From contig PBQA01000012.1 in the NCBI GenBank assembly GCA_002724925.1, positions 1-58,089 on the forward strand: DNA of 58,089 bases, in the 5' to 3' direction. The notes under the pieces are model-generated. The model was not told the DNA's origin and made no database searches. It saw only the letters and a program-made list of their open reading frames with translations. This DNA comes from Oceanospirillaceae bacterium. Its GTDB lineage: Bacteria; Pseudomonadota; Gammaproteobacteria; Pseudomonadales; Oceanobacteraceae. The position numbers were made by a program, and so were the translations under genes. How positions within the stretch are numbered: position 1 is the stretch's first letter; every line of letters starts with the position of its first letter. This document shows positions 1 to 58,089 of this stretch, piece after piece.

Positions 1-3000
1 AAGGCACCACAGATACTGACGGTGACGGCATCATCGATGCGCTGGAATCTGCCAATAACGATGCGGATAACGATGGTGTATCTGATGAGTTGGATGCGGC
101 GAACAACGACCCAACCAATGACTCGGACAACGACGGCATCAACAACGAAACCGAAGTTGCGGCTGGCACTGATCCTCTTGATCCAAACGATGTTGGTAAC
201 GACAACGACGGAGACGGGGTACCTGACAACATCGATAATGACGACGATAACGACGGCGTAAACGATGATGAAGATGACTTCCCGAACGATCCGAATGAAG
301 ACACGGATACCGATGGGGATGGCACAGGTAACAACGCAGATACCGACGATGATAACGACGGTTACAACGACCAGGATGAGATTGACAGCGGTACTGATCC
401 TCTGGATGAGAATGATACTCCAGCGGATAACGATGGTGACGGTGTGTCAGATGTTAACGACGATGATGATGACAACGACGGTGTGAATGACGAAGACGAC
501 GCTTTCCCGAACGATCCGAATGAAGATACGGATACAGACGGCGATGGCGTTGGCAATAACGCCGATAACGATGATGATGGTGATGGCTACTCTGACGACG
601 ACGAGAATCAGAATGGTAGTGACCCACTTGATCCGAACGATGTCCCTGCAGACAACGACGGTGACGGCATCTCTGATGTTAACGATGACGACGATGATAA
701 CGACGGCATTTCTGACGAAGACGAGGAGAATCTCGGTACAGATCCGAAGAATCCCGACTCCGATGGCGATGGTGTAGATGACGGCACTGAAATTGGTGAT
801 ACCAACAACCCTTCTGATGAAGATGGGGACGGCACTCCAGATGCTCTGGACAGCACGAATGACAGTGATAGCGATGGTCTCTCAAACTACCTCGAAACTC
901 TGATCGGATCAGATCCAGAGGCGCGTGACAGCGATGGTGACAGCTATCGTGATCATGAAGAGATCGCTGTTGTGCTCACCGGTGAAGACATCGATGACGA
1001 CGGTATTGACGATGCGCTGGACGCCAGTGTTATCGGAGCGCCAGACGAGAATGGTGACGGCGTAGCTGACTTCGCGATTGTCGATGTCGATGGAGATGGC
1101 ATACCTAACCTGTTAGACACAGACAGTGATAACGATGGTATTGATGACATCAATGAGACGCTGGCAGATGCGGATGGTGATGGTATTCCAGACCTCGTAG
1201 ACCCTGTGACTGCTGTTGGTGGTGGCGACAGTGATGGTGATTTCATCCCTGATGCGATTGAGTGCTGCTACGACACAGACCGTGATGGTCAGCCTGATTA
1301 CATGCAGACCGACACCGACAGTGACTTTATCGATGACGTTATTGAAGCTGGTATCAGTGGCAACGATACCGATCTGGATGGCTACGACGATACCTATGAC
1401 GCAGATATAGATGGCGACGGTAATGTTGATAATGGTCCTGACGGGAACCTCGATGGTATTAACGACTTCTGGCAGCCAATCGACTCTGATGGCGATGGCC
1501 TCGCCGATTATCGTGATACCGACAGCGACAATGATGGTATACCTGATGAAGAAGAGTCTGGTTATGGCGCCTTCCCGGATCGCGATACCGACGGTGATGG
1601 TATCCCGGACCGCGTAGATGGCGACAACGGTGATACCGGCACCTCAGGCGGGGACAGTGATGGCGACGGCATCAGTGACGAAGACGAGTGTTCTGCGGGT
1701 TATCCGAGCTGTGAAGACAGCGATGGTGACGGAACTCCAGATTACCTTGATGACACTGACGACAGCATTGACCAGGCGCCGGGTAATACCGATACCGATA
1801 ATGACGGGCTGACGGATGAGGATGAAGCTGAGCGCGGCACTGATCCGAACAATGCAGACTCAGACAACGATGGTGTGTCTGATGGCGATGAGGTGGCTGC
1901 CGGTTCAGATCCTCTTAACCCTGACTCTGATGGAGATGGCATTGAAGATGGTAAAGAGAACACTGACAGCAATGACAACGGTGTGGTTGATAGCAATGAA
2001 GGCTATCTGCGGACATCAACAGGATCGGGGTCTATGAGCCTGCTCTGGGTGGTTGCTGCACTTCTCCTTGTCCGCCGTCGGCATCTGGCGCTGCTGCTTG
2101 CAGTCGCGTCTTTGCCAGCGGCCGCGGTAGAAGCCGATAAAGAGCGCCTGTATGTACTGGGTTCGCTGGAGTACTCACGCTTTGCCCCTATCACTGAAGG
2201 TGGTGGTATCAGAATCACCGACCGTCATGATTGGGGTGCAGGTCTTGGCTTGGGGTACGACCTGTTGGATGAGTTGGCAGTAGAGTTTTCTTACGCGACA
2301 AAAGGCGAGCTGGAGGCAGCAACCGCAGGCAGTGACGTGGGTATTGAGTACGATGCTGCGGTTCTGTCCGCGAAGTGGTTTCCTGCAATCTGGAAGGAAA
2401 ATGAGCGCTACGCCGGAGACTGGCCAGAGAAGTTCAACTGGTATCTGACTGGTGGTGTGTCACACCTCAATACTTCAGGCGATGCTCTCTCTGAGAGTGA
2501 GAACTCGATGAACATAATGTACGGCGCGGGTGTGACTTACGGTCTGACGCCTAAGCTTCAACTCCGTGGTTCTTTAGATCGGATCTCGGGGGATGTTCTG
2601 ACGTATGGTCTGAGTCTGATCTGGTATCCGTTCGCGTCTGAGAATCGATCATGGAAGCGTGAATCTCAGGTGATCGAAGAAGCTGCATTGCCGGTTTACG
2701 CACCTGTTGATGTTGCCGTACCTTCTGCGCAACCAGTCGTTGTGATTGAACCTACCGCTGCAGGTAAAGAAGAGGTGTGTCAGGTTGAGCGTTCAAGGGC
2801 GGATGTACTGTTCGCTTATGATTCATCCCGCCTGAGTTCTGAGTTTGATGAAAGTCTTGATATGGCAGCAGAAGATTTCTTCTCGTGTCCTGATCTTGAA
2901 ATCACTCTGATTGGCTATACAGACAGTCGCGGCTCCAAGCGCTATAACGAAGCGCTGGCTCTGAAACGAGCAGAGTCTGTAGCGCAGTACCTAATGGAGC

Positions 3001-3116
3001 GGGGCGTGCCTTCAAACCGAATCGTTAAAATTTCACGAGGTGTTGATGCCTCCAGAGGTCTGAGCGAAGACGAGAAGCGCCGTGTTGAACTCTATTTTGG
3101 CGACCACTCTGAGTGA
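1..3116 (+). CDS. TSP3-repeat / OmpA-family surface protein, 5' partial
   Basis: The reading frame is open from base 3 and has no start in the window, so the N-terminus lies upstream. From the edge to about base 2000 it encodes dozens of DxDxDG-type thrombospondin type-3 repeats (calcium-binding, extremely acidic). Bases 2016-2090 encode a Ser/Gly-rich stretch and the helix MSLLWVVAALLLVRRR. A second hydrophobic run ending in PAAA follows and looks like a signal peptide. Bases 2135-2660 encode an OmpA-type beta-barrel. Bases 2790-3116 encode an OmpA C-terminal domain with the peptidoglycan-binding signature GYTDSRG and LKRAESV, where Asp and Arg are both kept. Two Cys (CQVERS and FFSCPD) may pair. 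The product probably tethers a calcium-binding exported domain to an outer-membrane/peptidoglycan anchor. It is a tandem paralog of the next gene. Confidence 0.85.
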   Translation, partial: GTTDTDGDGIIDALESANNDADNDGVSDELDAANNDPTNDSDNDGINNETEVAAGTDPLDPNDVGNDNDGDGVPDNIDNDDDNDGVNDDEDDFPNDPNEDTDTDGDGTGNNADTDDDNDGYNDQDEIDSGTDPLDENDTPADNDGDGVSDVNDDDDDNDGVNDEDDAFPNDPNEDTDTDGDGVGNNADNDDDGDGYSDDDENQNGSDPLDPNDVPADNDGDGISDVNDDDDDNDGISDEDEENLGTDPKNPDSDGDGVDDGTEIGDTNNPSDEDGDGTPDALDSTNDSDSDGLSNYLETLIGSDPEARDSDGDSYRDHEEIAVVLTGEDIDDDGIDDALDASVIGAPDENGDGVADFAIVDVDGDGIPNLLDTDSDNDGIDDINETLADADGDGIPDLVDPVTAVGGGDSDGDFIPDAIECCYDTDRDGQPDYMQTDTDSDFIDDVIEAGISGNDTDLDGYDDTYDADIDGDGNVDNGPDGNLDGINDFWQPIDSDGDGLADYRDTDSDNDGIPDEEESGYGAFPDRDTDGDGIPDRVDGDNGDTGTSGGDSDGDGISDEDECSAGYPSCEDSDGDGTPDYLDDTDDSIDQAPGNTDTDNDGLTDEDEAERGTDPNNADSDNDGVSDGDEVAAGSDPLNPDSDGDGIEDGKENTDSNDNGVVDSNEGYLRTSTGSGSMSLLWVVAALLLVRRRHLALLLAVASLPAAAVEADKERLYVLGSLEYSRFAPITEGGGIRITDRHDWGAGLGLGYDLLDELAVEFSYATKGELEAATAGSDVGIEYDAAVLSAKWFPAIWKENERYAGDWPEKFNWYLTGGVSHLNTSGDALSESENSMNIMYGAGVTYGLTPKLQLRGSLDRISGDVLTYGLSLIWYPFASENRSWKRESQVIEEAALPVYAPVDVAVPSAQPVVVIEPTAAGKEEVCQVERSRADVLFAYDSSRLSSEFDESLDMAAEDFFSCPDLEITLIGYTDSRGSKRYNEALALKRAESVAQYLMERGVPSNRIVKISRGVDASRGLSEDEKRRVELYFGDHSE

Positions 3117-3140
3117 GTAAACACCCGTAAATCATATGTA

Positions 3141-3182
3141 AGCCCTCAGGTTACACATTGTAATCTGGGGGCTGTCTTTTTA
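3141..3182 (+). terminator. Rho-independent terminator after the first TSP3/OmpA gene
   Basis: AGCCCTCAGGTTAC pairs with GTAATCTGGGGGCT (with G-T wobbles) and is followed by a T-rich tract. It lies 25 bp after the stop codon, so the two paralogs are probably separate transcripts. Confidence 0.75.
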
Positions 3183-3274
3183 AGATACATCCTTACCGCC
3201 ACGGTTGTCGGCAATTAACAATAATAACGGTCGGCTGACAGCTCCCCACGCGTGGAAGGTACGGAGATAATTGT

Positions 3275-6200
3275 ATGAAGCTGTTTCAATGGTCGACTGC
3301 CTCTCTGCTGTCGGTACTATGCACTTTTTCTGTGTCAGTTCAGGCCGCGCCGGGTGGTGTATCCTTCAATGATGCTGGCCTTTGGTTAAAGTCGGATGAT
3401 GCCGGCGATATCGCCGTTGCCTGGAAAGATAATTCCGGCGCCTCAAATAATGTCGAAGTGCGTGTAACCGGTTCTGCGGCACCGTGGGCACTGAGCGCAG
3501 CGGATGCAGAACACAACTTCCATCCCTACACCACGGGTTACCAGAATAATCGCCTGTTTCATGATACGGATGCCTCGTTGGTGGAAGAGGGTGACAATGT
3601 CACACCGCTCACCATGATTGCTGTCACCCGTTTGAACAGCCTTCCTGATACCGACAGTGTTGCTCGGATTATGGGTCTGGCCAACAGCAGTCTACCGGAA
3701 GCCGCTGAGCCCGGTTTATCGGTAGCGGGGGATGATTCAGACTACGCAGGCCGTTTACAGCTCAGCTTTGAGTCGGAGTTTTCAGCCTGGCCAGATTATC
3801 TCTATAGCTCTCCCATTCCATTATCAGAAAGCGTGATCAACTTTGCGGTGGTTGGTGGTTCGAATAATACCGATGTCACACTTGGTTATAATGATACTCA
3901 GGCTTTCAGCGTCGCTGATGAGCCCGTTGTAACCCGGGGGGACACTATATCTATTGGTTATGGCACACGATTCGCCGAGAGCGCGCAACCGTTCAACGGC
4001 GATATCATGGAAGTGATCTGGTATGCCGATGAGTTGAGCGAAAATCAACTGCAGCGTGTGCACAGCTACCTGGCCGTAAAACACGGAATCGGGCTGTCAG
4101 GTGACTACCTGGCTTCGGACAATACCGTGGTCTGGCAGTCGACGGTCGATTCAGCTTATAACACCGACGTCTTTGGTCTTGGGCGTGATGATACGAGTGG
4201 CCTGAACCAGCTCATTTCCAGGTCGGTCAGATCTCCTGAATTAACGGTTTCTACGACCACTGATTTTGCTTCCGGTAATAATATTGCTCGTCCGGTTTTG
4301 GGTGCTGACCGCTCTTTCGCTTTGATGGGGCATAACGGCGGTGCGGTTTCTTTCTCGAACGCTGATATTTCCGGGTCATATTCCTATCGCTCGGAGCGCG
4401 TCTGGCTTTATCAGGCAAGCAACCTTATCGCGCCACTTGCGATGAAATTTGATCTGCCGGTACTTGCACCGGGAACGCGGGTTTATCTGGTCCGTCGCAA
4501 TGCTGATGATGACTTCTCTGAGGAGGCTGTGCGTGTCGGAGAAGTGAATCGTTCTACGGGGGAAATTGCAGGGGTCGAACTGACGACCGGTGATTATTTT
4601 ACGCTGGCGATCACACTGGATTCTGATGAAGACGGCGTGATCGATCCAGAGGATGCCTTCCCGAATGACCCGACGGAAACAGAAGATACCGACGGCGACG
4701 GCATTGGTGACAACGCAGACACAGATGATGACGGTGATGGTTATACCGATGCTGATGAGACAATTGCAGGTTCTGATCCGAAGGACGATAGCAGTATTCC
4801 GGCAGACAATGATAACGACGGTGTATCGGATGTCACTGATACCGACGATGATAACGACGGGTTGAGCGACAGTGATGAGGCTCTGGTAGGTACTGACCCG
4901 GAAAACCCTGATACCGACAACGATGGTGTGCTTGATGGCCCTGAAGTGGGCAGTGACGCCAGCAACCCTCGGGATGAAAATGGCGATGGTATTGCCGATG
5001 TTTTCACGCCAACCAATGATTCTGATCAGGATGGCCTGTCGAATTACGTCGAACGCCTGATCGGTTCAGATCCTGCGCGTCGTGATTCAGATGGCGATGA
5101 TTTCCGTGATGATGAAGAGCTGGCAGTCGCTCTGTCAGGTCGCGACTCTGATAATGATGGCATAGATGACGCAATGGACGCAGACAGCACGGGGGCACCC
5201 GATAGTGATGGAGATGGCGTCGCCGACTTTGCCCTTCTGGATACCGATAATAACGGCACACCGGATTTGCTTGATACAGACAGTGACGCTGATGGCATCG
5301 ATGACCTCTCCGAAACGTTGAATGATGCCGATGGCGATGGAATCGCCGATGTCCGTGACCCCGTTAATTCACTGGGTGGCGGTGATAGCGATACTGATGC
5401 CTTGCCTGATGTTTATGAATGCTGCGGTGATGCGGATCAGGACGGCGTACCCAACTATATGCAGTCAGACAGCGATTCTGATTCGATTCATGATGGTTAT
5501 GAGGCAGGCATTGTCAGCCCGGCCGATGATGATGGCGATGGTTATGACAACCGCTACGATGCCGACATAAATGGAGATGGCGTTGTGGATAACGGACCGG
5601 ATGTTAACGATGACGGTCTGCGAGACGATTGGATGCCGCTTGATACCGATGGCGATGGCCTCCCGGATTACGCTGATACCGATAGTGATAACGATGGTGT
5701 CAGCGATGAAGATGAAACTTTGTTTGGCAGCGCACTCACTGATGACGCAGACGGTGACGGTATTCCATCCCAGGTCGATGCATCTCAGGGAGAGAACGGC
5801 GGTGATAGTGACAGCGACGGGCTTAGCGATTCAGAGGAGTGTCCTGAAGGTTATCCATACTGCCGTGACACAGACAGTAATGGCACGCCGGACTATATGT
5901 CAGTGGACAGTGACGGCGATGGTATTCTCGATGCTGAAGATCCGGATACAGCGCCTGGTGGTGGTGACTCTGATGGTGATGGTGTAGGCGATGCTGAAGA
6001 GTGCCCTGTGGCTGGCGAATGTCCGGATTCCGACGGCGATGGCATTCCGGACTACCTCGATGATGATACCCAGTATCAAGCACCTGATGTGGATGAAGAC
6101 GATGGAAGCGAAGGTGGTGATCAGGCTCCTGAAGCACCAGAAACTCTATCAGATCATATGACTTCTTCGACTGGTGTCGGCGCTTTCTCAATGCTTTGGG

Positions 6201-7231
6201 GGATGCTTGCTCTTCTGTTAATTCGTCGCCGTTCAATCGCGCTGATCCTTTCTTTAAGCACCATGGTGGCCCTGCCTGCAACTGCGGCTGAGTTATCGAA
6301 AGAACGTCTTTATATAACGGGCAGTGCAGAATATTCGCGTTTCAGCCCAGAGACCGAAGGCAGTGTTTACACCGTCTCTGACCGGCACGACTGGGGTGTG
6401 AGCCTCGGTGCGGGCTATGACTTGTTTGACCAGTGGGCTCTTGAGTTTGATTTCAGTCAGAAGGGCGAACTCCAGGCGCTGAGAGATAATGCGGTGGAGA
6501 ATTCTGAATACAGCTTTGCCGCTGCCACTGTCGCCTGGTACCCATCCATCTGGTATTCCAACCGTCGATACGACGACACTTGGCCTCACAAATTGAATTG
6601 GTTTATCTCCAGTGGCGTCAGCCGTATGTTTGTTTCCGGTAGTGCCGATAACGAACTGGAAAACTCGGTAAACCTGTCTCTTGGAGGCGGTGTGACTTAC
6701 GGTTTGTCGTCGGGCGTTGAACTGAAAGCAACTGCAGAAAGGCTATCGGGCGATGTGTTCAGTTGGGGCCTGGGCCTCAGTTGGTACCCATATGCACCCG
6801 CCAGTCGCGGTCAGGCTGGTCGTAGCTATGATCCGGATGAAGCGCGCACGCCTTTATATCAGCCATATCAGGTGGCCAGCCAACGAGTAGCCAGAACTCA
6901 TGTTGCAGATTGTGGGCTTCAATTAAAAAATGCTCAGGTTGAGTTTTCTGAGAGTTCGTACCTGTTGCAACGCGAGTACTTCCCTCGTCTTGATGAAATC
7001 AGCGACGATTTCTTCAAGTGCCCTGGGGTAACGTTAGTGGTTGTGGGGACAGGTGAGCAGGCTGGTCTGGATCAGGACTCGCGTCGTGATGATCTGGCTT
7101 ATCAGCGCGCACGCGCCGTTTACCAATATCTTGTAAGACGGGGAGTGCCATCGAATCGGGTTGTGATTTCAACCCGCCCGATGGACGACGCGGCATCTGA
7201 GCACCGCGCTGAGGTATTCTTCGCCCGCTAA
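3275..7231 (+). CDS. TSP3-repeat / OmpA-family surface protein (1318 aa), second paralog
   Basis: A complete copy of the architecture seen in the previous gene. Signal peptide at residues 1-24 (ends VQA), then about 400 residues that look like the LamG/DUF8202-type region of large surface proteins (HSYLAVKHGI motif near 265). TSP3 DxDxDG repeats span about 448-940. A short linker leads to SMLWGMLALLLIRRR (about 972-986), then a second signal-peptide-like run ending PATAA. The OmpA-type barrel is about 1005-1175 and the OmpA C-terminal-like domain about 1210-1318. The Cys pair is conserved with the first paralog. The domain has lost the Asp that normally contacts diaminopimelate, so peptidoglycan binding is doubtful. 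Start ATG with GGAG 12 nt upstream. Architecture is certain; the biological role is inferred. Confidence 0.88.
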   Translation: MKLFQWSTASLLSVLCTFSVSVQAAPGGVSFNDAGLWLKSDDAGDIAVAWKDNSGASNNVEVRVTGSAAPWALSAADAEHNFHPYTTGYQNNRLFHDTDASLVEEGDNVTPLTMIAVTRLNSLPDTDSVARIMGLANSSLPEAAEPGLSVAGDDSDYAGRLQLSFESEFSAWPDYLYSSPIPLSESVINFAVVGGSNNTDVTLGYNDTQAFSVADEPVVTRGDTISIGYGTRFAESAQPFNGDIMEVIWYADELSENQLQRVHSYLAVKHGIGLSGDYLASDNTVVWQSTVDSAYNTDVFGLGRDDTSGLNQLISRSVRSPELTVSTTTDFASGNNIARPVLGADRSFALMGHNGGAVSFSNADISGSYSYRSERVWLYQASNLIAPLAMKFDLPVLAPGTRVYLVRRNADDDFSEEAVRVGEVNRSTGEIAGVELTTGDYFTLAITLDSDEDGVIDPEDAFPNDPTETEDTDGDGIGDNADTDDDGDGYTDADETIAGSDPKDDSSIPADNDNDGVSDVTDTDDDNDGLSDSDEALVGTDPENPDTDNDGVLDGPEVGSDASNPRDENGDGIADVFTPTNDSDQDGLSNYVERLIGSDPARRDSDGDDFRDDEELAVALSGRDSDNDGIDDAMDADSTGAPDSDGDGVADFALLDTDNNGTPDLLDTDSDADGIDDLSETLNDADGDGIADVRDPVNSLGGGDSDTDALPDVYECCGDADQDGVPNYMQSDSDSDSIHDGYEAGIVSPADDDGDGYDNRYDADINGDGVVDNGPDVNDDGLRDDWMPLDTDGDGLPDYADTDSDNDGVSDEDETLFGSALTDDADGDGIPSQVDASQGENGGDSDSDGLSDSEECPEGYPYCRDTDSNGTPDYMSVDSDGDGILDAEDPDTAPGGGDSDGDGVGDAEECPVAGECPDSDGDGIPDYLDDDTQYQAPDVDEDDGSEGGDQAPEAPETLSDHMTSSTGVGAFSMLWGMLALLLIRRRSIALILSLSTMVALPATAAELSKERLYITGSAEYSRFSPETEGSVYTVSDRHDWGVSLGAGYDLFDQWALEFDFSQKGELQALRDNAVENSEYSFAAATVAWYPSIWYSNRRYDDTWPHKLNWFISSGVSRMFVSGSADNELENSVNLSLGGGVTYGLSSGVELKATAERLSGDVFSWGLGLSWYPYAPASRGQAGRSYDPDEARTPLYQPYQVASQRVARTHVADCGLQLKNAQVEFSESSYLLQREYFPRLDEISDDFFKCPGVTLVVVGTGEQAGLDQDSRRDDLAYQRARAVYQYLVRRGVPSNRVVISTRPMDDAASEHRAEVFFAR

Positions 7232-7241
7232 TGCGGGCGAA
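7220..7241. terminator. Inverted repeat between convergent genes
   Basis: TTCGCCCGC and GCGGGCGAA flank a 4-nt loop that contains the TAA stop of the upstream gene. Nine perfect pairs sit between convergent genes. A U-tract is lacking, so terminator function is likely but not proven. Confidence 0.45.
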
Positions 7242-7256
7242 AAGTCAGCTCTGAAA

Positions 7257-8720
7257 TCAGCTTACTTTATTTAACAGATAGGTGGTAAGCAGGGGAACAG
7301 GACGTCCTGTTGCACCTTTGCTTGTGCCATCACCGCCCCATGCTGGTCCGGCAATATCGACGTGAGCCCAGCGGGTTCCCTCGGTAAAGCGTGAGAGGAA
7401 GCACGCAGCAGTTGTCGCTCCCGCGAGAGGGCCGCCAATGTTAGCGATATCTGCAAAGTTACTGTCGAGCAGTGACTGGTAATCGTCTTCCAGCGGTAAA
7501 CGCCAGACGCGGTCGCCGGAGTAAGCGCCTGCAGTATTCAGCTCAGTAGCCAGTTCTTCATCGGTGGTAAACAAGCCAGAATTCACCTTCCCGAGAGCCG
7601 CCATACAAGCGCCGGTCAGGGTGGCAACATCCACACAGGTGGCTGGCTTGTAGTCACGAATACCCAGAGTCAGCGCATCACATAACACCAGTCGGCCTTC
7701 GGCGTCGGTATTAAGAATTTCGACGGTCTGCCCGGACAGTGTTGTCACAACGTCGCCCGGCTTGCTAGCGTCGCCTGCTGGCATATTTTCAGCGCTGGTA
7801 ATGATAGCAACCACGTTGATGGCCGGTTTCAGCTCGGCGATTGTTTTCATGGTGCCCAAAACAGATGCGGCGCCGCACATGTCGTACTTCATCTCGTCCA
7901 TCTTGGCACCCGGCTTCAGGCTGATGCCGCCGGTATCAAAGGTGATACCTTTGCCCACAATCATGTGAGGCGCTTCTTTGCCTGCACCTTTGTATTCCAT
8001 GATAATCAGCTTGCCGGGTTCAGAAGAGCCTTTGGCAACGGAATAGAAAGCGCCCGCGCCCATCTCTTCCATTTCTTTCTCGTCGTAGACCTTGCAGCTA
8101 AAGCCCGCAGCGTCGGACAGCTTCTGAGCTTCGTCTGCCAGATAGGTCGGAGTGCAGATGTTGGGTGGCATATTGCCGAGTTCTTTGGCGTAAGACGTAC
8201 CCAGACCTTTAGCATCGGCGACGGTCAGAGCTGTTTTGACGTCTTCACCAATCCAGACGAGAGTGTCCAGTGCGGGTGATGGTTCTTTCCCTGGCAGAGT
8301 GGCGATGAACTTGTATTGCGCAGCGTGAACCGCGAGTACGATCTGCTCGGCCCACCAGGCCTGTGGTCGGCTGTCGGTGGCCAGGGCAGAGACATCAACG
8401 GCGGCGGTTCCGGTTTTTCCTGCAATAGCTTTGCCGATTGTACTGGCGATTTTGTTAGCATCGACAGCATTAAGATTCTCTTTACCGCTACCGGCAATGA
8501 CGGTGCGGTTGGCTTGAGTATTGGCCAGCGAATACAGGGTGAGAGAGCTGCCAGCACTCCCCGTGACATCTTTTGCGCTGATTCGAGCCTGGATAGCTCC
8601 ACCCGAGGCAGAATCTATTTTTTCGGCAGAGGCAGAGAGCTCACCGTTATCGTTAATTGTGACGACGAGAGTATCTGCAGGAAGTTCTGCAGGGTTACCG
8701 GTGAAAATCTGAAAATCCAT
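7257..8720 (-). CDS. pepA: Leucyl aminopeptidase (M17 family)
   Basis: Encodes a 487-residue cytosolic M17 metallo-aminopeptidase that removes N-terminal residues such as Leu from peptides as a hexamer. The diagnostic family motif NTDAEGRL is at about residues 336-343. The first metal-binding/catalytic lysine region, VGKGITFDTGGISLKPG, is near 253. Length is normal for bacterial PepA (about 480-500). ATG is preceded by AAGGAG at good spacing. In E. coli PepA also acts as a DNA-binding regulator; nothing here tests that. It is divergent from lptF and shares about 195 bp of upstream DNA with it, the arrangement common in gammaproteobacteria. Confidence 0.96.
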   Translation of the reverse strand: MDFQIFTGNPAELPADTLVVTINDNGELSASAEKIDSASGGAIQARISAKDVTGSAGSSLTLYSLANTQANRTVIAGSGKENLNAVDANKIASTIGKAIAGKTGTAAVDVSALATDSRPQAWWAEQIVLAVHAAQYKFIATLPGKEPSPALDTLVWIGEDVKTALTVADAKGLGTSYAKELGNMPPNICTPTYLADEAQKLSDAAGFSCKVYDEKEMEEMGAGAFYSVAKGSSEPGKLIIMEYKGAGKEAPHMIVGKGITFDTGGISLKPGAKMDEMKYDMCGAASVLGTMKTIAELKPAINVVAIITSAENMPAGDASKPGDVVTTLSGQTVEILNTDAEGRLVLCDALTLGIRDYKPATCVDVATLTGACMAALGKVNSGLFTTDEELATELNTAGAYSGDRVWRLPLEDDYQSLLDSNFADIANIGGPLAGATTAACFLSRFTEGTRWAHVDIAGPAWGGDGTSKGATGRPVPLLTTYLLNKVS

Positions 8721-8915
8721 CGTGGCTCCTTAGGGGGCTGGTTCGGTCATATTCGATGTAGCGAAATAACATGTTCCATCTAAGTGTGCGGCCAGACCGG
8801 GAAAATACAAGTAGCTGGGGTAACGGAAGCTGAAAAAAACAGTACAATGCTGCCTTGTGGATCTCTCTGATTGACCCGGCAGCTGCGACAGAGAGGTAAC
8901 TACCCGACGAAACAG

Positions 8916-9998
8916 GTGCGACACCGTTTGATCTTATTTCGATATTTATCACGTGAGTTACTCGGCACAATGGCCGCAGTCACTATCGTTCTACTCATGA
9001 TTATGATGAGCGGCAGGCTTATCAATCAGCTTGCGTCAGCCGCTGCCGGTGAAATACCTCTGGAAGTCGTTTTTTTTACGCTGCTTCTGAGAATGCCGTC
9101 GTTTCTTGAAATGATCCTGCCCATGGCCCTGTTCATCTCGGTATTGCTGGCGTATGGGCGCATGTATTCCGAGAATGAAATGAGTGTGCTTTCAGCAACC
9201 GGTTTTTCTGATCGTCGCTTGTTGCTCTTCACTATGGTTCCGGGTGCTGCGGTCATGTTGATCGTGGGATCTTTTTCGCTCTATCTCAGCCCGCTTGGCG
9301 CGGAGAAAATGGAAGATCTCTACGAAAAACAAGCCGAAATGACGGAGTTCGAGCTGCTTGCACCGGGTAGATTCCAAAGTATGAAGAAAGGTACACGGGT
9401 GACCTATACCGAGTCTCTGTCTGAGAATAAAACGGTGATGAATCAGGTATTCATTGCCGATGGCGATACCTTGATGCTCGCAGAGAAAGGCAGCCAGTAC
9501 TTCAGCTCAGAAACCGGTTCGCGTTTTCTGGAACTTCATAATGGCAAGCGCTTTGATCTGGCCGCTGATAGTGCAGAATTGCAGGTACTCGAATTTGAAC
9601 GATATGGCGTGAAGATCGCAGATGAATCGGAAGACCGTCGTAAAGTTCGGAAAGATGCGGTGGCTACTCTTGATCTGTTGTCATCTGAAGACCCCAAGTT
9701 TCAGGCGCAGTTGCATTGGCGTCTGTCATTGATTGTGATGGTGCCAGTACTGGTTTTAATCGCTTTTCCTTTGTCCAAAGTTAATCCAAGGCAAGGGCGC
9801 TTCGCTCGTATGTTTCCTGCCATTATTCTTTTTATGGTGTACATCTCGTTATTGATTGCCATGCGAGGCATGCTTGAGAAGGAGCGTGTTCCGGCGGTAG
9901 CGATCTGGGCATTGCATTTAATCTACCTGATCATCGGGCTGGTGCTTCTGATTGGCCCTGAGATACTCCGACGTCGTCGGGCAGGGAGAGTACTGTGA
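8916..9998 (+). CDS. lptF: LPS export ABC transporter permease LptF
   Basis: One of the two inner-membrane permeases of the LptB2FG complex, which extracts lipopolysaccharide from the inner membrane for transport over the LptA bridge. The N-terminus (RLILFRYLSRELLGT) and the hydrophobic segments near both ends, with a periplasmic domain between, fit the family. The frame is open from a TTG at 8871, but homologs begin just before the IFRYLSRE segment. GTG 8916 (used here) or TTG 8928 are therefore the likely starts; the AGGTG at 8914-8918 would serve the latter. The stop overlaps the lptG start by 4 bp, indicating translational coupling. Confidence 0.92.
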   Translation: MRHRLILFRYLSRELLGTMAAVTIVLLMIMMSGRLINQLASAAAGEIPLEVVFFTLLLRMPSFLEMILPMALFISVLLAYGRMYSENEMSVLSATGFSDRRLLLFTMVPGAAVMLIVGSFSLYLSPLGAEKMEDLYEKQAEMTEFELLAPGRFQSMKKGTRVTYTESLSENKTVMNQVFIADGDTLMLAEKGSQYFSSETGSRFLELHNGKRFDLAADSAELQVLEFERYGVKIADESEDRRKVRKDAVATLDLLSSEDPKFQAQLHWRLSLIVMVPVLVLIAFPLSKVNPRQGRFARMFPAIILFMVYISLLIAMRGMLEKERVPAVAIWALHLIYLIIGLVLLIGPEILRRRRAGRVL

Positions 9999-11059
9999 AC
10001 CGTCTCGATCGCTATGTTGGTAAAAGCGTTCTGATGGCCACCCTTGTGGTGATTCTGGTTATTGTCGGCCTGGATGCGATTTTTACGCTCGTCGACGAAT
10101 TGGATCAGCTTAAGGGTGCCTACGGTTTTGTTGAAGCGCTTGAGTTTATGGCGTTACGTCTGCCACGACGTGCTTACGAATATATGCCCATGGCGTGCTT
10201 GATTGGTTGTCTTGCGGGGTTAGGTGGGCTTGCAGCAAACAGTGAACTGACGGTGATGCGGGCTGCCGGACTTTCGGTCACCCGAATTATCTGGTCGGTC
10301 ATCAAGCCAGTTGCTGTATTGATGGTTCTGAGTGTTGCTTTGGCGGAGTATGCGATTCCTACGTTGGAGAGAATGGCTCAGTCTCAGAAGGCGGTGCAAC
10401 AGGGCAAAGGCGAACTGCTGTCGAATAAAGGCAAGGGCTATTGGCATCGTGAGGGTGACCAATTCATGCGCTTCCGGGCGGTTGAACCCAATGGCGTGTT
10501 GCACGGTATTGCCGTTTTTTACTTTTCGCCAGAAAAAGAACTCACCCGTGTTGTGCGTGCCGAGAGGGCGATCTTTCAGCGTAGCCACTGGCAGATGCAG
10601 AACGTTCGTGAGCAGCTCATCAGTGACGACCAGAGCAGCGTCACCTCTTACGGCTCTAGGCGTTGGGATTCTGGCCTGACGCCAGAGAGCCTGAGTGTGG
10701 TCATGATTGAGCCACGGGATATGTCGATCTCAAACCTCTACGCTTATGCTCAGTATCTGGATGATCAGGACCTGAATGCCGATAACTACTTACTGTCGTT
10801 CTGGAAAAAAGTCACGCAACCCCTAAGTACTTTTGCGCTGGTACTACTCGGTGCGGCCTTTATCTTTGGGCCGTTACGTCAGGTGACTGCTGGCTCGCGG
10901 ATCTTTTCAGGTATTCTGGTCGGTCTGGTGTATAAATACCTTGAAGAGATGTTAGCTCCGGCCAGTATTGTATTGGGCTTTGCGCCCATCATGGCCAGTA
11001 TTATCCCCATCGTTCTGAGTGCTTTGATCGGTATTTACCTGCTTCGTAAGAGCGGCTGA
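9995..11059 (+). CDS. lptG: LPS export ABC transporter permease LptG
   Basis: A 354-residue partner of LptF in the LptB2FG complex. The N-terminal segment LDRYVGKSVLMATLVVILVI is typical. Several membrane segments bracket a central periplasmic beta-jellyroll-type region, and the C-terminal membrane bundle includes LGAAFIFGPLRQ. The GTG start lies inside the last codons of lptF (GTGA overlap), preceded by GGGAG. The ATPase LptB is not in the window, as is usual because lptB is encoded elsewhere. Confidence 0.95.
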   Translation: MNRLDRYVGKSVLMATLVVILVIVGLDAIFTLVDELDQLKGAYGFVEALEFMALRLPRRAYEYMPMACLIGCLAGLGGLAANSELTVMRAAGLSVTRIIWSVIKPVAVLMVLSVALAEYAIPTLERMAQSQKAVQQGKGELLSNKGKGYWHREGDQFMRFRAVEPNGVLHGIAVFYFSPEKELTRVVRAERAIFQRSHWQMQNVREQLISDDQSSVTSYGSRRWDSGLTPESLSVVMIEPRDMSISNLYAYAQYLDDQDLNADNYLLSFWKKVTQPLSTFALVLLGAAFIFGPLRQVTAGSRIFSGILVGLVYKYLEEMLAPASIVLGFAPIMASIIPIVLSALIGIYLLRKSG

Positions 11060-11073
11060 CGAAAGTCAGCTGC
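11052..11073. terminator. Hairpin between lptG and the RDD gene
   Basis: GCGGCTGAC / GTCAGCTGC forms a 9-bp stem (one G-T) with a GAAA tetraloop, overlapping the lptG stop. No strong U-tract on either side; a bidirectional terminator between convergent genes is plausible. Confidence 0.4.
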
Positions 11074-11512
11074 CTTTCGGGCGATACACAATACGTGTCA
11101 GCGACGCAATGTCATGCCAGGTGCGTTCTTTTTTATCAATTAGCATCCAGAAATACCCCAGCCCAACAATGGCTAATGAGAAAAAGCCAGTCGCACTGCG
11201 CAGTATGCAGTGGCTGAGTTTGACGGGGGAGTCGTCATTAGTAATCAGGTAGATATTCCAGGCCTTCATGCCAATGGTCTGACCACCACGGCGCCACGAG
11301 TGCATGTAGTACAGAAAGCAGATGGAATAAAAGACAGAGCCGACCATGGCTGGACTCAGGCGAACCATCTCTTCCTGACCTGTCATTGCCGATATAGCCG
11401 TAACCAGCAGGCCACCGAGAATGATATAGAGAGCGAGAAGTACCAGCGCATCGTATGCCATGGCTGCAAGGCGGCGAATGAGTGATGCGGTAGGGTAGTT
11501 TTGAAGCGACAT
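11066..11512 (-). CDS. RDD family inner-membrane protein
   Basis: A small RDD-family membrane protein (148 aa from the start chosen). It opens SLQNYPTASLIRRLAAMAYD, where the Arg and Asp match the RDD signature, and has three hydrophobic segments. A GQTIGMKAWNI stretch is typical of the family. The frame extends upstream to an ATG at 11581, adding 23 residues without membrane character. The start at 11512 matches family members and has GAGG upstream. RDD proteins are of uncertain function; some are linked to transport or osmoadaptation. It is convergent with lptG and divergent from pdxH. Confidence 0.82.
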   Translation of the reverse strand: MSLQNYPTASLIRRLAAMAYDALVLLALYIILGGLLVTAISAMTGQEEMVRLSPAMVGSVFYSICFLYYMHSWRRGGQTIGMKAWNIYLITNDDSPVKLSHCILRSATGFFSLAIVGLGYFWMLIDKKERTWHDIASLTRIVYRPKGS

Positions 11513-11613
11513 TGGGGAAATAACCTCTGCAATCTGTTCACTGACGTCGGTCAGGACGCGTCTGGATGGGAATGTTAACATAAGCCCGAGACCAAAATTA
11601 CAGGAGTCATCTT

Positions 11614-12252
11614 ATGGTGGATCTGTTTGATATCCGTCGTGAATACACGGCTGGACGATTGGATGAAAATACAGCGGCAGAAAATCCTATGACCCAGTTT
11701 CATGCGTGGTTTGAGGAGCAAAAAGCCGCATCACCCGATGAGCCAACCATGATGACGGTAGCCTCTTGCGACAGTGAAGGTCAGCCCTGGCAGCGCATTC
11801 TTTTGTTAAAGAGTTACGACGAGGATGGGTTTGTATTCTTTACCAATTACACCAGCAATAAGGCCCGCCATTTCGGAGAAAACCCCAAAGCGGCTCTGCA
11901 CTTTGCCTGGTTGGCTCAAGAGCGACAGGCCATGATCCAGGGCGTCGTCACGAAAATCTCGCGGGAAGAAACGGAAGCCTACTTCCACTCCCGGCCGCGT
12001 GAGAGTCAATTAGGCGCCTGGGCCTCAGACCAGAGTGCCCCGCTGGCCAATCGTGCTGAACTCGAGGCCCGTTTTACCAAGCTGAAAAATGAATTTGAAG
12101 GGTGCGATATTCCAGTGCCTGATCATTGGGGAGGATACCGGTTGAGCCCTGAGCGTTTCGAATTCTGGCAAGGAGGCGAAGCTCGTCTGCACGACCGACT
12201 GGAGTATGTGCGTGATGCTAATGACTGGACAAAACAGCGCCTCAATCCCTGA
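11614..12252 (+). CDS. pdxH: Pyridoxine/pyridoxamine 5'-phosphate oxidase
   Basis: A 212-residue FMN-dependent oxidase that converts pyridoxine- or pyridoxamine-5'-phosphate to pyridoxal-5'-phosphate, the last step of vitamin B6 synthesis and salvage. Family landmarks are present: QRILLLKSYDEDGFVFFTNY (FMN-binding strand region), SRPRESQLGAWAS, WGGYRLSPERFEFWQGG and HDRLEY near the C-terminus. Length equals the usual 210-220. A clear AGGAG precedes the ATG. It is a monocistronic-looking gene convergent with the fructosamine-kinase-family gene. Confidence 0.96.
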   Translation: MVDLFDIRREYTAGRLDENTAAENPMTQFHAWFEEQKAASPDEPTMMTVASCDSEGQPWQRILLLKSYDEDGFVFFTNYTSNKARHFGENPKAALHFAWLAQERQAMIQGVVTKISREETEAYFHSRPRESQLGAWASDQSAPLANRAELEARFTKLKNEFEGCDIPVPDHWGGYRLSPERFEFWQGGEARLHDRLEYVRDANDWTKQRLNP

Positions 12253-12274
12253 GCGGTGCTGAATGAATTGGCCA

Positions 12275-12309
12275 ACTCAGAGCCGGCGCATCAAGTCGCG
12301 GCTCTGAGT
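12275..12309. terminator. 11-bp hairpin at the pdxH / fructosamine kinase junction
   Basis: ACTCAGAGCCG and CGGCTCTGAGT are perfect complements with a 13-nt loop. The hairpin sits over the last codons of the minus-strand gene and 23 bp after pdxH. It may terminate pdxH transcription; no U-tract, so function is uncertain. Confidence 0.4.
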
Positions 12310-13194
12310 AACGTAATGCCCACCAAAGAGCACTGCATGATTCAGTAAATGAAACAGCTGATAGATGCCGCGTCGTTCTTCATAATCCTCATCAATTTTG
12401 CGCACGCTCTGATAGCCCTGATAAAACGCATCGGGGAAACGTCCAAAGAGTTCTGTCATAGCCAGGTCAGCTTCCGCATCGCCGTAGTAACAGGCCGGAT
12501 CGTAAATTACCGGGAGGGAACCGCGACTGTCAGGAATAAAGCCGATATTGCCCGACCATAGGTCGCCATGTAGAAGAGATGCGTCAGGTTGATGCCCTTT
12601 GAGTGCATTTGAACAGGCGTGCAGAACCCGGTCTGCACTGGCGAAAACGTCACCCTGACTTGCGAGCTCACGTACCAGAGGCTTAAGACGCTGCTCTACG
12701 AAAAAGTCAGACCAGTTGCTACGCCAGCCATTATTCAGAGGGGTAGAACCACAATAGGTGGTTTTGTTATAGCCGTACCCCAGACTACTCAGGTTACTAT
12801 GCAGAGTGGCCAGTTCAATACCTGCCTGATGCCAGTCGCCGTGAACCGCGAGCGGCAGGTGGGAGAGCAGGATGTATGAGTGACCATCTACCTCGCCGGT
12901 TGCGTAGGGCACAGCCGTCCGGATAGCCTGCGTTCTGGCGATTTCCAGAAGACCCGAAACTTCAGCTGCGAACTGGTCGCTGGCCAGTTCTGAAGCTGGC
13001 TGCATCTTAAGAAAGAAGTCGCCAGCCTCTGTGTGAATGACGAACTGCTGCTGTTTACTGTTATTCAGGTGTTGGCAATAGTTCAGTATGTCGCAGGCGC
13101 CGACAGGCAGCTTGCGTTGGTCGATTGCATCCGCGAGCAGGCGAGTAAGTGTGTACTCGGGATTACCGTGCGATGCAGTTTGTGGGAGTGGCAT
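12277..13194 (-). CDS. Fructosamine/ketosamine-3-kinase family protein
   Basis: A 305-residue member of the fructosamine-3-kinase family (E. coli YniA type), which phosphorylates sugar adducts on proteins or small amines so that they fall off (deglycation). Visible marks are the protein-kinase-like catalytic loop LLHGDLWSGNIGF (about 203-215), YDPACYYGDAEADLAMTEL with the metal-binding Asp, and the C-terminal LFHLLNHAVLFGGHY. Length and spacing are normal. The ATG has only a weak ribosome-binding site. Substrate cannot be read from sequence. Confidence 0.9.
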   Translation of the reverse strand: MPLPQTASHGNPEYTLTRLLADAIDQRKLPVGACDILNYCQHLNNSKQQQFVIHTEAGDFFLKMQPASELASDQFAAEVSGLLEIARTQAIRTAVPYATGEVDGHSYILLSHLPLAVHGDWHQAGIELATLHSNLSSLGYGYNKTTYCGSTPLNNGWRSNWSDFFVEQRLKPLVRELASQGDVFASADRVLHACSNALKGHQPDASLLHGDLWSGNIGFIPDSRGSLPVIYDPACYYGDAEADLAMTELFGRFPDAFYQGYQSVRKIDEDYEERRGIYQLFHLLNHAVLFGGHYVTQSRDLMRRL

Positions 13195-13323
13195 AGTCAG
13201 ACACCATTAATTGAACATATGATCAGTATAAGTTGTTATTTAGACGAGAATGATGATCAGTTCTCAGAATAGCGTAACCGAGGTAAGGTCGTGTGGAGGT
13301 TTTGTGTGCGAAAGTAAGCAATC

Positions 13324-13360
13324 AAAAAAAAGCCCCGTAGCATTGCTGCTTCGGGGCTTT
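13324..13360 (-). terminator. Terminator of tRNA-Met
   Basis: On the minus strand AAAGCCCCG pairs with CGGGGCTTT, with an inner AGCA/TGCT extension, and is followed by a run of T. It starts 9 bp after the tRNA 3' end. Confidence 0.85.
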
Positions 13361-13369
13361 AAGAATTCG

Positions 13370-13446
13370 TGGTAGCTATGACTGGACTTGAACCAGTGAC
13401 CCCAGCATTATGAATGCTGTGCTCTAACCAGCTGAGCTACATAGCC
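13370..13446 (-). tRNA. tRNA-Met (CAT), elongator
   Basis: 77-nt cloverleaf with encoded CCA. Acceptor stem GGCTATG / CATAGCT, anticodon stem CAGCA / TGCTG around the loop TTCATAA (anticodon CAT), T-arm loop with GTTCAAGTC. The sequence matches the elongator tRNA-Met pattern rather than the initiator: the first acceptor pair is formed and the three anticodon-stem G-C pairs of initiators are missing. Confidence 0.95.
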
Positions 13447-13489
13447 ACTTCAAACTTCCTTGGTCGCGTGTGCGTCTCAAGTGGCGCGT

Positions 13490-13517
13490 ATTATGCCACT
13501 ATCTTTCAGCCTGTCAA
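13490..13517 (-). promoter_or_regulatory. Sigma-70 promoter of tRNA-Met
   Basis: On the minus strand a perfect -35 TTGACA (13512-13517) is followed after 16 bp by the -10 CATAAT (13490-13495). A GC-rich discriminator (ACGCGCC) follows, as expected for growth-rate/stringently controlled stable RNA promoters. Confidence 0.7.
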
Positions 13518-13579
13518 CAGTTTTTCGGTATGAATTTCAACGGCTTACCGGATTTCAGGTGCTGAGCTGCAAATGGACA

Positions 13580-13626
13580 CAAAAAAGCCCGATAGCCCGC
13601 CATTGTCTGGCTTGCTACCGGGCTTC
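13580..13626 (-). terminator. Terminator after cysN
   Basis: Minus-strand stem AAGCCCGGTAGC / GCTATCGGGCTT followed by TTTT, 14 bp downstream of the cysN stop. It ends the cysDN transcript. Confidence 0.82.
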
Positions 13627-13640
13627 TAAAGGCGAGGCAA

Positions 13641-15251
13641 TCAGATGATGCCTTGCTCCTGCAGGTCAGCGATCAGGTTGTCGAGTGACTCCTGATCTGC
13701 GGCGAGGCTGATGTCAGCACCATCGGCACCGCCAGCTACCAGAGCAACCAGGCCGTTCGCTTTCAGTACCTGAGCCGTTTCGGCCGTGGCAATACCGGAG
13801 ACGCGCCCCATTTCATACAGGCGACGATCCAGTGCGTTGACAATGTCTTCCGCATTGGCTGCATTCACCGCAACGATGGCTGGCTTCTGGTTAAAGCGAC
13901 GGGCTTTTTCGTCCGCCGATACCGGTGAGGTGTTGCTGCCGTCTGCAGCCGCGCCACCGACGATCATGCCTGCACCAATAGTAACGTTGGTCAGGCGGTC
14001 AATAATGATGAAAGCGCCAGTGCCTGGAATTTTACTGTAGGTGTCATACGGTACAGCTTTGTCGAGGGATACTTCGACCAGTGCGATTTCGTTCAGCGCT
14101 ACCTGGTCAGCAGTGCTGTGTTCAAGCGTGTTCACGTCGATCAGGTGGTGGATCTGTGTGAAGGTACCCGAGGTTGAGCTGGATGCGAACTTCAGGTCGT
14201 ACGGTTTACCGGGCACCATGGCACCTTCGGTCATCCATACAATGTTGGCGTTGAGTCGGCTACCAACGTCTGGCACATCATCAACTTTAACAATGACGTC
14301 ACCGCGGCTGATGTCGATTTCATCTTCAAGAGTCAGGGTAACGGCCTGACCGACGAAACCTTCATCAAGGTTACCGTCGTAGGTGACGATGCTTTCAACC
14401 TTGCTGGTTTTCTGCGATGGCAGGGCCATAACAGTCTCGCCTGGCTTGATGGTACCTGAAGCAATCGTGCCGCAGAATCCACGGAAGTCGAGGTTAGGTC
14501 GGTTAACGTACTGAACCGGAAGGCGGAAGTTTTCCAGGTTTTTGTCTTTGGCAACTTCTACAGACTCAAGGATTTCCATGAGAGTCTGACCTTTGAACCA
14601 AGGTGCACGCTCAGAGCGGTCAACGACGTTGTCGCCATCCAGTGCGGACATAGGAACAAAGCGAATATCGTCGAGGTTCAGTTTGTTAGCAAAGTCGAGG
14701 TAGTCTTCACGGATTTCATTGAAGCGGTCTTCGCTGAAGTCCATCAGGTCCATTTTGTTAATGGCTACAACCACATGCTTGATGCCCAGCAGAGAGGCGA
14801 TGAAGCTGTGTCGACGGGTCTGGGTCTGAACACCGTAACGGGCATCAATCAGGATGATCGCAAGATCACAGGTTGACGCGCCGGTAGCCATGTTGCGGGT
14901 GTACTGCTCGTGTCCCGGGGTGTCAGCAATGATGAACTTACGCTTGGCGGTGGAGAAGTAGCGGTAAGCAACGTCAATGGTAATACCTTGCTCGCGCTCC
15001 GCCTGCAGACCATCGACCAGAAGTGCAAGGTCAACTTTTTCACCTGTGGTGCCTGATTTGGCGCTGTCTTTTTCGATTGCCGCCAGCTGATCTTCATAGA
15101 TCATTTTGGAATCGTGCAGCAGACGGCCGATCAGGGTGGATTTGCCGTCGTCTACGTTACCGCAGGTCAGGAAGCGCAGCATTTGCTTGTTTTCGTGCTG
15201 CTTCAGGTACTCAAGGATATCGGAAGCAATCAGATCTGACTGGTGTGACAT
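13641..15251 (-). CDS. cysN: Sulfate adenylyltransferase subunit 1 (GTPase) with degenerate CysC-like tail
   Basis: The GTPase subunit of ATP sulfurylase, which drives formation of adenosine-5'-phosphosulfate from sulfate and ATP by CysD. G-motifs are intact: GNVDDGKST (about 31-39), [12 protein letters not shown] and NKMD. Two EF-Tu-like beta domains follow. At 536 residues it is longer than a plain CysN (about 475) and shorter than CysNC fusions (about 630). The extra C-terminus ([32 protein letters not shown]) aligns by eye with APS kinase, but the GLxGAGKS P-loop is replaced by VNAANAEDI. It looks like a decayed kinase domain. The start overlaps the cysD stop by one base (TAATG). Confidence 0.95.
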
Positions 15252-16159
15252 TAGAAGTACCCCTCCTGTTTTTTCTTCTCCATCGAACCGGATGAATCGT
15301 GGTCAATAGCCCGGCCCTGACGTTCAGATGTTGTGGTGAGCAGCATTTCCTGAATGATTTCGGGCAACGTTGCGGCTTCGGACTCCACCGCGCCGGTCAG
15401 TGGGTAGCACCCCAGAGTACGGAAGCGGACAGATTTCATTTCTGGCACTTCGCCTTCTTCAAGCGGCATACGGTCGTCGTCGACCATAATCAGCATACCA
15501 TCGCGTTCAACAACCGGGCGTTTATCTGCGAAATACAGAGGTACCAGCGGAATATCTTCGAGGTAGATGTACTGCCAGATGTCCAGCTCGGTCCAGTTCG
15601 ACAGTGGGAAAACACGGATGCTTTCACCCTTGTTTACTTTGCCGTTATAGATATTCCACAGTTCTGGACGCTGGTTTTTCGGGTCCCAGCGGTGCTTGCT
15701 GTCGCGGAAAGAGTACACGCGCTCTTTTGCACGGGATTTCTCTTCGTCACGACGGGCACCACCGAAGGCAGCATCGAACTTATACTTGTCCAGAGCCTGC
15801 TTGAGGGCCTGTGTCTTCATCACGTCAGTGTGCTTCGACGAACCGTGCGTGAATGGACCAATGCCTTGTTCTACGCCTTCCTGGTTGGTGTGAACGATCA
15901 GCTCCATGCCAATGTCTTTGGCCATCTTGTCACGGAACTCAATCATTTCCCGGAATTTCCAGGTGGTGTCTACGTGCATCAGAGGAAAAGGCGGCTTACC
16001 AGGGTAGAAGGCCTTTCTTGCCAGGTGCAACATTACCGCAGAGTCTTTACCGATAGAGTAAAGCATTACGGGGTTATCGAATTCGGCAGCTACTTCGCGG
16101 ATGATGTGCATACTCTCCGCTTCTAGCTGTTTCAGGTGGGTCAGATTGTAGTCGGTCAT
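15251..16159 (-). CDS. cysD: Sulfate adenylyltransferase subunit 2
   Basis: A 302-residue catalytic subunit of ATP sulfurylase, an N-type PP-loop enzyme that adenylates sulfate in assimilatory sulfate activation. The PP-loop region [18 protein letters not shown] is at about 34-51. [15 protein letters not shown] and the C-terminal tail ending [11 protein letters not shown] are characteristic. It is the first gene of a two-gene operon with cysN (one-base overlap). No cysC, cysH or transporter genes are nearby, so later steps are encoded elsewhere. Confidence 0.96.
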
Positions 16160-16183
16160 GGTTGGCCTGTTAGCTCTCTGAAA

Positions 16184-16238
16184 GGTATAAAACCGGCAAA
16201 ATAAATTTGACGCAAATATACCAAGGAGAGAGGTATAT
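16184..16238. promoter_or_regulatory. GGTATA/TATACC dyad in the cysD - hydrolase intergenic region
   Basis: ATATACC (16216-16222) and GGTATAT (16232-16238) form an inverted repeat with a 9-bp spacer. A third copy, GGTATA, lies at 16184-16189 just upstream of cysD. The spacing looks like a dimeric regulator site. No regulator can be named from sequence. Confidence 0.35.
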
Positions 16239-16313
16239 AAAAAGGCACTATTGATAACAAATAGCTATATCAATATCGTGTTCAAATCCATTAATTTCAA
16301 AGAGATTAGCGCA

Positions 16314-16952
16314 ATGGGAGCAGAAAGAGTCGTTGGAATCCCCGGTACTGCTGGTGCGCTCGATGCGAGGGTGATGGAAATCGAGGGTGTTAAGACGGGA
16401 TTAGTGATGTGTCATCCGCACCCTTTATTTTCGGGTACTATGGACAATAAGGTCGTGACCACAGCCGTACGTGCGGCGAAAGGGTTAGGGTTGAATACGC
16501 TCAGGTTCAATTTCCGCGGTGTCGGCGATAGTGAGGGGGCCCACGATAATGGCGTCGGAGAGCAGCAGGATGTCGCGTCCGTCGTAACCTATGCCAAAGA
16601 AGTACTCGGTTGGGAACGGATTGTTCTCGCTGGGTTCTCGTTTGGTGCCGGAATGGCCTGCCTCTGCGGTTGTGATCATTCTGAAATGATTGGCGGACTG
16701 GTTTTGATCGCCCCCGCAGTACACCACTTTGATGCGCCGACCACTCTGCCTCAAGGTATCGAAACCTGGGTTTTAATGGGCGACGCAGACGAAGTCGTGC
16801 CCTTTGATGAGGTGGAGAGCTGGGTGCAGTTGGTGGTTCCGCAACCTCATTGGCTGGTTTTCGAAGGTGCGGGTCACTTTTTTCATGGCCGGATCACGGA
16901 TCTGACATCGACACTGACCGAAGAGTTGTCGGTGTTCATTGATTCGCACTAG
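16314..16952 (+). CDS. Alpha/beta hydrolase family protein
   Basis: A 212-residue alpha/beta-hydrolase of the small COG2945-like type. It shows MCHPHPLFSGTMDNKVV near the N-terminus, FNFRGVGDSEG (oxyanion region), the nucleophile elbow GFSFGAG (Ser at about 109), an acidic residue in LMGDADEVVP, and a late His in GAGHFFHG. The triad is therefore complete. The frame is open from TTG 16251, but ATG 16314 is preferred because the conserved fold starts just after it and an AGAG lies upstream. Substrate unknown; esterase or peptidase activity is only inferred. It precedes zapE by 113 bp. Confidence 0.83.
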   Translation: MGAERVVGIPGTAGALDARVMEIEGVKTGLVMCHPHPLFSGTMDNKVVTTAVRAAKGLGLNTLRFNFRGVGDSEGAHDNGVGEQQDVASVVTYAKEVLGWERIVLAGFSFGAGMACLCGCDHSEMIGGLVLIAPAVHHFDAPTTLPQGIETWVLMGDADEVVPFDEVESWVQLVVPQPHWLVFEGAGHFFHGRITDLTSTLTEELSVFIDSH

Positions 16953-17065
16953 CGTTGAGCTGGGAGAATGTTCAGTAAGGCAAGTCATTGAAAGGTGCTC
17001 TATTTGCACTTTTGTGGCCTGAGCGGTAAATTTCGCCCCCCGAAAATCCTTATTGGAGAGTGTCC

Positions 17066-18181
17066 GTGTCAACCCCGTGGGAACTGTATCAGGCAGATTT
17101 GCTGCGCGACGATTTTTCATATGACCCAGCTCAGGAGATGGCGGTTAAGCATCTACAACGTCTTTACGATGACCTTGTGGCGGCCGAACAGCGTCGCGCA
17201 AAGCAGGGCGTCTTGGGTAAGTTGTCGAAAAAGCTGAGCCGCTCTAAGCCAGAACCAGAGAAGGGGATCTACTTCTGGGGAGGCGTCGGTCGCGGTAAAA
17301 CGTACCTCGTTGACACTTTCTATGATGCGCTACCATTCAAGCGCAAGATGCGCACGCACTTTCACCGTTTTATGCAGCGTGTGCACGGTGACCTGACCAA
17401 ACTTGCCGGTGCAAAGAACCCACTTACCGTCGTCGCTGACCAGATTGCCGAAGAAGCTCGGGTTATCTGCTTTGACGAGTTCTTCGTGTCTGATATCGGT
17501 GATGCCATGATCCTGGGCGGGCTGATGCAGGAGCTGTTTGACCGCGGCGTCACTCTGGTAGCGACATCGAATATTGTGCCAGATGGCCTCTATAAAGATG
17601 GCCTACAGCGGGATCGTTTTGTTCCGGCCATCAAGTTGCTCAATCAGTTTACGGAGGTGGTGAACGTCGACAGTGGCGTGGATTACCGTCTGCGGACACT
17701 CGAACAGGCGGAGTTGTATCATCACCCGCTGGACTCTGAGGCGAACTCCAGTCTGGAGAAAAGCTTTCAGGGCCTTATTGCCGACCCGCGTCATGTTGAA
17801 GCAAACTCTAGTGTTGAGATTCTTGGACGGAAGATACCGGCGAAGGCCGTATGTGATGACATTGCATGGTTTGATTTTTATGCGCTTTGCGATGGTCCAC
17901 GCTCGCAAAATGATTACATCGAACTGGGTAAGCTTTTTCATGCGGTTATCGTTTCGGATGTGCCAGCGATGGGGTCTAAGAACGATGACCTGGCGCGTCG
18001 TTTTATTAACTTGATCGACGAGTTTTATGACCGCGGTGTGAAAGTCATTATGTCTGCGGATGCGCCTATTCCGGACATCTACAGCACCGGAAAACTCGAG
18101 TTTGAATTTCAGCGCACGACATCACGTATGCTGGAAATGCAGTCTCACGAGTACCTGGCTCGTGAGCACCGCCCGGACTGA
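17066..18181 (+). CDS. zapE: Cell division protein ZapE (AFG1-like ATPase)
   Basis: A 371-residue AFG1/YhcM-family P-loop ATPase. In E. coli ZapE associates with the Z-ring at constriction and destabilises FtsZ filaments. Walker A GGVGRGKTYLVD is at about 71 and Walker B ICFDEFFVSD at about 133. The sensor-like TSNIVPDGLY and the C-terminal ALC..RSQNDYIELGKLFHAV block are typical. Two in-frame GTG codons lie at 17060 and 17066. GGAGAG at 17055-17060 overlaps the first, so 17066 is the better start. Convergent with the SDR gene with no spacer. Confidence 0.94.
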   Translation: MSTPWELYQADLLRDDFSYDPAQEMAVKHLQRLYDDLVAAEQRRAKQGVLGKLSKKLSRSKPEPEKGIYFWGGVGRGKTYLVDTFYDALPFKRKMRTHFHRFMQRVHGDLTKLAGAKNPLTVVADQIAEEARVICFDEFFVSDIGDAMILGGLMQELFDRGVTLVATSNIVPDGLYKDGLQRDRFVPAIKLLNQFTEVVNVDSGVDYRLRTLEQAELYHHPLDSEANSSLEKSFQGLIADPRHVEANSSVEILGRKIPAKAVCDDIAWFDFYALCDGPRSQNDYIELGKLFHAVIVSDVPAMGSKNDDLARRFINLIDEFYDRGVKVIMSADAPIPDIYSTGKLEFEFQRTTSRMLEMQSHEYLAREHRPD

Positions 18182-19015
18182 TCAGCCCTTCAACCGGTCA
18201 AGCCCAAACTTACGGCTGAGTATCCGGTCAAGAAGTCGCAAGGGTAGCCAGCGCTTCATCAGAGGTAACGCTGTGCTGCCATTGCCTATTCTTAGCTCAG
18301 GGGCGGGGCTCCCCTGAATTCTCAGTAACATTTCTTTGGCAAATGCTTCCGCCGTCGTTGGGTTTTGTTGAGAAGCCACAGCACGCTCTCGTATTTTATC
18401 TTCTACGGATTTAAACAATGAGTCAGGCTTTAGAAGGTCACTGACTCCGGCCAGGGAATTATCTCCAAAACTTGATTGAATCGCCCCTGGCTGAACTGTG
18501 ATGACTTCGATGCCAAATGGCGCAAGCTCCATACGCATGGCATCGCTCAGCGAGTGTAAGGCGGCCTTGGTTGCGCAGTAGGCACCTGAAAAAGGGGTGG
18601 TCAGAATGCCAGAAACTGAGCCGATGTTAATGACCTGAGCGGTATCCGAGGCACGTAACATGGATAGCGCTTCGCTTGTGACGCTGACAGGCGCCAGTAC
18701 ATTGGTCTCAAACTGGCGCATAAGGTTTTCTCTCGACAACTCAGTGACTGGGCCCATGGCAGCATAGCCGGCGTTGTTAATCAGTAAATCGATGTGGCCG
18801 ATACGCTCCCGTATTTCGCTGAAAACAGCTTGAATGGCAGCGTCATCGTTGACATCCAGGGCCATGCGAATGGCATTCTCATGATCGAGGTATTGAAGGT
18901 CATCAATATTGCGGGCTGTGGCTACCACGGTATCGCCCCGAGCGATACAAGCACGGGCGAGGGCACGTCCGATACCTGTTGAGCAACCGGTAATAAATAC
19001 GTTTCTCTCGCTCAT
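18182..19015 (-). CDS. Short-chain dehydrogenase/reductase (SDR)
   Basis: A 277-residue classical SDR with a Rossmann nucleotide-binding motif TGCSTGIGRAL (about 10-20), NNAG (about 84-87), a catalytic Ser in NIGSVSG and the YxxxK pair in GAYCATKAAL (Tyr near 153). Length fits the classical subfamily with a modest C-terminal extension. GGAG lies well placed before the ATG. It may be co-transcribed with the TlpA-like gene upstream (29 bp gap). Substrate cannot be predicted. Confidence 0.88.
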   Translation of the reverse strand: MSERNVFITGCSTGIGRALARACIARGDTVVATARNIDDLQYLDHENAIRMALDVNDDAAIQAVFSEIRERIGHIDLLINNAGYAAMGPVTELSRENLMRQFETNVLAPVSVTSEALSMLRASDTAQVINIGSVSGILTTPFSGAYCATKAALHSLSDAMRMELAPFGIEVITVQPGAIQSSFGDNSLAGVSDLLKPDSLFKSVEDKIRERAVASQQNPTTAEAFAKEMLLRIQGSPAPELRIGNGSTALPLMKRWLPLRLLDRILSRKFGLDRLKG

Positions 19016-19044
19016 GTGCTCTCCTGATCTTTCTTTATCGGTGA

Positions 19045-19566
19045 TTACTGGTCCGCTTCTGCTGCCTTGAGCAGTGACAGGACTTCGCTACGGATACTGG
19101 TCATATCCTTGGGGTTAAAACCAACGTGCTGGCTGTGCAGCTTTCCTTCATGATCAATCAGATAGGCCGTTGGCATACCTCTTAATTGGTATGTTGCGGC
19201 AGTAGCCTGGTCGTCGAACAGGGTGGGGTAGTCAACCGGGTACTCAGCCAGAAAGCGAAGCCCCTCTTCACGGGTTTCATCAACATTAAGAGCCAGAACT
19301 TCAAAACCACGATCTTTAAGTTCATTCCGGAGTTCGTTGAGTAATGGTAATGATTTTCTGCATGGGCCACACCAGGACGCCCAGAAATCAAGGTAGATGA
19401 CCTTGCCGCGATACTCTGACAGAGATATCTGACGCGTTTCGTCCAGAGTTGTCAATGTGAACTCTGGCGCATTGACCTGGCTGTCTGCATGGGCCAGTCC
19501 AGCAATAGTAATCAACATCAGCGCGACCAGATGTCGGATTGTTGCGGCAAACCTACGAAAGTACAT
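19045..19566 (-). CDS. TlpA-family periplasmic thioredoxin-like protein
   Basis: A 173-residue exported thioredoxin-fold protein. The N-terminal hydrophobic segment ending GLAHA looks like a cleavable signal peptide or anchor. The redox centre FWASWCGPCRKSLP places WCGPC at about 64-68. The cis-Pro loop is in QLRGMPTAYLID. This matches the TlpA/ResA group, which reduces disulfides in periplasmic partners such as apocytochromes. No cytochrome maturation gene is adjacent, so the partner is unknown. It lies 29 bp upstream of the SDR gene on the same strand and is divergent from the diguanylate cyclase. Confidence 0.88.
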   Translation of the reverse strand: MYFRRFAATIRHLVALMLITIAGLAHADSQVNAPEFTLTTLDETRQISLSEYRGKVIYLDFWASWCGPCRKSLPLLNELRNELKDRGFEVLALNVDETREEGLRFLAEYPVDYPTLFDDQATAATYQLRGMPTAYLIDHEGKLHSQHVGFNPKDMTSIRSEVLSLLKAAEADQ

Positions 19567-19731
19567 AACGATAACTCATGAATAAATGTAACAGTATTCT
19601 GCGTGCTCTGCGTTTGTTTGACAATGCGGGCTTTGCAGCCATCGTCACCCATGTGGGTGGTTTTCGTTTCTGACCCTGCAGGACTGACAGCGTCGTCTAC
19701 ACTGTAAGTAGTATTTGCAGAGGGAACAGGA

Positions 19732-21711
19732 ATGAAAGTACAGAAGCCGCTAATCGCGATGCTGCTGGGATTACTATTGCATTTGGTTGGAATTAACGAC
19801 GCGTCAGCGCGCGTGGCTTCGATACCCGGTTATTCTCCAGAGACCAATGTGCTTGATGTCGCTGAAGCACAGTCCGGTCAGAATCTTGCCTTTATTACTC
19901 GCTATGTTGAGGACACGTCAGGTGACCTGGTCATTGGAGACGAAGAGAGCCTCGGCTGGAAAGCGGCGCGTGAAGACTTATCGTTCGGTTATACCAATTC
20001 GGTGTACTGGTTTCGTTTTAAGCTCACGAACTCCGGCCATCGACATCTTAGTCGGTTGATCAGTATTTCTTACCCGGTTCTTGATTATATCGATTTGTAT
20101 CGCAAGACCAACGAAGGAGAGTGGCAACTAATCAGCCTGGGAGATAAGCAGGAATTCAGTGACCGTCTGTTGCCGCATCGCCACTTTCTGGTTCCTTTCG
20201 AGGTTGATCCCGGAGAAATTCAGGAGTGGGTTTTCAGGGTGGAAACATCCAGTTCGATGCAGGTACCGATGACGCTGTGGGATGAACGTGACTTCTTTGT
20301 TCATGATCAGAACCAGCTGTTAGGGCTTGGCCTGTATTACGGCATTATGCTGATTATGGTGTTTTATAACCTCTTTGTTTTCTTTTCGGTTAAAGAAGGG
20401 AATTATCTTTTCTACGTACTTTATGTCGGCTGTATGGCTGGCTTTCTCGGTAGTTTACAGGGCATTAACTTTCAGTACTTGTGGCCATCTGCAATCCACT
20501 GGAATGATCAGAGCATTATCGTGCTACTATCCGGCGTCATTATTTTTGCCGGTATTTTTACCCGGAAGTTTCTGTACCTTCATACCGACCAATCCTTCTT
20601 TAATAAATTGATTGGACTGCTGATTCTTATATGTATTGGCATCGTGTTTCTAAGTAATCTGGTCGCTTATCACACATTAATACGCGTGCTTATTGTAGTA
20701 GCCATTTTAGCCATGATCGGTGCTATTGTGCTTGGCGTGAGGCGTTGGGCTGAGGGCTTTGTTGCCGCGCGCTACTACACCATTGCATGGATCAGTTTCT
20801 TACTAGGTGGCATCGTACTGGCGCTCAATAAGTTCAATATTATCCCGAGAAACTTTTTTACTGAGAATTCACTTCAGATTGGCTCGGCTATGGAGGTGAT
20901 TTTGCTGTCGTTTGCGCTGGCCGACCGCCTGAATCAGGAAAAGCGTGAACGCTATGAAGCTCAGATCAGTGCATTGGAGCACGAAAAATTAGCACGTAAA
21001 GCTCAGACGGAAGCCCTTGATCAGGAACGTAACGCGCGTAAAGCTCAGGAGAAAGCATTAGAGCATGAGCGAGCCGCGCGGGAAGCTCAGGAGAAGGCTT
21101 TAGATATTCAGAAGAGAGCCACTGAAACACTCGAAATGCGGGTGCGTGAGAGAACGCTGGAACTCGAAAATGTGAACGAGCAGCTTGAGCGGATGAGTAC
21201 CACGGACGCACTGACGAATGTCAGGAATCGTCGTTTCTTCGATGACTTCCTCGATCGCGAGTTTGCGTTAGCACGCCACGACAGGGCGAACTTCTCCATA
21301 CTATTGCTGGATATCGATCACTTTAAACAGGTCAACGATACTTATGGTCATCAGGCGGGGGATGAAATCCTTCGCTGTATTTCAGGTGCTATCAGCGAAA
21401 CGATTGAGAATAAAGACTCGGTTGCACGCTATGGCGGTGAAGAGTTTGCCGTCGTATTACCGGGGCTCAGTCAGGAGCAGGTTGCCGCGGTAGCCGAGGC
21501 GATTCGTCTGTCCATCGAGTCCATCTATCTCGACCGGATTGCTCATGGATTCAGGGTGACCATCAGTATCGGTTGTCATTCGGCGATACCTGAGGATTCT
21601 GATAGCCCTGAAGCCTGGTTGTCGAAAGCAGATGAAGCCCTTTATCGTGCGAAAGAAAACGGTCGTAACCGCATTGAGTGTTGGTCAGTTGATGAGGCTC
21701 AGGCGGAATAA
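19732..21711 (+). CDS. 7TMR-DISM diguanylate cyclase
   Basis: A 659-residue inner-membrane signalling enzyme predicted to make cyclic di-GMP. Signal peptide at about 1-26, then a periplasmic 7TMR-DISMED2-type sensory domain (about 40-190). Seven membrane segments follow (about 200-400, starting LGLGLYYGIMLIMVFYN). A coiled-coil stalk of repeated A-x-x-x-ALExE units spans about 410-480, and a GGDEF domain about 495-650. The active-site loop is ARYGGEEFAVVLPG (about 565). The inhibitory-site Arg of RxxD is Glu here (ENKD), so product feedback at that site is probably lost. GAGGGAACAGG precedes the ATG. No EAL domain and no obvious effector gene adjoin. Confidence 0.93.
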   Translation: MKVQKPLIAMLLGLLLHLVGINDASARVASIPGYSPETNVLDVAEAQSGQNLAFITRYVEDTSGDLVIGDEESLGWKAAREDLSFGYTNSVYWFRFKLTNSGHRHLSRLISISYPVLDYIDLYRKTNEGEWQLISLGDKQEFSDRLLPHRHFLVPFEVDPGEIQEWVFRVETSSSMQVPMTLWDERDFFVHDQNQLLGLGLYYGIMLIMVFYNLFVFFSVKEGNYLFYVLYVGCMAGFLGSLQGINFQYLWPSAIHWNDQSIIVLLSGVIIFAGIFTRKFLYLHTDQSFFNKLIGLLILICIGIVFLSNLVAYHTLIRVLIVVAILAMIGAIVLGVRRWAEGFVAARYYTIAWISFLLGGIVLALNKFNIIPRNFFTENSLQIGSAMEVILLSFALADRLNQEKRERYEAQISALEHEKLARKAQTEALDQERNARKAQEKALEHERAAREAQEKALDIQKRATETLEMRVRERTLELENVNEQLERMSTTDALTNVRNRRFFDDFLDREFALARHDRANFSILLLDIDHFKQVNDTYGHQAGDEILRCISGAISETIENKDSVARYGGEEFAVVLPGLSQEQVAAVAEAIRLSIESIYLDRIAHGFRVTISIGCHSAIPEDSDSPEAWLSKADEALYRAKENGRNRIECWSVDEAQAE

Positions 21712-21753
21712 TCATCATCGCCTGAACTTCATCTGCATTTCACAGCGATCATT

Positions 21754-23421
21754 TTACTGAATGGAGAGCTGGCTGGCATAACCGACCCTGAAGCCACCCC
21801 AGTGCTCTCCGTTGACCCAGATGGGCACCGACAGGTCATGCATTATTTCACCGGTATCCCGCTTGTAAGTCTGAAGTAGGAATATACTCTGATTGCTGCC
21901 GCAGCGTGACCCGGTACGGTCGTCAAAGATACGTTTGGTGCGATTGTTCACGAGGTCTTTGTGGTAGTCCCCACTCAGTGGTTGAGCGAACTTCTTGTTG
22001 TGGGTAGGGAAGTACCCATTGTCATCGACTGCGCCCGCATAGGCGATGAAAGCATTTCGCTGTAAAATCTGTTCCTGAATATCAGGCAGTAACTCATCTG
22101 TGAAAGCATCAAAGTCCGTGGAGAACTTTTTAGGGTTGGTTCCGGGGATTTCACGATATTCACGACTGAATAAAGCGTCATGTGTGATCTTCCCACTGGC
22201 AATTGCTTCTTCGAATAGACGACCAATAGCCTGAGCAGCATTAAAAGCTTCTGCTTTGACCGTGTTGTGGGGTTCACCTAAATTACCACTGCCGAAAGAC
22301 TCGAAAATAGTTTCTGCAGATTCCGACAGGCCAGCGGACTTATCGGCGATGGATGCCACTTCGTTTTCTGTTTCCTGATAATGCGCTGATGTCTGTCCGA
22401 TAATTCCTGAAATATGCTGGATATGCCCAGTGTTATCGTTCATGTTTTCGACCAGTGCATTGACGGCGTGTTGTATGTTGTCGGCACGTTTATTTATTTC
22501 GGTCAGATGGTCGTTCAGCTCTCGTGTCATACTGACACCCTCATCGATGACCTTGATCAGGTTGCTACTATTGCCCGCGGCGAGTTTTACTTCCTGATTT
22601 ATCTGGGTGATGGTGGTGCCAATCTGTTCGGTCGCATCGGATGTTTTTCCTGCCAGAGCCCGTACTTCATCTGCAACTACGGCGAACCCTCGTCCTTGTT
22701 CGCCGGCCCGTGCAGCCTCGATCGCCGCGTTAAGAGCCAGAAGGTTGGTCTGTTCGGCAATGTCATTAATGATGCTGGTAACTTTGCTGATGTTTTCAGA
22801 TTTCGCTTCGAGGTTAGAAATCAACTCTGCATTACTTTGTACCTGGTTTCGGGTCTCTTCCATTTTGGGGATTGTGCGATTGATGGCCTCACTTCCTGCT
22901 CGGTTAATTTCCATGGCTTCGTTAGTAGCGCGTGCCGCTTCACGTGTTTGCTCGAGCATTTCTTCCATGGTGTTAGATATGCGATCGGTACTGTGAACGA
23001 TCTGTTCACTGTCCTTTGCTTCATCGTGTATGCGCTTTTGCAACTTGTCTGCCGCGTATGACATTTCAGCTGCAGAGATGGCGATATGTCCGCCGTTGGC
23101 AGCAAGATCTTCCTGAACCTGTCTTGCTGAAGCCAGATAGTTGTTGATGTCTTGCGTGGCGCCGGCCAGCCAGTTCGCTGTTGGCTGAATGTTGTGTCGG
23201 TCGCCTTTGATCGAAGACGTCAGATTTGTGATGAGGCGTGTCGTTGGGCGTACTAAGAACCTGTATTGCAGAAAGGTCGTCACGCTGGCAGCGATTGCTG
23301 CGCTCAATACGAATGACATTAGCGGTTCAGCTCCTGATCCATGGACCAGGAAGCCGACAATGACGCCGCTGATTAGACCAGCCAATAACGATCCAGCTGC
23401 TAAACGTGAACTAGAAACCAT
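21754..23421 (-). CDS. Methyl-accepting chemotaxis protein with C-terminal sensory domain
   Basis: A 555-residue chemoreceptor. Two membrane segments lie at about 10-50 with almost no periplasmic loop. A HAMP-like linker follows, then a long coiled-coil with the highly conserved signalling tip [18 protein letters not shown] (about 220). After the coiled coil comes an extra globular domain at about 400-555 ([36 protein letters not shown]) that looks like a cytoplasmic ligand or redox-sensing module. The receptor therefore probably senses an internal cue. GGAGAG lies before the ATG. No che genes are in the window. Confidence 0.92.
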
Positions 23422-23585
23422 AGAGAACTCTCCGCTTTGTCCTCTTTGAAGAATAGTCTATATGGCCTGAAAGGATATGGCTGTGCGTCAGCGGGTGCAG
23501 AAAGTCAGGCGAGCATGCCGCCAAAATGGCTGAAAATATCGCTAGTAAAACGGATACAGAGAATTAGAAGAGGGAAACCCTTTGA

Positions 23586-23672
23586 TGGTGCCGAAGGGGA
23601 GACTCGAACTCCCACGGGCGTGAGCCCACTGCGACCTGAACACAGCGTGTCTACCAATTCCACCACTTCGGC
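23586..23672 (-). tRNA. tRNA-Leu (CAG), copy 2
   Basis: 87-nt class II tRNA with encoded CCA. Acceptor GCCGAAG / CTTCGGC, anticodon loop TTCAGGT in the stem CTGTG / CGCAG, and a long variable arm (GGGCTCACGCCC). It is the last gene of the minus-strand tRNA-Leu cluster and 58 bp from copy 1. Confidence 0.95.
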
Positions 23673-23730
23673 AAAAGGGTGTGACGAGTGAATCGTCATT
23701 CACAGCACCATCAACACGGTAGGTTGTTGA

Positions 23731-23817
23731 TGGTGCCCAGGGGGAGACTCGAACTCCCACGAGCGTAAGCTCACTGCGACCTGAACACAGCGTGTCTACC
23801 AATTCCACCACCTGGGC
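23731..23817 (-). tRNA. tRNA-Leu (CAG), copy 1
   Basis: 87-nt class II tRNA with encoded CCA. Acceptor GCCCAGG / CCTGGGC, the same anticodon arm as copy 2, and variable arm GAGCTTACGCTC. Differences from copy 2 are confined to helices and are compensatory, so both look functional. Confidence 0.95.
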
Positions 23818-23878
23818 AAACAAGACTCTTCTTACGAAGACTCTTCACTGACCGAAAGATCCGTTGGTACTGAAATAT

Positions 23879-23963
23879 TGGTACCAGAGGCCGGACTCGA
23901 ACCGGCACACCCGAAGGCGGGGGATTTTGAATCCCCTGCGTCTACCAATTTCGCCACTCTGGC
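23879..23963 (-). tRNA. tRNA-Leu (CAA)
   Basis: 85-nt class II tRNA with encoded CCA. Acceptor GCCAGAG / CTCTGGT (first pair G-U), anticodon stem GGGGA / TCCCC around TTCAAAA (anticodon CAA), and T-arm GCCGGTTCGAGTCCGGC. It is first in the tRNA-Leu operon. Confidence 0.95.
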
Positions 23964-23989
23964 AAATCAGTATCGGTCAGTGGCCGCGT

Positions 23990-24017
23990 ATATTACTCAG
24001 TATTTTCTGAACGTCAA
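23990..24017 (-). promoter_or_regulatory. Sigma-70 promoter of the tRNA-Leu cluster
   Basis: On the minus strand TTGACG (24012-24017) and TAATAT (23990-23995) are separated by 16 bp. A GC-rich discriminator (ACGCGGCC) follows, as in stringently controlled stable RNA promoters. Confidence 0.68.
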
Positions 24018-24032
24018 CAATTTTTTCTAAGT

Positions 24033-24052
24033 ATTTCCTTAACTTAGGAAAT
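24033..24052. repeat. Imperfect palindrome upstream of queA and the tRNA promoter
   Basis: ATTTCCTTAACTTAGGAAAT is near-palindromic with 8 matching bases on each arm. It lies directly upstream of the -35 element of the tRNA-Leu promoter and 65 bp before queA. It could bind a dimeric regulator of either; no family can be named. Confidence 0.35.
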
Positions 24053-24117
24053 TATCTCGGGTAACCTTGCGTCCGGTTTTACGCGCATACTCCGCCCGCT
24101 ATTCTCAGGCCTGATTA

Positions 24118-26330
<2,213 letters not shown>

Positions 26331-26383
26331 GACCAGAAGAATTTTATTTACAGGCGATGCCTGAACATTGGGAGTAAATTTGA

Positions 26384-26740
26384 ATGAAAGCTTTAATGGC
26401 GCTGTTTGCTGTTGTTCCTGCAACTGCTTTTGCTGAGGGTGCTCCTCAGCCTGCAATGGGTGATGCCTTTTCCTGGGTATTCCTGCTTGGTTTTGCAGCG
26501 ATTTTCTACTTTATGCTGTGGCGCCCACAGGCAAAACGCCAAAAAGAACACAAGAACCTGATCGAAGGTCTGGCGAAAAACGACGAAGTCGTTACCGCTG
26601 GTGGCATGCTCGGTAAAGTGACCAAAGTGACTGAAGAGTTCGCTGTTATCGAAGTGGCCGATGGTGTTCAGTTCCCCGTGCAGAAAGTCGCTGTAACTGC
26701 AGTACTTCCTAAAGGCACGATCAAAGAAGTCAAAGCCTGA
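26384..26740 (+). CDS. yajC: Preprotein translocase subunit YajC
   Basis: A 118-residue single-span inner-membrane protein that associates with SecDF-YidC and the SecYEG channel. The membrane segment (AFSWVFLLGFAAIFYFMLW) is followed by the basic RPQAKRQKEHKNL and the compact cytosolic fold VVTAGGMLGKVTKV. GGGAG lies upstream of the ATG. It precedes secD, with a hairpin in between. Confidence 0.95.
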   Translation: MKALMALFAVVPATAFAEGAPQPAMGDAFSWVFLLGFAAIFYFMLWRPQAKRQKEHKNLIEGLAKNDEVVTAGGMLGKVTKVTEEFAVIEVADGVQFPVQKVAVTAVLPKGTIKEVKA

Positions 26741-26751
26741 CCAATCCCTGT

Positions 26752-26777
26752 AACGGCCTCCTCGGAGGCCGTTTCTT
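26752..26777 (+). terminator. Hairpin between yajC and secD (attenuator-like)
   Basis: AACGGCCTCC and GGAGGCCGTT are perfect complements followed by TTCTT. The U-tract is short, so it may only partly terminate and lower secDF expression relative to yajC. Confidence 0.55.
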
Positions 26778-26801
26778 ATGCTGAAGGAATAGGGCAGTTG
26801 T

Positions 26802-28664
26802 ATGCTCAATAAATATCCACTCTGGAAAAACCTCCTCATACTTGTGGTGGTTGCACTGGCGTTTATCTACGCCGCTCCAAATTTGTATCCACCTGATGCT
26901 GCAATTCAGGTGACGCCAGTACGTGCCGGCGCTGAGATGTCTACCGCGACGCTGAATAATGTACGTAAAGCTCTTGATGGGGCGGATATCAGCTACTTCG
27001 GTGAGGAAGTAAACGGCAGTACCGCACTTTTACGCCTTACATCCCCTGATGCTCAGCTCCCTGCAAAAGCGGCTATCCAACGGAAACTGGGGGATGAATT
27101 TGTTGTTGCTCTGAACCTGGCGCCAACGACACCAGACTGGCTGGTTAATCTGGGGGCTGGACCAATGACATTGGGTCTGGACCTGAGTGGTGGTGTGCAC
27201 TTCCTGATGGAAGTGGATATGGATGAATATGTTTCAGGCCGTATTACGAACTATCGCGAAGACCTGAGAACCAGCCTTCGCCAGGAAGACATCAAATACC
27301 GTCGTGTTGTTGTTGAAGGCAATAAGGTCCGTTTGAGCTTCCGCCAGGAAACACTGCGCAGCGACGCACGTACCTTTATTAATCGTAATTACCCTGGCGA
27401 ATTCTTGCCACAGGAAGAAGAGGTTGATGGTAACTTCGACCTGATTCTGATGCTGACTGAGCAGAAAATTCGTGACTTTGAGGATTACGCGCTTAAGCAG
27501 AACCTGATGACGTTACGTAATCGTGTGAACGAGCTGGGCGTTGCCGAGCCTCTGGTTCAGCGTCAGGGCCGTAACCGCATTGTGGTTGAGTTGCCGGGTG
27601 TTCAGGATACTGCTGAAGCGAAGAAGATTCTGGGTAAGGCTGCCAATCTCGAGTTCCGCTTAGAAGCTGAGCCGGGTGCCAGTCGCTTTGCTACGGAAGA
27701 GTACAGCTTCCGCGATAATCAGAATCGTACTGCACGCCTGGAAAAGAAAGTAATTACCACAGGTGACAGCGTAACCAACGCCAGCTCTGGTTTTGATGAG
27801 AACAGCTTCCCTCAGGTAAATATCAGCCTCGACAGTAAAGGTGCCGCGCGTATGACGCAGGTGACCAAGAAAGCGGTTCAGCGCCGGATGGCCGTGCTGT
27901 TTGTCGAGCGAAAACCAAAAACGACTTACGAAATGGTTGATGGCGTCGAGCAGCCTAAAACGATTCAGGTGGTCGAGAAATCAATAATTTCACTGGCTAC
28001 GATTCAGAGTGTGCTGGGGAGTAGTTTCCGTATCACGGGGCTTCAGTCTGCCGAAGCGAACGAGCTGGCACTTCTGCTTCGCTCAGGTGCGCTTGCCGCA
28101 CCAATGGACTTCGTAGAAGAAAGAACCGTTGGACCAAGCCTGGGTGCTGAGAACATTGAAATGGGTGCTCGTTCAGTGATGGCTGGTCTGGCACTGGTGT
28201 TGATCGCCATGCTGGTGTTCTACCGCGCATTTGGCTTGATAGCGAACATTGCCCTGGCGGTTAACCTGGTGCTTCTTGTTGCCCTGATGTCGATTATCGG
28301 CGCAACCCTGACCCTGCCGGGTATTGCGGGTATCGTTCTGACCGTCGGTATGGCTGTTGACGCCAATGTGCTTATTTTCTCTCGAATACGGGAGGAGCTG
28401 AAAAATGGTCGATCGCCTCAGCAGGCGATTCATGAAGGCTATGATCGTGCCTTCCTGACTATCTTTGACGCCAACCTGACGACCTTAATTGTCGCCGTCA
28501 TCTTGTTCGCAGTCGGTACGGGCCCGGTCAAAGGCTTTGCTGTGACACTGTCCTTCGGGATCCTTACGTCGATGTTCACCGCGGTTATGGTGACACGTGC
28601 AATGACTAATCTGCTGTACGGTGGTCGCCGTGTAGAGCGCCTGTCGATTGGAGGAAAGGCATGA
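26802..28664 (+). CDS. secD: Protein translocase subunit SecD
   Basis: A 620-residue RND-type membrane protein which, with SecF, uses the proton gradient to pull exported proteins out of SecYEG. One N-terminal membrane segment, a large periplasmic P1 region (about 35-440), then five C-terminal membrane segments. Conserved motifs are GLDLSGGVHFLMEVD, GRNRIVVELPGV and, in the channel region, GIVLTVGMAVDANVLIFSRI, whose Asp takes part in proton conduction. AAGGAA precedes the ATG. The stop overlaps secF by 4 bp. Confidence 0.97.
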   Translation: MLNKYPLWKNLLILVVVALAFIYAAPNLYPPDAAIQVTPVRAGAEMSTATLNNVRKALDGADISYFGEEVNGSTALLRLTSPDAQLPAKAAIQRKLGDEFVVALNLAPTTPDWLVNLGAGPMTLGLDLSGGVHFLMEVDMDEYVSGRITNYREDLRTSLRQEDIKYRRVVVEGNKVRLSFRQETLRSDARTFINRNYPGEFLPQEEEVDGNFDLILMLTEQKIRDFEDYALKQNLMTLRNRVNELGVAEPLVQRQGRNRIVVELPGVQDTAEAKKILGKAANLEFRLEAEPGASRFATEEYSFRDNQNRTARLEKKVITTGDSVTNASSGFDENSFPQVNISLDSKGAARMTQVTKKAVQRRMAVLFVERKPKTTYEMVDGVEQPKTIQVVEKSIISLATIQSVLGSSFRITGLQSAEANELALLLRSGALAAPMDFVEERTVGPSLGAENIEMGARSVMAGLALVLIAMLVFYRAFGLIANIALAVNLVLLVALMSIIGATLTLPGIAGIVLTVGMAVDANVLIFSRIREELKNGRSPQQAIHEGYDRAFLTIFDANLTTLIVAVILFAVGTGPVKGFAVTLSFGILTSMFTAVMVTRAMTNLLYGGRRVERLSIGGKA

Positions 28665-29572
28665 ATACTGTGAACTTTATGCGCTTCCGTCATATCTCGA
28701 CGGCGATCTCTCTGACCTTACTTCTGGTTTCAGTCGTCGCCATTGGTATGCGAGGCCTTAACTTCGGTCTCGATTTCACCGGCGGTACGCTCCTTGAAGT
28801 CGAATACGAAACTCCAGTTGCGCTGTCAGAGGTTAAATCGGTTCTCGACACTGCAGGCTACAGAGATGTGGTCGTTCAGAACTTTGGCTCTGAAACGGAC
28901 GTTCTGGTTCGTATGTCCGAGTCTTTCCGCGATGATCTGGGTAATGAAGTACTGGGTTTGCTGCAGACGAATGTTGACGATAATTCACTGACGCTGCTGC
29001 GTAGTGAGTTTGTTGGTGCCAGCGTCGGTGAAGAACTGCGTGACCAGGGCGGCATTGCTATGCTGGTGGCACTCTTCGTTGTTATGGCTTACGTTACTTT
29101 CCGATTCCAGTGGAAGTTCTCCGTGGGGGCGGTCATGGCATTGTTCCATGATGTCCTCATAATTATCGGTATGTTCGCTCTGTTTCAGTGGGAGTTTGAT
29201 CTTAATGTCTTGGCGGCCCTGCTGGCTGTTATCGGTTACTCGCTGAACGACACCATCGTAGTGTCTGACCGGATACGTGAAAACTTCCGTATGATGCGGA
29301 TTGGCTCATCGGTAGAAATCATTAATGAGTCGCTTACTCAGACACTGGGTCGTACCTTGATGACCTCCTTGACGACTATCCTTGTGCTGCTTGCCTTGCT
29401 GTTTCTGGGTGGGGACATCATTCACAACTTCGCTCTGGCATTGACCATAGGTGTCGGCGTGGGTACGTATTCGTCGATTTACATCGCAGCAAACCTGCTG
29501 CTGGCGTTTAACATCAGTCGCGAAGACCTGTTGCCGCCAGAGCTCGAAGAGGAAGGTGACGAGACTCCGTAG
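28661..29572 (+). CDS. secF: Protein translocase subunit SecF
   Basis: A 303-residue partner of SecD with six membrane segments and one periplasmic domain. The motifs LNFGLDFTGGTLLEVEY (P4 region) and AVIGYSLNDTIVVSDRIREN (channel helix) are diagnostic. The ATG lies within the secD stop (ATGA), with GGAGG just upstream, indicating translational coupling. The C-terminus is acidic. A strong hairpin follows. Confidence 0.97.
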   Translation: MNTVNFMRFRHISTAISLTLLLVSVVAIGMRGLNFGLDFTGGTLLEVEYETPVALSEVKSVLDTAGYRDVVVQNFGSETDVLVRMSESFRDDLGNEVLGLLQTNVDDNSLTLLRSEFVGASVGEELRDQGGIAMLVALFVVMAYVTFRFQWKFSVGAVMALFHDVLIIIGMFALFQWEFDLNVLAALLAVIGYSLNDTIVVSDRIRENFRMMRIGSSVEIINESLTQTLGRTLMTSLTTILVLLALLFLGGDIIHNFALALTIGVGVGTYSSIYIAANLLLAFNISREDLLPPELEEEGDETP

Positions 29573-29590
29573 TCGTTGTCCATCTGAGAA

Positions 29591-29625
29591 AAGAACATGA
29601 GCGGCACGGCCGCTCTTGTTCTTAA
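29591..29625 (+). terminator. Terminator after secF
   Basis: AAGAACATGAGCGGC pairs with GCCGCTCTTGTTCTT around a 3-nt loop; one T-T mismatch. It lies 18 bp after the secF stop. The U content comes from the 3' arm of the stem. Confidence 0.7.
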
Positions 29626-29966
29626 TGTCGGCCTGATACTCATACGTTTGTTTTAAACGTACTATTGTAACGGCGTACGCCATTCATGACTGGCGTGTTG
29701 CATTTTACGCCATTTGAATGGTATCAATATGTAACGGGATGTCATGGGGGGTGTCCTGAGAATGATCGGAATTTAAGCTTCGGGATGGAGCAAAACAGGA
29801 CGTTTAGGGCGAAATTTGTGTCAAAAAGGGACAGTTAGCCAAATGCGTCTTTATAACAATAATGAAAGCGGTATGCTGCCGCACAGCTGATTCTTTACTG
29901 ACCTTTTGGGGGCAGAAGCCAGTAAGCCTCAGAGTCAGCCACCAGAAGAATAATGAAGGAAGCAGA
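29626..29966. promoter_or_regulatory. Intergenic region with repeated ACGCCA half-sites
   Basis: No gene seen here. A perfect palindrome GGCGTACGCC lies at 29672-29681. ACGCCA (29677-29682) and TGGCGT (29691-29696) form a dyad with an 8-bp spacer, and ACGCCA recurs at 29707-29712. These look like operator half-sites in the upstream region of the following gene. The frame of that gene is open from 29862, but its signal peptide begins at 29967. Confidence 0.4.
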
Positions 29967-31097
29967 ATGAACGTCAGAACCCTGTTTGCCACTCTGTTTG
30001 GTCTTTTGTTTCTGTCGTCCGCAACGCTCACTTATGCGGCTGACGATCTCGAATCCCGACGAAACGCAAAGCTCGAAGCAACAGTAATGAATCCTAATCT
30101 GCCGCTTGAGAAGCGAATTCGCGCACTCAAAAAGCTGCAGAAGGATGAAATGGTCAATGGCCGTATCCTGAGGACATTCTGTGTCTGGGACCCGCTGGGC
30201 AGAACGGGACCTATCTCCTCCACCGTAGAAGACCAGAAGCTCCGGTCGCTCCACTATGGTATGGATCTTACTGTTTTGACCTATCAGGACGAGTCTGAGC
30301 TGGTAGAAGCGCTTCGCAGCGGTGAAGAGTGTGATGCTGCCCTGATTCGTGGTGTTGCTGCGATGGAATTTAATCGCTTTGCGGGCACGATTGAATCCGT
30401 CGGTGGTTTGCAGAGTCGCCAGCAGGTTCAACTGCTGATGCAGGTGATTGCGAATCCGCGCATGGCACAGCGCCTCGGCGATGATAATTACGTTGTACTC
30501 GGCCTGGCTACTCTGGGTTCCTCTTTCCGTTACAGTGCCGATCGTAGTAACCGTTCACTCGCCAGCTTTAAAGGCAAAAAGATAGCAACCGAGTCGTTTG
30601 ACCCCGGGATGGCTCGGCTGACCGAAGCCTTCGGTGCTGATGCTGTGGTCGGCGATATGATGAGCAACGTTCAGAAATACGCCGACAATGAAGTTGCGGG
30701 CATGATGTCACCCATTGTCGCCTACCTTGTTATGGGTAGTGGGCAGATCTCGGGTGATGTGGCAATTATTGATACTCCTGTGGCTCAATCAACTATTCAA
30801 TTGATTGGCCGCACTGATAAATTCCCACCGGGTCTGGCTCAGATTCTTCGCGAAGACTTTTTGTTTAAGTTTGATAACTATGCTCGTCGCGTCGATAACG
30901 AGATGGCACTGGTTCCAGAATCTTTCTGGGCCAAAGACAGTGCTCAGGATGCAGCAGCACTGGAGAAGTATTCACTTGATGTGCGTCTCAAGCTTCGTGA
31001 AGAAGGATACTACGATCCTGCGATGCTCAGGCTTCAGCGCAAGATTCGTTGTAAGTTTGATCCGGCGCGTAGCGAATGTACGAACCCGAAAGAGTAA
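29967..31097 (+). CDS. Periplasmic solute-binding-like protein (DUF6091-like)
   Basis: A 376-residue exported protein. Signal peptide MNVRTLFATLFGLLFLSSA... ends TYA. The mature part reads like a type II periplasmic binding fold: LRTFCVWDPLGRTGPISSTV, a hinge-like YVVLGLATLGSSFRYSADRS, and SFKGKKIATESFDPGMARLTEAFGADAV, similar to TRAP/TAXI-type binding proteins. It probably belongs to the putative solute-binding family DUF6091; ligand unknown. No transporter membrane subunits adjoin, so it may be an orphan receptor or may work with a distant transporter. The start at 29967 is preferred to the upstream open frame because of the signal peptide and AAGGAAG. Confidence 0.72.
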   Translation: MNVRTLFATLFGLLFLSSATLTYAADDLESRRNAKLEATVMNPNLPLEKRIRALKKLQKDEMVNGRILRTFCVWDPLGRTGPISSTVEDQKLRSLHYGMDLTVLTYQDESELVEALRSGEECDAALIRGVAAMEFNRFAGTIESVGGLQSRQQVQLLMQVIANPRMAQRLGDDNYVVLGLATLGSSFRYSADRSNRSLASFKGKKIATESFDPGMARLTEAFGADAVVGDMMSNVQKYADNEVAGMMSPIVAYLVMGSGQISGDVAIIDTPVAQSTIQLIGRTDKFPPGLAQILREDFLFKFDNYARRVDNEMALVPESFWAKDSAQDAAALEKYSLDVRLKLREEGYYDPAMLRLQRKIRCKFDPARSECTNPKE

Positions 31098-31125
31098 CCT
31101 TCTTCAAAGGTCGATAAGCAAACAG

Positions 31126-31150
31126 AAAGGCAGCCCAGGCTGCCTTTTTT
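31126..31150 (+). terminator. Terminator after the solute-binding-like gene
   Basis: AAAGGCAGCC / GGCTGCCTTT with a 2-nt centre, then TTT. Strong Rho-independent signal on the plus strand; it may also serve the convergent LysR gene. Confidence 0.85.
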
Positions 31151-31155
31151 GATGG

Positions 31156-32076
31156 TCATTGTTTCAGTGGTGAAGGTTTGGATGGGCTGAAATGTCCGCG
31201 GCTGTGCTCAGTCAGTTCAAGGACGGCTGAATGGCTGTGACGCCGTTCGGCGACGATAGCGTAGAAGGCTTGCTGTAGTTCTGGGACAGTACCTGCAACG
31301 TTGACGTCGTAGCGACGACAGATCTCTTCTGTGATGACTTCCGGCGCAAAAAAGAACCCATGTCCTTCACTGCCAAACGCTTTAAGCAGTGCCGAGTCAT
31401 CGAATTCTCCGGCAATTCGCATCGAAATTCCCTGGCGTTTGAGCCAGCTCAACAGGTTTGTTCGCATCGTCGATGAAGAGCCGGTCGGTATCAGAAGCGG
31501 TGCATCCACGAGACACTCCGGAAATGACTTGCCCTCCAGCAAGCGACCATTAGCAAAGCACGCAAGCCGGCTGGCACCAAGCTCATGGCTGAAGCAGCGT
31601 ATGTTCATGCCTGGTGGCACGGGGCTATCGGCCAGCACGACATCAAGTCTGTGCACCGCCAGTTCGCCTAGTAAGGTGATCATCTGCTCTTCTCGGCATA
31701 TCAGCTTCATCTGTGGATTCTTGGCGATGATAGGGGCAAGCAGCTGGTGAGTAATTGACTTGGGCAGGGCGTCTACGATGCCCACCCTGAGCTCTTCCGG
31801 GCGTGTAGTCAACCCCTGCTGCATGACTTCCTGCATCTCTTCGCCTAAGCGGAATATGTCTTTGCAGTATTCGTATGCCAGGTGGCCCGCGTCGGTCAGT
31901 TCGACGTTACGACCATTGCGGCGCAGTAACGCTTCGCCCAGATCGTCTTCGAGTAATTTGAGCTGCCCACTTATGGTTTGCGGTGTGATAGCAAGGCGGT
32001 CTGCAGCCGCCTGAATGCTACCGCTTTCTGCGACCGCGAAAAAATAGTGCAGGTGCTTATAGTTGAGTCTGTGCAT
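31156..32076 (-). CDS. LysR-family regulator, NhaR-like
   Basis: A 306-residue LysR-type regulator. The winged-helix N-terminus HRLNYKHLHYFFAVAESGSI and LAITPQTISGQLKLLE resemble NhaR, the sodium/proton-antiporter activator of E. coli. The effector-binding domain (about 90-295) contains a DVVLADSPVPPG loop. Start at 32076 chosen because the family begins M-x-x-LNY; an ATG 24 bp further upstream lacks a ribosome-binding site. No nhaA-type antiporter is in the window. It is divergent from the Bax-inhibitor-1 gene, which is a candidate target. Confidence 0.85.
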   Translation of the reverse strand: MHRLNYKHLHYFFAVAESGSIQAAADRLAITPQTISGQLKLLEDDLGEALLRRNGRNVELTDAGHLAYEYCKDIFRLGEEMQEVMQQGLTTRPEELRVGIVDALPKSITHQLLAPIIAKNPQMKLICREEQMITLLGELAVHRLDVVLADSPVPPGMNIRCFSHELGASRLACFANGRLLEGKSFPECLVDAPLLIPTGSSSTMRTNLLSWLKRQGISMRIAGEFDDSALLKAFGSEGHGFFFAPEVITEEICRRYDVNVAGTVPELQQAFYAIVAERRHSHSAVLELTEHSRGHFSPSKPSPLKQ

Positions 32077-32171
32077 ACTTCGTAAAAACCGATGTATCAT
32101 ATATAGTTAATACGAATATTATTGTTGTAAAACGCGTCATACAATACGTAAATCAAAAAAGGAGTGAGACT

Positions 32172-32894
32172 ATGAAACGTCCCGATTATCTGAATTCAGA
32201 AAACAACGAGCCGGTTGCACGTAGCATACCGGTTGATCAGTATCAGGCAGATACCGCCGGCAATACTTTTGCCCCTGATGCTCAGAAAGTACTGCGTAAC
32301 ACCTATGCGCTTCTGGCCATGACGCTGGTATTCAGTGCCGCTATGGCGGGTGTCTCTATGGCAGTGAACGCGCCTTCTTTGGGTTTGCTGACTCTGGTTG
32401 TAGCTATCGGTCTTATGTTTGCTATTCATAAAACAGCTAACAGCGTTGCTGGTATTGCGCTGACCTTCGTTTTTACTGGCTTCATGGGCTTTACCCTTGG
32501 GCCAATGCTGAACATGGTGGCTGGCATGCAAAGCGGTGGCGCGACCATTGGCCTTGCGTTGGGCGGCACAGGCGTAACCTTCCTGCTGATGTCTGCATTT
32601 GGTATGTCTACTAAGCGAGACCTGTCTGGTTGGGGCAAGACTCTGTTTGCAGGCTTTATCGTAGCCATCATTGGTGGCGTGGTCGGATATTTGTTTAACA
32701 TCCCGGCTCTCTCGCTGGCTATCTCTGCGATTGTCATTCCGCTGAGTGCTGCACTGATCAGCTATGAAACAAACAGCATCGTGCGTGGTGGCCAGACTAA
32801 CTACGTTCTTGCGACAGTCAGTCTGTATGTCGCGATCTACAACCTGTTTGCGAACCTTCTTGTTCTGCTGGGCGTATTCGGTTCAGACGATTGA
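32172..32894 (+). CDS. Bax inhibitor-1 / YccA family membrane protein
   Basis: A 240-residue protein with an unstructured N-terminus of about 35 residues followed by seven hydrophobic segments. It shows VLRNTYALLAMTLVFSA at the first segment and GFTLGPMLNM and YETNSIVRGGQTNYVLATVS in the core and C-terminal region. The family includes YccA, a substrate and modulator of FtsH in E. coli, and pH-gated calcium channels (BsYetJ). The paired Asp of the pH sensor is not clearly visible by eye. Strong AAGGAG upstream of the ATG. Confidence 0.93.
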   Translation: MKRPDYLNSENNEPVARSIPVDQYQADTAGNTFAPDAQKVLRNTYALLAMTLVFSAAMAGVSMAVNAPSLGLLTLVVAIGLMFAIHKTANSVAGIALTFVFTGFMGFTLGPMLNMVAGMQSGGATIGLALGGTGVTFLLMSAFGMSTKRDLSGWGKTLFAGFIVAIIGGVVGYLFNIPALSLAISAIVIPLSAALISYETNSIVRGGQTNYVLATVSLYVAIYNLFANLLVLLGVFGSDD

Positions 32895-32927
32895 TAACAC
32901 TCTGACTCTCTGTGCTCATGAGGGTGT

Positions 32928-32957
32928 GCCGCAGGCCTGAGGTCTGCGGCTTTTTTG
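32928..32957 (+). terminator. Terminator after the Bax-inhibitor-1 gene
   Basis: GCCGCAGGCC / GGTCTGCGGC with a TGA loop followed by six T. Classic Rho-independent terminator. Confidence 0.88.
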
Positions 32958-32978
32958 TTTCTGGGCTAAGCTGAATGT

Positions 32979-33272
32979 ATGAAGATACTCCTGTTTTTAG
33001 TCTTGGCTTCCGTATACAGCGCCGCGGTCTTGGCTCTGCCCGTGTGCTCAGACCGTGACGCAAAGGCCGCGTCAGACGAAAAAGCCCTCAGCTACTTTCG
33101 TAAGCAAGGCGAAATCTTCCATCCCGCCCGTGTTCTCAAGAAACACAACACGAGTCGCCATAAAGAAGTTGCGAGCTACGTAAAGTTCGGCGAAAAGCGC
33201 TACAGTATTTTCACTTTGGTAGACACAGACTGCTACGCCAGATTCATCAAGCGCACCCGACAAGGTGACTAA
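32979..33272 (+). CDS. Small exported hypothetical protein (97 aa)
   Basis: I do not recognise this family. The N-terminus MKILLFLVLASVYSAAVLA is a clear signal peptide. The mature part is basic (HPARVLKKHNTSRHKE) with two Cys (VCSDRD and DTDCYARF) that could form a disulfide in the periplasm. The repeated VKFGEKRYSIFTLVD strands suggest a small alpha/beta fold. It starts 22 bp after a terminator, so it needs its own promoter. Confidence that it is a real gene comes from the signal peptide and Cys pattern. Confidence 0.6.
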   Translation: MKILLFLVLASVYSAAVLALPVCSDRDAKAASDEKALSYFRKQGEIFHPARVLKKHNTSRHKEVASYVKFGEKRYSIFTLVDTDCYARFIKRTRQGD

Positions 33273-33358
33273 CGCGCTTCCTCATCTACGAGCAGCTTCT
33301 CATTCGCTGGGGTTACTGATAACTTATACTCAAGTTATACAAAGGCTAGGGTGAGACT

Positions 33359-33682
33359 ATGATTCCATTCCAGAAACTGAATAAACGAGACCCCATAGAA
33401 AAGGTCATCATTGTGTCGCTTGACCTTGCTCTGTATCAGGTGAATGTCCTGCTTGATGGACAAGAACTGCTGGTCTCTGACAAGAAAGGAAAACCATTGC
33501 GCGCCCGAAATACCCTCGAAATTGAAGCTCTATTCGAAGGCTACAACGTCAAGGATATGGTGTTGCGGCATGAAAGCGCCTACGACGAGATGGTGAATCA
33601 GCCCACGCGACAGGGAAGCAACCGGATGGAGGTACCACTAGGGCGCAACGGCCTTGGTTATGCGGCTAACGATAGTGAGTAA
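33359..33682 (+). CDS. Small cytosolic protein, DUF6482-like (107 aa)
   Basis: A 107-residue soluble protein. The central stretch VIIVSLDLALYQVNVLLDGQ, then LLVSDKKGKPLRARNTLEIE, resembles the DUF6482 group common in pseudomonads and marine gammaproteobacteria, where the function is unknown. No signal peptide, no Cys. AGGGTGAG precedes the ATG. The C-terminus is polar and probably flexible. Confidence 0.62.
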   Translation: MIPFQKLNKRDPIEKVIIVSLDLALYQVNVLLDGQELLVSDKKGKPLRARNTLEIEALFEGYNVKDMVLRHESAYDEMVNQPTRQGSNRMEVPLGRNGLGYAANDSE

Positions 33683-33757
33683 TTATCGAGTTCCTCCAGT
33701 ATTTATCATGAACTCTGAATTAATTAATAACTCAGATTCATCGCTAGAGGTGCAGCA

Positions 33758-35029
33758 TTAGTTAGACGTCAGCATGCCCGCGACACTGATCACGTTCATG
33801 GCCACTTCAACGATACGCTTATTGCTGTCCATCGCTGCCTGACGAAGGTGGCGATAGGCTTCCTCTTCCGTGATCCCTTTCGACTGGATCAGCAGGCCTT
33901 TCGCCTTATCAATCAGCTTACGTTCATCGAGTGCCTGGCGGGCCTCTGCCAATTCACTGCTAATGCGTTGTAAGCGCTCCGCCTGTCCCTGAACAAGGTC
34001 GGATATAGAACGCGCCAGTTTCACGTTAACACCGGGTGTCAGGTTGCTATCCGAATTTAACGTCGACTCAGGCAGCAAGCCTAATGGAGACTCGGGTGGC
34101 TCACTGACTTCTGCCAGATCCTTCAGGTGTTCCCGGTGGAGCCTCAGGTCTTCTTCGGCAGAATTAATTTTGGTTTCACAGAGTTTCATCAGGTCGCCGG
34201 TCATATCGAGTTCGATGCTCTGCATTTCATCAATACGGCGTGTCGCTACCTCATACCAGACTTCACTGATGGAGGTCGGCAAAGCATCCTCAGTACGATA
34301 GCGCTCAATCATCTTACGCAGACGTTCCAGCTCAGCCGTTGCCTCACAGCTCTCAAGTTGATGCCAGCGCGCTTTAGGAACACTGGCAGAGAATTCGGTG
34401 AAAATACCGAAGCAGCGTTCCTGCGCATCGAGTAGCTCGTGCACTTTATCCTGGAGGGTATTGCTGAAGCTCCCGCTGGTGAAGCCGATCAATCCCATCG
34501 CACGTTCCTGGCCCGCATATTCTTTACCTTGAACAAAGTTAAAGAGCGCAACCAGTGCACGGGTGATCTCCGGGTCATCAGCGATATCAGCCGCTTCAAA
34601 GATCACCGTGAGCAGCCCAGTAATTAAACGGCTGTAGAGTGCGGTGTTCTCAGTGGGCGACACTTTGCGGGCGGTCACCTGTGCTCGCAGCGCGTCTATT
34701 CCCTCAAGGCATTGAATAACAAACGCCAGGCTACTCAGTAGTCGGGTTGAGTGGGAGAGAGAGTCGCTTTCACTGAGTTTCGTAAGCGTCTGCCGGAAGT
34801 GCTTCTGGGCAATGCCGGTGACTTCGAGTTCATCGGCTCGCTGCTGCGCGTATCGCTGTCCGTCTGACACAAGATAAATGTTGGACAGACCACGTTCACG
34901 CTGAAGTTCGTGAATGAGTTCCGTTACCCGACCGACCAGGCGGCAATTCACCTGCAGTTGTTGAAGCGCTGCAATTTCAGCGTGTTTGGCGGCGAGCAGA
35001 AAGTCTTCGGAGGTGGTCAGTTGAGGCAT
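33758..35029 (-). CDS. NIT-ANTAR nitrate-responsive antiterminator (NasR-like)
   Basis: A 423-residue regulator. The N-terminal NIT domain (about 35-290: LIHELQRERGLSNIYLVSDG) is an all-helical nitrate/nitrite sensor. A linker follows, then a C-terminal ANTAR RNA-binding domain (about 350-415: LDERKLIDKAKGLLIQSKG, AYRHLRQAAMD). NasR of Klebsiella binds paired hairpins in the nas leader RNA and prevents termination when nitrate is present. Here no nitrate-assimilation genes adjoin. The divergent neighbour is the giant lipoprotein gene with a long leader. The target is therefore unknown and may be elsewhere on the chromosome. Confidence 0.9.
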   Translation of the reverse strand: MPQLTTSEDFLLAAKHAEIAALQQLQVNCRLVGRVTELIHELQRERGLSNIYLVSDGQRYAQQRADELEVTGIAQKHFRQTLTKLSESDSLSHSTRLLSSLAFVIQCLEGIDALRAQVTARKVSPTENTALYSRLITGLLTVIFEAADIADDPEITRALVALFNFVQGKEYAGQERAMGLIGFTSGSFSNTLQDKVHELLDAQERCFGIFTEFSASVPKARWHQLESCEATAELERLRKMIERYRTEDALPTSISEVWYEVATRRIDEMQSIELDMTGDLMKLCETKINSAEEDLRLHREHLKDLAEVSEPPESPLGLLPESTLNSDSNLTPGVNVKLARSISDLVQGQAERLQRISSELAEARQALDERKLIDKAKGLLIQSKGITEEEAYRHLRQAAMDSNKRIVEVAMNVISVAGMLTSN

Positions 35030-35511
35030 GAATCTTAATGAATCCTGATAGTTTGTGGGGATGATACGCTGCAGTGGGAGGAAGTTGAATTAACCTGTGG
35101 CCGAAAAGATGACAAGTTGATCAGTCTTGGCCTGATGAGAGTGTTGTCAGTTATGCTACATCGCCCGCCATTGCGATTATCCTTACTTACACTTTACTCC
35201 ATAAAGTAATGCTAAAGAAAAGTTGATGAATCAAGCAGTTAGGGAATATCTACTGACGTGCGCTCGTCACAAAAGGAGTGGGTGGCATGTATTGATACAT
35301 TTGTCAGATGGTTATTGGAAAGACGATCTAATACCATCTACCTAATACGGGTCTTACTCCGTGTGGCCGTTTTGGTTACCACGGACAAGTAAGAAAATAA
35401 TAAGAAAAACAGTGGCTTTTGTTTGCCGGGCTCGTACTCCATACCCCGATCAGCTCCAGTCACCTGTTCTCGCACGTCAATGCTCGCGCATAGACTCCAG
35501 AGGAGTGAACC
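35030..35511 (+). promoter_or_regulatory. Long leader / intergenic region before the giant lipoprotein gene
   Basis: 482 bp with no gene seen. It holds several potential RNA structures: TGACG-TGCGCT-CGTCA (35254-35269, six-nt loop), the palindrome ATGTATTGATACAT (35287-35300), a long stem AGATGG...CCATCT extended by TATT/AATA (35306-35339), and TCCGTG / CACGGA (35358-35386). No intrinsic terminator with a U-tract was found, and I see no cyclic-di-GMP (GEMM) riboswitch core. Confidence 0.45.
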
Positions 35512-38500
35512 TTGAATAACTTCCGCACAGCACTATTGGTGCCCCTGGTTGCAGGCCTTGCTGCTTGTTCATCAGGTGGCTCAGATGGCGATGATCCACG
35601 AGTCCCGGATCCGGTTGATGGAGGAGGGCAAGCCCCCGTCGCACTGGATTTCGCATCGACTCCGGAAGGTAACCCTGTAGAAGACGAACGTTGGCAGTAT
35701 CAGATTGAAACGAATCTCGCTGACAGTGAGTCCTTGGTCTTCAGTCTGATCAGCGGTCCAGCAGGAATGGAAGTCTCGACCGATGGAATAGTCACTTGGA
35801 CACCAACTGATGAGCACGGCGATACCGTTGATGCAACGTTGCAAGCGACCTACGACGATGGTGAGACTCGTCTCACTGCGCAGCAGACCCTCACCCTGCA
35901 GGTCGTGCATGTCAACGACAAGCCACAGATTGTCTCCGACGAGCCGGACTCTGCGGTACTGGGCGGCTGGTTTGAGTATCAGATTGAGGTGGAGGACCCC
36001 GACGACGAAAACAACGGGACAGATATCCTCTTCAGTGCCTCATTGCCCTTCGTCAGTGAGTCCAGGCTGGAAAACTATCAACTTGAGGTGTCGCCCACGG
36101 GGCTTGTGACACTCTTTATTCCAGAGGACTTCCTGGAAGACCTTGATACAGAAGAAACTGGAATCGACAAAGTACTGATCGTCTCTGTAACGGTCACTGA
36201 TGGTGAGGAAGACTGGCGCACAACCCTCAATATTCCTGCCCGTCAACGATGGAATCTACTGGTCGTTGAGGCGAACTTGCCACCAGTTATCACCTCGGAG
36301 CCTGTGATCACTGCGACTGAAGATACAGCGTACGAATATCAGGTAGAGGCCGTCGATATTGCCGGTGAAACGGACCTTGGATTCGAGATAGACGATGACC
36401 TGACTTATACCCTCACCGACGCGCCGGACGGCATGACCATCTCGGCAACCGGCCTGATTGAATGGACACCAACCGAACAGGGCGCCGAACCGTACTTAGA
36501 AAACGTCACGGTTGTCGTTGCTGACGGCGGTGAAGACGGCGTCGAACCGGCAACGCAATCCTTTGCTATTGATGTCACTCCGGTCAATGACGCGCCCGCG
36601 TTGACGGGCTCGCCGATCAGTTTCGTAGAGGTCGGCACGACCTATTCTTATCAGCTTGTCGTGTTTGATACGGATGACATTAACATTGAAACAGATCTGA
36701 CGTTCTCCCTTCTGACGTCACCGGAAGGTATGGAAGTCGATGAACGGGGCCTTGTAACTTGGATGCCTGAGGTAACGAGCGGCACATTCACTGTGGAAGC
36801 GTCGGTCGCTGACGGCGGTGAAGACGGCGCCGAAGCCGCAACGCAAAGCTGGACGATTGAGGTGCGAGGTGGTGACAACCTTGCCCCTGTGATTGATCAG
36901 GGCGAAACAACGACCCTGACTACCGCCGAGGATAACGCAGGTGGCGTGACCCTGACCGCCAGTGACGTAAACGGCGACACACTCGGCTGGAGCATCCTGT
37001 CTGATGCCGGTAACGGTTCTGCGACGGTCTCCGCACAGGGTGAAGTTACCTACACCCCAGACCTGAACTTTAACGGCAGTGATACCTTCACCGTCCAGGT
37101 GTCTGACGGTGCACTGACGGACAGCATCGATGTCAGCGTGACGATCACTGCGATCAATGATAAGCCTGTGATCGTTTCTGAAAAGCCAACGTCTGCTGTG
37201 AAAGGCGCCTGGTTTGAATACCAGATGGAAGTAACTGATGCGGATGATGAGAACAATGGCACTGATCTGACGTTCACTGCGTCTTTGCCTCTCGTCAGTG
37301 AAGCCAACCGCCCTCAGTACAACCTGTCTGTTTCGTCGACCGGGGTGGTGCGGGTTTATGTTCCTACCTCTTACAGCTACAGCGTGCTGAGACTGAGAGT
37401 AGGAGTGACTGACGGTGAAGAAGACTGGCGTAACGGCATCAACGTGGCGCCTTATCAGTTCTGGGATCTTGCTGTTATAGATGGCAACACCGCCCCAGTG
37501 ATTACTTCAGAGGCCGTAACTACCGCCACTGAAGATGCCCTCTACTCATATCAGGTCGCTGCTGAAGACAGTGCGGGTGAGACCGCCGAAGGTGACCCGC
37601 TTCAGGACGAACTGACATACAGCCTGACTGAAGCACCGGCAGGCATGACCATCTCTGATACAGGTCTGATCCAGTGGACGCCGGCAGAGAACGGAGCGTC
37701 CTCATATTCTGAAAACGTCACTGTTATCGTTGCCGACGGCGGTGAAAACGATGTAGAGGCTGCAACTCAGAGCTTTACCGTGACAGTAACGCCTGTGAAC
37801 GATTCTCCAGTGCTGAGTGGCACGCCAACCAGCTTCGTACAGTTGGGTAACAGCTATTCCTACCAGCTTGAAGTGGCGGATGCCGACGACGCTAATAACG
37901 GCAATGATCTGACCTTTAACTTAGTGACTGCACCTTCGGGTATGACGGTCAGTGATATCGGTCTGGTGGACTGGACACCTGCGGTCGCCGCGGGTGTATA
38001 CAACGTTTCTGTCAGTGTCGTTGATGGCGGTGAAGATGGTGCGATTCCGGCAACTCTGGCGTGGACTGTTGAAGTCCGTGCTGCTGCTAACGTCGCTCCG
38101 GTGATCAACGAAGAAAGCGCCTCGATTGAAGTCGATGAAGATACGCAGGGCAATGAGACGCTGACCGCGACTGATGCAAACGGCGATACTCTGACCTGGT
38201 CTGTTATCAGTGCGGCCAGCAATGGTTCTGCAACAGCCACTGGTGGCAATCTGACATACACACCAGCAGCCAATTTCCACGGCAGTGACAGCTTCACTGT
38301 TCAGGTGTCTGACGGAGATCTGACGGACAGCATTGTTGTTAATGTCACCGTAAACTCCGTTAATGATCTGCCTGTGATTGACCAGGGCGCGACCACTTCT
38401 CTGACGACGCCTGAAAACACCGAAGGCAATATCACGTTGACCGCCTCTGATGCGGATGATGATTCACTGAGCTGGTCTGTCAGCGCGGCAGCGACTCATG

Positions 38501-41500
38501 GTTCTGCCTCCGTGGTGGACGGCAATGTCAGCTACACCCCGAATGAAAACTTCAACGGCAGCGACAGCTTCACTGTTCAGGTAACTGACGGCACAGCCAC
38601 TGACATTATCGTCGTTAATGTGACGGTCACCGCGGTGAATGAAGCCCCCGAGATTAATCAGTCGGAAGCTTCTGTAACGACTGACGAAGACACTGAGGGC
38701 ACGACCACACTGACGGCAACTGATACTGATGGCGATGTCCTGAGCTGGTCGGTCTCCAGTGCAGCGAGCAACGGCTTGGCGACTGTGACCGGTGGCAACG
38801 TCACCTACACCCCGAATGAGAACTTCAACGGCAGCGACAGCTTCACTGTTCTGCTTTCTGATGGTGAGCTGAGCGATACGATTGAAGTGTCCGTGACCGT
38901 GAATGAGCTGAACGATGCGCCAGTTATCGATCAGGGCGCAACGACCATACTGACGACCGACGAAGACGAAGAACAGACGCTCGTACTGTCTGCTTCTGAC
39001 GTTGAAAATGACAGCCTGAACTGGTCTGTTAGCAGTGCAGCCGCTAACGGTTTTGCCAGTGTGGTTGATGGTACGGTGACCTATCAGCCAGCGCCTGACT
39101 TCAATGGTACCGATGCCTTTGTTGTGATGGTGTCTGACGGTACTGATAGCGCGACGATTGCAGTCAGCGTGACGGTGAATGCCGTTAATGACCTGCCAGA
39201 AATCACCTCGTCCGCAATAACGACGGCAACCGAAGGCGTCGAATATTCTTACGCTGTTCTGGCGAGCGACGTCGAAGACGATTCTCTGACCTTCTCTCTG
39301 AATACGGCACCTGCGGGCATGAGCATCAGCAGCAGCGGTGTGATCACCTGGACGCCAGCAGACGGCATCAGCACCGCCAACGTGATTGTGGCTGTGTCTG
39401 ATGGTAGCGACAGTGGCAGTGTCACTCAGTCGTTCACGATTGCAGTGACCGATGTAAACGATGCCCCAGTGATTACCTCGGTGGCTCCAACGTCTGTCAT
39501 ATTGGGTGAGGAATACACCTATACGCCAAGCGCCACCGATGCCGAAAACGACCCCCTGACCTGGAGTCTGACTCAGAAGCCAGCCGGCATGACGATCAAT
39601 GTAACAACCGGTGCGATCAGCTGGACACCAGCCGAAGCAGGTAGCAGTGGCACTGTGCGTCTGGTCGCCAACGATGGCAACAGTGATTCTGTGGCCCAGA
39701 CCTTCGTGATTACTGTGTCTGAGCCAGACAACGAAGCGCCGGTCATCGGTCAGGGCGAAACAGGCACGCTGACCACTGATGAAGATACTCAGGGCAGTAC
39801 TACTCTTACCGCCACCGACACTAACGGTGACAGCCTGAGCTGGTCGGTATCCAGCCCGGCGAGTAACGGCAGTGCTGCGGTCGTGGGTGGCAATGTCACC
39901 TATACGCCAACCGCAAACTTCAATGGCAACGACAGCTTTACCGTTCAGGTGTCTGATGGTTCTCTGACCGATACCATTTTGGTGAACGTGACTGTGAGCG
40001 CGGTGAATGATCTGCCAGTTATTGCACAAGGTACGGGAACGGCGCTGACCACCCCAGAAAATACCGCAACGGGCGTGACTCTGAGCGCGTCTGATGTCGA
40101 TGGAGATAGCCTGAGCTGGTCGATCAGTACCGCTGCTTCTGATGGCTCGGCAAATGTGACGGCTGGCAATGTCAGCTACACCCCGAATGCCGGTTTCAAT
40201 GGCAATGACAGCTTCACGGTTCAGGTCTTTGATGGCACGGCACCAGTCAGCTTCGTTGTAAATGTCGAAGTGACTGCGATGAACGATGCGCCTGTGATTG
40301 ATCAGGAAACGGCCTCTGTTTCGACGTCTGAAGACACTCAGGGTACGACTGCTCTGACGGCTACCGATATTGATAGCGCCAGCCTGAGCTGGACCGTTTC
40401 AGTTGCGGCCAGCCATGGTTCGGCGGCTGTGTCCGATGGTAATGTCACCTACACCCCGAATGAAAACTTTAATGGCAGCGACAGCTTCACCGTTCAGGTG
40501 TCTGATGGTGAGTTGAGCGACAGCATTGTGGTCAGCGTGACCGTAACCGCAGTGAATGATGCGCCGGTCTTTGCTAATGCCGCGTCTACTTCGGCCGTGG
40601 AAGGCAGTGAGTACAGCTATCAGGCGGTCATCACTGACCCGGATGATGTCAACAACGGTACCGATCTGACCTTCACTCTGGATCAGGCGTCGATTGATGC
40701 GGGCCTGACTGTGTCTGGTACCGGCCTGGTGACCTGGACGCCAGATAACGGCGTGACCTCAACCTCGGTGTCACTGAGCGTAGCGGATGGTGGTGAAGAC
40801 GGAGCGTCTGCGGCGGTTCAGAACTGGACCATCACCGTCGACAGCGTGAACGACGCCCCTGTGATTACCTCCGAAGCGCCAACGACAGCGACTGAAGGGG
40901 TGGAATACCAGTACTCGATTCAGGTGAATGATCCGGACGACGCCAATAACGGCACCGATCTGATCTTTACCCCTGTATTGGTTCCTGAAGGTATGTCGGT
41001 ATCGAACATGGGCCTGGTGACCTGGACGCCAGCAAACGGTGTTGAATCTGCGAATGTCGAAGTGCAGGTACGCGACGGCGGTGAAAGTGGTGCGCTTCCA
41101 GACAGCCAGAGCTGGACCATCACCGTATCTCCGGTGAACGATGCACCTGTTATTGATCAGGGTGAGTCTGCATCTCTGACTACTGATGAAGATATGGTTC
41201 AGCAGCTAACTCTGACAGCGACTGACATCGACTCTGAAACACTGACCTGGAGCATCAGCAGTGCGGCAACCAATGGTACCGCTACCGTTGCTGCGGGATC
41301 TGTCAGCTACACGCCAGATGCGGACTTTAACGGCAGCGACAGCTTCACTGTCGAAGTATCAGACGGTGTTGAAGCGGATTTGATTCAGGTGAACGTGACG
41401 GTTAACGCAGTGAACGATGCCGCTGTATTCACCTCGACGCCGGTTACCAGCGCGACAGAGGGGCAGTTGTATAGCTATCAAGCTGCTGCTACTGACGTGG

Positions 41501-44500
41501 ATGGCGATGAGCTGAACTTCAGCCTGCCAGTGAAACCAGCAGGCATGAGCATCAACGTAACCAGTGGTGAAATGACCTGGACGCCAGCCAACGGTGTTGA
41601 ATCTGCGAACGTGACCGTGCGTGTTAACGACGGTACTACAGATACGAACCAGAGCTTCAGCATCGTGGTAACTCCGGTGAATAACGCACCGGTGGTTACT
41701 TCATCACCAGTGACGACTGCGACAGAAGGTCAGGCCTACAGCTATCTGGTAATGGCAGACGATATGGACAGCGAAGTGCTGACTTTCAGCCTGACTTCTG
41801 CGCCAGAAGGCATGAGCATTGATGATGAAACAGGAGCGATCAGCTGGACGCCTGCGAACGGTGTTGAGTCTGCGTCAGTGACTGTTGAAGTCTCTGATGG
41901 TGAGCTGAGCGATAGTCAGACATTTACTGTCTCTGTATCTGCCGTCAACGACGCACCTGCGATAGATCAGGGTGATTCCACGGCGCTGACAACAGATGAA
42001 GACGCGAGCCAGACACTGGCACTGACGGCCACAGACATTGACGGCGACAGTCTGAGCTGGAGCGTTACTTCTGGTGCAGCTAATGGTGAAGCATCCGTCG
42101 ATGGCAGCGGCCTGGTAAATTATGTACCAGCAGCTGACTTCAATGGTTCTGACGTGTTCACCGTTCAGGTAAGCGATGCCGGGTTGACTGATACCATCAC
42201 TGTTAACGTGACGGTAACTCCAGTGAATGATGCGCCTGTCGTTGTTGAAGGTAATGCAGTATCGATTACCACTGCAGAAGATACAGAAAAGAGCCTGACG
42301 TTGAACGCCAGTGATATTGATGGTGACAGCCTGAGCTGGTCCGTCGCTTCACCAGCCAGCAATGGTTCTGCGACTGTTTCGGCGGGCGTGGTGAACTATG
42401 CTCCAGGCGCCAGCTTCAATGGTAACGACAGCTTTGCGGTCGCAGTGACGGACGGCACTGATACAGTGACTGTTCAGGTAAATGTCACCGTCACCGCTGA
42501 AAACGACGCCCCAGTGATCGATCAGGAAACTGCGTCTATCGCAACGGATGAAGATACGCAGGGCAGTGTAACGCTCAGCGCAAGCGACCCAGAAGGTACG
42601 GCTCTGAACTGGACGATCAGCTCAGCTGCTGCAAATGGCTCTGCTGGTGTCAGCGCTAGTGGTGTCGTCACTTACGATCCCGAAGCAAACTTTAACGGTA
42701 CAGATAGCTTCACCGTCATGGTTTCGGATGGCGATCTGAACGACACCCGTGTTGTTAACGTTGTCGTATCAGCAGTAAATGATGCGCCTGAAATCACAGA
42801 AGGTGAGACGGCTTCTCTGAGCACCGACGAAGACAACATGGGCAGCGTTACTCTGAATGCTACTGATGTTGAGGGTGACACCATCAACTGGAGTATTGGG
42901 TCTCAAGCCAGCGATGGCACTGCGGTTGTGTCAGGTACGGGTACCAGCCAGACCGTGAATTACACACCAGCAGCTGACTTCAATGGCACCGATAGCTTTG
43001 TTGTTGCGATCGACGATGGCACAGATACCGATAGCATCATCGTCAATGTGACGGTAGTGGCCGCCAACGACGCGCCAGTTATCACTTCAACCGAAGTAAC
43101 AACAGCGACAGAAGGCGAGGCCTATCAGTACACAGTAGCTGCTAACGACGTCGATGGCGATGCGCTGACCTTCAGCCTGACAGAAGCACCAGAAGGCATG
43201 GTGATCTCTGGAAGCACCATTAACTGGACACCAGAAAACGGTGTTGAGACAGCGAACGTGACCGTGACTGTGGCTGACGCTACAGCAGAGGCTACACAAA
43301 GCTTCACTATTGTCGTAACTCCGGTTAACGATGCCCCTGCGATTACGTCTTCAGCAGTTACCTCTGCAACCGAAGGCAGTGAGTACACTTACCAGGTAGT
43401 CGCAGAAGATATCGACAGCACAGAGCTGGCTTATAGTCTGACTGAAGCGCCAGAGGGAATGACAATATCCGGCAATACCATCAGCTGGACACCAGCCAAT
43501 GGTGTTGAGTCGGCGAATGTGACTGTCGAAGTTTCGGACGGCAATCTGAGCGATAGCCAGAGCTTTACCATTACGGTTAGCGCAACCAACGATGCGCCTG
43601 AAATTGATCAGGGTGCCGTTACTGTGCTGACAACAGATGAAGACACCTCGACAACACTGAATCTGACCGCGACTGACGTAGACAGCGAAAGCCTGACCTG
43701 GCGCATCAGTGCTGCGTCAGAAAATGGCAGCGCGAGCGTTGATGCTTCGGGCGTCGTCAGCTACGAACCAGCCGCTGACTTTAACGGCAGCGATAGCTTC
43801 GAAGTAGAGGTCAGCGATAGCGAACTGACGGATAGCATCGTCGTTAGCGTAACGGTTAATCCGGTTGCCGATGCGCCAGTGATTGCCGAAGGCGCGAGTG
43901 CTTCACGTACCACCAACGAAGATCAGCCACTGACCTTTGCGTTGAACGCCAGCGATGTCGACAGCGCGACGATCAACTGGAGCATCAGTGGTGCAGCCAG
44001 CAACGGTTCTGCGACGGTTTCAGGTACGGGTACGACTCAATCTGTGAACTATGTGCCGAATCAGAACTTCAATGGTACTGACAGCTTTGTTGTGCAGGTA
44101 TCGGACGGTTCGCTGAACAGCACGATCGCAGTGACAGTGACGGTGAATGCAGTCAACGACCTGCCAGAGATCACGTCTATAGCACCTGTGGTTGCAACGG
44201 AAGGTGAGCTCTATACGTATCTGCCAACGGCGACCGATGTAGAAGGTGATGCTCTGACCTGGAACGTAGGTACCGCACCGGCTTCCATGACGGTGAACCC
44301 TGCGACCGGTGAACTGAACTGGACGCCGGCTGAAGGTGTAACTTCTGCGGATGTGACTCTGCTGGTCAACGACGGTGGTGCTAACGTGACTCAGGCCTTC
44401 ACCATTACTGTGACGGCAGTGAATAACGCACCAGTGATTACTGAGGGTGACACGGCCAGTGTGACCATGTCTGAAGACGGCGCGCCAACAGCCTTTGCTC

Positions 44501-47500
44501 TGGTTCTGAATGCGACCGACAGCGACCACGCCGGCACTGAGCTGACCTGGTCGGTCAGCGCGGCTGCGGGCAACGGTACAGCGACAGTATCTGGCACCGG
44601 TTTGAGCAAAACCGTGAATTACTCTCCGGACGCTGGTTTCTCAGGCAGCGACAGCTTCACTGTGCAGGTTTCTGATGGTGAGCTGAGCGACAGCATCATC
44701 GTCAATGTGACGGTAGAAGCAGTGAACGCTGCACCTGTGATTGATCAGGGCGATACCACCGCCATGACACTGGATGAAGACGGTACTCAGACATTGTCTC
44801 TGAGCGCGACTGACAGCGACGGTGATTCACTGACCTGGAACATCACTTCCTCGGCCAGCAATGGCGGTGTGAATGTCGATACGAACGGTCTGGTGACGTA
44901 CGTTCCTGACGGTGACTTCAATGGCAGTGACAGCTTCACCGTTCAGGTGTCTGACAGCGAACTGACTGACAGTATTACCGTTAGCGTGACTGTGAACCCG
45001 GTGAACGATGTACCTGTTATCACAGAGGGCGCATCGGTAACGCTTGAAGTTAACGAAGACAGCTCTGACTCAGTCACTTTCACTGCGACGGATGCTGACA
45101 ATGATCCTCTGACCTGGTCTATCTCTTCTGGGGCTGTAGAAGGCATCGTAACTCAGACTGGCTCTGAATTCAGTTATGCGCCTGCTGCTGACTTCAATGG
45201 CAGCGATAGCTTTGTCGTTCAGGTGAGTGACGGTACTGCTACTGGCACAAGCACCGTCAATGTGACCGTGATCGCTGTGAATGACGCACCGGTTGTTACC
45301 TCTGCGCCAGTGACGACAGCCAGTGAGTATCAGGTTTATGCATACGATGTGACGGCCACTGATGCTGAGGGGGATGCGGTAAGCTACTCGCTGAACACAG
45401 CACCTACAGGCATGACCATGAGTGCAGCCGGTGAAATCCGCTGGATTCCGGAATCTGCGGGTACCTATAGCGTTGTAGTGAATGCGACGGATGGCTCTGA
45501 TGCCGGTACTCAAAGCTTTGATATCACCGTTAACGCCGAGCCTGCTGTAGCCGGTCGCGCCGTGAAGGGTGTGTTGGCTAATGCGCCAGTGGAAGCTGCG
45601 GTCTATGCCGGTCTGGATGCCGAAGGAGAGCACAGCTGGAACGTTATTGGCACCACCACCACAGATGCGAATGGTTACTTCGGGTTCAGCCTGGGTACTC
45701 AGTCAGCACCAGTGCGTGTACGTGTGACGACGGATGCTGAGACGACGATGGTGTGTGATACGCCAAGTGGCTGTCTGATCTCTCCTCCAGCAGTATTCGG
45801 TGAGAGCGGTACACCAGCGGCCGGTATGGTTCTGGATACTATTGTCTCTGGCGCTGACTTTGCTGGTCCGCTGGCGGTGACTCCAATGACGCATATGGCC
45901 GCTACCTGGCTACAGGCCTTCCCGCAGGCGCTGGATGACAACAACGTGTTGTTGGCTCACAAACGTCTCGCGGCTCTGTTCGGCTTCACTGATGACACTT
46001 ACGTCAGCCAGCGTGTGCCAGACCTGACGGATGCCTTCGAGCGCAACTTTGCACTGAGCAGTAACGAGCAGGCTCTGCGTCACTCAATCTTCTCTGCGAG
46101 CCTGCAGGAGACGGCCATCGTTGCCAGCCTGCCGATTGATAGTGTGACTGAAAACATTGGTCTCATCTTCGGTCTGTTGGGTGGTCAGATGCCGCTGAAA
46201 TCCGGCGAGCTGGATGTAAGCACACTGGGTCTGACTGATCCTGATACTGAAGAGCCGATCACTACGGTCAGCTATACGGGCTTCGATACTTTCGTCGCCA
46301 GTGCTGAAACCGTAGGGCAGTTCATCAATGACGGTAGTCTCGACAGCATGATTGCCGGTTTCGGAAGCCTGGTGACCGATTGGACGCCAGAGCTGGCGGA
46401 CCCATCTATCTGTCTGGTGACCGACAATCCTGAACTGGATCGTACAGAGTGCCGCAACGTTACAACCATTGGTGAGGCTACAGGCTACGATGCAGCGAAC
46501 TTCGCACGTGCACTAGCACCAATCGATGTAGCAGGCGGTTATCTGGACGATGCGCAGGCAGCAGAGCTGGCGAACGGTAATACCGTGAACCGTGATCTGG
46601 GCTGGTTGTATGTTGATGGTAACGCGCAGACTAACACGGCGGAAATGCTCTCGGGTTTGTCGACCGCACTCGGATATGGTGTTCAGACCTCTGCCTGTGT
46701 GCCTCAATTTGCGAACAATCAGGGTTGTAGTATCGATCCCGCGGTTGGCTACGAGACATTGTCGACATCAATCACGAACTGCCGACACTCATCTATTTTC
46801 ACCACGCGAGATGAGTCTTGTACTCTGACTATTGGCGGTACGGCTAACGGACAGACTTTCAGTTTAAGTTCACGAGTACCTGATATCCGCACTATGCTTG
46901 GTGGTGATCGTTTAGGACCGCCTGACTTCAGTGCGGGTCCACTACCACTGTGCTTTAACGGTACTATCAGCAACTCAGTTGCGACGATGAATCTTAGTAA
47001 CTTCTGTGTGATTCTGAATGTGTCAGACAGTCGTTATGAATTGTTGCAACCTTTTGAGAGTCTGAATGCACTGGAGTACGCGAATATCGGTACCGAGGGA
47101 TCAGCTGCGTACAATGCTATGCAGGATCTTCTTGCTGAAGTAGTTCTTGAGGTCTCTGCAACTGGTGGGCTCAGCTTGACCAGTCAGGATAATAGTATTG
47201 GCACCTACAGCATGAGCAATATTGATATGTCGTTTGTGTTTGACCGTGAAAGCCTGGTTGATCTGAATAAAGGCACGCCAGTGTTCGATTTCGAGGTGGC
47301 CTCGTTCAGCCGTACCAACCCTTGGGGTGAGACACTGAACTCGGTGCCAGGTCACCCGATGTTCAAATTGCAGGTGGATGACACCAGTATCCTGACTGGC
47401 CGTAACGTGAAAGATAACGTCGGTGTTCCTCCGACACTGTCTGTCACTAATGCGACAGTAGAAGGTCTTGGTCCTGTGGTGGACGTTGCAAAAGAGTACG

Positions 47501-47934
47501 CATTGAGCCTCATCGATACTACCGTTGTTGTACCTGAGCGTACGCAAGAGGAGTGGGATGCGATCATCGCTGAGGTTGAAGCTAACCTGGCGTACAACGG
47601 TACGATTACCAGCACGATTCAGGACCCATCGGCAGGGGATCGCACTTACATCGCAACACTGACGCCAGAGGGCAATGTGTTCATCAGTCAGGAGAACAGC
47701 ACGGCGAATGCTATGCAGCTGTACCTGTCTGGTGCGACAGGCTACATCTACGCTGATGAAACGCTGGTGGCGACTGCTCACCTGGGTAACAGTCAGGATG
47801 GTATGTTGCTGAGCTTTGTTGACGGTACTCAGCGTAGCTACACTAACGCTAACCCGAATCTATCGGGACAGTTGGATAGCTTCCTCGAGTTCCTGCAGGT
47901 TCTGGTTCCACCGGCTGAAGAAACAGCGCCTTAA
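35512..47934 (+). CDS. Giant Ig/cadherin-repeat lipoprotein (4140 aa)
   Basis: A predicted outer-membrane lipoprotein adhesin. The TTG start is supported by AGAGGAG; the signal ends LAAC with Cys19 as lipid site and Ser at +2 (not an inner-membrane retention signal). Residues about 45-3340 hold some 35 tandem modules of 80-95 residues. Eighteen are 'tandem-95'/cadherin-like (each with FNGSDSFTVQVSDG), about 15 are putative-Ig-type (each with a WTPANG-like motif), and two copies are of a third type (WFEYQ...DDENNGTD). Residues about 3343-4140 form a non-repetitive C-terminal region starting AGRAVKGVLANAPVEAAVYA, with VTPMTHMAATW. No RTX repeats, no autotransporter barrel and no LapG-type processing site were noticed. 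It probably extends far from the cell and binds a surface, partner cell or glycan (inference). Confidence 0.93.
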   Translation: MNNFRTALLVPLVAGLAACSSGGSDGDDPRVPDPVDGGGQAPVALDFASTPEGNPVEDERWQYQIETNLADSESLVFSLISGPAGMEVSTDGIVTWTPTDEHGDTVDATLQATYDDGETRLTAQQTLTLQVVHVNDKPQIVSDEPDSAVLGGWFEYQIEVEDPDDENNGTDILFSASLPFVSESRLENYQLEVSPTGLVTLFIPEDFLEDLDTEETGIDKVLIVSVTVTDGEEDWRTTLNIPARQRWNLLVVEANLPPVITSEPVITATEDTAYEYQVEAVDIAGETDLGFEIDDDLTYTLTDAPDGMTISATGLIEWTPTEQGAEPYLENVTVVVADGGEDGVEPATQSFAIDVTPVNDAPALTGSPISFVEVGTTYSYQLVVFDTDDINIETDLTFSLLTSPEGMEVDERGLVTWMPEVTSGTFTVEASVADGGEDGAEAATQSWTIEVRGGDNLAPVIDQGETTTLTTAEDNAGGVTLTASDVNGDTLGWSILSDAGNGSATVSAQGEVTYTPDLNFNGSDTFTVQVSDGALTDSIDVSVTITAINDKPVIVSEKPTSAVKGAWFEYQMEVTDADDENNGTDLTFTASLPLVSEANRPQYNLSVSSTGVVRVYVPTSYSYSVLRLRVGVTDGEEDWRNGINVAPYQFWDLAVIDGNTAPVITSEAVTTATEDALYSYQVAAEDSAGETAEGDPLQDELTYSLTEAPAGMTISDTGLIQWTPAENGASSYSENVTVIVADGGENDVEAATQSFTVTVTPVNDSPVLSGTPTSFVQLGNSYSYQLEVADADDANNGNDLTFNLVTAPSGMTVSDIGLVDWTPAVAAGVYNVSVSVVDGGEDGAIPATLAWTVEVRAAANVAPVINEESASIEVDEDTQGNETLTATDANGDTLTWSVISAASNGSATATGGNLTYTPAANFHGSDSFTVQVSDGDLTDSIVVNVTVNSVNDLPVIDQGATTSLTTPENTEGNITLTASDADDDSLSWSVSAAATHGSASVVDGNVSYTPNENFNGSDSFTVQVTDGTATDIIVVNVTVTAVNEAPEINQSEASVTTDEDTEGTTTLTATDTDGDVLSWSVSSAASNGLATVTGGNVTYTPNENFNGSDSFTVLLSDGELSDTIEVSVTVNELNDAPVIDQGATTILTTDEDEEQTLVLSASDVENDSLNWSVSSAAANGFASVVDGTVTYQPAPDFNGTDAFVVMVSDGTDSATIAVSVTVNAVNDLPEITSSAITTATEGVEYSYAVLASDVEDDSLTFSLNTAPAGMSISSSGVITWTPADGISTANVIVAVSDGSDSGSVTQSFTIAVTDVNDAPVITSVAPTSVILGEEYTYTPSATDAENDPLTWSLTQKPAGMTINVTTGAISWTPAEAGSSGTVRLVANDGNSDSVAQTFVITVSEPDNEAPVIGQGETGTLTTDEDTQGSTTLTATDTNGDSLSWSVSSPASNGSAAVVGGNVTYTPTANFNGNDSFTVQVSDGSLTDTILVNVTVSAVNDLPVIAQGTGTALTTPENTATGVTLSASDVDGDSLSWSISTAASDGSANVTAGNVSYTPNAGFNGNDSFTVQVFDGTAPVSFVVNVEVTAMNDAPVIDQETASVSTSEDTQGTTALTATDIDSASLSWTVSVAASHGSAAVSDGNVTYTPNENFNGSDSFTVQVSDGELSDSIVVSVTVTAVNDAPVFANAASTSAVEGSEYSYQAVITDPDDVNNGTDLTFTLDQASIDAGLTVSGTGLVTWTPDNGVTSTSVSLSVADGGEDGASAAVQNWTITVDSVNDAPVITSEAPTTATEGVEYQYSIQVNDPDDANNGTDLIFTPVLVPEGMSVSNMGLVTWTPANGVESANVEVQVRDGGESGALPDSQSWTITVSPVNDAPVIDQGESASLTTDEDMVQQLTLTATDIDSETLTWSISSAATNGTATVAAGSVSYTPDADFNGSDSFTVEVSDGVEADLIQVNVTVNAVNDAAVFTSTPVTSATEGQLYSYQAAATDVDGDELNFSLPVKPAGMSINVTSGEMTWTPANGVESANVTVRVNDGTTDTNQSFSIVVTPVNNAPVVTSSPVTTATEGQAYSYLVMADDMDSEVLTFSLTSAPEGMSIDDETGAISWTPANGVESASVTVEVSDGELSDSQTFTVSVSAVNDAPAIDQGDSTALTTDEDASQTLALTATDIDGDSLSWSVTSGAANGEASVDGSGLVNYVPAADFNGSDVFTVQVSDAGLTDTITVNVTVTPVNDAPVVVEGNAVSITTAEDTEKSLTLNASDIDGDSLSWSVASPASNGSATVSAGVVNYAPGASFNGNDSFAVAVTDGTDTVTVQVNVTVTAENDAPVIDQETASIATDEDTQGSVTLSASDPEGTALNWTISSAAANGSAGVSASGVVTYDPEANFNGTDSFTVMVSDGDLNDTRVVNVVVSAVNDAPEITEGETASLSTDEDNMGSVTLNATDVEGDTINWSIGSQASDGTAVVSGTGTSQTVNYTPAADFNGTDSFVVAIDDGTDTDSIIVNVTVVAANDAPVITSTEVTTATEGEAYQYTVAANDVDGDALTFSLTEAPEGMVISGSTINWTPENGVETANVTVTVADATAEATQSFTIVVTPVNDAPAITSSAVTSATEGSEYTYQVVAEDIDSTELAYSLTEAPEGMTISGNTISWTPANGVESANVTVEVSDGNLSDSQSFTITVSATNDAPEIDQGAVTVLTTDEDTSTTLNLTATDVDSESLTWRISAASENGSASVDASGVVSYEPAADFNGSDSFEVEVSDSELTDSIVVSVTVNPVADAPVIAEGASASRTTNEDQPLTFALNASDVDSATINWSISGAASNGSATVSGTGTTQSVNYVPNQNFNGTDSFVVQVSDGSLNSTIAVTVTVNAVNDLPEITSIAPVVATEGELYTYLPTATDVEGDALTWNVGTAPASMTVNPATGELNWTPAEGVTSADVTLLVNDGGANVTQAFTITVTAVNNAPVITEGDTASVTMSEDGAPTAFALVLNATDSDHAGTELTWSVSAAAGNGTATVSGTGLSKTVNYSPDAGFSGSDSFTVQVSDGELSDSIIVNVTVEAVNAAPVIDQGDTTAMTLDEDGTQTLSLSATDSDGDSLTWNITSSASNGGVNVDTNGLVTYVPDGDFNGSDSFTVQVSDSELTDSITVSVTVNPVNDVPVITEGASVTLEVNEDSSDSVTFTATDADNDPLTWSISSGAVEGIVTQTGSEFSYAPAADFNGSDSFVVQVSDGTATGTSTVNVTVIAVNDAPVVTSAPVTTASEYQVYAYDVTATDAEGDAVSYSLNTAPTGMTMSAAGEIRWIPESAGTYSVVVNATDGSDAGTQSFDITVNAEPAVAGRAVKGVLANAPVEAAVYAGLDAEGEHSWNVIGTTTTDANGYFGFSLGTQSAPVRVRVTTDAETTMVCDTPSGCLISPPAVFGESGTPAAGMVLDTIVSGADFAGPLAVTPMTHMAATWLQAFPQALDDNNVLLAHKRLAALFGFTDDTYVSQRVPDLTDAFERNFALSSNEQALRHSIFSASLQETAIVASLPIDSVTENIGLIFGLLGGQMPLKSGELDVSTLGLTDPDTEEPITTVSYTGFDTFVASAETVGQFINDGSLDSMIAGFGSLVTDWTPELADPSICLVTDNPELDRTECRNVTTIGEATGYDAANFARALAPIDVAGGYLDDAQAAELANGNTVNRDLGWLYVDGNAQTNTAEMLSGLSTALGYGVQTSACVPQFANNQGCSIDPAVGYETLSTSITNCRHSSIFTTRDESCTLTIGGTANGQTFSLSSRVPDIRTMLGGDRLGPPDFSAGPLPLCFNGTISNSVATMNLSNFCVILNVSDSRYELLQPFESLNALEYANIGTEGSAAYNAMQDLLAEVVLEVSATGGLSLTSQDNSIGTYSMSNIDMSFVFDRESLVDLNKGTPVFDFEVASFSRTNPWGETLNSVPGHPMFKLQVDDTSILTGRNVKDNVGVPPTLSVTNATVEGLGPVVDVAKEYALSLIDTTVVVPERTQEEWDAIIAEVEANLAYNGTITSTIQDPSAGDRTYIATLTPEGNVFISQENSTANAMQLYLSGATGYIYADETLVATAHLGNSQDGMLLSFVDGTQRSYTNANPNLSGQLDSFLEFLQVLVPPAEETAP

Positions 47935-47959
47935 CCGGCGCTGGTTTAAGCAACAACGA

Positions 47960-47987
47960 AAAGGCCACGCTATGCGTGGCCTTTTTT
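47960..47987. terminator. Bidirectional terminator between the giant gene and the FecR gene
   Basis: AAGGCCACGC / GCGTGGCCTT with a 3-nt loop. Six T follow on the plus strand and a T-rich stretch on the minus strand. It separates two convergent transcripts. Confidence 0.88.
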
Positions 47988-47999
47988 ATGCGGCGATCG

Positions 48000-49217
48000 T
48001 TATGGGCACTCGGGGTCTCCTGGGCATATCATGCCTGGTCCGGGGTCAAGTGGATCAAGGCCCGTTCCGGGGCCTATCGGATCGAGTGGATCTCCCCCTG
48101 GGTTCGTTGGCAATCCGGAGCCCGTGCCTGGTTCCTGTGGTTCTGTTATTGGTGGTTCTGTTATTGGTGGTTCTGTTATTGGTGGTTCTGTCACCGGCGG
48201 TTCAGGGTCAGTGACAGGTTCTTCCGGTTGAGGCTCTGGCTGAGTTGGCGCCGCAGCAGGTTGTTCCGGAGTGAAGGCCGGGTCAAACTCATCTGGCAGA
48301 CCAAAACGCGTTTCCATACGCTCAATAATACGTTGAACCTGAAGGTTGTCGATGTACTGCTGAGACTCCCGGCGACTTTGCTGGCGGCTCTCGTCCGATG
48401 CCTTGCGGTTGCTGTTCTTCTCAGCCCTGTTATCAGCTGGGTCATCTGCTGTGACGTTACTCAGCGTACTTTCACTCTGTTCCGAGTCATCTTCCGCACT
48501 GGTTTGTGGCCGTTCAAACGTTAATGGCGGTGCAAAGAAGAAAACCGGCGGCATGCCTTCCGCAGCGATGACGCTTCCTTCTGGTTGATCTACAGTAATG
48601 CTCTGTCCTTCAGCGGTGACAACAAAGGTGCCCGTCGGAATTGAAGAGTAGGGGCCGGGGCCCATCAGAGATGAGTAGCTCAGCGGCCCAGAATCGGGCG
48701 GCAGCTGAATATCAGGAAAATGCATGGAGACCTGGTCGGGCGAGAGTATGGCTGTTACGCCCATCGTTCCCAGCACCGCAACTTCTGTTGACGGTTGCAG
48801 GATTCTGAAGGCGCTCAGGCTGCCATCTGCAATACGGCCAGTGGCGAATTTCAGTTGTCCTGATTCCTGAGTAATCTGCAAATTACCGCTATTTTTATGC
48901 GCATCATACTCGAACTTATCCAGAGAAATTACCGAGCCTTCACCGAAGGTAAATGTGCTTTCGTCTCTCAGCAACAACTGAAACAGCTGGCCACTGCCGG
49001 ATTCAATGCGATCCCCTGGAAAGATAGGCTCACCACTATTTGCTGTCAGGCTTTGATCGTTACGGTAGACGGTCACCGAACCTTTCAGACCGGCCAGCAC
49101 ACCAGCCTCCTGTGCGTGGGCATGAATTGCTGCAGCCAACGCAGTCAGCGTCAGTAAGGCGCTACCGAGGCGCTTACGTGATTGAACATGTCTGTTCATT
49201 GCGATACTCGTCGTCAT
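48000..49217 (-). CDS. FecR-domain secreted protein with proline-rich tail
   Basis: A 405-residue exported protein. Signal peptide ends AIHAHA. A FecR domain (PF04773-like) lies at about 40-150: GLKGSVTVYRNDQSL, PGDRIESGSGQLFQLLLRDE. A charged helical part follows (about 240-300). The tail of about 100 residues is rich in Pro and Glu with tandem TEPPI units, then Gly/Pro to the end, with two Cys near the C-terminus (MICPGDPECP). No transmembrane anti-sigma part, so it is not the classical iron-citrate FecR. Second gene of an operon: 10 bp after the TPR-barrel gene, GAGGG before the ATG. Such FecR proteins may act as periplasmic or surface adaptors (inference). Confidence 0.85.
   Translation of the reverse strand: MTTSIAMNRHVQSRKRLGSALLTLTALAAAIHAHAQEAGVLAGLKGSVTVYRNDQSLTANSGEPIFPGDRIESGSGQLFQLLLRDESTFTFGEGSVISLDKFEYDAHKNSGNLQITQESGQLKFATGRIADGSLSAFRILQPSTEVAVLGTMGVTAILSPDQVSMHFPDIQLPPDSGPLSYSSLMGPGPYSSIPTGTFVVTAEGQSITVDQPEGSVIAAEGMPPVFFFAPPLTFERPQTSAEDDSEQSESTLSNVTADDPADNRAEKNSNRKASDESRQQSRRESQQYIDNLQVQRIIERMETRFGLPDEFDPAFTPEQPAAAPTQPEPQPEEPVTDPEPPVTEPPITEPPITEPPITEPQEPGTGSGLPTNPGGDPLDPIGPGTGLDPLDPGPGMICPGDPECP
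48139..48190. repeat. 15-bp tandem repeat in the FecR-protein tail
   Basis: The unit GGTTCTGTTATTGGT is repeated three times exactly, with a diverged fourth copy, encoding TEPPI on the minus strand. Because the unit is a multiple of three, copy-number change would alter tail length without a frameshift. Confidence 0.85.
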
Positions 49218-49227
49218 TACAGGGCCC

Positions 49228-50535
49228 TCAAAGACTGAACAGTTTTGTGACCGACGCCGACCAGCGGGTATTACGGTACTCGTAGTTTGAAATATCAGCG
49301 CGATTCAATTGGCGCTCACCGCTGATGGTCAGATCCATATTATCGATCAACTCGATGGGCAGTGTCACAGCGAGCGATGCGAACAAAGGTTTGCTGCGCC
49401 TCACGAGTGATGGATCGCCGGTGACAAACTCCGATGAACCTGAGTAACGCGTTCGACTCTGGCTGACAAATGCGGCGATCGATTGTCCGGCGCTGGCTGT
49501 CCAGCGGTAGCTCATGCTGGTGGACCAGTTGGTATAGCTGGAAGCCTCGATGCGAGCTTCTTTTGTGCTATAGCCCAATGCCATGTAGAGGTTGTGAACC
49601 TTATCGAAGGTCAGCGATCCTGCGACTTTTGAGTAATATCGTTTCCCAGAGCTGCCACTGGCGCCCGGGGCGATGTAGTTATCTGACGACACGCCTGTGC
49701 TCAGACGGGTATTTATATAGAGATTCAGATCCTTGAGATCCCAGGCGTAAGAAGAGCTGATGCTCCCCCCATGACTGCGTAACAGACCCTCTCCATACAG
49801 AGACTGGTGTTGCGCGTTACCCGAGATGGTCAGGTTGAGGCCATCAAAGTCAAAGCGATTTCCGAGCGTGCCGTACCAACTTGAGAAATCGAGAGAATCC
49901 TGTGTGGCGAAGTTATCACGAGTGTATTGAAGTGATGCAATCGCGGCGTGCTGGCGGTAATCGCCCCACGCATAGTCCAGATCATAACTGAGGTTGAACT
50001 CGGTACCGTATTCCTCAACCTTCTTTTGTGGAAAGTCGAACTCGTAGCCGTAAAACAGAATGGTATCGTCGTCAGGTGCGTTGTTGATGTTGTTATCGTG
50101 ATGCCCCGTGACTGACACTGAGAGAGTCTGGGCCGCGCGCTGATCGAGCTCATCTATTCTGCGCAGGTAATCAAGAACCAACCACTCATCGCTCTGAGGA
50201 AGAGGGCGGGAACGTACCTCTTCGAACTCTTCCCGGGCCTCTACCATCATGTCAGAGTGATAGAGCAGACTTGCATAAATGATTCTCGCGCGGTTCTGAT
50301 GGGGCTCAAGCAGAAGAATTCGCTCCACGACCGGAATAGCAGACTTAATGTCGCCCTCGTCGATTTTCTGTTGAAGATAACAGTAGTTGAGCGCCAGATC
50401 ATCGGGCTTACTGTAGATATCGCTGAAGCTGATACCTGTCTGACAATCGCCTTGCCGGGCGGGCGTCGAAGAAGAGGAGTCGGCGACAGCCGCAGAGCTG
50501 GCCAGCAAAGTAGAAAGTAAAATGACGTACCGCAC
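49228..50535 (-). CDS. TPR plus beta-barrel outer-membrane protein, Slam/DUF560-like
   Basis: A 435-residue protein with a signal peptide (ends AVA), two TPR-like helical repeats at about 55-125 (PVVERILLLEPHQNRARIIYASLLY) and about 300 residues of alternating amphipathic strands (about 138-435). The strands are consistent with a barrel of around 14, ending VTKLFSL. This order and size match Slam-type outer-membrane translocons (type XI secretion), which move lipoproteins to the cell surface, but sequence identity to Slam cannot be tested here. GTG start with AGGA upstream. Operon with the FecR gene, convergent to the giant lipoprotein. Alternatives: an exopolysaccharide export porin of the PgaA/BcsC sort or an uncharacterised TPR-porin. 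Confidence 0.65.
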   Translation of the reverse strand: MRYVILLSTLLASSAAVADSSSSTPARQGDCQTGISFSDIYSKPDDLALNYCYLQQKIDEGDIKSAIPVVERILLLEPHQNRARIIYASLLYHSDMMVEAREEFEEVRSRPLPQSDEWLVLDYLRRIDELDQRAAQTLSVSVTGHHDNNINNAPDDDTILFYGYEFDFPQKKVEEYGTEFNLSYDLDYAWGDYRQHAAIASLQYTRDNFATQDSLDFSSWYGTLGNRFDFDGLNLTISGNAQHQSLYGEGLLRSHGGSISSSYAWDLKDLNLYINTRLSTGVSSDNYIAPGASGSSGKRYYSKVAGSLTFDKVHNLYMALGYSTKEARIEASSYTNWSTSMSYRWTASAGQSIAAFVSQSRTRYSGSSEFVTGDPSLVRRSKPLFASLAVTLPIELIDNMDLTISGERQLNRADISNYEYRNTRWSASVTKLFSL

Positions 50536-50660
50536 GTTCCTGCACTCGTAGAAATCCTGAGCATGGATTGTACGCCATATGCGCCACCATGTATGCCCAT
50601 TGGCGCATGTAGAAGTGCCTGTTGGCAGTATATCAGGCTGTCAGTATTGACCTTTCTTCG

Positions 50661-50876
50661 TCAACCGGCTTGCTTCAGTCGGGCTTTCAGGTCTGAGCAG
50701 GCTTGTTGAAATCTCTCAAGTTTGTGTTGCTCTTTCTCTATCATGGCAGCGGGTACACGGGACAGAAAACCATCGTTCTGAAGCTTGTTGCTGATTTTGT
50801 GAATCTCTTCTTCAAGTTTCGATACTTCTTCCCGGATCATGTCGACATTGTTTGTGTTAAGCGCCTGTTCGCTCAT
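50661..50876 (-). CDS. Free-standing valyl-tRNA synthetase tail-like coiled coil (71 aa)
   Basis: Encodes 71 residues whose core (REEVSKLEEEIHKISNKL, then NDGFLSRVPAAMIEKEQHKL) strongly resembles the C-terminal tRNA-binding coiled-coil arm of valyl-tRNA synthetase. In ValRS the pattern is EIxKLEKEL...NxxFVxKAPxxVVExER. The frame runs up to 50930, but ATG 50876 has GGAGG 10 nt upstream and is preferred. No synthetase body is present. It may be a small RNA-binding protein, or a domain borrowed by gene fission. Confidence is high for the gene and the similarity, low for function. Confidence 0.72.
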   Translation of the reverse strand: MSEQALNTNNVDMIREEVSKLEEEIHKISNKLQNDGFLSRVPAAMIEKEQHKLERFQQACSDLKARLKQAG

Positions 50877-51145
50877 TTCAAAATTACCTCCGTGTGAGCC
50901 GGACCCCATAGTCCTGCTTGCGTGGTTCATCTGTAAGTATAGACAATAATTTCATGTTTGCCTGAAAGGCCATTTCAAACAGGCCGGAACTCTTAGCAGC
51001 TTTACCGTTCGTACTATTGGAAGGCCGGGAATACTGAGAAATACAGGCGTGGAACTGAGTACTTGAAGTCTCAGTACTGAAGCAGAGAAGCGCAGCATTA
51101 TTCAGAACTTGGCTAAAACGCTAACGATATATTGAGGTGACAACA

Positions 51146-51397
51146 ATGGATATTTCAGCACTACTCGTTTTTCTGTTAATAGGCGCACTTGCAGGCTGGC
51201 TTGGAGGCGTTATCACTAAAGGTGGTGGCTATGGCCTGCTCGGCGACATTGTCATTGGTGTACTCGGTGCAGTTGTTGGCGGCTACGTTTTCTCGGTTGC
51301 CGGAGTTGCCGCAGGTGGCTTCATCGGATCGGTTGGTACCGCTACTGTGGGAGCGGTGATATTAATCTTTCTGGTTCGCCTGCTCAAAAGAGCCTGA
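51146..51397 (+). CDS. GlsB/YeaQ/YmgE family stress-response membrane protein
   Basis: An 83-residue, three-helix inner-membrane protein of the transglycosylase-associated/GlsB group. It is Gly-rich, with LIGALAGWLGGVITKGGGYGLLGD and VGGYVF, and most homologs are induced by stationary-phase or envelope stress. A GTG lies at 51137, but the GAGGTG motif overlaps it; ATG 51146 sits 7 nt after that motif and is preferred. No partner genes adjoin. Confidence 0.88.
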   Translation: MDISALLVFLLIGALAGWLGGVITKGGGYGLLGDIVIGVLGAVVGGYVFSVAGVAAGGFIGSVGTATVGAVILIFLVRLLKRA

Positions 51398-51421
51398 TCC
51401 TTATTGATTAATTTATGCAGC

Positions 51422-51454
51422 AACAGAAAGCTCCGTTCGTCGGGGCTTTCTGTT
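51422..51454. terminator. Bidirectional terminator between the GlsB-like gene and azoR
   Basis: AACAGAAAGCTCCG and CGGGGCTTTCTGTT pair over 14 positions (one G-T) with a TTCGT loop. It lies between convergent genes. Confidence 0.78.
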
Positions 51455-51464
51455 AGTCAACTTC

Positions 51465-52043
51465 TTAAGCAACGTCTGCTATTTCAGCTTCCGCTTTTTC
51501 GGCTTTAGTTTCGTCCAGCATCAAACCGCTGCTGTCGATGAAGGTGACATCAGTCATTCCCATAAACGCCAGAATGTACTTCAGCCAGCCACTGACGAAA
51601 TCATTTTCCGCGCCCAGAACAGTGCCACCCGAGGTCATTACGACGTAGACCTTTTTGCCTGTTAACAGGCCAACCGGGCCTTCTTCTGTGTAGCGGAAAG
51701 TTTCACGGGCGCGCGCCACCATATCGATCCAGGCCTTCAGAGCAGCCGGTACATGGAAGTTATAGACGGGTGCAGTAATAACGACGGTATCAGCTGCACG
51801 CAGCTCATTAACCAGCTCGTCTGACGTTGCCAGAGATGTCTTCTGCTCATCACTGCGGTCAGCTGGATCTGTGAAGTTCGAACCAATCCAGTTTTCATTG
51901 ATAAGCTCAATGCCGTTCGCCAGATCACGTTCGGTAACCTGTGTACTGCCGTCAGACAGTCGTTCAACCAGTTTATCCGCGAGGTTACGACTAACTGAAC
52001 CTTCCGTTCTCATACTGCTGTCTACGCGAAGAATATGTGTCAT
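51465..52043 (-). CDS. azoR: FMN-dependent NADH:quinone oxidoreductase / azoreductase
   Basis: A 192-residue flavodoxin-like dimeric enzyme that reduces quinones or azo bonds with NADH by two-electron transfer, protecting against quinone and thiol stress. Motifs: N-terminal RVDSSMR (FMN phosphate loop), the flavin-contact segment APVYNFHVPAALKAWIDMVARA, FRYTEEGPVGLLTGKK and the later TSGG. Length is slightly below E. coli AzoR (201). GGAG precedes the ATG. Divergent from a LysR gene that likely controls it. Confidence 0.92.
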   Translation of the reverse strand: MTHILRVDSSMRTEGSVSRNLADKLVERLSDGSTQVTERDLANGIELINENWIGSNFTDPADRSDEQKTSLATSDELVNELRAADTVVITAPVYNFHVPAALKAWIDMVARARETFRYTEEGPVGLLTGKKVYVVMTSGGTVLGAENDFVSGWLKYILAFMGMTDVTFIDSSGLMLDETKAEKAEAEIADVA

Positions 52044-52074
52044 ACCGATCTCCTGTGTTTTGTAAGGATGCTTT

Positions 52075-52094
52075 TAACTATTCAACGGTAGTTA
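52075..52094. promoter_or_regulatory. Candidate LysR operator between azoR and the LysR gene
   Basis: TAACTA (52075-52080) and TAGTTA (52089-52094) form an inverted repeat with an 8-bp spacer, and a further TAACTA lies at 52109-52114. Dyads of this size fit LysR-family recognition and activation sites. TAGTT motifs recur at 53157-53177 before the next gene. Confidence 0.5.
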
Positions 52095-52225
52095 CGATAA
52101 ACATTTCTTAACTATGGAAAAATACTCTATGATTGAAAATATTATTCTGAAAAGTAGAAAAATTGATAGGTCTGCAATACCCGGGTCGATGAATCATAGG
52201 GGCTTGTCAGAGAAGAGAGCGACAG

Positions 52226-53146
52226 ATGAGTGAACTGGAAGAAGTACGGGTCTTCGTCACACTGGTAGAGTGCCACAGTGCATCAAAAGCGGCAGAACGC
52301 CTTGGTGTTGCAAACTCGGCGATCAGTCGACGTATGAAGGCTCTGGAAGAAAGGCTGGGGGTGCAGCTACTGCAACGTACCACCCGGACTATGCATCTGA
52401 CCGATGACGGTCAGCTGTATTATGACCGCTGCCGTAAGCTACTGGACGACTGGAATGATGCAGAACAGGAGGTGATGCAATCGGCCACGTTACTGAGCGG
52501 CAATATCACGGTATCCATGCCTCTCAGCCTTGGCATTTCCCAACTTTCACCGATCATCGCTGACTTCATGAGTGAACACCCCGGGGTGACGGTCAATTTC
52601 GATCTGTCTGATCGTCGGGTTGACGTTATTGAAGATGGCTTTGATCTTGTCTTTCGCATTGGCCACCTTGAAGATTCGACCCTGATCGCCCGCAAGGTTA
52701 CACGGGTAAGGCATATGGTGTACTGCTCACCGGATTTCGTGGAAAAGTACGGGCCGTTTAATACCCCGGATGATCTTCACGGCGTACCGGTTTTTGGATA
52801 CAGCAACCTGCGGTATCCCGGACGCTGGCCATACACATCACCAGATGGAAAAACAGGGGAGATTCGTCTTTCACCGGGTACGTTATCGAATAATGGCGAA
52901 GCATTAATTGCTGCCGCTGAACGAGGATTGGGAGCCGGTTGCCAGCCAACATTCACTTTGCAGGAAGCCTTCTCAAGCGGACGTCTGATTCCGGTGCTGA
53001 CCGACTATAAATGGTTTGGGATGAACCTTTACGCTGTGTATCCCCGGGCTCGTCATTTATCGCGGCGGGTACGTGCTTTGATCGACTATGTCATTGAGCG
53101 CCTCGGCAAAGAACCTTACTGGGATAAATGTATTGATGAGTTGTGA
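52226..53146 (+). CDS. LysR-family transcriptional regulator
   Basis: A 306-residue LysR-type regulator. The N-terminal helix-turn-helix (AAERLGVANSAISRRMKALE) and ERLGVQLLQRTTRTMHLTD are of the group that often regulates divergent oxidoreductases. The C-terminal co-inducer domain starts at about 90 (GNITVSMPLSLG). GAGAAGAGAG lies upstream of the ATG. By position it is the probable regulator of azoR, with quinones or electrophiles as inferred cues; neighbouring half-sites support this. Confidence 0.92.
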   Translation: MSELEEVRVFVTLVECHSASKAAERLGVANSAISRRMKALEERLGVQLLQRTTRTMHLTDDGQLYYDRCRKLLDDWNDAEQEVMQSATLLSGNITVSMPLSLGISQLSPIIADFMSEHPGVTVNFDLSDRRVDVIEDGFDLVFRIGHLEDSTLIARKVTRVRHMVYCSPDFVEKYGPFNTPDDLHGVPVFGYSNLRYPGRWPYTSPDGKTGEIRLSPGTLSNNGEALIAAAERGLGAGCQPTFTLQEAFSSGRLIPVLTDYKWFGMNLYAVYPRARHLSRRVRALIDYVIERLGKEPYWDKCIDEL

Positions 53147-53224
53147 TACTTATACGGATAGTTGGTGTCATAGTTAAAAACACGGGTAGTTTTATATCCA
53201 TGTGCAGGCGACAAAGGAAACATC

Positions 53225-54514
53225 ATGTTCAGTAAATGGCAGTGGTTATTTATCAGGTTCACTCATAAATTGTGGGTCAGAGCGGCGCTGTTTGCGGTCA
53301 TGGCGATAGTCACTGCATTGATCGCCGCACCAGTAGAGCGATTGCTGCCCGACGCTCTGTCGTTTCAGATTTCGGTCGCCACGATCGATCAGATACTCGA
53401 TATTCTGGCAACCAGCATGCTGACCGTAACGACCTTTTCGTTGGGGGTTATGGTGTCAGCCTTCACCGCGGCGAGTACCGGGACGACACCCAGAGCAACT
53501 CAGCTCGTTCGGGAAGATCCGATTACGCAAAATGTTCTTGCAACGTTTCTGGGTGCATTTCTTTTCAGCCTTGTGGGTATTATTGCGCTTAATACCGGTG
53601 TCTATGGCGAGGGCGGGCGTTTGGTTCTGTTTGCCGCAACGCTGCTGGTGATCGGCATTATACTGGTCGCCATACTTCATTGGATTGAACATCTTTCGGT
53701 ATTAGGGCGAGTCACTGAGACCACCGATCAGGTCGAAGTCGCAGCCGCCAATGCGTTGCGCGCACGACTAGAGCATCCGCATTTGGGAGCGCGGTGCTTA
53801 CCCGAAGACTGGCAGCGCCCAGCCAATGGCTTTGATATTAAGTCAGAATCCACGGGTTACATTTGTCATATTGATATCGCCAGCCTCCAGGAAACTGCTG
53901 ATGAACTGAAGTTGAATATCAACGTGTTATTGACTCCCGGTAGTTTTGTCTTTCCCGGTAAACCTCTTGCCTGTGTCGAGTTTAAAGAGAAAGAAGTCCT
54001 CAATAGTGAACAGGAAGCGCACCTGATCAATCGTGTCACGTCAGCTTATACCACTGGGAAAACCCGGTCGTTCGAGCAAGACCCAAGGTTTGGTTTAATT
54101 GTACTTTCTGAGATCGCGAGCAGAGCACTGTCACCGGCAGTCAATGATCCTGGTACAGCAATCGACGTACTGGGCAGGGCAGTGAGATTGTTCTGTATCT
54201 GGAGAGATCACCGGGTACTGGGCGATGACGATGAATCTATCTGCTTCCCGTCTGTACGTGTACCGGCATTAAAAACGTCTGACCTGATTGAAGATTTATT
54301 TATGCCAGTTGCCCGTGACGGTGCGGGGTTAATTGAAATTCAGATACGCGTTCAGAAATCTATGGCGGCTCTCGGAGATATGGCTCCCGAGGCCTATAGT
54401 GATGTCATGGCCCACTATGCGGCGCTTGCAGTAAAACGAGCCAGTCAAAGCCTGGCTCTCGAAGAGGAAGTCGAACAGCTTAAAGCAGTTCAGTGCGAAC
54501 GGAAACGCCGTTAG
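53225..54514 (+). CDS. DUF2254 family inner-membrane protein
   Basis: A 429-residue membrane protein. Four N-terminal hydrophobic segments lie within about 15-150, followed by a soluble domain of about 280 residues. SMLTVTTFSLGVMVSAFTAAS and RATQLVREDPITQNVLATFLG are typical of DUF2254, a family of unknown function. The soluble half contains DPRFGLIVLSEIASRALSPAVNDPGTA, the other conserved block. AAGGAAA precedes the ATG. The last 35 bases overlap the 3' end of the small minus-strand gene. Confidence 0.9.
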   Translation: MFSKWQWLFIRFTHKLWVRAALFAVMAIVTALIAAPVERLLPDALSFQISVATIDQILDILATSMLTVTTFSLGVMVSAFTAASTGTTPRATQLVREDPITQNVLATFLGAFLFSLVGIIALNTGVYGEGGRLVLFAATLLVIGIILVAILHWIEHLSVLGRVTETTDQVEVAAANALRARLEHPHLGARCLPEDWQRPANGFDIKSESTGYICHIDIASLQETADELKLNINVLLTPGSFVFPGKPLACVEFKEKEVLNSEQEAHLINRVTSAYTTGKTRSFEQDPRFGLIVLSEIASRALSPAVNDPGTAIDVLGRAVRLFCIWRDHRVLGDDDESICFPSVRVPALKTSDLIEDLFMPVARDGAGLIEIQIRVQKSMAALGDMAPEAYSDVMAHYAALAVKRASQSLALEEEVEQLKAVQCERKRR

Positions 54515-54728
54515 TGGCTTTGCGTGTACCACGGCCAACCGTGTCTGCTTTCTCCTGCGTTTCGGCATTGACGTTGGTGCTTTGATTTGTGCTTGCGTTA
54601 TTTCCAAGGGCTTCTTCAGGGGGAATGGACGCTGTCTCAATGACTTCGCTGTGATCAACAACTAGTTTGTCGGCAATAATATCAACAACGCGTTCGTTAT
54701 TAGTTTCCACTTTTTTATCGTCGCTCAT
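54480..54728 (-). CDS. Small hypothetical protein with ACP-helix-like N-terminus (82 aa)
   Basis: I do not recognise the full protein. Residues about 11-32 (ERVVDIIADKLVVDHSEV) look like helix I and the following loop of acyl carrier proteins. The region expected to hold the DSL phosphopantetheine site is instead a polar Asn/Thr/Glu-rich stretch. No other frame restores the DSL block. AAGGAAGAAG precedes the ATG. Its 3' end overlaps the DUF2254 gene by 35 bp on the opposite strand. It could be a decayed ACP fusion or a chance likeness; no enzymatic role is claimed. Confidence 0.5.
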   Translation of the reverse strand: MSDDKKVETNNERVVDIIADKLVVDHSEVIETASIPPEEALGNNASTNQSTNVNAETQEKADTVGRGTRKATNGVSVRTELL

Positions 54729-54839
54729 GCTTCTTCCTTAACGGGAGTTGGGGTTCAGGGTAATCCTTATTCTGCATATAAGGTTGGTGATTAGCAAAGC
54801 CATAAAATGGATGCCGTTATCGGTGACTGCTCTCGCGAG

Positions 54840-56198
54840 TTAGCGGTAAATCCGCTGAGCCCACTCAGTCAGCCCCGACACTACACTGCCAAAGTGATCA
54901 CCATCCAATAGTGGTACTTCACCAAAGACGTTTTTGACCGCATTTGTGATCACGGGAGACTTTGCACTTCCGCCGGTGACGAAAATAAGATCAGGTGAGA
55001 CTCCAGCCTGGTCTTTAGCCTCTTTCATTAGCGCAATAATTTTTTCAAGTGGACGCTCGATTGCCTCGGCAAGTTCGGTTCGGTTGATATCCGTGCTGAG
55101 CGATTTTTCGACGAACTCGAGATTCACTGATGTCATTTCAGCATTGGACAAGGAAATCTTTGCCTCTTCCGCATGGCGAACCAATTGCTGATTCTGCTTG
55201 TTTTTACGCAGTCGCAGTAAGCGACCGATCAGTCCGGGTTCAGCACAATCGCGTTGCAATTGCTCCAGATACAGCCCTGTTTCAAGACTACTGAAGCGAG
55301 TCAGAGCGGAAACATCGTTAGTCGACACCGCATCAATAAAGGTTTTTGTCGGCATTGGCTTGCCACTTTTGAGCGCGGCATTCATGCCAAATAGTGGCAT
55401 CAGAGACTCCGTTGCCAGGCGGATATCGAGGTCGTTTCCGCCGACCCGCTCGCCCGTATGTCCAAGAAAATCCGCAGCACGATCTGCTTTCTGAATATGA
55501 TCCGGTCCCATTCGCACCATTGCACAGTCACTGGTACCACCGCCAATATCAACAACCAGAACGGTTCTATTCTCACTGAGCTGGCGTTCAAAGCTTAAGC
55601 CAGCCGCAATCGGCTCATACTGAAATTCGATATCTTTAAAGCCGCTACGTCGTGCTGCAGTTTCGAGAATAGATAATGCTTGTCGGTTACTTTGCTCTGA
55701 ATTCAGGCCCTGAAAATTCACCGGGCGTCCAATAACGGTTTGAGTCAGAGTGTCGCCAGCAGAGACTTCTGCGCGGTGTTTGATCGTCTGCATCATGGCC
55801 GTGACGATATCTTCGAAGAAGCCCACAAACTCAGGGCGAAGCCCGCTGGCACCTAAAAAGGATTTTGGGGATTTAACGAAGTAGCCTTCTTCCGGATCGG
55901 CGAAATACTCTTTGAACGCCGCATGACCGACGAACATTACATCATCATCCGCGTGAAGGTCGAGTTCATTACGAGCTCTGAGGGCCATCTGCAACTGGGG
56001 TTTGCGTGATGCGATAAAAGCTTCACGATCAGACGTCAGTCCATGACTTACCTGCTCAGTTATAAGCTCACGGGCCATCGCATATAGGGCTGAGGGCATA
56101 AAAGTACGCTCGCCATCGACCGGCAATAAACGTATCTCGCCATCCTGTTGCACGCCAATAGCGCAGTTGGAAGTGCCGTAGTCGAAACCGCAGATCAT
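54840..56198 (-). CDS. yegD: Hsp70-family chaperone, YegD-like
   Basis: A 452-residue actin-fold ATPase of the Hsp70 superfamily (E. coli YegD is about 450). Phosphate 1 loop GFDYGTSNCAIG (4-15), phosphate 2 region VVDIGGGTSDCAMVRMG and the adenosine loop FVTGGSAKSPVI are all present. The protein lacks the classical substrate-binding domain and C-terminal lid, so it is not DnaK. GAGAG lies before the ATG. Role in the cell is not established for this group. Confidence 0.93.
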   Translation of the reverse strand: MICGFDYGTSNCAIGVQQDGEIRLLPVDGERTFMPSALYAMARELITEQVSHGLTSDREAFIASRKPQLQMALRARNELDLHADDDVMFVGHAAFKEYFADPEEGYFVKSPKSFLGASGLRPEFVGFFEDIVTAMMQTIKHRAEVSAGDTLTQTVIGRPVNFQGLNSEQSNRQALSILETAARRSGFKDIEFQYEPIAAGLSFERQLSENRTVLVVDIGGGTSDCAMVRMGPDHIQKADRAADFLGHTGERVGGNDLDIRLATESLMPLFGMNAALKSGKPMPTKTFIDAVSTNDVSALTRFSSLETGLYLEQLQRDCAEPGLIGRLLRLRKNKQNQQLVRHAEEAKISLSNAEMTSVNLEFVEKSLSTDINRTELAEAIERPLEKIIALMKEAKDQAGVSPDLIFVTGGSAKSPVITNAVKNVFGEVPLLDGDHFGSVVSGLTEWAQRIYR

Positions 56199-56346
56199 GG
56201 AGCAACTCTCTTCAAAAGCGGGAAGGTACCATAGATTGGCTATTGTTTTCAGCTGGCTGTCAGATTGGTCATGATGTTAACGATAAAAGACGAGCATGAG
56301 GGTATGATGTAAACCGATTGTGTGAGTAATGTAGGGACATATTGTC

Positions 56347-56922
56347 GTGCTGAAATCATTGTTAATTCTATCTTCTCTTTTTCTTGCCGTTGGTCTTACC
56401 GTCTTTGCTTGGTTTGCTTTTACATTTTTCAAAGCATGGAATGGTGATGGTTACACCGCAGTCGATAAGGCGGTAAGTGATCAGTACTATACGAAAGAAA
56501 ATCAGCTGTACTTTGTCTCTATGGGTAACTTCTTCTCGTTGGGGGCTAAGAAAATCGAAGGGGCTGATATATCCTCTTTTCAGATTCTCACTACAGAATA
56601 TGCTCGGGACCTTCAACATCTTTACTTCAACGGAAAAGTAGTCGACTCCGTTGATCTGGAAAGTTTTCAGATACTGTCCCAGGTTTACGCCAAAGATAAG
56701 AATTCAGTATACATACTGGGAAAAAGTGAACCTCGTGCTGATCTCCAGACATTTGAGGTTTTTGGCGATAGCTACTATGCCAAAGATAAAAATACGGTTT
56801 GGTATTTCTATGGCATTGTAGAGGAGGCTGACCCTCATTCATTTAAAGCACTAGCCGACCCTGTAGAGGGTGTAGATCATAGTAATAGTTTCCTTAGAGG
56901 TCACCTGGCCGATGATTCTTAA
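56347..56922 (+). CDS. DKNYY-family exported or membrane-anchored protein
   Basis: A 191-residue protein that begins with a hydrophobic segment (LLILSSLFLAVGLTVFAWF) that may be a signal or anchor. The remainder has three to four copies of a 25-35-residue unit with YAKDKNSVYILGK / YAKDKNTVWYFYG, the hallmark of the DKNYY family. The family is of unknown function and frequent in surface or periplasmic proteins. GTG start with AGGGA upstream. It lies 148 bp from yegD, divergent. Confidence 0.82.
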   Translation: MLKSLLILSSLFLAVGLTVFAWFAFTFFKAWNGDGYTAVDKAVSDQYYTKENQLYFVSMGNFFSLGAKKIEGADISSFQILTTEYARDLQHLYFNGKVVDSVDLESFQILSQVYAKDKNSVYILGKSEPRADLQTFEVFGDSYYAKDKNTVWYFYGIVEEADPHSFKALADPVEGVDHSNSFLRGHLADDS

Positions 56923-56955
56923 ATATGATGCTGTCATTGTCGAATAGGTAGAATA

Positions 56956-57585
56956 ATGAAACAATCAGTATTCGCTAGAGAAGAATTACATCTTTCCTGG
57001 AATCGTTGCTGGTCAGGTATTGGAGCTGCTGGGGATGGGGAAGCGTTAAGACACGACTTAATAGCTGCCTGGAATGAGCCTCAGCGCAAATACCACACCG
57101 AACAACACCTGTGTGAATGCCTGGCTCTGTTTGAGGAGTTTCAGCATCTGGCTGCCAACCCACACGAAGTTGAACTGGCAATCTGGTTTCATGATGCTGT
57201 GTACGACATTAAAGGCAAAGACAATGAGTTGAAAAGCGCAGAGTGGGCACGAACTGCATTAGAGGAGGCAGGCGTCAGCAAAGAAAAAAGCCAGCGGATT
57301 TATGACCTCATTATGGCAACTGAACACAGTGCGATGGATACTCTTGATACGTCAGATAAGCGACTACTCGTCGATATTGATCTGGCCATACTAGGCAGTT
57401 CTACAGAAAGATTTGTTGAGTATGACAGACAGGTAAGGGCGGAATACAGCTATGTTCCGGGCTTTCTCTATAGAAGAAAGCGGAAGCAGATACTGCAGTC
57501 GTTTCTTAAGCGAAATCCGATTTATCAGACACCCGACCTGAAACTCAGATTTGAGCTTCAGGCCAAACGAAACGTGAGCTGTTAA
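56956..57585 (+). CDS. HD-superfamily metal-dependent phosphohydrolase
   Basis: A 209-residue predicted HD-fold enzyme (COG4339-like). Metal ligands are visible as His in KYHTEQHLCECLALF, the HD pair in IWFHDAVYDIKGKDNE, a later His in MATEHSAMD and an Asp in LVDIDLAILG. The family hydrolyses nucleotides or related phosphates but has no settled substrate. It lies 33 bp after the DKNYY gene, on the same strand, and may be co-transcribed. Its stop overlaps the 3' end of the broken gene on the other strand. Confidence 0.9.
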   Translation: MKQSVFAREELHLSWNRCWSGIGAAGDGEALRHDLIAAWNEPQRKYHTEQHLCECLALFEEFQHLAANPHEVELAIWFHDAVYDIKGKDNELKSAEWARTALEEAGVSKEKSQRIYDLIMATEHSAMDTLDTSDKRLLVDIDLAILGSSTERFVEYDRQVRAEYSYVPGFLYRRKRKQILQSFLKRNPIYQTPDLKLRFELQAKRNVSC

Positions 57586-57893
57586 CCCGTACTACCAATC
57601 ACCACCTGAGCTTCCACCGACACCGGCACGGACTTAAATGCCGGTGTACGGCTGCGCTGATCAACGGTCTGGCCGACGAGAACATTCGCTTCAGGATAGT
57701 AAGCCGCGATATTGCCTCGCGGAAGGTCAAACGCGACGACATCGAGATTGCGCATCTCGCCAGTATCTGAACGCAGGGTGATTTTATCTTTCTCTTTTAA
57801 ACCGAGTGCGGCAATGTCATCTTCATTCATCAGAACCGAATGGCGGTGCTTCGTATCGCGATAGCTGTCACTCTCTTCATAAATGGGGTATCC
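57582..57893 (-). pseudogene. Molybdopterin oxidoreductase (FdhF/YdeP-like), 3' fragment
   Basis: The frame encodes the last ~104 residues of a molybdopterin-dependent oxidoreductase of the FdhF/YdeP type: YEESDSYRDTKHRHSVLM, MNEDDIAALGL, LPRGNIAAYYPEANVL and SRTPAFKSVPV, the C-terminal cofactor-binding (MopB_CT) region. The homology continues upstream of the first Met and stops at a TAA at 57897-57899. The remaining ~650 residues expected for the family are absent here. The gene is probably disrupted. An alternative is that the rest lies beyond an insertion outside the window. Confidence 0.75.
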
Positions 57894-58089
57894 GGATTAT
57901 CTGGTTGCTATGCGAAATTGAAAGGTGGGCGACAAGCAAAACTCACAACGGATTAACTGGTTGATAGGCCCTACATAACCACACTTGAAGCACCGTGAGG
58001 TGTCGGGATGGGCGAACAGGAGTCAGCAGAGGCCATATTAGGCTCTCTAACCAAGAGCTGAAGGGCTGAACCTGTCACGAGTGGATAGT
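57894..58089 (+). mobile_element. Group II intron-like non-coding sequence (partial, window edge)
   Basis: No coding frame is seen. The segment GAACAGGAGTCAGCAGAGGC (58015-58034), the nearby CACCGTGAGGTGTCGGG (57990-58006) and GAAGGGCTGAAC resemble, from memory, the RNA just upstream of reverse transcriptase/maturase genes in bacterial group II introns. CACC/GGTG can form a short hairpin. Only about 195 nt separate this motif from the broken oxidoreductase, far less than the roughly 500 nt of domains I-III, so the copy may be 5'-truncated. Identity must be tested beyond the window. Confidence 0.4.

What the first reader, a model, noticed from the sequence alone, without database searches (positions are those of the whole stretch)
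35512..50535. Giant lipoprotein facing a TPR-barrel plus FecR operon: a candidate surface-lipoprotein export system
Seen: a 4140-residue protein with a clear lipobox and about 35 Ig/cadherin modules. Convergent to it and 66 bp away is an operon for a signal-peptide protein with TPRs plus a beta-barrel, and a FecR-domain exported protein. Established: Slam proteins (type XI secretion) have N-terminal TPRs and a 14-strand barrel and flip lipoproteins to the surface; known cargos are far smaller. Inference: the barrel protein could export the giant lipoprotein with FecR as an adaptor. This would be a new cargo class and an unusual three-part module.
Basis: partly seen in the sequence, partly recalled or inferred. 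Interest (0 to 1): 0.8.

Follow-up and report, generated by a model that had tools for sequence, protein, structure and literature searches.

The report
FecR-linked type 11 secretion pair
Next to a giant lipoprotein lies a gene pair for a likely outer-membrane export channel and its exported partner; relatives of this pair occur together in many bacteria, whereas the giant lipoprotein looks like a neighbour rather than part of the machine.

Summary
The three genes are as described. The 49228-50535 product has N-terminal TPRs and a divergent SlipAM/DUF560 (Slam, T11SS) barrel: below Pfam's cut-off alone (16.4 bits), but E=1e-16 against a profile of 18 relatives from outside the genus. The three-part module fails. 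The giant lacks the TbpB-type cargo domain, is beside the pair in 4 of the 7 genus genomes that have it, about 950 kb away in another, and intact in a 99%-complete genome lacking the pair. The conserved partner is FecR: beside the barrel in 16 of 17 order genomes outside the genus and 17 of 22 class genomes with weak SlipAM hits. In 20 of these 33 the FecR protein matches a C-terminal profile (18 helped build it) whose PDB hits are TbpB, hemophilin and NHBA (best 1e-9), T11SS-type cargoes. Started from that profile, 28 of 34 new loci had all three elements. The FecR N-terminus resembles the LapA retention module (32 of 39; 0 of 10 ordinary FecR regulators), though Leptospira LipL45/Lsa33 models score better. 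The window's FecR protein is a short form without the cargo domain. I read this as a new T11SS variant with non-lipidated, possibly self-anchored cargo.

The parts
49228..50535 (-). TPR plus beta-barrel outer-membrane protein, T11SS (Slam/SlipAM) superfamily, 435 aa
   Evidence: SlipAM 16.4 bits, E=0.0066, residues 139-380, cut-off 22; profile without the window genus E=1e-16 over nearly its full length
50131..50427 (-). N-terminal TPR helices (residues 37-135)
   Evidence: Pfam TPR_9/TPR_19 sub-threshold; AlphaFold2 helices, 10-residue block pLDDT 79-88
49396..50121 (-). SlipAM/DUF560-like barrel region (residues 139-380), opening with GHHDNNINN, the window's form of the family's D-N-N motif
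48000..49217 (-). Exported FecR-domain protein, short form, 405 aa, no C-terminal cargo barrel detected
   Evidence: PF04773 26.8 bits; retention_LapA 22.4 bits, E=1.1e-4, below its cut-off of 50; no A2 hit
48762..49013 (-). FecR domain
48003..48281 (-). Proline-rich low-complexity tail ending CPGDPECP; holds the protein's only two cysteines
   Evidence: a CPGDPxCP ending also in the orthologs of G144, G147, G148 and G150, not in that of G145
47959..47985 (.). Hairpin between the convergent units, terminator-like
   Evidence: consensus scan only
35512..47934 (+). Giant Ig/cadherin-repeat lipoprotein, 4140 aa; neighbour, probably not part of the conserved pair
45544..47931 (+). C-terminal 796 aa of the giant; full-length matches only within the genus among the genomes searched

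Best explanation
The minus-strand pair is a divergent, shortened version of a widespread gammaproteobacterial module: a T11SS-type outer-membrane protein (TPR + SlipAM barrel) and a Sec-exported, non-lipidated FecR-domain protein that is its dedicated substrate. In most relatives the substrate has the order FecR domain - variable region - one to four TbpB-type barrel domains, the last being the known T11SS cargo signature. Proposed working (inferred): the C-terminal cargo domain engages the translocon and leads the export; the N-terminal FecR domain, which resembles the retention module of LapA-type adhesins, stays on the periplasmic side near the TPRs and tethers the protein without a lipid. 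In Thalassolituus the FecR partner lacks the cargo domain and ends in a proline-rich tail, so it either threads that tail outward or acts only as a periplasmic plug or adaptor. The giant lipoprotein is a separate gene that happens to converge on the pair. Shown: homologies, domain order, conserved pairing, presence and absence. Inferred: translocation, direction, tethering.
For: Barrel family: at E<=0.1, 7 of 21 members (the window's among them) hit SlipAM, best 4.8e-17, and 11 of 21 TPR_Slam, best 1.2e-5; profile A1 finds eight Slam-type proteins beside TbpB_B_D matches at 7e-42 to 4e-14; a profile of 18 barrels from outside the genus finds the window barrel at 1e-16. Pairing: FecR within 5 kb in 16 of 17 order genomes outside the genus with a barrel match and in 17 of 22 class genomes with weak SlipAM hits, but in 0 of 5 with strong Slam-type hits; those 5 have TbpB_B_D matches at E<=0.001, 3 of them over the cut-off. 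FecR is usually the next gene downstream. C-terminal domain: A2 against the PDB gives TbpB 9.6e-10 and 2.3e-8, hemophilin 2.4e-5, NHBA 5.3e-5, haemophore 2.2e-4, then Wnt at about 1; 15 of 23 genomes recovered with their own lineage left out. Reverse test: 27 of 34 new loci carry all three, 28 with G394, whose domain match only one search shows. Of 34 proteins found that way, 30 match FecR, 2 TbpB_B_D (best 1.7e-6), 6 'Slam-dependent surface lipoprotein' (best 1e-9). Retention_LapA at E<=0.01 in 32 of 39 and 20 of 34, in 0 of 10 ordinary FecR regulators at E<=0.1; PDB 5ix9 1.8e-7. A simple lipobox pattern in 1 of 73, ahead of the likely start. One FecR-TPR-barrel fusion, L034:8769-10814.
Against: The window's FecR protein lacks the cargo domain, and no A2 match was found in 9 genus genomes, so the export role is least supported exactly here. 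The window barrel scores below the SlipAM cut-off, and a whole-genome PF04575 search of G000 gave no match at E<=0.001, though none of its control genomes rang either. AlphaFold2 gave no barrel and no FecR fold. With lineage left out, 8 of 23 genomes were not recovered, and of four G048 proteins only one was. Long FecR proteins of G089 (two), G064, G081 and G005 gave no A2 match. L213 and L214 (one genus) have the C-terminal domain without FecR or barrel. The NCBIfam models LipL45 and Lsa33 (Leptospira FecR-type surface proteins) match the FecR partners with better E-values (3.5e-16, 9.3e-16) than retention_LapA (5e-10), and Lsa33 also matches 5 of the 10 control regulators weakly, so the retention reading is not the only one.
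Confidence: 0.6

Rival explanations
1. One reading: the barrel flips the giant lipoprotein to the surface, with the short FecR protein as periplasmic adaptor.
For: Lipobox and adjacency in 4 of 7 genus genomes with the giant. In the genus's second locus a lipoprotein follows barrel and short FecR on the same strand (L050, L139, L140); the two scanned have PKD repeats, one also a sub-threshold cadherin-like hit. Hooda 2017 found lipobox proteins beside about 52% of 353 Slam genes (PMC5449769, passages).
Against: No TbpB-type domain in the giant; giant present without the pair in G104, where the family profile finds no full TPR-barrel protein; unlinked in G145; full-length giant found only in the genus while the pair is found across the class; opposite strand with a hairpin between.
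Confidence: 0.14
2. The pair is a periplasm-facing gate or plug with no own cargo domain in this genus; FecR stays in the periplasm and the true cargo is encoded elsewhere.
For: Other short FecR proteins without an A2 match lie beside barrels (for example G260, G376, G017, G120, G059, G312); the FecR-barrel fusion in G005 puts FecR on the TPR side; G270 has a short and a long FecR gene after one barrel.
Against: No A2 match in 9 genus genomes and no TbpB_B_D match in the 4 genus genomes searched, so no candidate cargo of the known type was found.
Confidence: 0.18
3. A sensory device: FecR senses at the envelope and reports to nearby CHASE2 cyclases; the barrel is a porin-like receptor.
For: CHASE2 plus cyclase genes lie near the pair in five loci of other genera (L026, L029, L031, L033, L035) and in two copies of the genus's second locus (L050, L139); in L026, L033 and L035 the cyclase gene sits between FecR and barrel.
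Against: I scanned only genes that already looked like CHASE2 proteins, so 7 of 7 is not a frequency; in the window no ORF of 600 aa or more other than the giant lies between 47.5 and 58 kb; cargo-type C-terminal domains point to export.
Confidence: 0.06

Closest known systems
Type 11 secretion system / Slam / DUF560 (PF04575 SlipAM, PF24575 TPR_Slam)
   Same: N-terminal TPR, C-terminal SlipAM-like barrel, neighbouring gene with a TbpB-type C-terminal domain in most relatives
   Different: Sequence far from the strongly matching Slams; partner carries an N-terminal FecR domain and no lipobox; in the window the cargo domain is missing. Grossman 2021 and 2025 describe clusters without known cargo and, for marine cluster 3, DUF1194 neighbours; the search listing shows no occurrence of FecR in either text
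Hemophilin/HrpC-type soluble T11SS cargo
   Same: Non-lipidated, C-terminal TbpB-type domain
   Different: N-terminal FecR/retention-like domain, larger, one to four C-terminal domains, LysM in a few
LapA-type retention module (NF033682; PDB 5ix9)
   Same: Profile similarity of the FecR-protein N-terminus
   Different: LapA-type adhesins use a type 1 system (stated in PMC12153261, passages); here the channel is T11SS-like and the proteins have Sec signals by eye; the window's score is below the model's cut-off
Leptospira FecR-type surface proteins LipL45 and Lsa33 (NCBIfam)
   Same: FecR region; models match 31 and 32 of 39 partners
   Different: No T11SS barrel pairing or TbpB-type domain is implied by these models; not examined further
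FecR anti-sigma regulator
   Same: PF04773 domain
   Different: No match to PRK09774 among 39 partners at E<=0.01, while 10 of 10 control regulators match it; signal peptide instead of a cytoplasmic N-terminus (by eye)

Membership tests
T11SS / Slam outer-membrane protein (49228-50535) | N-terminal TPR domain | tested here: met
   TPR_19 in 21 of 21 family members at E<=0.1; window's own TPR hits sub-threshold; AlphaFold2 helices 37-135
T11SS / Slam outer-membrane protein (49228-50535) | C-terminal DUF560/SlipAM domain over the curated cut-off | tested here: not met
   16.4 bits against a cut-off of 22
T11SS / Slam superfamily (49228-50535) | full-length homology to SlipAM-type proteins | tested here: met
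   profile of 18 SlipAM-retrieved barrels from outside the genus: E=1e-16, positions 9-444
T11SS / Slam outer-membrane protein (49228-50535) | 14-stranded barrel | tested here: inconclusive
   AlphaFold2 with 2 sequences gave no barrel
T11SS / Slam outer-membrane protein (49228-50535) | translocates a cargo | not testable with these tools
   needs an experiment
Slam-dependent lipoprotein (giant, 35512-47934) | lipobox | tested here: met
   LAAC, Cys19
Slam-dependent lipoprotein (giant, 35512-47934) | eight-stranded TbpB-type barrel domain | tested here: not met
   no PF01298 at E<=1, no A2 hit at E<=1
Slam-dependent lipoprotein (giant, 35512-47934) | consistent co-occurrence with its Slam | tested here: not met
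   G104 has the giant without the barrel; G145 unlinked; linked in 4 of 7
T11SS cargo (window FecR protein, 48000-49217) | C-terminal TbpB-type barrel domain | tested here: not met
   no A2 hit; many relatives have it
LapA-type retention module (window FecR protein) | match over NCBIfam cut-off of 50 bits | tested here: not met
   22.4 bits, E=1.1e-4
LapA-type retention module (window FecR protein) | LapG cleavage site and type 1 secretion signal | not tested
   not looked for
FecR anti-sigma regulator (window FecR protein) | match to the FecR regulator model PRK09774 | tested here: not met
   not among the hits of the window protein at E<=1; 10 of 10 controls match

The most novel reading that the evidence does not exclude
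A T11SS variant whose cargo anchors itself by a plug instead of a lipid: the N-terminal FecR domain is a LapA-type retention module that stays in the periplasm against the TPR domain of its own translocon while the TbpB-type C-terminal domains stand outside, so one architecture joins the retention logic of giant type 1 adhesins to the type 11 channel. It would give cargo to a class-wide set of T11SS-like proteins that have none assigned.
Probability: 0.3. Interest if true: 0.8.

Novelty: new variant of a known kind. Interest (0 to 1): 0.6.

Why it matters
The majority of T11SS outer-membrane proteins have no known or predicted cargo (Grossman 2025, PMC12282271, introduction). The FecR + TbpB-type proteins are specific, adjacent, widely conserved candidates that can be tested in laboratory strains. 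If the FecR domain is a retention module, it shows how a non-lipidated T11SS cargo can remain cell-bound, and extends a retention principle known from type 1 adhesins to another secretion channel.

Tried and rejected
Rejected: giant lipoprotein as dedicated cargo (see rivals). Rejected: FecR as an anti-sigma regulator. Rejected as chance: Shiga-toxin B-subunit model hits on the giant's repeats (E 3.3e-4 to 0.66 in a 4140-aa repeat protein), and the SlipAM hit of G246, which lies inside a UvrA-like ORF (by eye).

Led nowhere: AlphaFold2 of the barrel (2 sequences, mean pLDDT 40.6) and of the FecR protein (35.3); no fold search was run because such models would give meaningless matches. Four viral-contig scans gave no relative. 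PDB searches with the window barrel or window FecR protein alone gave no match below E=0.3. NCBIfam gave no family for the barrel. PHROGs gave none for the barrel and one of unknown function for the FecR protein (phrog_37870, E=1.9e-8).

Selection to tell: from the FecR proteins fetched up, the C-terminal set took 29 stretches; left out were proteins under 460 aa, the two long ones of G089, the 1201-aa one of G304 and the G005 fusion. A2 used 25 of these 29; G136, G110, G081 and G064 were dropped because they looked divergent in the alignment. The lineage-left-out test used the 29. Of 11 ordinary FecR regulators fetched, 10 were scanned (that of L151 was not). Of 37 new genomes, 34 were fetched; G183 (already seen) and G298, G409 (TbpB_B_D genomes) were left out. 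Of the 6 misses, four (L200, L202, L215, L225) are loci cut by contig ends and two (G299, G410) are real. The 34 proteins come from 32 of the 34 loci (two proteins each from L196 and L218; none from L224 and L225).
Full report
What is there. The window is one contig of a Thalassolituus/Oleibacter-like genome: the barrel protein is 100% identical to one in an Oleibacter marinus MAG and 86% identical to one in Thalassolituus maritimus DSM 24913. The giant lipoprotein, the FecR protein and the TPR-barrel protein are at the stated places. Sixty-five bases with a terminator-like hairpin separate the convergent units.

Is the barrel protein a Slam? Alone it scores 16.4 bits with SlipAM over residues 139-380, below the cut-off of 22, with sub-threshold TPR hits, and a whole-genome PF04575 search found nothing at E<=0.001 (its control genomes rang nowhere). 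Its relatives settle the matter at superfamily level. Of 21 aligned proteins, the window's included, 7 hit SlipAM at E<=0.1 (best 4.8e-17) and 11 hit TPR_Slam (best 1.2e-5). The family profile A1 finds eight Slam-type proteins beside TbpB_B_D matches at 7e-42 to 4e-14. A profile built only from 18 barrels that were retrieved with the SlipAM model, none from the window genus, finds the window barrel at E=1e-16 over nearly its full length, slightly weaker than those eight (4e-41 to 6e-17). The number of strands could not be tested.

Who is its partner? In the order sample of 144 genomes, 17 genomes outside the genus had a barrel match; 16 of 17 have a FecR gene within 5 kb, the exception being G037 (the G024 FecR stretch is below the cut-off and has a stop). 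In the class sample, 27 of 274 genomes have a SlipAM match at E<=0.001. Five are strong (best E<=2e-20): none has any FecR at E<=0.001, and all five have TbpB_B_D matches at E<=0.001, three of them over the cut-off. Of the other 22, 17 have FecR beside the match; G189, G246, G277, G283 and G288 do not. FecR is usually directly downstream on the same strand; in G136, G110, G081 and G238 it is upstream. With one to nine FecR genes per FecR-bearing genome of about 2-5 Mb, chance neighbourhood would be of the order of 1% (my estimate).

What are the FecR partners? Short ones (about 250-430 aa, the window's among them) and long ones (about 460-1330 aa). The last 205 residues of 25 long ones form profile A2. 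Against all PDB sequences its hits are TbpB (9.6e-10, 2.3e-8), hemophilin (2.4e-5), NHBA/GNA2132 (5.3e-5 and weaker) and a haemophore (2.2e-4), then Wnt proteins at about 1. TbpB and haemophilin-type proteins are T11SS cargoes according to Grossman 2025 (PMC12282271, introduction); that NHBA is one is recalled. In 20 of the 33 order and class genomes above, the neighbouring FecR protein matches A2 at E<=0.001; 18 of these 20 helped to build it. With each genome's lineage left out, 15 of 23 genomes were still recovered, at E of 1.9e-6 or better; G005, G038, G064, G081, G111, G136, G304 and G414 were not. A2 also finds proteins it was not built from: a TbpB_B_D protein in G409 (2.8e-7) and a FecR-less protein beside the barrel in G037 (1.9e-8). 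It does not find the long FecR proteins of G089, G064, G081 and G005.

Reverse test. A2 matched 49 of 369 class genomes, among them the TbpB_B_D genomes G409 and G298. For 34 of the 37 genomes not used to build it I fetched the locus. In 27 of 34, the C-terminal domain, an N-terminal FecR domain on the same protein and a TPR-barrel gene occur together; with G394, where one search shows FecR and barrel and only the domain, 28 of 34. In L223 the barrel gene is on the other strand. Four misses are contig ends, two (one genus) are real. Of 34 proteins with the domain, 30 match Pfam FecR, 2 TbpB_B_D (best 1.7e-6), 3 LysM, and 6 the NCBIfam model 'Slam-dependent surface lipoprotein' (best 1e-9). A simple lipobox pattern was found in the first 90 residues of 1 of 73 FecR proteins, ahead of the likely start.

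Retention module. NCBIfam's LapA retention module matches 32 of 39 FecR partners at E<=0.01 (best 5e-10) and 20 of 34 in the new set (best 4.5e-9), but 0 of 10 ordinary FecR regulators at E<=0.1, all of which match the FecR regulator model. Against this reading, the Leptospira models LipL45 and Lsa33 match the partners with better E-values (31 and 32 of 39), and Lsa33 also matches 5 of the 10 regulators weakly. The best PDB match of the 39-member profile is 5ix9, titled 'Antifreeze protein', E=1.8e-7; that this is the N-terminal anchor region of an RTX adhesin is recalled. The window protein alone reaches only 22.4 bits with the module and E=0.44 with 5ix9. In G005 a FecR domain is fused to the front of a TPR-barrel protein (L034:8769-10814), which would put FecR on the periplasmic side.

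The giant. It is found in 7 of 9 genus genomes (in G150 only as a contig-end fragment), and a full-length match was seen nowhere else in 44 family genomes. The pair is next to it in G000, G144, G147 and G148, where an Hsp70-like gene intervenes; the barrels of G000 and G147 are identical. In G145 it is some 950 kb away. In G104 (99% complete) the giant has 4105 aa with a lipobox; genes resembling the window's 33758-35029, 51465-52043 and 52226-53146 flank it by eye, with a few other genes between, but the pair is missing there, and the family profile finds no full TPR-barrel protein in that genome. G146 and G149 have neither. The giant has no detected TbpB-type domain. In its favour, the genus's second barrel + short-FecR locus is followed by a lipoprotein (583 aa in G145, 591 aa in G148; in G150 its length is uncertain), with PKD repeats in the two scanned. 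That keeps a lipoprotein-cargo reading of the short FecR form alive.

Literature. No held paper contains both 'FecR' and 'surface lipoprotein assembly modifier'; of 4 papers with two of DUF560, type XI secretion and FecR, and of 6 with two of FecR, type 11 secretion and T11SS, none contains FecR. A search for 'FecR domain' with Slam or TbpB gave 17 papers; the 10 listed had no 'FecR domain'. Seen: PMC8406197 outline with abstract and the first of two parts of Results; PMC12282271 outline with abstract, introduction and both cluster 3 sections; PMC5449769, PMC5192318, PMC5498481 and PMC12153261 passages only; the rest as search listings. So the FecR-linked T11SS family is not in print as far as these searches reach; subscription papers and preprints were not held.

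Verdict. The Slam hunch was right at superfamily level; the giant cargo is probably wrong; and the FecR 'adaptor' is better read as the channel's own substrate family, of which the window carries a shortened member.

Noticed in passing
L034:8769-10814: Natural fusion of a FecR domain with a TPR-barrel (681 aa), followed by a separate FecR protein.
   Followed up: partly
L050:8952-12951, L139:5070-9195, L140: Second barrel + short FecR + lipoprotein locus in three genus genomes; the two scanned lipoproteins (583, 591 aa) have PKD repeats.
   Followed up: partly
L026, L029, L031, L033, L035, L050, L139: CHASE2 + cyclase gene near the barrel/FecR pair, in L026, L033 and L035 between the two.
   Followed up: partly
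L196:5397-9398 and 9549-12668: FecR proteins with four and three TbpB-type domains in tandem.
   Followed up: no
L098:410-4756, L106:2454-4499: LysM-like start ahead of the FecR domain by eye; the LysM model matches 1 of 39 and 3 of 34 FecR proteins.
   Followed up: no
L107:519-4124: ORF with two FecR domains and an outer-membrane-barrel-like C-terminus (by eye).
   Followed up: no
L025:10358-12421: Barrel neighbour with the TbpB-type C-terminal domain but no FecR match (G037).
   Followed up: partly
G000:C14:185040-185825 and G104:C1:161419-162228: Proteins of about 300 aa without TPR that match the barrel half of the family profile.
   Followed up: no
window 45544-47931: First ~200 aa of the giant's C-terminal region have weak relatives (32-36%) in ORFs of 340-1165 aa in G437, G444 and G421; a related stretch in G119.
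   Followed up: no
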